Both the position numbers and the translations under genes were made by a program. The notes under the pieces are model-generated. The model did no database searches, was not told the DNA's origin, and was given only the letters and a program-made list of their open reading frames with translations. A stretch of DNA of 39,512 bases from Bacteroidia bacterium (GTDB lineage Bacteria > Bacteroidota > Bacteroidia > Chitinophagales > UBA2359), in NCBI GenBank assembly GCA_030427245.1, contig JAUHXA010000061.1, forward strand, positions 1 through 39,512, written 5' to 3'. Numbering within the stretch: position 1 is the stretch's first letter; each line of letters starts with the position of its first letter. This document shows positions 1 through 39,512 of this stretch, piece by piece.

Positions 1-1
1 A

Positions 2-229
2 TTTAAATGTGAATATACAAAGACCATCACTTTTTTCCAAGCTAAATTGGGAGAGCAACTACACTACCAAGAGAAACAAGCAATAGAAGTATTGATGATT
101 TTAATAATGGGATTGTATTTTGATTTAACTGCTATCAAAGAAGTATCGGCTGTTTTAGGCATTACAAAGAATAATCTCTATACAAATTTAGGGCGTATAA
201 GTCTATCAGATTGGAGAAAATTGTTTTGA
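2..229 (+). CDS. 3' end of an unidentified protein, possibly transposase-like; clipped by the window edge
   Basis: The reading frame is open from base 2 to the TGA at 227-229, with no convincing start inside the window, so this is probably the C-terminal 75 residues of a longer protein. The residues after a lone Cys near the start, then a helical stretch ending in LTAIKEVSAVLGITKNNLY, resemble a helix-turn-helix. The layout (Cys-containing patch, then HTH) recalls the N-terminal part of IS1/IS1595-type transposases, but no catalytic domain follows and no flanking inverted repeat is visible. It could equally be a small orphan DNA-binding protein. A TTG at 47 could serve as an internal start but nothing supports it. 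Family unresolved. Confidence 0.35.
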   Translation, partial: FKCEYTKTITFFQAKLGEQLHYQEKQAIEVLMILIMGLYFDLTAIKEVSAVLGITKNNLYTNLGRISLSDWRKLF

Positions 230-363
230 AGTATTTCTACAAATATTGTACCCCTACGAAGTGAACTTAACTCAAAATCATAAATTGTTTTGCAAAAACA
301 AAAAAGCTTGTTACTATTGAGAAACTTTCAAAACCAAGCTATTTCAAACAAGATTCTTCCACA

Positions 364-2370
364 ATGACAAGACAGACCAAAAAAATCCTAACCATAGGCA
401 TTCTCGCCCACGTTGATGCAGGCAAAACCTCCCTAACCGAGTGTCTCCTCTACACCTCTGGCACAACCCAAAATCGTGGCAGCGTGGACAAAGGTTCTGC
501 CATAACAGATGGTTTGGCTTTGGAGAAAAGCAGAGGCATTTCTATCAAAACCGCCACCGTTGATTTCACTTGGAAAGACACGTACATCAACCTTGTCGAC
601 ACACCAGGACACATTGATTTTTCGGCAGAAGTTGATAGAGCTTTGTCAGTCTTGGATTTGGTGGTTTTGGTGGTTTCGGCAGTCGAAGGAGTGCAGGCGC
701 ATACTTTGAATTTGTGGGAAAGCATTCGAGAACGTCAGCTGCCTGTACTGGTTTTTGTGAACAAAATAGACCGAGCAGGAGCGGATTTGGAGCAGGTTTT
801 TAAGGACTTTGAAAAGGATTTGGGGGCGCAGTTGTTTGCTTTGAATTATGGCGATAACAGTCAACACGATGCACCAAAAGTAGTGGATTTTATGGATTTG
901 CAGCCCTATTTGGATGCACCAATTTTGGAAAAGTCTTTTGAGAATTTGGCGGAATTGGACGAAGCATTTTTGGAAGATTTTTTGGAGAGCTCGCCCCGAG
1001 AACTCGGGGGAAATCTGGAAATTATTTTGGAAAAAGCCAAGCTACAAATTAAAGGGCAGAAACTGGTAGGCGTATTGTTTGGAAGTGCAAAAATGGATTT
1101 GGGGATTGAAGCGGTATTGGACACGATTTCCACTTTATTTGAAGCCAAAAAAACAAGGCAAAATGGATTTTCTGCAAAGGTTTTCAAAGTAGAATACGAT
1201 GCCAAATTGGGGCGTTTGGCGCATTTGCGTTTATATGGTGGCAACTTGAAGAGTAAGGATGTTGTTTGGTCTCAGAACCTTCAAAAGGAGCTTAAAATCA
1301 ATCAGGTATTTCAGCGAAAGCTGGGCAAATTGGAGCAGGTTGAAGGTATTGAAGCGCATGAAATTGGTGTTGTGACCACTTCTGATTTGGTGTTGGCAGG
1401 GGATGTTTTGGGAGAGGCAATATTTGAAGGCGACTTCAATCGAATCCATCAAGCCGTATTAAGTGTGCAAGCGATTGCAGAAGAGGAGAAAGACTATCAA
1501 AAGTTGGGAGAAGCTTTAGAAATATTGGACATTGAAGACCCTCAATTGGATTTTCAATGGTACAAATCCGAGCGTGAATTTCACCTCAAAATACTCGGTC
1601 CTATCCAAACCGAAGTACTCAAAGACAGCCTCGCCAACCGCTTCAACATTGTCGCCAATTTCTTGCCTCCAAAGGTGATTTACAAAGAAACTCCAAAGCG
1701 TTCTGCCAAAGGTTCTGTGCGCTATACGATGCCCAAACCTTGCTGGGCAGTGATGGACTTTTTGATAGAACCTGCGCCGCTTGGAAGTGGCGTGAGTTTT
1801 ACCTCCAAAGTACGCACAAGTGACATTGCTCAAAAGTACCAAAATGAGGTCAAACGGGCGGTGCCATGGTCATTGAAGCAGGGCATTAAAGGTTGGGAGG
1901 TGACCGACCTCAAGATTACTTTGATGGCAGGGGAAGATCATGTGATGCACTCCAATTCGGGTGATTTTTTGTTGGCTACTCCAATGGGAATTATGTGTGG
2001 TTTGGAGGTGGCAGATACGGATTTGTTGGAGCCGATGTATGCTTTTCAAATCAAGGCTAATTCGGAACTCTTGGGGGCGATTGTGAGCGACATCAACCAG
2101 ATGGATGGGCAACTGAATACGCCTACTTTTGAGGGGGATTTTTTTGTGTTGACGGGTAGAGTTCCCGTGGCTAAGTCAATGGATTATGGCATTAAGTTTA
2201 GCGCGACTACTTCGGGTAAGGGGCGGTTGAAGTTGACTTTGGATGGTTATGAAAAGACGGATTTTGGTGAGGAGAAGGTTCGTGCTTATAAGGGGGTATC
2301 GCCATTGGATAGGTCGCAGTGGATTTTACACAATCGAGGGGCGTTTAAGGCGGAAGAAAGGGTGAGGTAA
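364..2370 (+). CDS. TetM/TetQ-like ribosomal protection GTPase (EF-G-related)
   Basis: Translational GTPase of 668 residues, close in length to TetM/TetQ (about 640-660). Visible G motifs: AHVDAGKT (residues 15-22), DTPGH (79-83) and NKID (133-136). The segments SVDKGSAITD, RALSVLDL and GVQAHT follow the TetM pattern rather than that of housekeeping EF-G. The C-terminal half keeps the domain IV/V landmarks PLGSG and LLEPMYAFQI. Known members bind the ribosome and dislodge tetracycline by GTP hydrolysis in the cytoplasm. Whether this chromosomal copy confers resistance or has a housekeeping role cannot be told: no tetracycline-type leader peptide or mobilisation gene is nearby. The ATG at 364 gives the expected N-terminus. 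The gene ends exactly where the convergent DUF1697 gene ends. Confidence 0.88.
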   Translation: MTRQTKKILTIGILAHVDAGKTSLTECLLYTSGTTQNRGSVDKGSAITDGLALEKSRGISIKTATVDFTWKDTYINLVDTPGHIDFSAEVDRALSVLDLVVLVVSAVEGVQAHTLNLWESIRERQLPVLVFVNKIDRAGADLEQVFKDFEKDLGAQLFALNYGDNSQHDAPKVVDFMDLQPYLDAPILEKSFENLAELDEAFLEDFLESSPRELGGNLEIILEKAKLQIKGQKLVGVLFGSAKMDLGIEAVLDTISTLFEAKKTRQNGFSAKVFKVEYDAKLGRLAHLRLYGGNLKSKDVVWSQNLQKELKINQVFQRKLGKLEQVEGIEAHEIGVVTTSDLVLAGDVLGEAIFEGDFNRIHQAVLSVQAIAEEEKDYQKLGEALEILDIEDPQLDFQWYKSEREFHLKILGPIQTEVLKDSLANRFNIVANFLPPKVIYKETPKRSAKGSVRYTMPKPCWAVMDFLIEPAPLGSGVSFTSKVRTSDIAQKYQNEVKRAVPWSLKQGIKGWEVTDLKITLMAGEDHVMHSNSGDFLLATPMGIMCGLEVADTDLLEPMYAFQIKANSELLGAIVSDINQMDGQLNTPTFEGDFFVLTGRVPVAKSMDYGIKFSATTSGKGRLKLTLDGYEKTDFGEEKVRAYKGVSPLDRSQWILHNRGAFKAEERVR

Positions 2371-2919
2371 TCACAGTTTCTTTTCAATCCGCTCAATCGT
2401 ATTCCAATTTCGAGTAGTAATATCCTTCCCAAAATACTGCTCCAAAAACTTCATTGCCTTTGGCGTTTTGGAAATGGAAAGGTCTAAAACGCTTAGTATT
2501 ATTTTGTCGTTTACGCTGATGATTTTGTAGGAATTGTCCTCACTCGTCCACGGCAATTCCAAATTAGTTTCGGTGTCATTTTGTAAAAAAGAAACATAGA
2601 ATCGAATCTCTTTGGTGAGTTCAAAATCTTTGAAGGGATTGTCCTTCAATAAGGAATCAATCGTTTCTGCCTTTCTGACGATGGTTGGAATCGGAAAGCC
2701 AAACGTTTTTTGTAAATGTTCTGAAAGCGTTTTTTGAAGGTTTTCGGAATCTTCCGCCATTGCATCAAATACAATGTTACCCGAATTGAGAAGCGTTACG
2801 ACTTTTTCAAGACCTAATTTTTCCATTTCTTTGCGAAGTTCCGCCATCGGGACTTTGTGATGACCGCCGACATTGATTCCACGCAGAAAGGCAATATATT
2901 GTTCTTTTTTTGATTTCAT
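2371..2919 (-). CDS. DUF1697 family protein
   Basis: A 182-residue protein of the usual length for DUF1697. The N-terminal signature YIAFLRGINVGGHHKVPMAE and the following LLNSGNIVFDA are diagnostic of the family. No signal peptide or membrane segment is seen, so it should be cytoplasmic. The biochemical function of the family is not established. The stop codon abuts the stop of the TetM-like gene, so the two genes are convergent with no spacer and no room for a separate terminator. Its start lies 40 bp from a transposon-like element at 2960. Confidence 0.9.
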   Translation of the reverse strand: MKSKKEQYIAFLRGINVGGHHKVPMAELRKEMEKLGLEKVVTLLNSGNIVFDAMAEDSENLQKTLSEHLQKTFGFPIPTIVRKAETIDSLLKDNPFKDFELTKEIRFYVSFLQNDTETNLELPWTSEDNSYKIISVNDKIILSVLDLSISKTPKAMKFLEQYFGKDITTRNWNTIERIEKKL

Positions 2920-2950
2920 TTTTTATTGGGTGCGATTATATGTGAACAAT

Positions 2951-3101
2951 ATCCAAAAACATACTGCTGTACAAAATGATTTTTGAACCACAAAAGTCTC
3001 AAAAGGGCACAAAAGAGATGGTTGAATTTCAGTTCTTTACTTTTGTTTTCTTTGTGCCTTTTGTGGTTGAATTAAAAATGTACAGTAGTATAATCCAAAA
3101 A
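2951..3101. mobile_element. MITE-like element (2960-3092) with 9-bp target duplication
   Basis: The 133-bp core runs from 2960 to 3092. Its ends are inverted copies of CATACTGCTGTAC (right end reads TATACTACTGTAC inverted). Further in, the arms pair again through ACCACAAAAG and CTTTTGTGGT-type sequence around 2987-3016 and 3041-3067. The core is flanked by a perfect 9-bp direct repeat, ATCCAAAAA, at 2951-2959 and 3093-3101, as expected for a target-site duplication. No transposase is encoded, so it would be a non-autonomous element. It fills most of the gap between the DUF1697 start and the polysaccharide promoter. Confidence 0.7.
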
Positions 3102-3243
3102 TATAAAAACTACTTTACAGTACCAACAAAATACCGTAATCCTTTGAAATCATGTTTGATTATACACAAGTAATATATGATTATATTTTAGGATTGGCTT
3201 CTCTTATATGAATCTTGAATCTTGAAAGGGTACTACATTTCTA

Positions 3244-3273
3244 TTTGTTGGAAATATGGAAGTTGTATATTTG
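3244..3273 (+). promoter_or_regulatory. Bacteroidota-type promoter for the polysaccharide block
   Basis: TTTG at 3244-3247 and TATATTTG at 3266-3273 are separated by 18 bp. This matches the Bacteroidota primary sigma consensus TTTG-N19-TAnnTTTG with a spacer one base shorter. Transcription would start near 3280, leaving a leader of roughly 40 nt before the ATG at 3323. The stretch 3102-3243 upstream holds nothing else that I recognise. Confidence 0.7.
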
Positions 3274-3322
3274 TACCTTATATTATATTTTTTTTTGAAT
3301 TTTGTCGTCTAATCTTCTTGGT

Positions 3323-4195
3323 ATGAACTTAGTTTCTTTTTTTCAAAAACTTGTGTTGTTAATCTATAGAATTATTGGCGTTAGTGACAAAAAATACATG
3401 GAAACTCAATTCTTTTTTGCGTTTGGTTATGCCATAGATTGGGAAAATCCGCAAGGGCTTAATGAAAAAACCCATTGGATGAAACTGTACTACCGCAAGC
3501 CTTACATGACGAAGCTGGCAGATAAATATGCGGTTAGGGAATTTGTGAAAGAAAAAATTGGTACGGACTATTTAGTGCCTTTATTTGGTGTGTATGAAAA
3601 TGTGGAAGAATTGAAAGAAGCACTTCCAAGTTTACCGAATCGGTTTATATTGAAGGCGACACATGGATGTGGGTGGAATATCATCGTATCTAATAAAGAA
3701 CAAATTGCTGAAGAAGATTTCAAAAAATTAACATTGTGGCTCTCGAAAAATTTCTTTGAAAGAGGACGAGAATGGGCTTATAAAGATATTCCTCCAAAAA
3801 TTATTTGCGAAGAATTGATTGAGCCTATTAATCTTGAATATGGCTTGGTGGATTACAAATTTTATTGTTTTGCAGGCGAACCTTATCATATTCAAGTAGA
3901 TGTGGGGAGATATGGTCAACACCGTAGAGGTATTTATAATTTAGAGTGGAAAAAACTAGCTATTAAACATGGATCTCTCTATACTTCTGAACCTATTCCA
4001 AAACCCAGATACTTGAATGAGATGATAGAGGTGGCTCGTAAGTTGAGTGAAGGTATGCCTTTTTGTCGAGTGGATTTGTATGCAGAACAAAAGGTGCTTT
4101 TTGGCGAAATGACTTTTTATCCAGCGAGTGGTTTGAGGAAGTATCAGCAGGAGTCATTTAATCAAAAATTAGGAGACTTGATACCCTTGCCTTGA
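3323..4195 (+). CDS. TupA-like ATP-grasp enzyme, copy 1
   Basis: Protein of 290 residues matching the TupA-like ATP-grasp family, found in polysaccharide and teichuronopeptide loci, where members are thought to ligate amino acids or act on glycan precursors. The ATP-binding lysine region FILKATHGCG lies near residues 108-117, DYKFYCF near 177-183, and the metal-binding stretch CRVDLY...GEMTF near 248-265. I chose the ATG at 3323 over the TTG at 3302 because the second copy has its ATG at the matching place and the sequences diverge upstream. It is the first gene after the 3244-3273 promoter and probably heads an operon with the flippase. Substrate unknown. Confidence 0.82.
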   Translation: MNLVSFFQKLVLLIYRIIGVSDKKYMETQFFFAFGYAIDWENPQGLNEKTHWMKLYYRKPYMTKLADKYAVREFVKEKIGTDYLVPLFGVYENVEELKEALPSLPNRFILKATHGCGWNIIVSNKEQIAEEDFKKLTLWLSKNFFERGREWAYKDIPPKIICEELIEPINLEYGLVDYKFYCFAGEPYHIQVDVGRYGQHRRGIYNLEWKKLAIKHGSLYTSEPIPKPRYLNEMIEVARKLSEGMPFCRVDLYAEQKVLFGEMTFYPASGLRKYQQESFNQKLGDLIPLP

Positions 4196-4218
4196 ATGAG
4201 ATATAAAAAATTCTCTTA

Positions 4219-4261
4219 CCTTATGCTTTATTTCATTCTTCTAAACAGAAGAAGCGTAAGG
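4219..4261 (+). promoter_or_regulatory. Leader hairpin abutting the flippase start codon
   Basis: TTCTTCT (4236-4242) pairs with AGAAGAA (4247-4253) around the loop AAAC. CCTTATGC (4219-4226) pairs with GCGTAAGG (4254-4261) with one mismatch. The structure ends one base before the ATG at 4263. It could act as a weak terminator after the TupA gene or hide the flippase start, but there is no T-tract after it. Confidence 0.5.
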
Positions 4262-4262
4262 C

Positions 4263-5753
4263 ATGAACAAAATAAAAAAACAAGGGCTTAGTTCCATTAT
4301 TTTTCTTTTTATAGGCTTGCTTTTGGGCTTTGTCAATTCGGCAGTATTGTTTCCCAAGACACTGGGCATTGCAGTTTTTGGATTTATAAAATGGCTTAAC
4401 TCAATAGGTGTTATATTTGAAGCTATTATTGGCAGCGGTTCTTATAGAATTGCCATACGGTTCTTTCCATATTTTTCGGATGATAAACAAACTCGTGATG
4501 GCTTTTTCACCTTTTTGATTACCTTTTCACTATTGCTTGCTTCTTTTTCTGGATTGATTTTGTTTTTATTTGAAGATATTATCCTCAAACTTCTTTCATC
4601 AGAAAAAGACAATTTATTATCTCATACCTATTTTTATTTATTGTATATCCTTATTTGTTTGAAAATCATTCAACAGGGTTTGAGTGGATATGTCACTGCA
4701 ATGCAGAAACCTCGTTTTGTAGATTTCTTTACGTGGGTTATCAATCCTATTATAGTTCTTGCTTTGCTTTCATTTTACTATTTTCAAGTAATTGGAGAGG
4801 CCTCATTTTTAGAGCTGTATGCATTTAGAACCTTTGTGATAATAGTCGCTATATTGTTTTATTTGCATAGATTTAAACTAGCTTCATTGAAGTCCTTCTC
4901 TACTGTTATAAAAAAATCTCATCTAAAATCTATTGGGAAATTTTGGTTATTTACTACTTTCTCAGGAGTCAGCAGTGTGATTATACATAGGGTAGATTTG
5001 CTAATGATTGCCGCTTTTCTCAACTTTAGCCAAACAGGGATTTATGCAGTTTTTTACACCATTGCTTCTATTATCATGATTCCCCATCAGGGACTGAGGA
5101 GAATTAGTTCTCCCATCATAGCCGAAATGTGGAAAAACAAGGATTTAGCGAAAATCGAAAATATTTATAAAAAAACAACGCTTAATAATTTCATTGTAGG
5201 CTTATTGATATTTGTAGGAATTTGCATTAATATTGATACTTTTATAGTATTCATGGGTGATGAGTATATTGATGGAAAATATGTTGCGATTGTCATTGGT
5301 TTAGTTCAGTTGATAAATGTAGCTTTTGGATACAATGATACGATATTGTACCATTCACCAAAATATAACTTTGTATTGATTAGTCAATTTTTTGCTTTGA
5401 TAGTTACGATTGTCACGAATTATCTATTGATTCCTATTTTTGGAATATTGGGGGCTGCTATGGCAACTGCGGCTACTTTGTTTACGGTGAATTCCATTAC
5501 TCAAATTTTTATTGGTAAGGTATTTAAAATTCATCCTTTTAGTTGGAATATGTTTTATGCCATTTGCTTTGCAGCGATGATGATGATGGTAAATGAATTG
5601 ATTCCAACGATTACTTATCATTTTGTATTAGATGTGCTTCTTCGCTCATTCATCATAAGTGTTTTGTATGCCTTATTGGTTGTGGAGTTTAAGTTATCAC
5701 CTGATATAAATGCGCTGCTACTAAGTCTGTATAGAAAGGTTGGTAAACAATAG
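4263..5753 (+). CDS. Wzx-type polysaccharide flippase (MOP superfamily)
   Basis: A very hydrophobic 496-residue protein with about 12-14 predicted membrane helices from residue 7 to the C-terminus, the size and layout of Wzx/RfbX O-unit translocases. Known members flip lipid-linked oligosaccharides across the inner membrane. The central segment with RISSPIIAEMWKNKD and the motif around TGIYAVFYTIASI are typical of the polysaccharide-synthesis subfamily. It stands between two kinds of ATP-grasp enzyme, which supports export of a decorated glycan precursor. No glycosyltransferase or Wzy polymerase is in the window, so the rest of the pathway must lie elsewhere. Start ATG 4263 follows directly on a hairpin. 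Confidence 0.88.
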   Translation: MNKIKKQGLSSIIFLFIGLLLGFVNSAVLFPKTLGIAVFGFIKWLNSIGVIFEAIIGSGSYRIAIRFFPYFSDDKQTRDGFFTFLITFSLLLASFSGLILFLFEDIILKLLSSEKDNLLSHTYFYLLYILICLKIIQQGLSGYVTAMQKPRFVDFFTWVINPIIVLALLSFYYFQVIGEASFLELYAFRTFVIIVAILFYLHRFKLASLKSFSTVIKKSHLKSIGKFWLFTTFSGVSSVIIHRVDLLMIAAFLNFSQTGIYAVFYTIASIIMIPHQGLRRISSPIIAEMWKNKDLAKIENIYKKTTLNNFIVGLLIFVGICINIDTFIVFMGDEYIDGKYVAIVIGLVQLINVAFGYNDTILYHSPKYNFVLISQFFALIVTIVTNYLLIPIFGILGAAMATAATLFTVNSITQIFIGKVFKIHPFSWNMFYAICFAAMMMMVNELIPTITYHFVLDVLLRSFIISVLYALLVVEFKLSPDINALLLSLYRKVGKQ

Positions 5754-5781
5754 TTGTCATTAATTATAAAAGAAATCATAC

Positions 5782-6831
5782 ATGAAAAATTTAATAAAGA
5801 GGAATGTAAGAAAAATGATTCGTTCAGGATCCGATTATCTTTATCACAGGGCTCACAAATACATCGCACTGGAGAGACTTAAAACTGTGGAGAAAGAAAA
5901 AGGAAAGACAAATCCCAAGTTTATTCAATTATCGAATGAATATGCACAGGACGTTTTGGGAAGTCTGAAATATGCTCCTTGGCTATATGCTTATTCTGCT
6001 ATGGCGGGCGAATTTAAAGAAGGTTGGATTCCTGATAATTTTTATGGAAAAGTGGTTGTTCCAAAAATAACCGGAGCCTATCGGACACTAAGTGGTAGAA
6101 AACTATTGGTAGATTCATTGCTGAATAATAAAAACACTTTAGATATTTGTTACTATGTGAATGAATTATTTTGGAATACTGATTATAAAGTATTAGACAA
6201 AGAAGGAATAAGAGATTTTCTTTTTCAGAAAAATGAGCGGGTAGTTTATAAGCTTGAAAATTCGATGCGAGGACAAGGGATTTATTTCTTTACCAAAGAG
6301 AACTTCAAGGCAGTAGATATTAAAAAATTGGGGAACGGCGTTTTTCAAACTTATATTGACCAGCACTCCTTTTTCTCAACATTCACAAACCTATCTGTAG
6401 CGACCATACGCATTACATCTATTTGTGATGATAGTGGGAATATTCTTGTTAAAGCTGCTTTTTTAAGGGTTGGTCAAAACAATGATACGCATGTGAATTC
6501 TGTATCAGAAATACTGATTCCTATAAATCTAAATGATGGTAAACTTGTGGAAACTGGTTATATATCTGGTTGGATATCAGTAACAGAACACCCCAATAGT
6601 AAAATTATTTTTAAAAACAAGAAAATACCTTTTTTTCAAAATTGTATAGCTGAAGTTATCAGGATGCACAGTTTAATTCCTTTTGTGAGGTGTATAGGCT
6701 GGGATGTTATAGTGGATAGTGACAATAATTTTCGATTAATAGAATGGAATGCAGGACATAACAGTATAAGAATTAGTGAAGCAACTCAAGGACCTTGTTT
6801 TAAAGAATTGTCTTGGGAGAAATTGAAATAA
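5782..6831 (+). CDS. ATP-grasp enzyme of the sugar-transfer-associated type
   Basis: A 349-residue cytoplasmic protein. The C-terminal RLIEWNAGH (residues 318-326, with Glu321 and Asn323 as likely Mg ligands) and the mid-protein VYKLENSMRGQGIYFF loop are characteristic of ATP-grasp ligases in sugar-transferase loci. Such enzymes form amide or peptide bonds using ATP. Only 28 bp separate it from the flippase, so co-transcription is likely. It is unrelated in detail to the two TupA-like proteins on either side, so the block carries two ATP-grasp types. The first 60 residues are basic and may be a separate helical region. Substrate unknown. Confidence 0.75.
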   Translation: MKNLIKRNVRKMIRSGSDYLYHRAHKYIALERLKTVEKEKGKTNPKFIQLSNEYAQDVLGSLKYAPWLYAYSAMAGEFKEGWIPDNFYGKVVVPKITGAYRTLSGRKLLVDSLLNNKNTLDICYYVNELFWNTDYKVLDKEGIRDFLFQKNERVVYKLENSMRGQGIYFFTKENFKAVDIKKLGNGVFQTYIDQHSFFSTFTNLSVATIRITSICDDSGNILVKAAFLRVGQNNDTHVNSVSEILIPINLNDGKLVETGYISGWISVTEHPNSKIIFKNKKIPFFQNCIAEVIRMHSLIPFVRCIGWDVIVDSDNNFRLIEWNAGHNSIRISEATQGPCFKELSWEKLK

Positions 6832-6867
6832 TTTGATTAGAATCGATTGTCTAAACTTCTATACATT

Positions 6868-7743
6868 ATGAATATCATTACTTTCTTTCAAAAACTAGTG
6901 TTGTTAATCTATAGAATCATTGGAGTCAGTGACAAAAAATATACAGAAACCCAATTTCTGTTCAAGTTTGGTTATGCATTGGATTGGGAAAACCCGAGAG
7001 GGCTTCATGAGAAAACTCATTGGATGAAACTGTATTACCGCAAGCCTTACATGACGAAGCTGGCAGATAAATATGCGGTTAGGGAATTTGTGAAAGAAAA
7101 AATTGGTACGGACTATTTAGTGCCTTTATTTGGTGTGTATGAAAATGTGGGAGAATTGAAAGAAGCACTTCCAAGTTTACCGAATCGGTTTATATTGAAG
7201 GCGACACATGGATGTGGGTGGAATATCATCGTATCTAATAAAGAACAAATTGCTGAGGAAGCTTTCAAAAAATTAACCTTGTGGCTCTCCAAAAATTTTT
7301 TTGAAAGAGGACGAGAATGGGCTTATAAGGATATACCTCCAAAAATTATTTGCGAAGAATTGATTGAGCCGATAAATCCCGAATATGGATTGGTTGATTA
7401 TAAATTTTATTGTTTTGAAGGCGAGCCTTATCACATTCAAGTAGATGTTGGAAGGTATAGCGAACACTGTAGAAATATTTATGATTTAGACTGGGAAAAA
7501 CAAGCTGTTCGAGACGGATTCCCCCATACTTCTAAACCTATTCCAAAACCTAAACACCTGAATGAAATGATAGAGGTGGCTCGTAAATTGAGTGAAGGTA
7601 TGCCTTTTTGTCGAGTGGATTTGTATGCAGAACAAAAGGTGCTTTTCGGCGAAATGACTTTTTATCCAGCGAGTGGTTTGGGAAAGTATGAGCAAGATGC
7701 ATTTAATCAGAAAATAGGAGAGCTGATACCCTTGCCTTTGTAA
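6868..7743 (+). CDS. TupA-like ATP-grasp enzyme, copy 2
   Basis: Protein of 291 residues, paralogous to the gene at 3323-4195, with the same KATHGCGWN and GEMTFYPASG landmarks. Protein identity is very high in the middle and lower at the N-terminus and around GRYSEHCRNIYDLDW. DNA at 7025-7265 is nearly identical to copy 1, while flanking parts are more divergent. The ATG at 6868 is preferred to the TTG at 6847. The 36-bp gap after the previous gene suggests one transcript. It is convergent with the serine hydrolase gene, 12 bp away. The two copies may act on different acceptors, the variable patch being the likely specificity region (inference). Confidence 0.82.
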   Translation: MNIITFFQKLVLLIYRIIGVSDKKYTETQFLFKFGYALDWENPRGLHEKTHWMKLYYRKPYMTKLADKYAVREFVKEKIGTDYLVPLFGVYENVGELKEALPSLPNRFILKATHGCGWNIIVSNKEQIAEEAFKKLTLWLSKNFFERGREWAYKDIPPKIICEELIEPINPEYGLVDYKFYCFEGEPYHIQVDVGRYSEHCRNIYDLDWEKQAVRDGFPHTSKPIPKPKHLNEMIEVARKLSEGMPFCRVDLYAEQKVLFGEMTFYPASGLGKYEQDAFNQKIGELIPLPL

Positions 7744-7755
7744 TGAATGTTTTCT

Positions 7756-10014
7756 TCAATCAAGAACCTTCAAAATCTCCTTTGTCAATTCTATTCTTGG
7801 AAAATCCCCCTTGTTGTTCAACAAAATAATGTTGATTCCGCTTTCGGGTAGGCTGGTAATCATCGAGAAAAAGCCCAAACTCGTGCCTCCATAAAAGTAG
7901 GTGGGTTTATTCGTTTTGAAGAGCGTTTTGTTGATTGCCCAACTGTAACCAAAACCTGAATCATAGTATTCATAATACGAAATCGGAGATTTGATAAGCG
8001 CCTCATCGTCCGCAGTGAGCAATTCGGTGGAGTTCATTGCCCTCATCCATTTCAGCAAATCGGTTGCAGTGCTGTGGATACATCCCACACCTTTCATATT
8101 GGATTTTTCCCATTTCGGCTCCAATACGTAGCTGTTTCCCTCCAAAACATATCCTTTTGCGAGGTTCTCTGAGGGTATGGAATTTGGTGGATAAGAATGG
8201 TTTAAGTCAATGGGTTGGAAGATGGATTCCTTCAATACGGAGTAAAAATCTCTTCCTTCTATTTTTTCGATAATCGCTGAGAGTATCAGAAAATTGCTAT
8301 TGCTGTACTCCATCTTTGAATCGGGTTCAAAGTCTAAGTCTTTGCTGCAATAGGATTTAATAAACTCATTGGTTTCTATTTTGGTTTTGAACCACTCTGA
8401 ATCATTCAATTTATTCTCATAGTCAAAGGTTGTAATGCCTGTTCTGTGCGCCAATAATTGATGAATGGTGATTTTGTCGGCATGTCTGTAATCGGGCAGG
8501 TATTTACCCACTTTATCCTCTAATATCAACTTTCCTGCCTCTCGTAATTTCAAGATAATTGCAGTCGTGAATTGTTTGGTAATCGAGCCAATGTCAAAAA
8601 CAGTCGCCGTATCCAAAGGGATTTGGTTTTCTATATCCGAATAACCATAGGCTTTGTGGTGGATGACTTTATCCTTATTCGTCACCAACACAACGCCATT
8701 GAAGAGATTGGTTAAATGAAAGACAGTCAATATGCTGTCCATTTTACCCGCAGGAGAATCATCAAAATCTTGGAGCGAAAGATTACTTGCCGAGTTATTA
8801 AAATACTGAACCTCTATACTTTGATGCTTTTTGAGGTCTGTTATTGCCTGTTTGATTAATTCGGTTGGAGGTATTTTCGCTTGATTGTTCCAAAATTCAG
8901 CATTGTAAGAGAAGGGCTTTTTATAGATGTCTCCCCATTTGGTCAATGGATTGGAGAGCGGAGGAGCATTGCCGTGTTGTGTTTCCAAAAAAAGAATTTC
9001 ATCCCTCAATATGTCTTTGGCAAGCGTATCCTTAGAAACATTGTTGATGACCGTCCACCCATTGTTGTAGCTCAGATACTTTTGGGTATAGTATTCCCCT
9101 ATTTTCTGGTACTGAATACTTCCCGAAATAAAGGGGATGTGATAGGTTTTTTCCTTCAAGCTCTGGTCTTTGATTTGCTGCCCATCATTCCGAAAATTGT
9201 ATTCGGCTTTAATCAATGCAAAGTCCTCCGAATTGAAATACGCTTTTGCTGTATAGAGTGGTTTCTTGGCGTTTTTCTTTGGCATAAATTGAAGTACATA
9301 AATGATTTCGTCATTGTAGGTCGTATTCGACAACCGCTTTAAATCATAGTATTGTAGATTTTTCAAGTCCAAAAAATCAGACAATTCAAGCATCGGATTG
9401 CTCGCAATTGCATCGTATAAATAGTTGTTTTTTTCTCCCCATCGTTCTATCCGATAATCATTGGATTTTCTGCGTTGGGTTATTTCGACTTCAAAAGCAC
9501 GGTGTTTTTTCTTATTGAATGTTCGGATGTTCACCGTTGCCTCCAATAAGTGCTTGTATGCGCCATTTTCTGATAGTGTAGAATGGTAAAATGCTTTGGT
9601 AAGGGCAGAGTTTTGGTAATAATTCGTGGAATAATTTTGGTGAAAATGCTTCAAAATGCTTTCTGCTGAAACATATTTAACCACGACTTCCTGCAATTCA
9701 ACCGAACTTTGCTCCAATTGAATCGTCAAATGGTCTTCATTTTTGAGTTTGGAATATTTGACTTCCGTAGTTTGATACCCAATGACAGAAACAATCAGTG
9801 TAAATTCTTCCTCCAGTTCTGCAATACTCAACTCAAACCTACCGTCTTGATTCGAGACTGTTCCAGTTTGGGTATCTTTCACCAAAATATTGGCGAATGG
9901 AATGGGAGTGGAGTCATTTTTATCGGCAATACTTCCGCTAATGATTTGCCCATGTGATGTCAGACAAAGGAGAAAGAGACATAGTACGAAACTTGCGGCT
10001 TGGATTTTCTTCAT
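7756..10014 (-). CDS. Secreted CarboxypepD-regulatory-like domain / serine beta-lactamase-fold hydrolase fusion
   Basis: About 752 residues from the ATG at 10014; an ATG at 10035 would add seven. A signal peptide (KKIQAASFVLCLFLLC) ends near SHGQ. Residues 30-120 (counted from 10035) form a carboxypeptidase-regulatory-like fold with GSIADKN, PFANILVKDT and SNQDGRF, usual in Bacteroidota surface proteins. A long middle region (about 120-400) of unclear fold follows. Residues 430-759 are a penicillin-binding/class C beta-lactamase-like domain: nucleophile SITK (Ser484, Lys487), YSN (Tyr577) and GGTSLG (716-721) in the third-motif position. Known relatives are periplasmic or surface esterases and peptidases; true beta-lactamase activity is not implied. 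No TonB-dependent barrel follows. Substrate unknown. Confidence 0.82.
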   Translation of the reverse strand: MKKIQAASFVLCLFLLCLTSHGQIISGSIADKNDSTPIPFANILVKDTQTGTVSNQDGRFELSIAELEEEFTLIVSVIGYQTTEVKYSKLKNEDHLTIQLEQSSVELQEVVVKYVSAESILKHFHQNYSTNYYQNSALTKAFYHSTLSENGAYKHLLEATVNIRTFNKKKHRAFEVEITQRRKSNDYRIERWGEKNNYLYDAIASNPMLELSDFLDLKNLQYYDLKRLSNTTYNDEIIYVLQFMPKKNAKKPLYTAKAYFNSEDFALIKAEYNFRNDGQQIKDQSLKEKTYHIPFISGSIQYQKIGEYYTQKYLSYNNGWTVINNVSKDTLAKDILRDEILFLETQHGNAPPLSNPLTKWGDIYKKPFSYNAEFWNNQAKIPPTELIKQAITDLKKHQSIEVQYFNNSASNLSLQDFDDSPAGKMDSILTVFHLTNLFNGVVLVTNKDKVIHHKAYGYSDIENQIPLDTATVFDIGSITKQFTTAIILKLREAGKLILEDKVGKYLPDYRHADKITIHQLLAHRTGITTFDYENKLNDSEWFKTKIETNEFIKSYCSKDLDFEPDSKMEYSNSNFLILSAIIEKIEGRDFYSVLKESIFQPIDLNHSYPPNSIPSENLAKGYVLEGNSYVLEPKWEKSNMKGVGCIHSTATDLLKWMRAMNSTELLTADDEALIKSPISYYEYYDSGFGYSWAINKTLFKTNKPTYFYGGTSLGFFSMITSLPESGINIILLNNKGDFPRIELTKEILKVLD

Positions 10015-10170
10015 AATTGTTGGTAAGAAATTCATAGTGTGAGTGTTACTAAATGGAAGTATAGCGTATAGCGAAAATTGGCATTCTTATTCAAGAAATC
10101 ACTTCCATCTAACTATGAATCATAAACGGAGAAGAAGGTCAAAACGTTGATTGATTTGCGACTTCTAAAA

Positions 10171-10218
10171 TAAATGGTTTTCTATCAATCGAATAGACCT
10201 CACATTTATCTGTTCCAA
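10171..10218 (-). pseudogene. Remnant of the 3' end of a GNAT acetyltransferase gene
   Basis: These 48 bp match the last codons of the GNAT gene at 10489-10986 at roughly four bases in five. Read on the minus strand they encode DKCEVYSID, against DKCEVYSIG in the intact gene. No longer open frame surrounds it. A second GNAT copy evidently once lay downstream of the GDCCVxC gene and was largely deleted. Confidence 0.6.
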
Positions 10219-10228
10219 CATCGTTCAA

Positions 10229-10444
10229 TCAACAACAATAACTTGCATCCAATTGAATGGGCGGACAAGCCATCGTTCCATAGCTGCAAAACACACAGCA
10301 GTCATTTCCTGTTGGCTTCAATACTTTCTTGCAGCCTTCACATTCATAAAAATACTGACAAGCATTGGTTGGCATTGTCTCTTCCTTTTTTAATCCACAT
10401 TCGGGACAAGTAATGGTTGACTGTAAAATTGCTTTTGTAGCCAT
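10229..10444 (-). CDS. GDCCVxC-domain small cysteine-rich protein
   Basis: A 71-residue protein with the family hallmark GDCCVFCSYG followed by CPPIQ. A second CxxC pair (CPEC) stands near the N-terminus and CEGC in the middle, so a metal-binding or thiol-redox role is plausible. Some family members carry selenocysteine in the CC pair; here both are ordinary Cys codons. I use the ATG at 10444; an upstream start at 10492 would add 16 basic residues and overlap the GNAT stop. It follows the GNAT gene by 44 bp on the same strand and probably shares its transcript. Function of the family is not established. Confidence 0.8.
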   Translation of the reverse strand: MATKAILQSTITCPECGLKKEETMPTNACQYFYECEGCKKVLKPTGNDCCVFCSYGTMACPPIQLDASYCC

Positions 10445-10488
10445 TCTTTGTTTTTTTCGTTTGTTGAATTGAAAAATTTCTATTGCTT

Positions 10489-10986
10489 TCAAGTAAATTG
10501 TTCCCTACCAATCGAATACACCTCACATTTATCCTCTCCAAACTGTCTTTTTTCTTTGAATACAAAACCCAACCTTTTGTAAAATCGAATGGCTTTTGTG
10601 TTGGATTCCAAAGGGTCAATCAACACTTCATTGACCTTCAAATCTGCAAAGCAAATCTCCAATGCCAATTGCATCATCATTGTTCCATAACCTTTGCCCA
10701 AATAGTCCTTTTCGCCAATCCATATATCAATCGCTCGTTTGTCGGCTTCAATGTCGCCCCAATAATGGGTTTCTTCTTCGGCAGGGTCAATGATTTGCAC
10801 AAAACCAATGGGCTTACCATCCACTTCTGCAATGAGGTATTGCCGCCATTCGGGTTGAGGTTCTCTTGATAGTTCGTATTCCCAATTCCAATATTCATCG
10901 GGAATCGTTTCTTGAATGTGTTCTTGTTTGTCCCAATGTTGGAGGGTTGGGAGGTCGGTGATGTTGGCGGTTCTTAGGTGTAGCAT
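10489..10986 (-). CDS. GNAT family N-acetyltransferase
   Basis: A 165-residue single-domain acetyltransferase. The acetyl-CoA loop is DYLGKGYGT, with IDIWIGEK before it (beta-4) and NTKAIRFYKRLGF after it (motif B). The order and the N-terminal LPTLQHW and IGFVQIIDP resemble AAC(6')-type enzymes and other small-molecule acetyltransferases, but acceptor residues cannot be assigned. Cytoplasmic; no signal peptide. First gene of a probable pair with the GDCCVxC gene. A decayed second copy of its 3' end lies at 10171-10218. Confidence 0.88.
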   Translation of the reverse strand: MLHLRTANITDLPTLQHWDKQEHIQETIPDEYWNWEYELSREPQPEWRQYLIAEVDGKPIGFVQIIDPAEEETHYWGDIEADKRAIDIWIGEKDYLGKGYGTMMMQLALEICFADLKVNEVLIDPLESNTKAIRFYKRLGFVFKEKRQFGEDKCEVYSIGREQFT

Positions 10987-11083
10987 TGTTTTATTCTTTT
11001 ATTTCCTTTCTCAATATTTGCAGGTTTTTCATTGTCTTAATTAATAAAACAAACGAAATAAAACATGTTCTCAATCTTATTTT

Positions 11084-11171
11084 TTGGCTCTAAGTCCATT
11101 TTTTCAATAAATAAAGCCAAATCAAAATTTCATTTTGGCTTTATCTCTATTTTTTGTATATTTAGAGCCAA
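11084..11171 (+). promoter_or_regulatory. Duplicated palindromic operator over the promoter of the DUF234-type ATPase gene
   Basis: Four half-sites of the form TTGGCTYTA occur: 11084-11092 (+), 11112-11120 (-), 11135-11143 (+) and 11163-11171 (-). They make two 37-bp inverted pairs, each with a 19-bp spacer. The spacers also resemble each other, so the whole unit is a direct duplication with a 14-bp gap. The second pair brackets a promoter: TTTG at 11134-11137, 19 bp, then TATATTTA at 11157-11164. A dimeric repressor binding here would cover both promoter boxes. The ATG is at 11187. Confidence 0.6.
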
Positions 11172-11186
11172 AAACAATACGAAATC

Positions 11187-12602
11187 ATGCAAAAACTGAT
11201 TGGCAGACAAAAAGAAGTTCAAAAGCTGAGAAAACACCTTCAATCCCACAAATCTGAATTTGTCGCCATTTATGGGCGGCGAAGAGTCGGGAAAACCTTT
11301 TTAATAAGACAGGTATTTGACAACCAATTCGCTTTTCAACTCACGGGAATGGCGAATGTAAACACCCGAGGGCAATTGACCAAATTCCACGCAGCATTGC
11401 AGCGATACTTCCCTCAAAGCAATGACCTCGAACCTGCCAAAAACTGGTTTACAGCTTTTGAACAATTGATTACTTTATTGGAGGCAGATGAAACGACCGA
11501 CAAAAAGGTGATTTTTTTGGACGAATTGCCGTGGTTGGATACACGTGGGGCTAATTTCCTATCAGGTTTAGAACATTTTTGGAACAGTTGGGCAAGTGCA
11601 AGAGATGATATTCTATTGATTGTCTGCGGTTCGGCTGCTTCTTGGATGGTCAAAAACTTACTAAAAAATAGAGGAGGATTGCACAATAGAGTTACTGACC
11701 GAATGAAACTATCGCCTTTCAATTTGGCGGAAACAGAGGAACTACTCAAATACAAGGGAATTGTTTACGACAGATATCAAATCATTCTGTTGTATATGGT
11801 TTTTGGAGGGATTCCCTTTTATTTAGAGAAAATTGATTCAAGATTCAGTGCCACACAGAATGTCAATGAATTGTGTTTTGAATACAACGCACCTTTTAGG
11901 GATGAATACGAAGAATTGTATGCTTCTTTGTTTAAAAAGTCGGAAAAGCATCTTGCCATCATTGAAGCTTTGGCACAGAAAAAAAAGGGTTTGAGTCGAG
12001 CCGAAATCATCCGATTGACCAAACTATCCAATGGTGGCAGTTTGACCCGTGTTTTGAAGGAATTGGAAGAAAGTAGTTTCATCAGGCGTTATCAAGGCTT
12101 TGGAAAGAAAAAACGAGAAAGCCTTTATCAATTGGTGGACTTTTATTCTTTGTTTTACTTGAATTTTATCCAAAAATCAAGCCCCGATGATGAAAATTTT
12201 TGGATAAATGCACTTCAATCTCCTACATTTAGAACTTGGAGTAGCTATGCTTTTGAGATGGTTTGTTTGCACCACGTTTCACAAATCAAACAGGCTTTGG
12301 GTATATCGGGTGTTCAAACTTCTGTCGCAACTTGGTCTTCTCCCGAAGCACAAATAGACCTGTTGATTGACCGCAAGGATAGGGTTATCAATCTTTGTGA
12401 AATGAAGTTTTCCATCAAACCTTTTACAATCAACAAACAATATGCTGCTAATCTGCGAAACAAAATGGGTTCTTTCCAAGAAGCTACCCAAACGAAAAAA
12501 GCCATTTTTTTGACTATGGTTTCGACTTATGGATTGGCTCAAAGCCCCTACAAAGGAATGATTCAAAATGATTTGACGATGGAGGTGCTATTCAAAACTT
12601 AG
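11187..12602 (+). CDS. DUF234-type P-loop ATPase with nuclease-like C-terminus
   Basis: A 471-residue protein of the archaeal-type ATPase/DUF234 group. Walker A is GRRRVGKT (residues 30-37) and Walker B is VIFLDELPWLD (108-118). A winged-helix-like segment lies near 260-310. The C-terminal AQIDLLIDR...INLCEMKF has the D-x(n)-ExK arrangement of PD-(D/E)XK nuclease folds. Members are scattered, often laterally acquired; their role is unknown, with DNA-related functions suspected. The length is full for the family. It is preceded by the duplicated operator at 11084-11171 and its stop overlaps the stop of an antitoxin remnant on the other strand. Confidence 0.85.
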   Translation: MQKLIGRQKEVQKLRKHLQSHKSEFVAIYGRRRVGKTFLIRQVFDNQFAFQLTGMANVNTRGQLTKFHAALQRYFPQSNDLEPAKNWFTAFEQLITLLEADETTDKKVIFLDELPWLDTRGANFLSGLEHFWNSWASARDDILLIVCGSAASWMVKNLLKNRGGLHNRVTDRMKLSPFNLAETEELLKYKGIVYDRYQIILLYMVFGGIPFYLEKIDSRFSATQNVNELCFEYNAPFRDEYEELYASLFKKSEKHLAIIEALAQKKKGLSRAEIIRLTKLSNGGSLTRVLKELEESSFIRRYQGFGKKKRESLYQLVDFYSLFYLNFIQKSSPDDENFWINALQSPTFRTWSSYAFEMVCLHHVSQIKQALGISGVQTSVATWSSPEAQIDLLIDRKDRVINLCEMKFSIKPFTINKQYAANLRNKMGSFQEATQTKKAIFLTMVSTYGLAQSPYKGMIQNDLTMEVLFKT

Positions 12603-12760
12603 GCATCTTTCCTTTTCTCTTTCAGCATTTCACACAAATAAAATGCTTCTGCCTTTGCTTCAAATTCCTCTCTTTTTTGGGTGCCTCTTTCTCCATATTT
12701 GATTCGGAGAAGGTCGTTGAAGGTTTTTGTTTGCTTGAGTTTGTCTTTTATCAATCCCAT
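12599..12760 (-). pseudogene. Truncated XRE-type antitoxin (N-terminal part only)
   Basis: Encodes 53 residues ending in a TAA. The stretch FNDLLRIKYGERGTQKREEF, followed by EAKAEAF and EMLKEKR, is the conserved N-terminal helix region of HigA/XRE antitoxins of Bacteroidota. The helix-turn-helix that should follow is missing, and the frame stops precisely at the 3' end of the ATPase gene. The ATG overlaps the end of the next upstream frame by 10 bp. Probably a broken toxin-antitoxin gene; a functional short peptide cannot be excluded. Confidence 0.6.
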
Positions 12761-12978
12761 TTTTCTCTTAATTTAGAAACATAAACTTGTGCATCTTCAC
12801 CCAAATAATTAGGTTTTGCCATTCCTTCAAAATCCATCACATTGTATTTGTTTTTTTCTGCTTGCTGTTCTCGCACCTTTGGCAAAGTTTGTTGAACCAA
12901 CAACTCCAATAGTTCCAATTTTCCTACCATTGAAAGTTGTTGGAGGTATTGACTGTAAATTTATTGTACAGCAGTCAT
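12751..12978 (-). pseudogene. VapB-like antitoxin with a nonsense codon
   Basis: The ATG at 12976-12978 starts MTAVQ and then meets TAA at 12961-12963. The same frame continues open for 69 codons with an antitoxin-like sequence: YLQQLSMVGKLELLELLVQQ, then a C-terminus EDAQVYVSKLREKWD typical of small VapB-type antitoxins. Translation could restart at the ATG at 12930, giving a 59-residue product. No PIN-domain toxin follows; the next frame is the XRE fragment. Decayed toxin-antitoxin material is the simplest reading. Confidence 0.5.
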
Positions 12979-13063
12979 AAATATTGTGTTTTTTATCAAT
13001 AACATTGACTTAATAAGATATGTTCCAAACTCTTCTTTTCCTCAGGGCATAAAGTCAAATATT

Positions 13064-13600
13064 TTATCCCTCTGTACAAATATCTGTCACTTCAAGTTTT
13101 GGATTAAGTGTTACAACTACCATATCGTCTCTGAATCCTTTACGATCCTCATAACCAAATGCAAAATCCATTATAACGAATGATTTTTCTGATTCTGCAT
13201 AGATTCCAACTCTTACTATTCTCAATAATGAAAAAAGTCGTTCTTCAATGCTTTCTGCGCTATTGGTGTTCTCTATAAATTTCCGAAAACCTTCTTCATC
13301 AAATATTTGTAAAAAAATATCGTCATTCCACTCTTCAATATATTCATTTACAACTTCACCTTCTTCAAAATCTTTTCGGATTGCTTTTTTTCCGATTAAG
13401 TGTATTTGAGATAATTTGTTTAAAGTTGAGGCTACTTTCAACACTTGCTGCTCACTTACCTCTTTGAAGTGAATAGCTAAATCTATCTGAGTTTTCTCAA
13501 AATCATACGCCCAAAAATATTTATCAAACTTATATTCCCAATCAGTTTCCCTCTCTTTCAACTGAATTTTTCCAAAAATCGGTAATTCGACTTTTATCAT
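13064..13600 (-). CDS. DUF2004-like cytoplasmic protein
   Basis: A 178-residue acidic protein without signal peptide or membrane helices. It opens with IKVELPIFGKIQL and ends with ERLFSLLRIVRVGIYAESEKSFVIMDFAFG, then a strand-rich MVVVTLNPKLEVTDI. This order fits DUF2004, a family often found singly or beside polymorphic-toxin genes as an immunity-like protein. No toxin gene is next to it here. It is separated from the VIT-VWA gene by a strong hairpin and appears to be its own unit. Confidence 0.55.
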   Translation of the reverse strand: MIKVELPIFGKIQLKERETDWEYKFDKYFWAYDFEKTQIDLAIHFKEVSEQQVLKVASTLNKLSQIHLIGKKAIRKDFEEGEVVNEYIEEWNDDIFLQIFDEEGFRKFIENTNSAESIEERLFSLLRIVRVGIYAESEKSFVIMDFAFGYEDRKGFRDDMVVVTLNPKLEVTDICTEG

Positions 13601-13633
13601 TTTTTTAGATTTCCCTTTGTTTCATACTAAAAT

Positions 13634-13667
13634 AATAACCGTATCTTCTTCCAAAGATACGGTTATT
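13634..13667 (-). terminator. Hairpin terminator after the VIT-VWA gene
   Basis: Perfect 14-bp stem, AATAACCGTATCTT (13634-13647) with its complement at 13654-13667, around a 6-nt loop. It lies 35 bp past the stop of the gene ending at 13703. The minus strand then reads ATTATTTTAG, a modest U-rich tail. Confidence 0.65.
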
Positions 13668-13702
13668 CCATAATTTCACCAAAGATTTTGAGTTTATATC
13701 CC

Positions 13703-16006
13703 CTACTCAAAAACCTCATACACAACCCCTTCCCAATAAAATTCCACATTATTCCCCAAACTCAAAAACTCCGAAACAGCAGGTTCATTCTCCAACAAAT
13801 CAAAATATTCATCCGAAGCAAAAGCAATGCGTTGGCGTTTGGCATTTTGGTTTTTGGGCGACAGGACTTCCGCATCGACCCAAGAATTGCCTTGATTTTG
13901 ATAGACCGCACGACCTTGAATATTGCGGTATTGATTGGCGATGTCTTCCTTGTCGTCTTTTGAAGCTCCACTGTACATGCGGCTCTGTCCCTGTCGGGTT
14001 TGACCAATGTTAGAAGCCTTGTTGAGCGATTGAATCTCTTGACTGCTGCGAACACTGCTTGCGCCCTCCTTGCGTTTCATGCCACTGTATTCTTCCTCCG
14101 CCATGTCCATATTGCCATTGCGTTGCCAAAAATCGGGCTGTTCAATAGGGCGAGGGCTTGCACGTCCAATGTCTCTGCGGCGCATTTCTTCATCCTCCAA
14201 AATCAAATAACTCGTATAAGGAGTCACAATGCCGTATTCTTTCGCCAAATTCACCACTTCCTCCACCAATTCCTTGTCCTCACCATGCAAGCGGATTTGG
14301 TCGAGTAGATAACCGACTGCCCTTGAAGCCCAAAGCGGTGGAATGAAATCGTGTTTTTCGTGCGTATCATCGGACAAACTCGCCTCGTATTTGAAAGACT
14401 TGCTTTGACCATTCACTTTGCCTGACAACATCACGCTCACATTATCGCTGCCTTTGTTGTCGTATCGCCCCAAAACGGTGACGGACGAACCTCTGAATAA
14501 ATCGGGCAAGTCTTTGGGATAGGTTTGAAAAACGCTGACATTGCGGCTGAAACCCAGCTTCAAATCCGTCAAAACGGGTGAACTGACTTTGGTGTAAAAG
14601 TTGGAAATTTTTACTTCAATGTCTTCGTCGGGCAAGATATAGGAGCGAAAAGCTTTGGTGTGTTCGGTGATTTTGTCGAGCAAATGCGTGTTGATGTCCT
14701 CACCGATTCCAAAGGTGAAAATGCGAGTGTTTTCGCTGTTGTTCTCCTTCAATTTTTTGAGCAAGTCGTCCTCTTCCGTCACGCCAATTGTGGGTTTGCC
14801 GTCTGTAATGAACACCACCATATAAGGGCGGTCTTTGCGGGATTTGGCAGACAAAGCCGTTTCCAAAGCCTCGTCAATATTCGTTCCGCCAATTGCCTTC
14901 AAATCTTCGATAAACGTCCTCGCTTCTGCAATATTTCCCTTGTCGGCAAGCTCCAAATCCTCAAACAAACTCCTTGCTTCGGTCGAAAAACGCACTATAT
15001 TGAAGTGGTCGCCTTTGTTCAAATTATTGACGCAAAACAGCAGTGATTCTTTGGCTTTCTCCAATTTTTCACCCGACATACTGCCCGACACATCCAAGAC
15101 AAAGGTGATGTCTTTCTCTGCAATTTCTTGCTCTTGTTCGGCAATGCCAGGATTGAAGGTCAGTAAAAAGAAACCGTCTTTTTTGCGGGGTTTGAAAGAC
15201 AAAACAGATGCGCCAATCGCTTGATTGTCTGTATTAAAGTACAACTTGAAGTCCATATCGGGCTTCACTTTTGCCGCTTCAAAGCCCACTTTCGCTTGTT
15301 TTGAACCTTTGCGGATAACTTCTACTTCGTGCGTTGGAGAATAGACCGTTTTCAAGTCGCTGTTGGCTTCAATATTGACCAACAAGCTGAGATTCTGCAA
15401 AGGCTTGGCGGAATATTTTTTGGTGTCGAGCGGATAGATGTATTCCATCGTGCCTGCATCCGACTCCAATAATTGCGAGTAGCTGATTTTGATGCGGGTT
15501 TCGCTTCTCGGCTCAATCGGGAAAATCCGCACCTTGAACAATCCTTGCTGACTGTATTCCAACAAAGCAGGGTCACGCATTTGCCGCACGATGTCCTCGT
15601 AAATTTTACGGGCTTTGTCGGCATCCAACAATTCGGCAGGTGTTTCTTTGCCGTTGATGAACATCGAAAAGTCACTCAATGTCGCTCCCTTTGGAATGGG
15701 AAACAAAAAGTAGCCTTCCAATCTTCGATTGTCGGGATTGTAAAACACTTGGTCAATTGCCGTTGTCGCTGCTTGTCCTTCAATGTTTACCCCCACTTTT
15801 TCGGATTTCACTTCCAAAGGGAAAGGATTGACGGGAACGGGTGGGCGGCGGGGCGGAATTGGTGGTCTTGGCGGCATTGGAGGGAAATCGTGGAGGATTG
15901 TCCATCCATCGGTTTTGTGGGTAGCTATCATCAAGCCGCCTGCATGGATTTCATTGAAGGTGGCGAATAGGGTGAGGAGGATTGTTATGAGAATTGGATT
16001 TTTCAT
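13703..16006 (-). CDS. Exported VIT domain plus von Willebrand A domain protein
   Basis: A 767-residue exported protein. The signal peptide is KNPILITILLTLFATF. A proline-rich linker (residues 42-62, PPMPPRPPIPPRRPP) precedes a VIT domain (about 65-185: GYFLFPIPKGATLSDF, ARKIYEDIVRQMRDP). The VWA domain (about 298-470) has a complete metal-ion-dependent adhesion site, DVSGS (305-309), plus FITDGKPTIG. The VIT-VWA pair is that of inter-alpha-trypsin-inhibitor heavy chains; bacterial members probably mediate protein-protein contacts in the envelope. The C-terminal 150 residues are polar and of unclear fold. It is the last gene of the sigma/anti-sigma operon and shares a leader motif with the gene before it. 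Confidence 0.9.
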   Translation of the reverse strand: MKNPILITILLTLFATFNEIHAGGLMIATHKTDGWTILHDFPPMPPRPPIPPRRPPVPVNPFPLEVKSEKVGVNIEGQAATTAIDQVFYNPDNRRLEGYFLFPIPKGATLSDFSMFINGKETPAELLDADKARKIYEDIVRQMRDPALLEYSQQGLFKVRIFPIEPRSETRIKISYSQLLESDAGTMEYIYPLDTKKYSAKPLQNLSLLVNIEANSDLKTVYSPTHEVEVIRKGSKQAKVGFEAAKVKPDMDFKLYFNTDNQAIGASVLSFKPRKKDGFFLLTFNPGIAEQEQEIAEKDITFVLDVSGSMSGEKLEKAKESLLFCVNNLNKGDHFNIVRFSTEARSLFEDLELADKGNIAEARTFIEDLKAIGGTNIDEALETALSAKSRKDRPYMVVFITDGKPTIGVTEEDDLLKKLKENNSENTRIFTFGIGEDINTHLLDKITEHTKAFRSYILPDEDIEVKISNFYTKVSSPVLTDLKLGFSRNVSVFQTYPKDLPDLFRGSSVTVLGRYDNKGSDNVSVMLSGKVNGQSKSFKYEASLSDDTHEKHDFIPPLWASRAVGYLLDQIRLHGEDKELVEEVVNLAKEYGIVTPYTSYLILEDEEMRRRDIGRASPRPIEQPDFWQRNGNMDMAEEEYSGMKRKEGASSVRSSQEIQSLNKASNIGQTRQGQSRMYSGASKDDKEDIANQYRNIQGRAVYQNQGNSWVDAEVLSPKNQNAKRQRIAFASDEYFDLLENEPAVSEFLSLGNNVEFYWEGVVYEVFE

Positions 16007-16033
16007 GTTTGCTTTTTCATAGGACTATCGTCC
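16007..16033 (-). promoter_or_regulatory. Leader with small hairpin and 5-codon upstream ORF (VIT-VWA gene)
   Basis: Read on the minus strand, GGACGATAGTCC (16022-16033) is a short inverted repeat. It is followed by ATG AAA AAG CAA ACA TGA, a five-codon ORF whose stop overlaps the gene's own ATG in the form ATGA. The equivalent arrangement precedes the neighbouring VWA gene. Confidence 0.5.
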
Positions 16034-16062
16034 GAAGTTAGGATAATGAATATATAATGGTG

Positions 16063-16225
16063 TGTCATTCCGAAGGAATCTCGTGGGTAATTATAGTGAA
16101 ATAGGGGCAAGAATAGATACTTTACAAGAACTATTAACTTACCCAATGTAGATTTATTTTTCTCAGAAATTAACTTGCCGTTTTATGTTTGTTGAAACCA
16201 TCCACAAGATTCCTACGGAATGACA
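16063..16225. repeat. Long inverted repeat of the GTCATTCCG type between the two VWA genes
   Basis: TGTCATTCCGAAGGAATCT at 16063-16081 is inverted at 16207-16225 with one mismatch. Each arm is itself partly palindromic. Flanks 16054-16061 (ATAATGGT) and 16227-16234 (ATAACGGT) agree at seven of eight bases, possibly a decayed target duplication. The 125 bp between the arms show no gene. Confidence 0.6.
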
Positions 16226-16249
16226 AATAACGGTAAGTGGTAAAAACGC

Positions 16250-17479
16250 TTACTGCTCCTTAAACTTATAAGACTTCGTCTTGGCTTGTTCTCGAATCGT
16301 ACCAATCATGGCATCGTCCAAAGTGCTTTCGCCTTCGGTAGCCATTTTTGCACGTTCGGCAGCTTCGTATTCTCGGCGTTTTTTGGAGAGTTCTTGGATT
16401 TTGGTTTGTACGTCTTTTCGCTCTTTGGCTTTGGTTTCGATGAAGGCTTTGCGTTCGTCTGTGTCCATTTCTTTCATTTCTTCAGGTAGGGCATCTTCGT
16501 CGAGTTTTTCTACTTCAACGGCTTCTTCCTCTACGGCATCAATCAAATCCCAATCGGAGTTTTTGTAGGCTGCGGAAGATTTGGACATGGCTCTTTGGGC
16601 GACATTGGCGGTGCTGTATTGGGCGGCATTGCTGTCTTGAATCATTTGACGTTCTTTTTTGGCTTTGCCTTTGCTGCCGTAGCCGATGTAGGTGTCGTTG
16701 AGTTTGTTATTCAATTCACCAATTTCTTTGTCATAGGGCGTTTCGATGTGAACGACTGCTTCGTTTTGGTTGATGTTGATGTATTTTCCATCTGCCAAAT
16801 CGGCTCCGTCTTTCCAGTTGGTGCGAATGCCTTCTTCGTAGTCGCCGCAGAAAATGGTGTTGATGATGATGCCATTTTCGATGGCAGCTTTACAGGATTT
16901 TTTGTAGTCCACGTTTCCTTGTGTGAAAGGTTCGTTTCCTGCAATGAAGATGATTTTGAGGTCGTTGTTGCTGTCGCTCCATTGAAGGTCTTTGGTGGCG
17001 GTTTGAATGACATGACCACAGTATTCTTCGCCCCCATAGGTTGTCATTGCAAACAGCTTTTCGGAAACCAAATCGAGGTCGGTGGTCATGGGCGCAACTT
17101 GGCGAATGTAACCGTCTCTGCTTGATAATCCATCGTTTCCGTATTCATATAGAGCGATTTGGAGGTTGGGAACATTGCCCTCTTGATCTTTGGCGAGGGC
17201 GAGTTCATTGACCATTTTCCAAAGTTGGGATTTGGCTTGGTCGATGAGTCCGTCCATGCTGTTGCTGGTGTCTAATAGTAGGGCAACTTGTATGTTGCTT
17301 TCTCCATCGTTTTTGAGGACGACGGGTTTGGCGTTGAATTCCATCAATGGGGTTTTGATGTCTGTTTTGGGTGGTTTGTGGTAGTCGTCGTTGCCATTGA
17401 AGTCAATTTGGATATTGATGTTGGTCATGCTGACTACTGCAATGAGTACGAGGGCTGAGAGCAAAAGTAATTTTTTCAT
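16250..17479 (-). CDS. Exported von Willebrand A domain protein
   Basis: A 409-residue protein starting at the ATG at 17479; this start gives a clean signal peptide (KKLLLLSALVLIAVVS), while longer versions would run into the upstream gene. The VWA domain spans about residues 64-260 with an intact MIDAS, DTSNS (70-74). The second half is charged and helical (EEEAVEVEKLDEDALPEEM, then EKTKAKERK-like stretches around 330-400), probably a coiled coil. It follows the anti-sigma gene by 64 bp. With the VIT-VWA gene it forms the output of the sigma operon; role likely envelope-associated, ligand unknown. Confidence 0.82.
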   Translation of the reverse strand: MKKLLLLSALVLIAVVSMTNINIQIDFNGNDDYHKPPKTDIKTPLMEFNAKPVVLKNDGESNIQVALLLDTSNSMDGLIDQAKSQLWKMVNELALAKDQEGNVPNLQIALYEYGNDGLSSRDGYIRQVAPMTTDLDLVSEKLFAMTTYGGEEYCGHVIQTATKDLQWSDSNNDLKIIFIAGNEPFTQGNVDYKKSCKAAIENGIIINTIFCGDYEEGIRTNWKDGADLADGKYININQNEAVVHIETPYDKEIGELNNKLNDTYIGYGSKGKAKKERQMIQDSNAAQYSTANVAQRAMSKSSAAYKNSDWDLIDAVEEEAVEVEKLDEDALPEEMKEMDTDERKAFIETKAKERKDVQTKIQELSKKRREYEAAERAKMATEGESTLDDAMIGTIREQAKTKSYKFKEQ

Positions 17480-17510
17480 GATTTTGGGGTTTTCATAGGA
17501 CTGTCGTCCT
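17480..17510 (-). promoter_or_regulatory. Leader with small hairpin and 6-codon upstream ORF (VWA gene)
   Basis: On the minus strand, AGGACGACAGTCCT (17497-17510) is an inverted repeat followed directly by ATG AAA ACC CCA AAA TCA TGA. That TGA overlaps the gene's ATG as ATGA. The 18-19 nt of hairpin plus first codons match the leader at 16013-16033 except for one base. Confidence 0.5.
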
Positions 17511-17543
17511 GTGTTATGATATATCGCTCCGTTGGAGCTTGTA

Positions 17544-18992
17544 CTATTCTTTATACATGATGAGTTGCTTGGTGATGGGTCTGTCTTCCTCTTGTCCTTC
17601 AAAAGTGATTTGCAGCATGGTGTCGGTTGATAGGCGATAGGTGATTTTTGAAGGAAACTCAACTCTATCATTTTCAAGAACTAATTCTTTTTTGTTAGAA
17701 ACGTTGTTTTCGTTTCTTTGTGTAAAAACAGTTGGATAGGTGAATTTCTGAGGAAAATCCATAACATAAATCAATTTCCCCTGTCTGCTGCTTATACTAA
17801 ATTCTTCTTCAAAAACCACAACACCATTTGATAAGGTTTTAGCAATTCCTTGTAAGGAGCCGTTGCTATTCATTGTCCATTTTTCAGTATAGGTTAAGCT
17901 ATCTAAGTTGTAAATCCAGTTTCCTTCTAGGGTTCTTAGAAAGTCAATATAAGGCATACCTTCTTGAATAAACAACTCTTCCTTTGAAGCCGAATCTTTT
18001 TTGGTGGTATCTCGGTTAGGGCTGCTTTTAGTTTTCTTTTTTTGGCTGCCTGCTTTCGCAGATTCTAATTCTAAGGTACTTTGTGACAATCTTTCGTCTC
18101 CGTACCTATCATAAGGCAACATATTGCTGAAATTACTTGTCTGAAAATCGGCATTGTAGCGGGCATAGGCGTAAACTCCATCGGTATCGGTGATATCGAA
18201 TGTAGCTTTTACTTTGGGCGTTGCAGCTTTTGCAGTAGCTTCTCTGCTTTTATAGGCTGTTATACTTACTTCATCCAATGTTTCTCCAGCATCATCTGCC
18301 TCCATTTCCATTACTTCTTCTTCTATTGCTATGTCTGCATCGGCAGTCATTGAAGGCTTGCTTGGAGGATTAGGTCTTGTCGCTTTTAAGCTTCTGTCTT
18401 TGCTTGAAGGAATGGGAGTAGCTGCAACAGGATTGGGCGTTTCTATGCTTCGTGTTTTGTTCTGTTGATTGTTGTTGTTGTTGAAGGATTTAGTAGGTTT
18501 TGAAGTGTAGGCTGATTTGTCTTTGGTTCTTATGGTTTCATTTGCTGCAATGATTTTTTCTTCTGATGCTGTTTCCTTCTTTTCTACTCTTGCAGTTCTT
18601 TCAGTGCTTTTCAAATCCCCTTCTCTTTCACTATCCATTACGATTGCTTCGGCACTTTCAGTATCTCTACCAGAATCTTTTGTAGTTGCACGACTATTTC
18701 CAATTGCTTCTGTTTCGTCATACATAGCGGGTTGTTCCATTGCCAAATCACTTGATTTGGTAGGCGCATTGTTCATCAAATATATTGCAGGAATGAGCAT
18801 CACCAAAATCATTGCAGCGGCAGCGACATAGCGGAGCCAATGGACCTTCTTTTTGGCTTGGGAGTTTTCTTCCCACATTGAAGGTGTGGCATCCAGCTTT
18901 TCTTCAAGGCGCTCCCACAGTTTGTCGGAGGGCATCTTGTCGAATTGATGCTGGTTGTCGTTGAATAATTTGTCTATATCTTTGAGGTTCAT
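17544..18992 (-). CDS. Membrane-spanning anti-sigma-like protein with DUF6265-like lipocalin-type C-terminus
   Basis: A 482-residue single-pass protein. The N-terminal cytoplasmic part, with DKMPSDKLWERLEEKLD, is a common feature of Bacteroidota proteins encoded after ECF sigma factors. One membrane helix lies at about 52-73 (WLRYVAAAAMILVMLIPAIY). A long low-complexity linker (about 75-330) rich in Ser, Thr, Glu and Lys follows. The C-terminal 120 residues (FLRTLEGNWIYNLDSLTYTEKW ... LVLENDRVEFPSKITYRL) look like a DUF6265-type small beta-barrel facing the periplasm. The zinc-finger HxxxCxxC of classical anti-sigma factors is absent, so sigma binding is inferred from position. It follows the sigma gene across a 40-bp tandem repeat. 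Confidence 0.7.
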   Translation of the reverse strand: MNLKDIDKLFNDNQHQFDKMPSDKLWERLEEKLDATPSMWEENSQAKKKVHWLRYVAAAAMILVMLIPAIYLMNNAPTKSSDLAMEQPAMYDETEAIGNSRATTKDSGRDTESAEAIVMDSEREGDLKSTERTARVEKKETASEEKIIAANETIRTKDKSAYTSKPTKSFNNNNNQQNKTRSIETPNPVAATPIPSSKDRSLKATRPNPPSKPSMTADADIAIEEEVMEMEADDAGETLDEVSITAYKSREATAKAATPKVKATFDITDTDGVYAYARYNADFQTSNFSNMLPYDRYGDERLSQSTLELESAKAGSQKKKTKSSPNRDTTKKDSASKEELFIQEGMPYIDFLRTLEGNWIYNLDSLTYTEKWTMNSNGSLQGIAKTLSNGVVVFEEEFSISSRQGKLIYVMDFPQKFTYPTVFTQRNENNVSNKKELVLENDRVEFPSKITYRLSTDTMLQITFEGQEEDRPITKQLIMYKE

Positions 18993-19020
18993 TTTTCTAT
19001 ATTGTTACATTGCTGTATTG

Positions 19021-19140
19021 TTCTGTGGTTGAATTGTTTTATGGCTGTATTGTTTTATTGCTATATGGTTAAATTGTTTTATGGCTATATTGCTGTATTG
19101 CTATATGGTTAAATTGTTTTATGGCTGTATTGCTGCATTG
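19021..19140. repeat. Three 40-bp tandem repeats between sigma and anti-sigma genes
   Basis: Units 19021-19060, 19061-19100 and 19101-19140 share the word GGTTRAATTGTTTTATGGCT at the same offset. Units 2 and 3 differ at two positions. A partial unit precedes them from 18996. Downstream, 19148-19202 carries degenerate inverted copies (AACCATTCAACCATT), so the transcript could fold extensively. No spacers of CRISPR type. Confidence 0.8.
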
Positions 19141-19202
19141 TTAGGCAAAACAGTATAGCCATTCAGCCATTTAACAGTAAAACCATTCAACCATTCAACC
19201 AT

Positions 19203-19748
19203 TTACGCCACCCGATACTCACTATTTGCCTGCAATAAATCCTTCAACATCTTTCGAGCTTTAATGAGTTGTGATTTGGAGGTATTGATGCTGATTTTGA
19301 GCATATCTGCAATTTCTCGGTGTTTGTAGCCTTCAATGGCGTACAAATTGAAGACGGTGCGATAGCCATCTGGCAGTTCGTCCAACAACTTCAATATGTC
19401 CGCTTCCTGCAAGTCGTCTTGTGCCTTGGCGGCTGTCGGTACTTCTACTTCTCGGTCACTCAATTCGACGTAGAGGGTACTCACCCGCTTTTTTTTTCGC
19501 AAAAACATCAGGGCTTCGTTCACCACAATTCGGCGTATCCAACCTTCAAAACTTCCTTTGTTTTCAAACTTGTGAATGTTGGCGAATACTTTGTAAAAGG
19601 CGTTCAACAAGGTGTCTTCTACATCTACTTCGTTGTGGACATACCTCCGACACACCCCAAACATTTTGGCGGCATAGCGTTCGTATAATACTCGCTGTGC
19701 TTTTCGGTTGCCTTTTTTACAGGCTGCTATGAGTTGTGTTTCGGTCAA
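19203..19748 (-). CDS. ECF-type RNA polymerase sigma factor
   Basis: A 181-residue sigma-70 family protein of ECF size. Region 2 covers about residues 16-88, including DVEDTLLNAFYKVFANI (core binding and -10 recognition) and GWIRRIVVNEALMFLRKKK. Region 4 covers about 115-170, with the HTH YKHREIADMLKISINTSKSQ. No extra regulatory domain is present. The genes for a membrane anti-sigma-like protein and two VWA proteins follow on the same strand, the usual arrangement of a sigma factor controlled by its downstream membrane partner. A transposon-like palindrome lies just upstream at 19801-19942. Confidence 0.93.
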   Translation of the reverse strand: MTETQLIAACKKGNRKAQRVLYERYAAKMFGVCRRYVHNEVDVEDTLLNAFYKVFANIHKFENKGSFEGWIRRIVVNEALMFLRKKKRVSTLYVELSDREVEVPTAAKAQDDLQEADILKLLDELPDGYRTVFNLYAIEGYKHREIADMLKISINTSKSQLIKARKMLKDLLQANSEYRVA

Positions 19749-19791
19749 AGGACGGAAAAATGGTTTTTAAAATTGTTGAATGCTTATACTG

Positions 19792-19950
19792 CTATATTGT
19801 GGTTTTTTGAAAAGTTGGTTGGCTAAAGCCGAGGAATCTATATTCCTCTTTCTCATTGAAGCCTCAAGCCTTTGAGAATGAATCACGAGAATAGGGAATA
19901 TAGATTCCCGAAAAACTACTACCAACCAAATTTTCAAAGAACCTATATTG
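19792..19950. mobile_element. MITE-like element (19801-19942) with 8-bp flanking repeat
   Basis: The first 22 bp (19801-19822) and last 22 bp (19921-19942, inverted) agree at about 20 positions, starting GGTT[T/C]TTTGAAAA. CTATATTG flanks the element at 19793-19800 and 19943-19950. A second internal inverted pair, GGAATCTATATTCC (19833-19846) and its complement at 19895-19908, adds a strong hairpin. The gene-free interval 19749-20060 consists mainly of this element plus ATTG-rich repeat sequence. Because CTATATTG also occurs in the neighbouring tandem repeats, the duplication is less certain than in the other three elements. Confidence 0.6.
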
Positions 19951-20060
19951 TTAAATTGCTGAACGGTTGTATTGTTCTTGTGCTGTCGTTCTATTTATAT
20001 AGATGTTGGGGAGGGGAGTTTTGGTGTCTGATGAGGAAGTTTTTTTGAAATATCTTGGTT

Positions 20061-21266
20061 TTACTTCACCAATCCAGGGTAAATGGGCAGTTGGGTTTCT
20101 TCAATGCCCCATCTTTTTAATAGGCTGCCCAGTATTATTTGACTCATTTCCAGCAAATTGGCATACTCTTTCTTTTCTTTTGAGATTTCAATAAATCTGA
20201 CCAAAGCATTGATGATTCTTTGCCTAAACGTGCTTCGACCCCATCTTTTATCCTCTTCCAACACTTTTTGGGCGTAGGATAACAAAACGGCAAGCCATGC
20301 AAAACTGCAGGCGACATATTCTTTGTTGTATATTTTGTCATTTTCGACCAAAAGAAAGCCATTGTTGATGAGTTCTTTTCGGTATTCTTCCTCTATTTGT
20401 TTGCCTTCTTTTGAAGGAATGTTCATCGCCCAAATGCTTTGTAGGTATCTCATTCTCGAATAGGTTCCATCCAAAAAGATATGGCGGTATTGGCTTGTTT
20501 CGAGGTCGAAAAGTCTTATTTTGGAGTTGATGTAGAGGGCGTTGGCAGGGGTGAAGTCGCCATGTGAAAAGCCATAGAATCTTGCAGGATTTTTTAGGCG
20601 GTTTAATATGTCATTGATTTCTGCTTTGATGGCTTGTTCCTTTGGTATTTTGAGGTCAAGCAGCTCCAATGTTTCTGAAAGCTGTAATAACAAACTTTCG
20701 ACTTTGTAAATGGCATGTCTTGATTTACTTGAACCTTCAAATCCAACATATTTATCCGAATAATCTTGATAGCGGTTCAAGGTCAAAGCCTGAATTTTGG
20801 CGATTGTTTTGTTGAATTCGGTTAGGGCATTTATGGAGTTGTCATAATTGTCTTTCTTCAATAATACTTTTGCCAGAAGGTTGTCACTGAATTCGTTTTC
20901 CTTGCAGTCTTTGTCCAAATCCTCCATAAGGACGATTTCTTCGTTTTTGTCGAAACCATAGGTGATGGGCGCTATGCCTTGTAATTCTGAAAAGCTGTTC
21001 AAAAAATCCAATCCTCTGATTTCGTTCCACAGTACTTTTTCTGGATTTTTGGACTTTTTGACGATTAGGCTATTCGGTAAGTTGGAGTCGTTCTGTTTTT
21101 CTACTTTGCAGCGAATGATTAGATAAGAGGAGTAATCTGCTACCAATTCGTGAAAATGTAGCTTTACTTTTGCGGAGAATCTATCGTTGATGATTTTTTC
21201 GCATTTGAGTAGGAGTTGGTTGGGGGTCATTTTTTTTATTTGTTTTTTGGCTTCGTTCCATACCAT
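20061..21266 (-). CDS. APH/choline-kinase-fold phosphotransferase
   Basis: A 401-residue kinase-like protein. The catalytic loop is HGDFTPAN (residues 235-242, base Asp237, Asn242) and the Mg-binding Asp is in RLFDLE (Asp254). The N-lobe shows SLIVKKSK with the likely ATP lysine near 70 and the hinge IVLMEDL (111-117). The family phosphorylates small hydroxylated molecules such as aminoglycosides, choline or sugars; the substrate cannot be assigned. An alternative ATG at 21230 would remove 12 basic residues. It lies 30 bp after the patatin gene on the same strand, so they may be co-transcribed. Cytoplasmic; no membrane segment. Confidence 0.75.
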   Translation of the reverse strand: MVWNEAKKQIKKMTPNQLLLKCEKIINDRFSAKVKLHFHELVADYSSYLIIRCKVEKQNDSNLPNSLIVKKSKNPEKVLWNEIRGLDFLNSFSELQGIAPITYGFDKNEEIVLMEDLDKDCKENEFSDNLLAKVLLKKDNYDNSINALTEFNKTIAKIQALTLNRYQDYSDKYVGFEGSSKSRHAIYKVESLLLQLSETLELLDLKIPKEQAIKAEINDILNRLKNPARFYGFSHGDFTPANALYINSKIRLFDLETSQYRHIFLDGTYSRMRYLQSIWAMNIPSKEGKQIEEEYRKELINNGFLLVENDKIYNKEYVACSFAWLAVLLSYAQKVLEEDKRWGRSTFRQRIINALVRFIEISKEKKEYANLLEMSQIILGSLLKRWGIEETQLPIYPGLVK

Positions 21267-21296
21267 TCTACCTGGTATTCCTTCAAAAACTCAAAT

Positions 21297-22763
21297 CTAC
21301 TCATCAGCTAAAACTCGTTTAGCCAATTTCAGTTCTTCTGCTTCATAGTTTTCCAATATCTTATCAAGAATACGACCTATTTTTGTAGTCATTCTAATGG
21401 CTTCCAATTGCGGCCAAGTTGCTTTCTCCCCTTTTCGGATCAACTCAGTCAATTCTTCACGCGTCAAAGCTGATAACAATTTAGTGGGTTTGATGATGCT
21501 AAAGTCTGCAACGATGTTGATGTCTCCCGTGTATTCCTGTTGAATCACAGAGTTCAGCGTATTGGCTATAATGCCCAGTGAAGGTACAAATTGAAAAAAC
21601 GGCTTGGCGATTGTATAATTAAATTGTGTTGTTTCTTTGATGACCGCAGTGCCAAGTTTGACAATAGGTGCCAATAGTTCATTGCGCTGAAAAGGAGAAT
21701 TGATAAAAGGTAAAACCACAGGGTTGGTCAAACTGACGATAAAATGATTGACTCCATACAATCTCGCCAATCGCTTGGAGGGCAAATCATTAGACATCGA
21801 ACCATCCACCCATTTTCTTGAAGGTAGGTAGGCTTGTACCTTACCGTTCTTATTTTTGGCAAACAGTGTAACGGGAGGGAAAATACCGGGAATAGCGCAA
21901 GAAGCCATCAGTGCGGAACGAATCAACACATTTGGAGAAGCAACTGCATTGAGTAATCGGGATTTTTGTAGTACGCCACGAGGAGCAACAGAAATATTGA
22001 TTTTGCGCCCTGTACGTTCATAAGCTTCCTGAAAGGTTAAGTTGGGAATCATGTTATTGACGATAGACTCTAAATCTTTCACCCCCAAAGAAGTTCTTTT
22101 ATCTGCAATGTTTTGGAAAATCATGGCTTCCTTTTCTATAAACTTAATTAGGGTTTCATGCTCCAAAAAATCAATCAATTCTTTCTGTGTGCGTGTCCCT
22201 GCCAAGGCTGCAAAAATAGAGCCTGCGCTTGAACCTGAAATAATAGTGGGTAATAAGTTTTGTTGGGCAAGTGCCTTCAATACGCCCGCATGAAAGTTAC
22301 CCAACTGTGCTCCACCACTTAACATCAAAGCAGAACGCCCAAAACAAATACTCGCTCGACGAAAAAAGTCCAGTTTGTCCTCAAAATTAATATTGTCGTT
22401 TTTTTTATCTGCCAAATGAAGAAGTGCATTGACTATTTCATCCACATAATCCACTATCAGTTGCTTGGTGCCAAACATAGTTTTGGCGTATAATTTAGGG
22501 CTGCCCATTCCTCCCATATTTCCGTGAATGCCTTCATTTAGAGCAAACAAGAGTCCTTTATCGTCATTTTTTTCTCGATAGGTACGCAATTTTTCCAAGC
22601 GAAGATAGATTTCGTCGTTGTCATACGAATTGCTATAATTGACCTTTTTCCAAGCCTCCATTCCCGAAAGTTCATCGTATTTTAAGGCAAAGGCTTTCCA
22701 TTCTTCGTAACTATCTGCTTGATTTAATTTTCTCTTGATATTACTCAGTTCTGTCGGAAACAT
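21297..22763 (-). CDS. Patatin-like phospholipase with N-terminal DUF3336-type region
   Basis: A 488-residue protein. The N-terminal 140 residues (EEWKAFALKYDELSGMEAWKK, LRLEKLRTYREKNDD) match DUF3336, found in front of the patatin domain in TGL-type lipases. The patatin domain starts at about 145: oxyanion loop GGAQLG (150-155), nucleophile elbow GSSAG (177-181, Ser179), and catalytic Asp320 in WVDGSMSND. All three catalytic elements are intact, so an active acyl hydrolase on phospho- or glycerolipids is expected. No signal peptide; probably cytoplasmic or peripheral on the inner membrane. Upstream gene of a likely pair with the APH-fold kinase. Confidence 0.9.
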   Translation of the reverse strand: MFPTELSNIKRKLNQADSYEEWKAFALKYDELSGMEAWKKVNYSNSYDNDEIYLRLEKLRTYREKNDDKGLLFALNEGIHGNMGGMGSPKLYAKTMFGTKQLIVDYVDEIVNALLHLADKKNDNINFEDKLDFFRRASICFGRSALMLSGGAQLGNFHAGVLKALAQQNLLPTIISGSSAGSIFAALAGTRTQKELIDFLEHETLIKFIEKEAMIFQNIADKRTSLGVKDLESIVNNMIPNLTFQEAYERTGRKINISVAPRGVLQKSRLLNAVASPNVLIRSALMASCAIPGIFPPVTLFAKNKNGKVQAYLPSRKWVDGSMSNDLPSKRLARLYGVNHFIVSLTNPVVLPFINSPFQRNELLAPIVKLGTAVIKETTQFNYTIAKPFFQFVPSLGIIANTLNSVIQQEYTGDINIVADFSIIKPTKLLSALTREELTELIRKGEKATWPQLEAIRMTTKIGRILDKILENYEAEELKLAKRVLADE

Positions 22764-22951
22764 ATTTTACAATTTGATGAATTTGAAGTAGTTTTAGAAG
22801 GCTCTAAGATAACTATTGATGGTTGTATCTTGTTCTGATTTGCAGCGAAATTATCTGGTTTTTATTTTTTGTATCTTGAAGCAATTTAACAACAAAATAC
22901 TCAAATGGTCTCAAAAAATAATTTTCCAGAATTGCCTTCAGCATATTTTCG

Positions 22952-24550
22952 CTACGCCTCTGTCTTGAACTCCGATGTAGAGTGAAATTCAATTTTGGGG
23001 TAATTCTTTTGTTCCGTTTCGAGCATCCATTGAGACTGAGCTAAATAGACCAAATTTTTATCTTTGTCGACTGCCATGTAGTTTTCTTTTCGTTTGGCAA
23101 ATTCTTTGAGTTTTTCTTTGTCTTCCGAAGTCACCCAACAAGCCTTATAAAGCGTAATTGGACGAAAGTCACAAGACGCACCGTATTCGTGTTCGAGGCG
23201 GTACTTGATGACATCAAATTGAAGTTCTCCAACAGTCCCAATTACTCGCCGATTGGTAGCTTTCGTTCTAAACAGCTGCGCCACTCCTTCCTCTGTTAAT
23301 TGTTTGATTCCTTTGTATAACTGTTTTGTTTTCATCGGATTCATGTTGATCAACTCTCTAAAAATCTCGGGTGAAAAACTCGGAATCCCTTTAAACATAA
23401 ACTCCTCTCCTTCGGTCAAAGTATCCCCTATTTTGAAGTTGCCCGAATCATACAAACCCACTACATCACCAGGATACGCCTCGTCAATTGTGCTTTTTTT
23501 CTGTGCCATGAAGCTTGTCGGATTGCTGAACCGCATTTTTTTGTCGAGTCGCACATTTTTGTAAAAAGTATTTCGCTCGAAAGTACCCGAACAAACTCTC
23601 AAGAAGGCGATTCTGTCTCTGTGTCGAGGGTCAATATTGGCATGAATTTTAAATACAAAACCGCTAAATTTTTTCTCCGTAGGTGCAACATCTCGAACGG
23701 TTGTTGGACGAGGTTGAGGCGTGGGCGCAATGCGAATGAAGGTATCTAATAGTTCTTTCACTCCAAAATTATTCACCGCACTCCCAAAAAACACAGGTGC
23801 AACGTCCGCATTTCGGTAATTTTCTACCTCTAAATCTCCATACACACCTTGAATCAATTCGACATCTTCTCGCAACTGTTCGGCATCTGTATCTCCTACA
23901 ATCTCCTCCAAAATATCGTCCTCTAAGTTTTCAATACTCAAAGTATCTTCTTCTCCTACCACCTTTTGTGTGCCACCTCTAAACAGCCGCAAACTTTGGT
24001 CGTAAAACTTATAAACTCCTTTGAAGTCCGAACCCATATTGATGGGCCAACTCAAAGGATGTACACTAATATTGAGTTTGTCCTCTATTTCGTCCAACAA
24101 ATCATAGGGATCTTTCCCAACCCTATCCAATTTGTTCACAAACACGATTACAGGCGTTTTTCGCATCCGACAGACTTCCATCAATCTTTCGGTTTGCTGC
24201 TCGACCCCTTTCACACAGTCAATCACCAAAATCACACTGTCCACTGCTGTCAAAGTTCGGTAAGTATCCTCCGCAAAATCCTTGTGGCCAGGCGTATCCA
24301 AAATATTAATGAGTTTTTCTTCATACTCAAACGCCATCACCGAAGTAGCCACCGAAATTCCCCTTTGACGTTCGATTTCCATAAAGTCGGACGTTGCACT
24401 TTTCTTGATTTTGTTGGATTTTACTGCACCTGCCACTTGTATTGCCCCTCCAAAAAGCAGCAATTTTTCGGTCAAAGTGGTCTTTCCAGCATCTGGGTGA
24501 CTGATAATGGCAAAGGTTCTGCGTTTATTGATTTCAGCTTTTAAACTCAT
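22952..24550 (-). CDS. prfC: Peptide chain release factor 3
   Basis: A 532-residue translational GTPase, the length of E. coli RF3 (529). G1 is SHPDAGKT (17-24), G3 DTPGH (85-89) and G4 NKLD (139-142). The RF3-specific insert [21 protein letters not shown] and the C-terminal domain ([20 protein letters not shown]) are present. RF3 removes RF1/RF2 from the ribosome after termination, in the cytoplasm. The first 20 residues ([20 protein letters not shown]) support the ATG at 24550. It is probably transcribed alone, from the promoter box near 24612. It is clearly distinct from the TetM-like GTPase at 364. Confidence 0.96.
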
Positions 24551-24573
24551 GTTTGGATATTGGATAACTTGTC

Positions 24574-24619
24574 CCGATACCTCGGGATGGGATATTAAAA
24601 AAAAACGGCTGCAAAGGTA
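24574..24619 (-). promoter_or_regulatory. prfC promoter box and leader hairpin
   Basis: On the minus strand TACCTTTG (24612-24619) fits the TAnnTTTG box; no good TTTG lies 19 bp upstream. The leader that would follow holds the hairpin TCCCGA-GGTA-TCGGGA (24574-24589) between the promoter and the ATG at 24550. Confidence 0.4.
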
Positions 24620-24777
24620 GGCTTTTATTTTGCCCTTTGGAAATACTTGGTTTTGAGTTTTACTCCAATATAAGATATCGAATAATGTTTGGTAATGGAA
24701 AAATACTGCGTGTAGTGAGAAAATCCTTTTCTATATTCAATTCTTGTTCAAGGCTGTTTAACAACAAGTTAGAAATA

Positions 24778-24954
24778 ATGAAAAAAATCTTCACCGACAT
24801 CCCAAACTCCAACAAATGGAAAACCCTCCAAAAAATAACCGAAGGTTGGTCGAATGACGAGAAATACTATATGCAGACAGACGATGGTACTCAATTGGAG
24901 TGGTACAATAATTTTAGTCAAACGATTCCAAAATGGTATCTTCGCTTTTTTTGA
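24778..24954 (+). pseudogene. N-terminal fragment of an APH-type phosphotransferase
   Basis: A 58-codon frame. The first 42 residues (KKIFTDIPNSNKWKTLQKIT, EGWSNDEKYYMQTDDGTQL) match the extreme N-terminus of aminoglycoside/macrolide phosphotransferase-like proteins, where W..I.KI..GWS.DKKYY.ET.DG leads into the ATP lysine strand. After DGTQLE the similarity ends and a stop follows; neither the catalytic loop nor the rest of the kinase is found downstream before the ferritin gene. Start at ATG 24778; the longer frame from 24637 adds residues with no family match. A deletion remnant is most likely. Confidence 0.6.
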
Positions 24955-25034
24955 ACAAAATGACCAATTTGGTTTTAACTAACAAGTACACGTTTCAATA
25001 AACACAATTATCAAATTAAACATTTAGATTCTAT

Positions 25035-25550
25035 ATGATTTCCGAAAAAATGACAGCCGCCCTCAACCAACAGATTGTTTTAGAAGGATATGCTTCCTTT
25101 TTGTATTTGTCGATGGCAAGCTGGTGCGACAAGCAGGGTTTGGAAGGTTGTTCTCAGTTCATGCACCGTCAATCGAGTGAAGAATGGGAACACATGCTTC
25201 GATTGTTTCGATATATCAGCGAAGTCGACGGACATGCACTTACTCCTGCTATTTCACAGCCTCCACACGAATTTGAATCAGTGCAAGCTTTGTTTCAACA
25301 AGTGTATGAACATGAACAAAAAGTAACCAATTCTATTCACAAACTTATGCATCTGGCTACGAGTGAAAACGACTATGCTACGGTTAATTTCCTTCAATGG
25401 TACATTGCAGAACAAAGAGAAGAAGAAAACCTGATGCGGGGAATTTTGGACAAGATGAAGTTGATTGGAGATGGACCTCAGAGTTTGTATCTTATTGACA
25501 ACGAATTGGCTCTAATCAACAAGGCAGAGTTGGCAAATGAAGCGAAGTAA
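25035..25550 (+). CDS. ftnA: Bacterial ferritin (FtnA type)
   Basis: A 171-residue four-helix-bundle iron-storage protein. The ferroxidase ligands line up with E. coli FtnA numbering: Glu17, Glu50, His53, Glu94, Gln127 and Glu130 are all present. No haem-binding Met of bacterioferritin type is evident. The product assembles as a 24-mer cytoplasmic shell that oxidises Fe(II) and stores it, limiting Fenton chemistry. It is close to, though not in one operon with, catalase-peroxidase at 26607-28850, so this stretch holds two oxidative-stress functions. The ATG at 25035 gives the canonical N-terminus. Confidence 0.95.
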   Translation: MISEKMTAALNQQIVLEGYASFLYLSMASWCDKQGLEGCSQFMHRQSSEEWEHMLRLFRYISEVDGHALTPAISQPPHEFESVQALFQQVYEHEQKVTNSIHKLMHLATSENDYATVNFLQWYIAEQREEENLMRGILDKMKLIGDGPQSLYLIDNELALINKAELANEAK

Positions 25551-25790
25551 GTATAACTTCTTCTTTTTTGTGGGTAAATAACGAGTGATATTGGAGTCTT
25601 TTGCTTTTATTTAAGTTGTTACACAAAAAAAACGCATTTATGTGGAATGTATGTTGTAAGACATTTGTTATCAAAAGGTTAGTGGTAGAAATAGTGCTTA
25701 AAAAAATCTTTGGATAATGCTGTTACCAATGTATGATTCCTTAGTCTAAAGCTCGTTCGAATAATTTTAATATCATTAAAAAACGAAGAA

Positions 25791-26492
25791 ATGAAATTTA
25801 ATGCGTTGTTTTTTGGAGTCATTATTATGATTCTCACATTTAGTTCCTGTGTTTCTAAAAAAAAGTACGATTCCTTGTTATCTGAAAAGGCATCCCTTGA
25901 AATGCAAATGAAAAAAACTCAATCTAATAATAAGGATAAACAACTAAAAGACGAACTTCAAAAGAAAGATGTTGAATTAGATGCTATACGAGCAAAAATA
26001 AAAGAAAGCAATGACAAGATTCAAAAATTGAAGTCTGCCATCGAACAAGCATTTGCAGATAGCCAAGATCCTGATATTCAAATTCAGGAAAAAAATGGAA
26101 AACTGTATATAATACTTCCCAACCAGATATTATACAAAAGCGGTAGTGCCGAATTGGATGAAAAAGGTATAGCAATGATAGAAACAATGGCCGCTATTTT
26201 TATCAAAAATCAAGGTTTAGACATTGATGTGGAAGGTCATACAGATAATATACCTATCAGCAATAAGAAATATGCTGACAACTGGGATTTGAGTGTGGCT
26301 CGTGCTGTGAATGTGGTGCGAAAATTGACCGAAGCCAATGTCAACCCTGCTCGCTTGTCTGCTGTGGGGAATGGAGAGTTTTCTCCAGTTGTAGATAATA
26401 AGACAAAGGAGAATCGGCAACAAAATCGTAGGACTGAATTTGTTATAACCCCAAAAATTACAGGTCTTTATCAAATGTTGAATGAACTGTAA
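25791..26492 (+). CDS. OmpA-family outer-membrane lipoprotein
   Basis: A 233-residue lipoprotein. The lipobox FSSC puts the acylated Cys at residue 20. Residues 25-95 form a Lys/Glu-rich coiled coil (KKKYDSLLSEKASLEMQMKK). The OmpA C-terminal peptidoglycan-binding domain spans about 100-220: ILYKSGSAELDEKG, VEGHTDNIPI, NWDLSVARA and NRRTEFVI. The product should tether the outer membrane to the cell wall, in the manner of Pal. No beta-barrel domain is present. It is convergent with katG across a shared hairpin. The spacer 25551-25790 before it shows no gene. Confidence 0.92.
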   Translation: MKFNALFFGVIIMILTFSSCVSKKKYDSLLSEKASLEMQMKKTQSNNKDKQLKDELQKKDVELDAIRAKIKESNDKIQKLKSAIEQAFADSQDPDIQIQEKNGKLYIILPNQILYKSGSAELDEKGIAMIETMAAIFIKNQGLDIDVEGHTDNIPISNKKYADNWDLSVARAVNVVRKLTEANVNPARLSAVGNGEFSPVVDNKTKENRQQNRRTEFVITPKITGLYQMLNEL

Positions 26493-26542
26493 TGACTTAA
26501 AGCATTGAATTGTAGAATATCTTAGATTCCTCAATAGACACA

Positions 26543-26580
26543 AAAAAGGAGACAACTTGGTAACAAATTGTCTCCTTTTT
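26543..26580. terminator. Bidirectional hairpin terminator between the OmpA-type gene and katG
   Basis: Perfect 13-bp stem, AAAAAGGAGACAA (26543-26555) and TTGTCTCCTTTTT (26568-26580), with a 12-nt loop. The A-run and T-run at its base provide U-tracts in both directions, suiting the two convergent genes. Confidence 0.85.
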
Positions 26581-26606
26581 CATTTTCAGATTATGCTATT
26601 ACTAAA

Positions 26607-28952
<2,346 letters not shown>

Positions 28953-29014
28953 TTAAAAAAATCAACTACTCAACTTCTTCAATGTTGCCTTGAGTTGGAT
29001 ATGGGAGTTTATTT

Positions 29015-29555
29015 TTATTCTAACTTCCACTTCAATGTACCATCCTCCAATATGTATAAACCCATTCCTCTTGTCTCTGCTCCTATTTTGATCTCTATTA
29101 AACAGAGTGGAGGTTTTGAATACAAGCAAATATCAGCAGTAAACTCCATTTCGCTGCAAAGGTGGTTCAAGTCATCAATTAATTCCTTAAAATTTTTGCT
29201 GAATTTCTGGGCAGTTCTATCTTCTTCGGGTAAAGCTTTCTTGCTTTGAACTAAAGGATTGAGAACAAGACGTTGAGCTGTATGATTGTTTGCTATCAAT
29301 GCTTCTTTCTTGTTGAATAGGCAACAGATAGGCTTCTTCTTCCCAAATATAGAAATCTTGAATAATGTCTATAACATTTATATCAGAGGGAAATCTCACT
29401 TCAAAAAAATTGGTAAAACCCCATCCATAATAGTCATATTTTTGCATAAATTCTTCATAGTCCATGAGTATGTGGTCATAATAAACATCGAGTTGTAAAA
29501 GCTTGTTGAGTTTTAACCTAACTTTTATTTGTTCTTCAAAATCCTGTACTACCAT
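29015..29555 (-). pseudogene. Frameshifted gene of unknown function
   Basis: Two overlapping minus frames look like one broken gene. The first (29555 to about 29310) encodes MVVQDFEEQIKVRLKLNKLL ... IIQDFYIWEEEAYLLPIQQ, then turns into Ser-rich sequence unlike the rest. The second, offset by one base, continues as KKEALIANNHTAQRLVLNPL and ends GMGLYILEDGTLKWKLE at 29015. The switch would be at the A-rich CAAGAAAGAAG near 29310. Joined, the product would be about 180 residues, cytoplasmic, acidic at the start. I do not recognise the family. Two separate short genes or a programmed shift are possible alternatives. Confidence 0.5.
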
Positions 29556-29582
29556 TTGTTTTTATGTTAAGTATAAATAAAA

Positions 29583-29620
29583 AATGTCAAACAACGAATT
29601 CACTTTCATTGTTTGACATT
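29583..29620 (-). terminator. Terminator after the LolA-like gene
   Basis: Perfect 12-bp stem, AATGTCAAACAA (29583-29594) and its complement (29609-29620), with a 14-nt loop. On the minus strand it is followed by TTTTTATTTAT, a good U-tract, 27 bp past the stop at 29647. Confidence 0.8.
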
Positions 29621-29646
29621 CTTAGCATCTTTTGATAAAGAGTAGT

Positions 29647-30384
29647 TTACTTCTTCAATGCTGCCTTACTAAAAATATACTCAGGAATATCCACATCAAA
29701 TTCAATGGATTTAACAATAAAATCCGTTCCTTTACCCGACTTCAAAACATCCTTGAAGTTCGTCTTTTGAGGATACCATCTGCCGCCCATTTTGACCACA
29801 TCACTCATCGTTGTTCGCTTCAAAAGCTGCCCGCTTTTGGCATACATTTCTTCCTTCAAAGGAATAAAACGCTCTTGGTCGACCCACATTTTCAATTTCT
29901 GATAATTCACATCCTCCACTTTAGCCTTCAATTCCAAAATCCACGTTTTTCGACCATCGACTACTTCATCTCCAATGACCTTAGGCGTGTACATTTCCGA
30001 CAATTTTCGGTCTTCCATCGCATCTTCATACGACAAATCCGAACCCATCACCGACTGTCGAAGCATGTGACCCGACAACTGAATCGTTCTATCCGATGAA
30101 GGTGAATAAATCCACAGTTTGTCCTCCAACTTCAACATTTTTGTACCCTTTTCTCTATCGGGAGCAAGGTATTCGGTAAAGGACTTTTTGTGCCCTTCTG
30201 CATAGCCTCTCGATACCACCGTTCGGCTGTTTCGGCGACCATATATGACCATTTCCGATTCGGTAATGCTCGTTTTAGATACCATATTGGCATCTACTTT
30301 TTGAAGGATTTCGGCTGCATCGGGTGCAGGAAAATTGAAGGAAATCAATCCGAAGCAAAATATTGCAGAAATTAAGTATTTCAT
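29647..30384 (-). CDS. LolA-like outer-membrane lipoprotein-sorting protein
   Basis: A 245-residue exported protein starting at ATG 30384, which gives the signal peptide KYLISAIFCFGLISF. The mature part matches the LolA-like family annotated as outer-membrane lipoprotein-sorting protein: YLAPDREKGTKMLKLEDKLWIYSP, then SYEDAMEDRKLSE and WVDQERFIPLKEEMYAKSGQ. These periplasmic half-barrels carry a lipidic ligand in a hydrophobic cavity. It is the last gene of the run that contains an ABC ATPase, two FtsX permeases and an outer-membrane barrel, so it is a good candidate for the soluble carrier of that system. It lies 186 bp after the oxygenase gene; that gap holds the inverted repeat at 30460-30533. 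Confidence 0.85.
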   Translation of the reverse strand: MKYLISAIFCFGLISFNFPAPDAAEILQKVDANMVSKTSITESEMVIYGRRNSRTVVSRGYAEGHKKSFTEYLAPDREKGTKMLKLEDKLWIYSPSSDRTIQLSGHMLRQSVMGSDLSYEDAMEDRKLSEMYTPKVIGDEVVDGRKTWILELKAKVEDVNYQKLKMWVDQERFIPLKEEMYAKSGQLLKRTTMSDVVKMGGRWYPQKTNFKDVLKSGKGTDFIVKSIEFDVDIPEYIFSKAALKK

Positions 30385-30459
30385 GTTCTTACGATTTGTT
30401 TTTTTTGAATTTTTATACAATTATTTGACTTTCAAAAAAGTGAGAAGTTTGCTTTTCAA

Positions 30460-30533
30460 TCACAAATCAAATATCATAAATCGTAAATCATACATCCACT
30501 TTTAGTGCAAGATATATGAGGTTTGATTTGTGA
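30460..30533. repeat. Imperfect inverted repeat between LolA-like and oxygenase genes
   Basis: TCACAAATCAAA (30460-30471) is perfectly inverted at 30522-30533, with weaker pairing continuing inwards (ATATCATA against TATATGAG). Related words (GAAGTTTG.TTTT) recur on both flanks. No coding content. Confidence 0.55.
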
Positions 30534-30570
30534 AGTTTGATTTTGGATTTTAGTCCATCCACCCCACCAA

Positions 30571-31122
30571 TCACTTCTCCTTCCTTCGATACATCACATC
30601 CGTCCGCAAAACATACTTTATCCCTTCAATCACAGGACAACCTTCATGCACCAATTCATGCCTAAAAATCAGAGCCTTTCCCGTTTTGGGCTGAATCGAA
30701 CAGTTCATAAATCGGGTTTCGCCCCCTTTCATATCTTCATTCAGATAAACCATGAAGGTGAAAGAACTCCATTCGTGAATATTGCGAATATAGCTGCCAT
30801 CTTGATGAAGTTTGAACTGCTGACCGGGAAAGTATTTGTAAAACCGAAACTTTTCGTTCAGTCCAAGTGCTTTGCCATAAGCCGTTTCGGGAGGCACAAA
30901 CTCCTTGATGCGTTCCCATAGTTCTTCGGCTAATTCTACGCTGTCGTAAATGAACCTTTCGTTGTTCCGAACCGATTGATTGAGGACTTGCTGCCCGCCC
31001 ATATTGACCTTTGCATCTTCATAGCCCTCCTCTTCGCTGAATTGAATCCAACGTTTACTTTCTTCTTCAGTCATAAAGTTATCGACCGTAAAAATACCGT
31101 TTGAAACTACTGTGAATTTCAT
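30571..31122 (-). CDS. Prolyl-4-hydroxylase-like 2-oxoglutarate/Fe(II) oxygenase
   Basis: A 183-residue double-stranded beta-helix dioxygenase. The iron triad is His106 and Asp108 in KLHQDGS, with His159 in HELVHEG; Arg173 in YVLRTD should bind the 2-oxoglutarate carboxylate. RFYKYFPGQQF and FMVYLNEDMKGGETRF are the usual core strands of the P4H group. No signal peptide, so it is probably cytoplasmic; the substrate (protein side chain or small molecule) is unknown. The ATG at 31122 is preferred to the in-frame ATG at 31140 because the latter lies in a mobile element inserted at 31130. Before that insertion the gene stood 12 bp from the FtsX gene upstream. Confidence 0.85.
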   Translation of the reverse strand: MKFTVVSNGIFTVDNFMTEEESKRWIQFSEEEGYEDAKVNMGGQQVLNQSVRNNERFIYDSVELAEELWERIKEFVPPETAYGKALGLNEKFRFYKYFPGQQFKLHQDGSYIRNIHEWSSFTFMVYLNEDMKGGETRFMNCSIQPKTGKALIFRHELVHEGCPVIEGIKYVLRTDVMYRRKEK

Positions 31123-31407
31123 ATTTTTTGAGTGTGTCACAAATCGGTTGTCAGAATTTGTCTCTTACATAAGCTGCCCTGAAAGGGCATTATCAATAGC
31201 GTAGGGCAAAGTTTACGAAGCCCTACGAGATTAATTGAGTAATACATTTAGCCCTGAAAGGGCGAGATAATAAAATATTTTGAATGCTTGCGCCCTTTCA
31301 GGGCTAACGAAATCTTTTTACATGCCGTAGGGCTTCCGCCCTACGCTATTGCTTAAACCCCGTTGGGGTTACTATTGCAACCGATTTGTGACACACTCAT
31401 ATTTTTT
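31121..31407. mobile_element. MITE-like element (31130-31398) with 9-bp target duplication, inserted at a start codon
   Basis: The element is 269 bp. Its first 21 bp (31130-31150, beginning GAGTGTGTCACA) are perfectly inverted at 31378-31398. ATATTTTTT flanks it at 31121-31129 and 31399-31407. Inside are three GCCCTGAAAGGGC-type palindromes (31176-31188, 31251-31263, 31292-31304), two pairs of CGTAGGGC/GCCCTACG (around 31200-31227 and 31326-31345) and the hairpin AACCCCGTTGGGGTT. No protein is encoded. The left duplication overlaps the oxygenase ATG. Confidence 0.85.
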
Positions 31408-31412
31408 CATTA

Positions 31413-32687
31413 TTAAACCTCCAACTCCTTAAACAAACTCGCTGTTTCCCGCTTATAAATCCCCAAACCTGAAAGCATCGTACCCAAAACCATTGCCGCC
31501 AAACCAGGAATAAAGCCAATGTAAAACAATTCAGGCGTGATTTTGGCACGAACCACCGAAGGCATCAACATACTCGAATTTTCCATGTAGCTGCTGATGT
31601 CAATTCCATAAACCTGCATATAGTAAGCCAAGCCCAATCCGATAACCGTTCCGACAATCGAACCAATAATCCCAATCAAAACCGCTTCCATAATCAAAGC
31701 CCTATAAATCGTGCCTTTCGCTTCACCCAAAGCCAGACGAATCCCAAACTCCTTGTACCTCCGCAAACCCGCCAACAAGCCCGTATTCCAAAGAACCACA
31801 GACATTGCAGCGATAAACATAAACACAAAAAGCCCCGACATCACATCCGCATAATCCAACAAATCCGCCAAATTGTTTTGCTGTTTGAGGGTTTTCATCA
31901 CAGGCGCAAATTCGTCGGGGTCATTGGCGTATTTGGCATTGAAGGCATCCGCAACTTCAAGCGCTTTTTCGTTGTCGTAAACTTTGCTTTTCAAAAAGCC
32001 CAAAACCTCACCCGTTCCATCTTCCATATCCAACATTTGCTGTGCATCCGAAATGTCAATCACCATAGCCCCTTTGTCCATTGCAGCCATTCCATAGCGA
32101 ATCGTACCACTGATTTTGAAGCTTTGCAGGCTCATGCTGCCGTTCATGGTCGTTCCAAAATAGGTGACTTCATCGCCAATTTTTAGCTCCAATTTTTCAG
32201 CAAAATCATGTCCCAACAAAGCTTCCCCTTGTTCGTCAGGCAATTCACCCGTCACGATAGAAGTCGTGATGTTCATTCTTTCGGCTTCGCCACTATTTTT
32301 GTTCAACAAATTAATCGCCAATCCAGCAGCAGGGCCTTGTCCTCTTGAATTGCCTTCGGCATCAGGTACGTCAATCAGCCCTCCAAAACGAGTGCGTTTG
32401 ACCCAATCCATCTGTGGAAAATCCTTTTCGAGTGTTTCTATCAAACTGCCCACTTCAAGGAGTGCCAAATCGTTGGGTAGTTGGTCGATGTTTTCGGCAT
32501 AAGCCCTCGTCATGACCTTGGCATGTCCTGTGTCAAAACGGGCATTTTGGTCGGTCACATCGCCCATCATGCCCTTCATATAGCCACTCAGCAAAACGGT
32601 CAATGCCACTCCAATGCTGATAATGATGATGGGCAAAATGCTACGGCTTTTATCTCGCAAGATGCCTTTTAATAGGAATTTTAGCAT
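31413..32687 (-). CDS. FtsX-like ABC permease, second of two
   Basis: A 424-residue MacB/LolC-type permease: one N-terminal membrane helix (about 18-38), a periplasmic domain of about 220 residues, then three helices (about 283-305, 330-355, 385-412). The conserved FtsX segment GLRRYKEFGIRLALGEAKG contacts the ATPase. No ATPase domain is fused. With the permease at 32812 it probably forms a heterodimer, as LolC/LolE do, driven by the ATPase at 34047. Such transporters extract or shuttle lipids and lipoproteins mechanically rather than passing solutes. The oxygenase gene originally followed directly; a mobile element now separates them. Confidence 0.88.
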   Translation of the reverse strand: MLKFLLKGILRDKSRSILPIIIISIGVALTVLLSGYMKGMMGDVTDQNARFDTGHAKVMTRAYAENIDQLPNDLALLEVGSLIETLEKDFPQMDWVKRTRFGGLIDVPDAEGNSRGQGPAAGLAINLLNKNSGEAERMNITTSIVTGELPDEQGEALLGHDFAEKLELKIGDEVTYFGTTMNGSMSLQSFKISGTIRYGMAAMDKGAMVIDISDAQQMLDMEDGTGEVLGFLKSKVYDNEKALEVADAFNAKYANDPDEFAPVMKTLKQQNNLADLLDYADVMSGLFVFMFIAAMSVVLWNTGLLAGLRRYKEFGIRLALGEAKGTIYRALIMEAVLIGIIGSIVGTVIGLGLAYYMQVYGIDISSYMENSSMLMPSVVRAKITPELFYIGFIPGLAAMVLGTMLSGLGIYKRETASLFKELEV

Positions 32688-32702
32688 GTTTATTTAGTTT
32701 AG

Positions 32703-32814
32703 AAGTAAGATGAAAGAAGTAGGAAGTAGGATATTGGAGGGGATAAGAAAATACAGGAAAATCCTCTTACCTCTTGCTTCTCACAGTGAAAACGGTCTTG
32801 CTTCCTGCTTCTCA
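32703..32814. repeat. GAAGCAGGAAGCAAGA-family repeat between the two permease genes
   Basis: Minus-strand TGAGAAGCAGGAAGCAAGA (32796-32814) includes the stop codon of the upstream permease. A related word GAGAAGCAAGAGGTAAG follows at about 32766-32782, and plus-strand GAAGTAGGAAGTAGG near 32716-32730 forms the opposing arm. The gap between the two genes consists of this imperfect inverted repeat. Confidence 0.55.
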
Positions 32815-33975
32815 TTGCAGCTTCCCCTTCAATGCTTCCACAGGGTTCATCGTCGAAATTTTCTTTGCAGGCAAATAACTCACAATCGTTGCGGAAAGCA
32901 CCACCAAAAGCATTGTCCCCACGATAAGCGTCAGACCATAAACAGGATAAATGACCTCCGAAATGGCAATTCCCATGTCCTGCGAAGTGGAAGCAGCAGG
33001 CAAAGCAATGCCCGTTTTTGCCAACCAAACGAAAAGTGGAATCCCGATAATGCAGCCTACAATCGTTGCAAAAATGCTGTACATACTGCCTTCAACCGTA
33101 AAAATACCAACAACTTGCGGGCGAGTCATGCCCAACGCAATGTAAGTGCCGATTTCTTTTTGCCGCCTAAAAACAGATAAAACCTGTGTGTCAAAAATCG
33201 CCAACAGCGCAATCGCTAAAAGCATGAGATACATGATTGAACCGCTGGCTTTTTTCATTGAGATGATGTCATTGATATCTCTCAAAAGTTCCTCTTGACT
33301 TTTGTAAGTCCAATCACCTGCATTTTTGGCTTCAAAATTTTCGTTGGCAATCAATATAGTAGCGTGATTCTGCAAACCCGTCATTTGCCAAAGTTGGTCA
33401 ATTCCTATCCAAATTTGCCCCTTATCGACCATCGGCACATCGGTATCAAACACTTTGACAATCGTGATATTGGAGGCATCAAAAGTGCCGTTTTTGTCTC
33501 GCCATCTGAGTAAAACTTCATCTCCTTCCTTCAATTTGGCAGACTCCGCCATCCCTTCTCCAATCATTACAGGAATATTCGCCTCACTATCCTTCAAGCT
33601 TGCAGTCGGCAATTCGAGTGTTGTCTGTGCGAGGTCTATGCCTTTCAAGGCAACGGACAACATGCGTCCTTCTGGATAAATCGAAGCTTGTCGAATCAAA
33701 ATAGGTGTAGTGGTTTTCGCCAATTCTGCGCCAAATTCTCCATGTCCGTCTTGAAGGGTGAAAGGGTCAAAAGGGTCGTAGTCTTTGTGCAACAATTGAC
33801 CATTTCCGTATTCCCAAGCTATGCTGTCCGTTTTGGCTTGTTGATGCCAACCGTCCAACATTCCATTGAAGAAAATGATGAGAATGAAAGCAAAGGACAA
33901 TACACCGACATTGAGCCAAGTCCGAAGACCTGCTCCTATCAAGTTTTTGTATGCTAATTGGAAAGCTAATTTCAT
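32812..33975 (-). CDS. FtsX-like ABC permease, first of two
   Basis: A 387-residue permease of the same architecture as its neighbour: an N-terminal helix (WLNVGVLSFAFILIIFFNG, about 20-38), a periplasmic domain with Ig/sandwich-like length, then three C-terminal helices. The ATPase-coupling motif is VFRRQKEIGTYIALGMTRPQVVG; the C-terminus PAKKISTMNPVEALKG is a signature of the LolC/MacB permease family. It is adjacent to the ATPase gene upstream (34047). Its stop codon lies inside a repeat. Expected to sit in the inner membrane as half of a heterodimer. Confidence 0.88.
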   Translation of the reverse strand: MKLAFQLAYKNLIGAGLRTWLNVGVLSFAFILIIFFNGMLDGWHQQAKTDSIAWEYGNGQLLHKDYDPFDPFTLQDGHGEFGAELAKTTTPILIRQASIYPEGRMLSVALKGIDLAQTTLELPTASLKDSEANIPVMIGEGMAESAKLKEGDEVLLRWRDKNGTFDASNITIVKVFDTDVPMVDKGQIWIGIDQLWQMTGLQNHATILIANENFEAKNAGDWTYKSQEELLRDINDIISMKKASGSIMYLMLLAIALLAIFDTQVLSVFRRQKEIGTYIALGMTRPQVVGIFTVEGSMYSIFATIVGCIIGIPLFVWLAKTGIALPAASTSQDMGIAISEVIYPVYGLTLIVGTMLLVVLSATIVSYLPAKKISTMNPVEALKGKLQ

Positions 33976-34008
33976 TTTTGTGTTGTTTTTTTGAGAAGTA
34001 AGAAATAG

Positions 34009-34067
34009 GAGGCAGGAAGCAAGATTTATATACTACTTCTTTCGTCCTACTTCTTGCTTCCTGCCTC
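34009..34067. repeat. Hairpin repeat that encodes the end of the ABC ATPase
   Basis: GAGGCAGGAAGCAAGA (34009-34024) is perfectly inverted at 34052-34067. The right arm, read on the minus strand, is the codons for Glu-Ala-Gly-Ser-Lys-Lys at the ATPase C-terminus, and the ATPase stop (34047-34049) lies in the 27-nt loop. Same repeat family as at 32796-32814 and inside the element at 39231-39385. Confidence 0.7.
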
Positions 34068-34751
34068 TAATTGAAGTTCATCCTCTTCCACTTTCCCATC
34101 CCTCAAATGCACAATTCTATCCAAATATTTCATCACTTTTTCGTCATGGGTAGAAAACAAAAAAGTAGTGTCCAACTCTTGGTTCAATCGCTTCATAATC
34201 TTCAAAATAATGTGGGCATTTTCGGCATCCAAATTGGCGGTTGGTTCATCTGCCAATAGGATTTGAGGACGTTTCACAATCGCCCTTGCAATCGCCACTC
34301 GTTGACCTTCTCCACCCGAAAGTTTGTCTGGTTTTTTCTGCGCCAACTTGGTCAGCCCTACCCATTCCAAGGCTTCCATGACCATTGTTTTGCGCTTGGC
34401 TTCGGGAATGTTTTGCAGTAAAAGGGCAAACTCTACGTTTTCGTAAACGGTGTAAACAGGCAGCAGATTGAAGACCTGAAAAATGAACCCGATGTGGAGG
34501 TTTCGCAACATTGCCGATTCTTTGTGCGACAATTTGGAGATGTTTTTTCCCATCACTGTTGCCGTTCCTTCGGTTGGGCTATCCAGCGAGCCGATGATGT
34601 TCAGCAAAGTGGTTTTACCCGAGCCACTTGGTCCTACAAATCCTGCAAATTCTCCTTTTTTGAATTCGAGATTGATGTCGCTCAATGCCGTGAACTCACC
34701 TTCTCCCATGGGAAAACGCTTGACGATGTTTTTCAGTGAAATGATACTCAT
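34047..34751 (-). CDS. ABC transporter ATP-binding protein of the LolD/MacB type
   Basis: A 234-residue single ATPase domain. Walker A is GPSGSGKT (40-47), the Q-loop IFQVFNLLP, the signature LSGGEGQR (usually LSGGQQQR, but this variant is common in the family), Walker B ILLADEPTANLD and the switch His in FLFSTHDE. All catalytic elements are intact, so it should power the two FtsX permeases encoded just downstream. It follows the outer-membrane barrel gene by 123 bp; that spacer has degenerate GTATCAAC-type repeats only. The last six residues are encoded by an intergenic repeat. Confidence 0.93.
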   Translation of the reverse strand: MSIISLKNIVKRFPMGEGEFTALSDINLEFKKGEFAGFVGPSGSGKTTLLNIIGSLDSPTEGTATVMGKNISKLSHKESAMLRNLHIGFIFQVFNLLPVYTVYENVEFALLLQNIPEAKRKTMVMEALEWVGLTKLAQKKPDKLSGGEGQRVAIARAIVKRPQILLADEPTANLDAENAHIILKIMKRLNQELDTTFLFSTHDEKVMKYLDRIVHLRDGKVEEDELQLEAGSKK

Positions 34752-34874
34752 AGATGCTTTTTGATACTTGGTTGATACTTTTGATTCTGTTGATGCTTTG
34801 GGTTCTGTTGTTTCTTAGTTGATGCTGTTGATACTTTTATCAGTGAACATCTGTGTCATCTCAAACATCTGTGA

Positions 34875-36038
34875 TTAATGATTATACACCAACATTACCC
34901 TCAATCCAGGTCCTGCAAATTGATTCACCAAATCGTTTTGTTGAATACCTGATTGAGTAGTAGGCGTATAAGAAGTGATGACATAGCCCGTTATTTTTTT
35001 GAATTGATGCTCGTAATTAATGGCGAAAGTGACATCGTTTGAGTCCCAATTGAAGGTAAAAACAGAGCTTAAATTGTCGAAAAAACCAAGCGGATAAGCG
35101 ATTGCAGCAGCAGTGATATTTCCTGTATTATTAAACTGCAATGCTTTTTCATCGAAAGTTATGACCAAATGTTCGACGACTACATTGAGTCCGTTGCCGA
35201 TGCCAAAGGTGTAATCTGCTCCAATGTTGAACAGAGCTTGATTGGTAAGGATTCCGAGATTTTTGGTTTTGTTTATCAGTGCTCCTTCAAACCACAAGCC
35301 TACACCAATGTCCCATTTTCCATCAATGCCGATTCTATTTTCTGGTATTTTTTCGTGTTCTGGCACAGAAGTCAAGTTTGTAGAGTTCTTAGAGGAGGCG
35401 GTTCGGTGGTGATAGGATAGGGCGATTTCTCCCTTTGAAGTCGGATACTGTATGCGTCCCCCAAATTCTGGTACTTTCTTGTTTGTTCCTATCACATCAA
35501 AGCCCCTCGTTTTTTCGTTTCCATACAATCCCCACAACCAGATATTGGCATTGTTCAAAAAGTAGTAACGTCCCAAAATTCCATAAACGCCATTGGTCAA
35601 TTGAAGTGGGTCACGAGGGTCGATTTGGTTAAACCATTGAATAGGGCGGAGGATGGTCGCTGCGCCAAAGTCAATTTTCTGCAATCCTACTCTGATTTCC
35701 AGTTGTTTGCTGGTGTATCTTGCCCAAATTCTATAGGGCTGAATATCTACATCGGTGGTGTTGGTTTTGAAGGAGTTGGAGGAAATGGAGCCGGTCATAT
35801 TCACCGAAGCTTCAAAATCAATGGATTTAGCTTTGGCAGAATCCAATGGGATTTGATAGCTCAGTTCGGGTATGTAACGTGCGCCCAAAAATACATCTGT
35901 TTCGTTATCAGGCGCAAAGCTGCCAATTAGCGAAACTTGTCCGTCGAGTTCTACTTTGTTTTGTGCCAATCCATTGAAGGAAAGGAGCAATAGTAGAAAA
36001 CAAAGCAAATGTATTGTAGCATAAAATGAAGATTTCAT
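34875..36038 (-). CDS. Outer-membrane beta-barrel protein (porin-like)
   Basis: A 387-residue exported protein with signal peptide SSFYATIHLLCFLLLLLSFNGLAQ. The mature part is a series of alternating amphipathic strands ending in GLRVMLVYNH, with aromatic girdle residues (YRIWARYT, IWLWGLYG), as expected for a barrel of some 16 strands. I do not recognise a specific porin family; the DPRDPLQLTNGVYGILGRYYF segment recalls channel-type proteins annotated with transporter operons. It is first in the run barrel, ATPase, permease, permease and stands immediately after the TetR gene. A role as outer-membrane partner of the transporter is inferred from position. Confidence 0.7.
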   Translation of the reverse strand: MKSSFYATIHLLCFLLLLLSFNGLAQNKVELDGQVSLIGSFAPDNETDVFLGARYIPELSYQIPLDSAKAKSIDFEASVNMTGSISSNSFKTNTTDVDIQPYRIWARYTSKQLEIRVGLQKIDFGAATILRPIQWFNQIDPRDPLQLTNGVYGILGRYYFLNNANIWLWGLYGNEKTRGFDVIGTNKKVPEFGGRIQYPTSKGEIALSYHHRTASSKNSTNLTSVPEHEKIPENRIGIDGKWDIGVGLWFEGALINKTKNLGILTNQALFNIGADYTFGIGNGLNVVVEHLVITFDEKALQFNNTGNITAAAIAYPLGFFDNLSSVFTFNWDSNDVTFAINYEHQFKKITGYVITSYTPTTQSGIQQNDLVNQFAGPGLRVMLVYNH

Positions 36039-36058
36039 AGTCCTTCGTGTTTCGTTTT

Positions 36059-36096
36059 TTATCGCAGGATAGGGTTTAAACCCTATCCTGCGATAA
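36059..36096. repeat. Perfect 38-bp palindrome between TetR and barrel genes
   Basis: TTATCGCAGGATAGGGTTT (36059-36077) is followed immediately by its exact complement, with no loop. It could extrude as a cruciform or fold in RNA. No T-run follows on either strand, so a classical terminator is doubtful. It lies in the 5' leader region of the barrel gene (ATG 36038), 16 bp past the TetR stop. Confidence 0.8.
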
Positions 36097-36112
36097 GATT
36101 GTCATTCCCATC

Positions 36113-36712
36113 TTACTTTTTATTCATTGGAGATATGCCATAAAAACAGAATTTGGTCAAGTCCATGATTAAATCAATTGGACTGTCATACATAGCCATC
36201 AATGCCTTGTCTTGCATTTTTTCATTCATTGAGTTGATGATATAGATGACAAAATCAATTTTCAGGTCTTTTCTAATCCATCCATCTTGCTGTGCCTTTT
36301 CCAAGTCCTTTTTGAGTTCCCTCATGGTTCGCTGTCGGTATTCAGCTATTTTATTTTGCAGGTTGGCGTGATTGTATTCATAAATATCATTTACAAACTC
36401 TTGGCTAATGCCGTTTGAGGCTTGATGTTTGAGTTCGATGATTTGAGTGACCTTATCGGGAAACGGAATTTCTTGGCGCATGATGTTTTGGTAATCTTCA
36501 AACCCTTTATTTGCCAAGTTCACTAATACTTGTTCGGCTACTTCATTTTTATTTTTGAAGTTGCGGTAGAAAGTCATCTTGCTCACCCCTGCTTCTTTGC
36601 AGATTTCTTCAACGGTAACTTTTCGGATGCCATATTTCCAAAAGAGCGTTTTGGCACTTTGGGTGATGGCAGTCCAACTTTTGCTTCGTTTTGTATTTGC
36701 TGTATTACTCAT
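36113..36712 (-). CDS. TetR/AcrR family transcriptional regulator
   Basis: A 199-residue repressor-type protein. The N-terminal HTH occupies about residues 32-52 (VTVEEICKEAGVSKMTFYRN), with the typical preceding helix AKTLFWKYGIRK. The C-terminal ligand domain is helical and unlike any subgroup I can name. It is the first gene before the barrel/ABC/FtsX run on the same strand, and a palindrome at 36733-36768 next to its start suggests autoregulation. The ligand may be an envelope-stress compound or lipid (inference). Confidence 0.92.
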   Translation of the reverse strand: MSNTANTKRSKSWTAITQSAKTLFWKYGIRKVTVEEICKEAGVSKMTFYRNFKNKNEVAEQVLVNLANKGFEDYQNIMRQEIPFPDKVTQIIELKHQASNGISQEFVNDIYEYNHANLQNKIAEYRQRTMRELKKDLEKAQQDGWIRKDLKIDFVIYIINSMNEKMQDKALMAMYDSPIDLIMDLTKFCFYGISPMNKK

Positions 36713-36732
36713 GTTACTATTATAACCATAAA

Positions 36733-36768
36733 GTTACTGAAATGGTTTCATTTCAATGAAAAAGTAAC
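36733..36768 (-). promoter_or_regulatory. Probable TetR operator
   Basis: Nested inverted repeats: TGAAAT (36738-36743) and ATTTCA (36750-36755) around GGTTTC, and GTTACT (36733-36738) with AGTAAC (36763-36768) outside. The site is 21-56 bp upstream of the TetR ATG, where its promoter must be. Confidence 0.5.
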
Positions 36769-36890
36769 AAAAATAATTTTGATTATTCGGATTTTATGTA
36801 TCACCTCTTTTATCCAAAGTCTACTACTGTTGAATAATAAGCAATGAATAAAGATGTTTTGATGTGTTTATTGTTTTAATAATGAGTTTT

Positions 36891-37286
36891 TTAAGTCAAA
36901 TGTATCCACCAAAAAACGCTACTTACATAGGTCCACAAAACTGAAAAAAGTATGTGAACGACGGTTTCAAATTTTTTACCTCGCCAAAGCTCTGACGAAT
37001 AACCAAAAAATTGGAAAAGTAAACGAAGCGTCCAAAACACAGCTAAGCCCAAAGCTATTTTGTTTCCAAGAGGTGTTTCGATGATTTCTTTGGAGGAAGT
37101 GAGACAGAGTAAGCCCATTAAGAGTATCACAAGGGCAATGAAGAAGGTGTGAACATACATGATTTGTCGGTTGATGAGACTAACCGATTCAAATTCTGTT
37201 TTCCAGTGGAAGTATCGGGGAAAGATGGCGTGGACGATGGCTAAAATGGTGAGAATGAAGCCGATGATTTGGAGATGAAGGTTCAT
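36891..37286 (-). CDS. Small four-helix membrane protein of unknown function
   Basis: A 131-residue protein with four predicted membrane helices (about 4-23, 42-63, 74-96, 106-128). Short polar loops carry a FPRYFHWKTEFESVSL segment and an RGKKFET patch. I recognise no family. Its ATG overlaps the stop of the methyltransferase gene by four bases (ATGA type), so translation is likely coupled. It is last in the DoxX/DUF2071/methyltransferase operon. The spacer 36713-36890 after it contains the TetR operator but no gene. Confidence 0.75.
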   Translation of the reverse strand: MNLHLQIIGFILTILAIVHAIFPRYFHWKTEFESVSLINRQIMYVHTFFIALVILLMGLLCLTSSKEIIETPLGNKIALGLAVFWTLRLLFQFFGYSSELWRGKKFETVVHILFSVLWTYVSSVFWWIHLT

Positions 37287-38065
37287 TTTTTTTGAAGTAT
37301 AAAAGTACTGATAAATGGAGTAGTTTTTATTTCTTTTACCACCTTCAAATCTGCCTTCTCAAAAGTACGCAGCCAAGTAGATTTGGAATGAAAGTGAAAG
37401 AAGCCGATGTTGTAAGCCAAAAAATTGGCAGTGTCTCTTAAGTGTTCGGTGACTGCAATTGTGCCGCTGGGCTGGAGGATTCTTTGCAGTTCTTGGAAGA
37501 AGGTGATTCTTTCTTGTTCGTCTCGGATTTCGTGGGCGGACAAGATGGCAAAAATATGGTCTATTGAATTGTTTTGCAGTGGGATATCGGAAGTGTTGAT
37601 AGCCTGTGTATTGGGAAAAGGAGGATAGGCTTTTCTGGCTCTTTTGATGGAGATTTCGGTGTGTTTTGTAGGGTCGTAAAAGTCAAATACGTGAAGTCTT
37701 GCGTTTGGAAATTTGCCTTTCAATAAAGTACTTGTCTCGTCAAAGCCTGCGTTGATATTCACGATTTTTGGAACTTCTGCTTTATTGAAGTTTTTCCCCT
37801 TTTCTAATTCTTTCGCCCACTCCAATTCGTAGAGGTTCGAGAGGTCGTAGACATAATAGGACACCAAAAGCGAAATGAAAGTTGTGGCGATTGTCCCCCA
37901 AAAAGCGAGGATTGTGAGCCATTGCAGCAAACCGCTTGTGTAATTTTTGGAGATGAACAATGCGATTAAAAAGAGCAACGAAAAAACAAAAAAGTGCCAA
38001 TTGAAGCGGATGATATTTCCGACTCCTTGAAAGGGTTTTCTCAGTGTTTGGGTTGTGGCTGCCAT
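37283..38065 (-). CDS. Membrane-anchored class I methyltransferase-like protein
   Basis: A 260-residue protein. Two membrane helices (about 25-43 and 48-72) precede a Rossmann-fold methyltransferase domain (about 95-260). Motif I reads IVNINAGFDETSTLL, lacking the usual GxGxG, so SAM binding is not assured; the acidic strand LHVFDFYD, the IDHIFAILSAHEI strand and the post-motif LQRILQPSGTIAVTEHLRD are standard. Membrane anchoring suggests a lipid, quinone or other hydrophobic substrate. The gene overlaps DUF2071 by 25 bp at its start and the four-helix gene by 4 bp at its end. Confidence 0.75.
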   Translation of the reverse strand: MAATTQTLRKPFQGVGNIIRFNWHFFVFSLLFLIALFISKNYTSGLLQWLTILAFWGTIATTFISLLVSYYVYDLSNLYELEWAKELEKGKNFNKAEVPKIVNINAGFDETSTLLKGKFPNARLHVFDFYDPTKHTEISIKRARKAYPPFPNTQAINTSDIPLQNNSIDHIFAILSAHEIRDEQERITFFQELQRILQPSGTIAVTEHLRDTANFLAYNIGFFHFHSKSTWLRTFEKADLKVVKEIKTTPFISTFILQKK

Positions 38066-38799
38066 GTTTCGATTTTACCTTTTTTCCAGTGATAGGGAAT
38101 GTTTTTGATGATAAAGGCATTCGCTAAAACGACTTTTTTTAGCTTCAATTCTTCCAAAAATGGAATGTGGTAATCGGTGACTTCAACGGCTTGTGGCTTC
38201 CAATTTTGGCGAACTCCTTCAATGATAAGCACCCTTTGAGATTCGGGTTTGTAGGTGAAGGTGAAAGGTAGAGGTCCTGCAAATCTTCGAGCTGTTTTCC
38301 AATCTGCAAAGGGAGACATTGAAGGCAGAGAAGCATTTTCTTTTTCTTCAATTTCGACTTTGAAGTTGGATTGAGAAGAAACGACTTGGGTTGTGTTGCC
38401 TGTTTTAGTGTTTTGAATATCAACGGTATTGTACTCGTATTCGGTGAAAATATTTCCGAAAAACTTCATCCTTTTTTGGTTGGTTTCGGACTTCAATATA
38501 TAGAGTCCTCGCCAACGTTTACCTGCATTGTTGATGTATTTGACAAAGATTCGATAGCCTATCAAAAAGAAATCACTGCCCATAAACTTAGGAAATCCTT
38601 TGGGGCGCAGGTTTTTGGTCTGTACCATCGCTACGGCAATAAATCCATATTCATCATTGAAGGTGTCGAGCTGTAGGCAGGGCGGAATCCGATTTTGCAG
38701 TTCCTCTTTTGGTATGGCAAAAGTCAGGACGAGTGAGCTTTCAAAAAAAGCTTCGACTGCAAAGGGATGGATTTGAAGAAATTGAAGTGGGTTTTTCAT
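38041..38799 (-). CDS. DUF2071 family protein
   Basis: A 252-residue soluble protein of DUF2071, related in fold to acetoacetate decarboxylase. Landmarks: LVLTFAIPKEELQNRIPPCLQLDTF near the N-terminus, FIAVAMVQTKNLRP, then the YRIFVKYINNAGKRWRGLYIL strand pair. No signal peptide. Activity of the family is not established; the fold binds small carboxylic or aromatic molecules. It overlaps the methyltransferase gene by 25 bp and follows the DoxX-like gene by 4 bp, a compact operon that suggests a shared pathway. Confidence 0.85.
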   Translation of the reverse strand: MKNPLQFLQIHPFAVEAFFESSLVLTFAIPKEELQNRIPPCLQLDTFNDEYGFIAVAMVQTKNLRPKGFPKFMGSDFFLIGYRIFVKYINNAGKRWRGLYILKSETNQKRMKFFGNIFTEYEYNTVDIQNTKTGNTTQVVSSQSNFKVEIEEKENASLPSMSPFADWKTARRFAGPLPFTFTYKPESQRVLIIEGVRQNWKPQAVEVTDYHIPFLEELKLKKVVLANAFIIKNIPYHWKKGKIETWQPQPKH

Positions 38800-38803
38800 C
38801 TGT

Positions 38804-39199
38804 TCAAAGCGTTTCGTATATTTTTCCTATTTCTTTTATAGCAAATTCATTGTAGTAAACAATCAAAACAAATATCAATGCAAAAAAGAAATTGAGTTTT
38901 CCCCAAAGCAATGCATCTGGCACTATCAAGAATTCGAGTACGTTCATGGTCAATACAATGAATATCTGAACGATGGCATTGAAGCGTGAAAAGATTCGAC
39001 TCAATACCCAGATTGCCATTCCGATTTCTGCGACTCCGATTAGTTTGGTCAATATTACAGCATATTCTTCACCCAAAATTTGCGCTACAATTTGTTGATG
39101 TCGAGGAACAAAATTGAGCAGTTTGCAGAATAGCCCATTGATGAACCAAACGGCTGCGATTAGATAGGTGAGGAGCTTATGGAGTAGGGGAGGAGGCAT
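38804..39199 (-). CDS. DoxX-like membrane protein
   Basis: A 131-residue protein with four predicted helices (about 7-24, 45-68, 75-93, 98-118). The order FINGLFCKLLNFVPRH, then LTKLIGVAEIGMAIWVLS, is that of the DoxX-like family of small inner-membrane proteins. Some relatives take part in thiosulfate oxidation or redox stress, others have no known role. It is the first gene of the four-gene operon. A mobile element at 39231-39385 stands just upstream; without it the DinB-type gene would end about 35 bp away. Confidence 0.82.
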   Translation of the reverse strand: MPPPLLHKLLTYLIAAVWFINGLFCKLLNFVPRHQQIVAQILGEEYAVILTKLIGVAEIGMAIWVLSRIFSRFNAIVQIFIVLTMNVLEFLIVPDALLWGKLNFFFALIFVLIVYYNEFAIKEIGKIYETL

Positions 39200-39221
39200 T
39201 TTGAAGGAATAATAGGTTTAT

Positions 39222-39394
39222 AACATAATTTTAGACTTTGGACGAAAGAAGTAGGACGTAAGATGCAAGACATAAAACTATGTAAATCAAACACTTAATT
39301 AAATTAACAATCTACTCGCAAATTGTTCATTATCAAGTATTTGAATCCTGCTTCTTGCTTCTTTGCTCCTTCGTCCAAAGTCCAAAACATAATT
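39222..39394. mobile_element. MITE-like element (39231-39385) with 9-bp target duplication
   Basis: The 155-bp core starts TTAGACTTTGGACGAA (39231-39246) and ends with the inverse of TTGGACTTTGGACGAA (39370-39385), 15 of 16 bases matching. AACATAATT flanks it at 39222-39230 and 39386-39394. The interior near both ends contains the GTAGGA/GCAAGA-type words seen at 32796-32814 and 34009-34067. It encodes no protein; a 60-codon frame at 39299-39481 runs out of it into the real DinB frame on the same strand and is spurious. Confidence 0.75.
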
Positions 39395-39398
39395 GACA

Positions 39399-39512
39399 CT
39401 AATCCAATTTAAGAATAAACCGTTCAATCTGCCTTCTGTGTCGAAGGATGTGCACAATGGCATGTTCAAACAATTGTTCAAAATCGTAGGTAACTCCCCA
39501 ACTGACTTTCAT
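39399..39512 (-). CDS. C-terminal end of a DinB-family protein (partial)
   Basis: The last 37 codons of a gene that begins beyond the right edge. YDFEQLFEHAIVHILRHRRQ, then IERF and a stop (TAG at 39399-39401), is the closing helix of DinB/DUF664-type four-helix metal-binding proteins, where the HAIVHILRHRRQIERF His residues belong to the metal site. DinB-like proteins act as thiol-dependent transferases or have unknown roles. It is on the same strand as the DoxX-like operon and may have been its first gene before the element at 39231 inserted. Confidence 0.75.
   Translation of the reverse strand: MKVSWGVTYDFEQLFEHAIVHILRHRRQIERFILKLD

Follow-up and report, generated by a model that had tools for sequence, protein, structure and literature searches.

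A conserved ABC–carrier–barrel gene unit of Bacteroidota that probably forms a shuttle-type export route for a lipophilic compound

How greasy molecules cross the periplasm is a question that is still being worked out. The window analysed here, a stretch of 39,512 nucleotides from a Bacteroidia bacterium (contig JAUHXA010000061.1), raises this question at one locus: a TetR regulator, an outer-membrane barrel, an ABC ATPase, two permeases, an oxygenase and a LolA-like carrier all lie on the minus strand between 29647 and 36712 (Table 1). Which of these genes belong together, and what could they transport? The original prediction had placed the parts of a Lol- or Mla-style envelope route on one strand, and indeed all genes were called on the minus strand and the Pfam scan supports the named families. 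We infer that five of these genes, the barrel, the ATPase, the two permeases and the carrier, act jointly, and they probably form a single export route of the shuttle type, in which a lipophilic compound passes from a type-VII ABC transporter to a LolA-fold carrier and on to the barrel. Scans of the region gave 11 promoters (15.2 in shuffles) and 8 terminators (6.4 in shuffles), neither being an excess.

Table 1. Features of the locus, in window coordinates
Feature	Position	Strand	Length	Basis or remark
TetR/AcrR-type regulator, heads the gene row	36113..36712	-	199 aa	TetR_N E 2.5e-13 (Pfam)
Perfect palindrome between TetR and barrel	36059..36096	.	38 bp	19-nt arms without spacer
Outer-membrane beta-barrel	34875..36038	-	387 aa	18 predicted strands (AlphaFold2 model)
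LolD-like ABC ATPase	34047..34751	-	234 aa	ABC_tran E 5e-35 (Pfam)
Permease 1, FtsX, type-VII ABC class	32812..33975	-		FtsX E 9e-14 (Pfam)
Permease 2, FtsX + MacB_PCD	31413..32687	-		FtsX E 2e-15, MacB_PCD E 1.6e-9 (Pfam)
MITE-like element, ends GAGTGTG...CACACTC	31130..31398	.	269 bp	inverted arms 31129-31150, 31378-31399
Fe(II)/2OG oxygenase	30571..31122	-	183 aa	PF13640 2OG-FeII_Oxy_3 E 6e-12 (Pfam)
LolA-like carrier, PF17131	29647..30384	-	245 aa	PF17131 E 6e-60 (Pfam)

The barrel, the ATPase, the two permeases and the carrier are a conserved unit. All five occurred together in each of the 16 relatives inspected, two of which are Persicobacter plasmids of more than 1 Mb, and their order was kept in 15; the exception is L018, where the carrier lies upstream of TetR. 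The barrel was found in 11 of 296 genomes of the phylum, and exactly these 11 contained an orthologue of permease 2 (E <= 1.3e-132; next match 1.2e-27). For independent genomes the chance of this coincidence is 3e-20, a figure that is too strong because the genomes are related. As only a few candidates per genome (at most 6 of up to 37) were scored in the whole-genome searches for the barrel, permease 2 and the second barrel type described below, unlinked divergent copies could be missed. The barrel, the ABC genes and the carrier, predicted to be one unit, share both their genomes and their neighbourhood. Over 12 loci the distances between barrels correlated with those between the ABC and carrier genes (r 0.73-0.75; 0 of 2000 permutations), less tightly than the ABC genes did among themselves (0.84-0.92); common ancestry by itself would also produce such a correlation. 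The permeases of L023 and L026 are 62-64% identical to those of the window, the barrels 34-35%.

The co-occurrence proposed for six genes held for these five and failed for the oxygenase, which was found beside the ABC genes in none of the 16 relatives. In the window the junction between permease and carrier is broken by the oxygenase and the MITE-like element, the latter sitting between permease 2 and the oxygenase. The element is flanked by 9-bp target copies AAAAAATAT at 31121-31129 and 31399-31407 and has no internal ORF of at least 100 aa in the ORF list. Of its 16 matching stretches in the genome, 12 are spread over 7 places beyond the window (best copy there 87% over query 9-277), and another copy has a 9-bp flanking repeat of its own, TTTAAAATC. 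The element is a mobile repeat and lies outside the transport unit. Without the element and one target copy the oxygenase would follow permease 2 after 12 bp, as had been predicted, and it lies on the operon strand; both observations favour the idea that it belongs to the system and modifies the cargo or a component. Against this stand its absence beside the system in the relatives and its distribution: 11 of 296 genomes contain it, of which three, including the window's own, have the transport system, and in the other two it lies on a separate contig. Membership is therefore very improbable, and we rejected the oxygenase as a conserved part. In the neighbourhood listing of L024 an overlap filter hid permease 1 and the carrier and could likewise have hidden an oxygenase; a whole-genome search of this genome (G097) found none. 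The oxygenase of the window has an HxD at position 106 and no hydrophobic segment flagged by the hydropathy scan. It looks like a lineage-specific neighbour or passenger.

At the inner membrane, the proposed route would start with the LolD-like ATPase powering the pair of FtsX/LolC-E-like permeases, which belong to the type-VII ABC class. Judging from this class, the permeases would lift a lipophilic molecule from the outer leaflet of the membrane. Among the listed NCBIfam models TIGR02211 (LolD) fitted the ATPase best, with 236.9 bits and below the curated cut-off of 307.75, and the permeases were nearest to lolCE (TIGR02212) with 44.1 and 53.6 bits (cut-off 362.45). Compared with solved structures, the profile of permease 1 matched LolF (E 2.5e-12) and LolC (E 1.3e-8), that of permease 2 LolF (E 9e-10), MacB (E 4e-8) and LolE (E 9e-5). 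Permeases of the type-VII class have four membrane segments; a crude hydropathy scan gave 4 for permease 2 and 5 for permease 1. Two known systems could be set aside. MacAB-TolC shares the MacB_PCD/FtsX permease fold, but the window has a separate ATPase and two permeases, and Pfam detected neither an HlyD-type adaptor nor TolC among the 10 genes scanned. Mla/MCE resembles the locus in concept (ABC transporter, periplasmic carrier, outer-membrane part), yet the operon proteins carry no listed MCE or Mla domain and no MCE-domain protein was found by Pfam among the same 10 genes. Both identities were rejected for want of matching domains in this set. Of the predicted Lol- or Mla-style route, it is the Lol-like mechanics that fit.

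The carrier would then ferry the molecule through the periplasm, a role that its predicted fold suggests. It matched PF17131 with 202.5 bits (gathering score 30) over positions 2-184 of the 184 in the profile. Its start resembles a signal peptide by eye and was not flagged by the crude hydropathy scan. The AlphaFold2 models reached a pLDDT of 86.5 in the best and 52.9 in the worst of five. The model has the LolA fold, an open half-barrel, and scored Z 26.2 against 4z48, 25.4 against 9tp6 (P. gingivalis LolA3), 25.2 against 3bk5 and 24.9 against 3buu; values of 25-26 belong to PF17131/DUF1329-type structures, whereas E. coli LolA (13.0) and LolB gave about 13. PF03548 did not match the carrier up to E 1 in Pfam; the PF03548 LolA match of the window genome lies on contig C99, outside the operon. 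The score for the LolA3 family NF053579 was 21.9 bits and missed the curated 83, and P. gingivalis LolA3 (9tp6) matched the carrier profile with E 1.6e-22. To our knowledge, no cargo has been demonstrated for PF17131 proteins, which are named 'outer membrane lipoprotein-sorting protein'; through the linkage they gain a likely partner in both the inner and the outer membrane.

At the outer membrane, the linkage suggests that the predicted 18-strand barrel would take the molecule instead of LolB and then place it in the membrane or free it outside. The receiving end would thereby be a barrel family that no Pfam entry matches. The original prediction had recognised no family for the barrel and had thought it perhaps the most informative part; Pfam gave no family either, and the barrel was indeed informative. 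The one Pfam match of the window protein (E 0.14) is under the cut-off, and the 14 family members gave nothing better than E 0.06, the single match being DUF1367 (E 0.064). The DUF1302 profile matched none of the 14. Sequence relatives were found neither in the PDB up to E 1 nor in PHROGs. The N-terminus is a hydrophobic, signal-peptide-like helix, and residues 121-150 are a long conserved stretch linking strands 5 and 6. The AlphaFold2 model, built from 14 sequences, has a pLDDT of 82.8, with residues 131-150 at 56-70. Its VIA-align Z was 23.6 with OccK2 (OprD family) and 22.1 with AlgE over about 300 residues; at an identity of 6-13% this is a likeness of fold, and it extends over the whole barrel with its 18 strands. 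In Foldseek, OmpC/OmpF-type porins took the top rows with a TM of about 0.5. The barrels among the 50 structure matches listed were of types other than Omp85 and FadL, and kinship with either may still exist.

With these parts at hand the comparison with Lol (LolABCDE; LolDF) can be drawn. The likeness lies in a type-VII ABC transporter with a LolD-like ATPase and in a LolA-fold carrier. In contrast to Lol, the window row contains an outer-membrane barrel, shows no LolB, has PF17131 for PF03548, is patchily distributed and is headed by TetR, and its ABC proteins fall below the curated cut-offs given above. The locus could nevertheless be an accessory Lol pathway, in which the ABC transporter extracts particular lipoproteins, the carrier ferries them across, and the barrel either inserts them or displays them on the surface. 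The closeness of permeases, ATPase and carrier to Lol parts fits this, and no permease of the window genome reaches the lolCE cut-off. However, the operon proteins miss the lolCE and LolD cut-offs as well, and the genome holds better LolC/E-like permeases than the operon's own (best 227.7 bits, contig C144) besides its PF03548 LolA. A further point in its favour comes from the Borrelia BBJ23-29 cluster, whose authors, in the available part of their report, name lipoproteins as possible cargo (PMC13078400). This cluster also joins a MacB/LolE-like ABC transporter, a LolA-like protein and an outer-membrane barrel; as described there, it differs in its homodimeric permease, its two TPR proteins, its phylum and its Omp85-type barrel (PMC13078400). 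The window barrel is modelled as OprD/AlgE-like. Against an accessory Lol pathway, P. gingivalis LolA3, from the same fold family, is described as binding LolB weakly in the portion of the source at hand (PMC13103446), and the carrier–barrel pair occurs with RND pumps too. On balance we consider an accessory Lol pathway improbable. For LolA3, which shares the fold family and binds little LolB, the linkage suggests a non-Lol cargo.

The association with RND pumps emerged from the wider PF17131 family. Among 128 other PF17131 genes (E < 1e-30; 11 of them window-type relatives), 98 were accompanied, on their own strand and no more than 6.5 kb away, by both an energiser and a barrel, the energiser being ABC in 84 and RND/MMPL alone in 14. 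An energiser without a barrel was seen for 7 and neither a labelled energiser nor a barrel nearby for 23. Behind these counts are profiles for barrels, RND pumps, permeases and carriers that were hand-seeded from neighbours and searched inside the fetched stretches only, with seeds counted. The whole-genome search is the less biased test; it covered the second barrel type only, within the same limit of 6 candidates, and yielded 72 matches in 69 genomes; 67 of these matches had a PF17131 gene at most 10 kb away.

In profile comparisons the window-type barrel matched the barrel of the second ABC type with E 8e-11 and the RND type with E 7e-7; the latter two matched each other with E 1.5e-19, and a single RND-type barrel matched the window-type profile with E 0.006. 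Values near 1e-5 are unsafe because a control protein, barrel-like by eye (L069:10038-11255), reached 3e-5 with the second type (0.05 with the window type). DUF1302 was above the cut-off in two of four RND-type barrels and in none of the four second-type barrels scanned. A protein of L171/L174, a candidate for a further control, proved to be a peptidase S58 and was dropped. Together, these data may describe a class of shuttle-type envelope exporters standing beside the tunnel-type tripartite pumps. Here an exchangeable energiser (type-VII ABC or RND/MMPL) would load the PF17131 LolA-fold carrier, which would unload into a barrel dedicated to it, all these barrels belonging to a single divergent superfamily; carrier and barrel would be the constant core and the window a branch with its own Pfam-less barrel family. 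We put this generalisation forward tentatively, at slightly less than an even chance.

Related layouts are already published: besides Borrelia BBJ23-29 these are Ame and MMPL operons responding to iron. Ame of Castellaniella (DUF1302-DUF1329-RND) likewise combines an outer-membrane protein (DUF1302), a periplasmic protein of the LolA superfamily and an inner-membrane pump; from what the accessible text states, the pump is of the RND type (PMC6394551) where the window has ABC. The window barrel lacks a DUF1302 match. Likewise from Bacteroidota, the Porphyromonas/Prevotella operons induced by iron starvation contain TetR, a pump, an 'outer membrane lipoprotein-sorting protein' and a hypothetical protein, and differ, as far as the source text available goes, by an MMPL pump with ABC ATP-binding proteins (PMC10434189). 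In our reading, their sorting protein would correspond to a PF17131 carrier and their hypothetical protein to the barrel. No description of the ABC–PF17131–barrel unit of Bacteroidota was recognised among the matches listed from the open-licence literature, which is weak evidence of absence.

Such systems, together with the TetR gene at the head of the row, bring up a second alternative, a pump against foreign amphiphiles, serving detoxification or solvent efflux, that is de-repressed through TetR and is no route for the cell's own lipids. The excerpts available link Ame to monoterpene metabolism (PMC6394551) and report induction of an MMPL and LolA-like protein with a porin-like neighbour by C28 alkane (PMC6304351). 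The patchy spread is also in line with efflux: in a search of relatives the barrel was present in 2 of 40 genomes, one being the window's, and none of the 19 other members of the family of the window's genome had it. TetR, however, is absent or weakly similar in 10 of the 16 relatives (contig ends cut two of these), and in 5 of 7 loci of one genus the gene row includes a ketoacyl synthase and two SDR reductases, the synthase pointing to an endogenous product there. An efflux pump thus seems rather unlikely, if worth keeping in mind. For the export route favoured here, the separate PF03548 LolA and better LolC/E-like genes, the RND/MMPL energisers and the ketoacyl synthase rows are hints that a small lipophile or a lipid is the likelier cargo and lipoproteins at large the less likely one.

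The TetR protein probably controls expression of the operon. In L015, L016, L018, L224, L225 and L226 the gene immediately upstream of the barrel encodes a TetR that is 30-50% identical across about 180-200 aa. The palindrome predicted beside TetR exists and its arms are perfect, but its role as the operator of this operon is doubtful because copies are dispersed: a genome search that allowed up to 3 mismatches located the core at 5 places (reversed control pattern: 0). A private TetR operator is hence unsupported. The palindrome is also predicted to form a strong RNA hairpin (z-score -7.0), rated terminator-like on the plus strand, and among 223 loci searched its 10-base core matched only in loci of the window's own genome. 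That it could be a putative operator for the operon and a small regulon is accordingly a doubtful proposition, albeit one with which several observations agree. Apart from the perfect symmetry, each of the other four copies sits close to the 5' end of an ORF; the copy in L223 has one matched pair of changes and one unmatched change, and in L222 the differences are matched across both arms.

The minus strand of the window carries a row of seven genes, described correctly in the original prediction, including the distance of 12 bp between permease 2 and the oxygenase, which is the state before a 269 bp element was inserted. The signal peptides of the barrel and the carrier were assigned by eye. 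In the present arrangement the carrier is parted from the permeases by the element and the oxygenase, which counts against reading the row as one export unit.

Features of the window and their positions
Feature	Position	Strand	Description
Seven-gene row	29647-36712	-	TetR regulator, 387-aa barrel, LolD-like ATPase, two FtsX-type permeases, 2OG oxygenase, PF17131 LolA-like carrier
269-bp MITE-like element	31130-31398		Inverted ends; 9-bp target copies on both flanks
38-bp palindrome	36059-36096		
Row of ATP-grasp genes, perhaps a surface-polymer locus	3302-7743		Two TupA-like ATP-grasp genes, one sugar-transfer-associated ATP-grasp gene and one gene without Pfam family, consecutive
ECF sigma factor region	13703-19748	one strand	ECF sigma factor near VIT/VWA and VWA proteins and a DUF6265 protein

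The element behaves like a MITE and is no part of the transport unit. It contains no ORF of at least 100 aa, and 16 matching stretches were found in the genome, 12 of them outside the window at seven places. The best further copy is 87% identical over nearly the whole length, and one outside copy is flanked by a 9 bp repeat of its own. The oxygenase had been proposed to modify the cargo or a component of the system, but it was never seen next to the system in the 16 relatives whose neighborhoods were read and was discarded as a conserved member. It is present in 11 of the 296 genomes of the phylum, three of which also have the system (the window's own genome, G034, and G131); in G034 and G131 the two lie on different contigs. 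The palindrome is one of five places in the genome that agree with up to three mismatches, so it should not be taken as a private operator of the operon. The four other copies (L220–L223) are each situated close to an ORF's 5′ end, and several of these ORFs begin in a signal-peptide-like manner as judged by eye; in L222 matched changes are found in both arms.

The remaining parts are conserved as a group. Of the 296 genomes, 11, spanning seven families, contain the barrel, and a close relative of permease 2 (E ≤ 1.3e-132; next match 1.2e-27) occurs in exactly the same 11 genomes. The chance of this overlap is 3e-20 if the genomes are taken as independent, a figure made less extreme by their kinship. 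The 16 relatives comprise the ten other barrel-bearing genomes, three named loci (Membranihabitans marinus, an Owenweeksia MAG, and an Ignavibacteriaceae MAG), two Persicobacter plasmids, and another genome belonging to the same order. Every one of them keeps the barrel, the ATPase, both permeases, and the carrier side by side, in the gene order of the window except in L018, where the carrier is located upstream of the TetR gene. A clearly similar TetR gene lies directly upstream of the barrel in six relatives (L015, L016, L018, L224, L225, and L226) and a weakly similar one in three (L021, L022, and L024); none was seen in the other seven, including L023 and L027, which end at contig ends. 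The unit is uncommon in the nearest genomes, where the relatives search detected it in 2 of 40, the window's own included. The two Persicobacter plasmids (L224, 1.58 Mb, and L225, 1.07 Mb) carry the full set TetR–barrel–ATPase–permease–permease–carrier.

In L023 and L026 the permeases are 62–64% identical to those of the window and the barrel only 34–35%. Distances between barrels agree with those of the ABC genes less closely than the latter agree among themselves. This, too, counts against the export-unit reading and suggests that barrels may be swapped or undergo fast evolution. L022 (1-9714) carries two systems that differ in barrel type, arranged in tandem on the same strand with adjacent carriers; the contig end truncates the second at its barrel.

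For both carrier and barrel the fold is a prediction. The AlphaFold2 model of the carrier (pLDDT between 52.9 and 86.5 over five models, the best being used) aligns with solved PF17131/DUF1329-type proteins at Z 25–26, including Porphyromonas gingivalis LolA3 (9tp6), and with E. coli LolA and LolB at about 13. The barrel model (pLDDT 82.8 from 14 sequences) comprises 18 strands; strands 5 and 6 are joined by a long conserved stretch, which is partly modeled at low confidence. Foldseek ranked OmpC/OmpF-type porins first (TM about 0.5); upon realignment OccK2/OprD-family channels (Z 23.6) and AlgE (22.1) were at the top with 6–13% identity. No Pfam family beyond chance was found in the 14 members scanned. 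In profile comparison the permeases most resemble LolF, LolC, LolE, and MacB, but they score below the curated Lol cut-offs.

PF17131 exceeds its cut-off in 117 of the 296 genomes. We read the surroundings of 128 PF17131 genes with E < 1e-30, excluding that of the window; 11 belong to window-type relatives. Of the 128, 98 have both an energizer and a barrel within 6.5 kb on their own strand, the energizer being ABC permeases in 84 cases (two also with an RND gene nearby) and an RND/MMPL pump alone in 14. Seven loci without detected barrel have ABC (four) or RND genes (three), and in five of these genomes (G104, G196, G215, G275, and G070) a barrel of a second type, which runs with ABC genes, is found elsewhere or further off. 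Searched across whole genomes, this second type gave 72 matches in 69 genomes, all of which possess a PF17131 gene; 67 matches lie within 10 kb of such a gene and five on other contigs. Taken together, this suggests that carrier and barrel form the constant core. For 23 PF17131 genes neither energizer nor barrel was labeled, which counts against the export-unit reading. They comprise 22 of the loci L171–L198 and L135, a contig of just 3.7 kb (17 of family f24, five of f22, one of f43). As no pump–barrel pair was labeled in the ten mapped loci among them, a stand-alone PF17131 group exists.

Profile comparison relates the second-type to the RND-type barrel with E 1.5e-19, the window type to the second type with 8e-11 and, less strongly, to the RND type with 7e-7. 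DUF1302 exceeded its cut-off in two of four RND-type and none of four second-type barrels scanned. Since a control reached E 3e-5 against the second type, a relation of the window-type barrel to DUF1302 is plausible on these profiles, not proven.

Related combinations are described elsewhere. Borrelia BBJ23-29 already joins a barrel, in that case of the Omp85 type, with a MacB/LolE-like ABC transporter and a LolA-like protein for a non-polar ligand (PMC13078400); in the Castellaniella Ame system an RND pump is combined with a DUF1302 protein and a LolA-superfamily protein (PMC6394551). The unit of the window is set apart by the phylum, the barrel, and the presence of two permeases. Among the matches listed from the open-licence literature we found no description of an ABC–PF17131–barrel unit in Bacteroidota or of the carrier–barrel core.

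Judging from the families, the type-VII ABC transporter would take a lipophile out of the inner membrane, the carrier with its LolA fold would shield it, and the barrel would act as receiver in place of LolB. We infer a small lipophile or lipid as cargo. The genome contains a PF03548 LolA elsewhere and a LolC/E-like gene with a much better score than the permeases of the unit (227.7 bits), though it too stays under the curated cut-off. Relatives powered by an RND pump have been linked to monoterpenes (PMC6394551) and alkanes (PMC6304351), and iron starvation strongly induces MMPL operons whose carrier bears the same name (PMC10434189). P. gingivalis LolA3 bound LolB only weakly (PMC13103446), and deletion of lolA3 in F. 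johnsoniae, likened here by its name, affected neither gliding nor amylase secretion (PMC11885536). Lipoproteins are a conceivable alternative cargo.

A single-permease form of the system is found in seven genomes of one genus (L088, L199, L200, L201, L204, L205, and L206). In five of the seven loci the gene row contains a ketoacyl synthase and two SDR reductases (L088 by Pfam, the others by similarity to L088), and in five a chalcone-synthase/KAS III-like gene is present. These enzyme genes could possibly constitute a route to the cargo.
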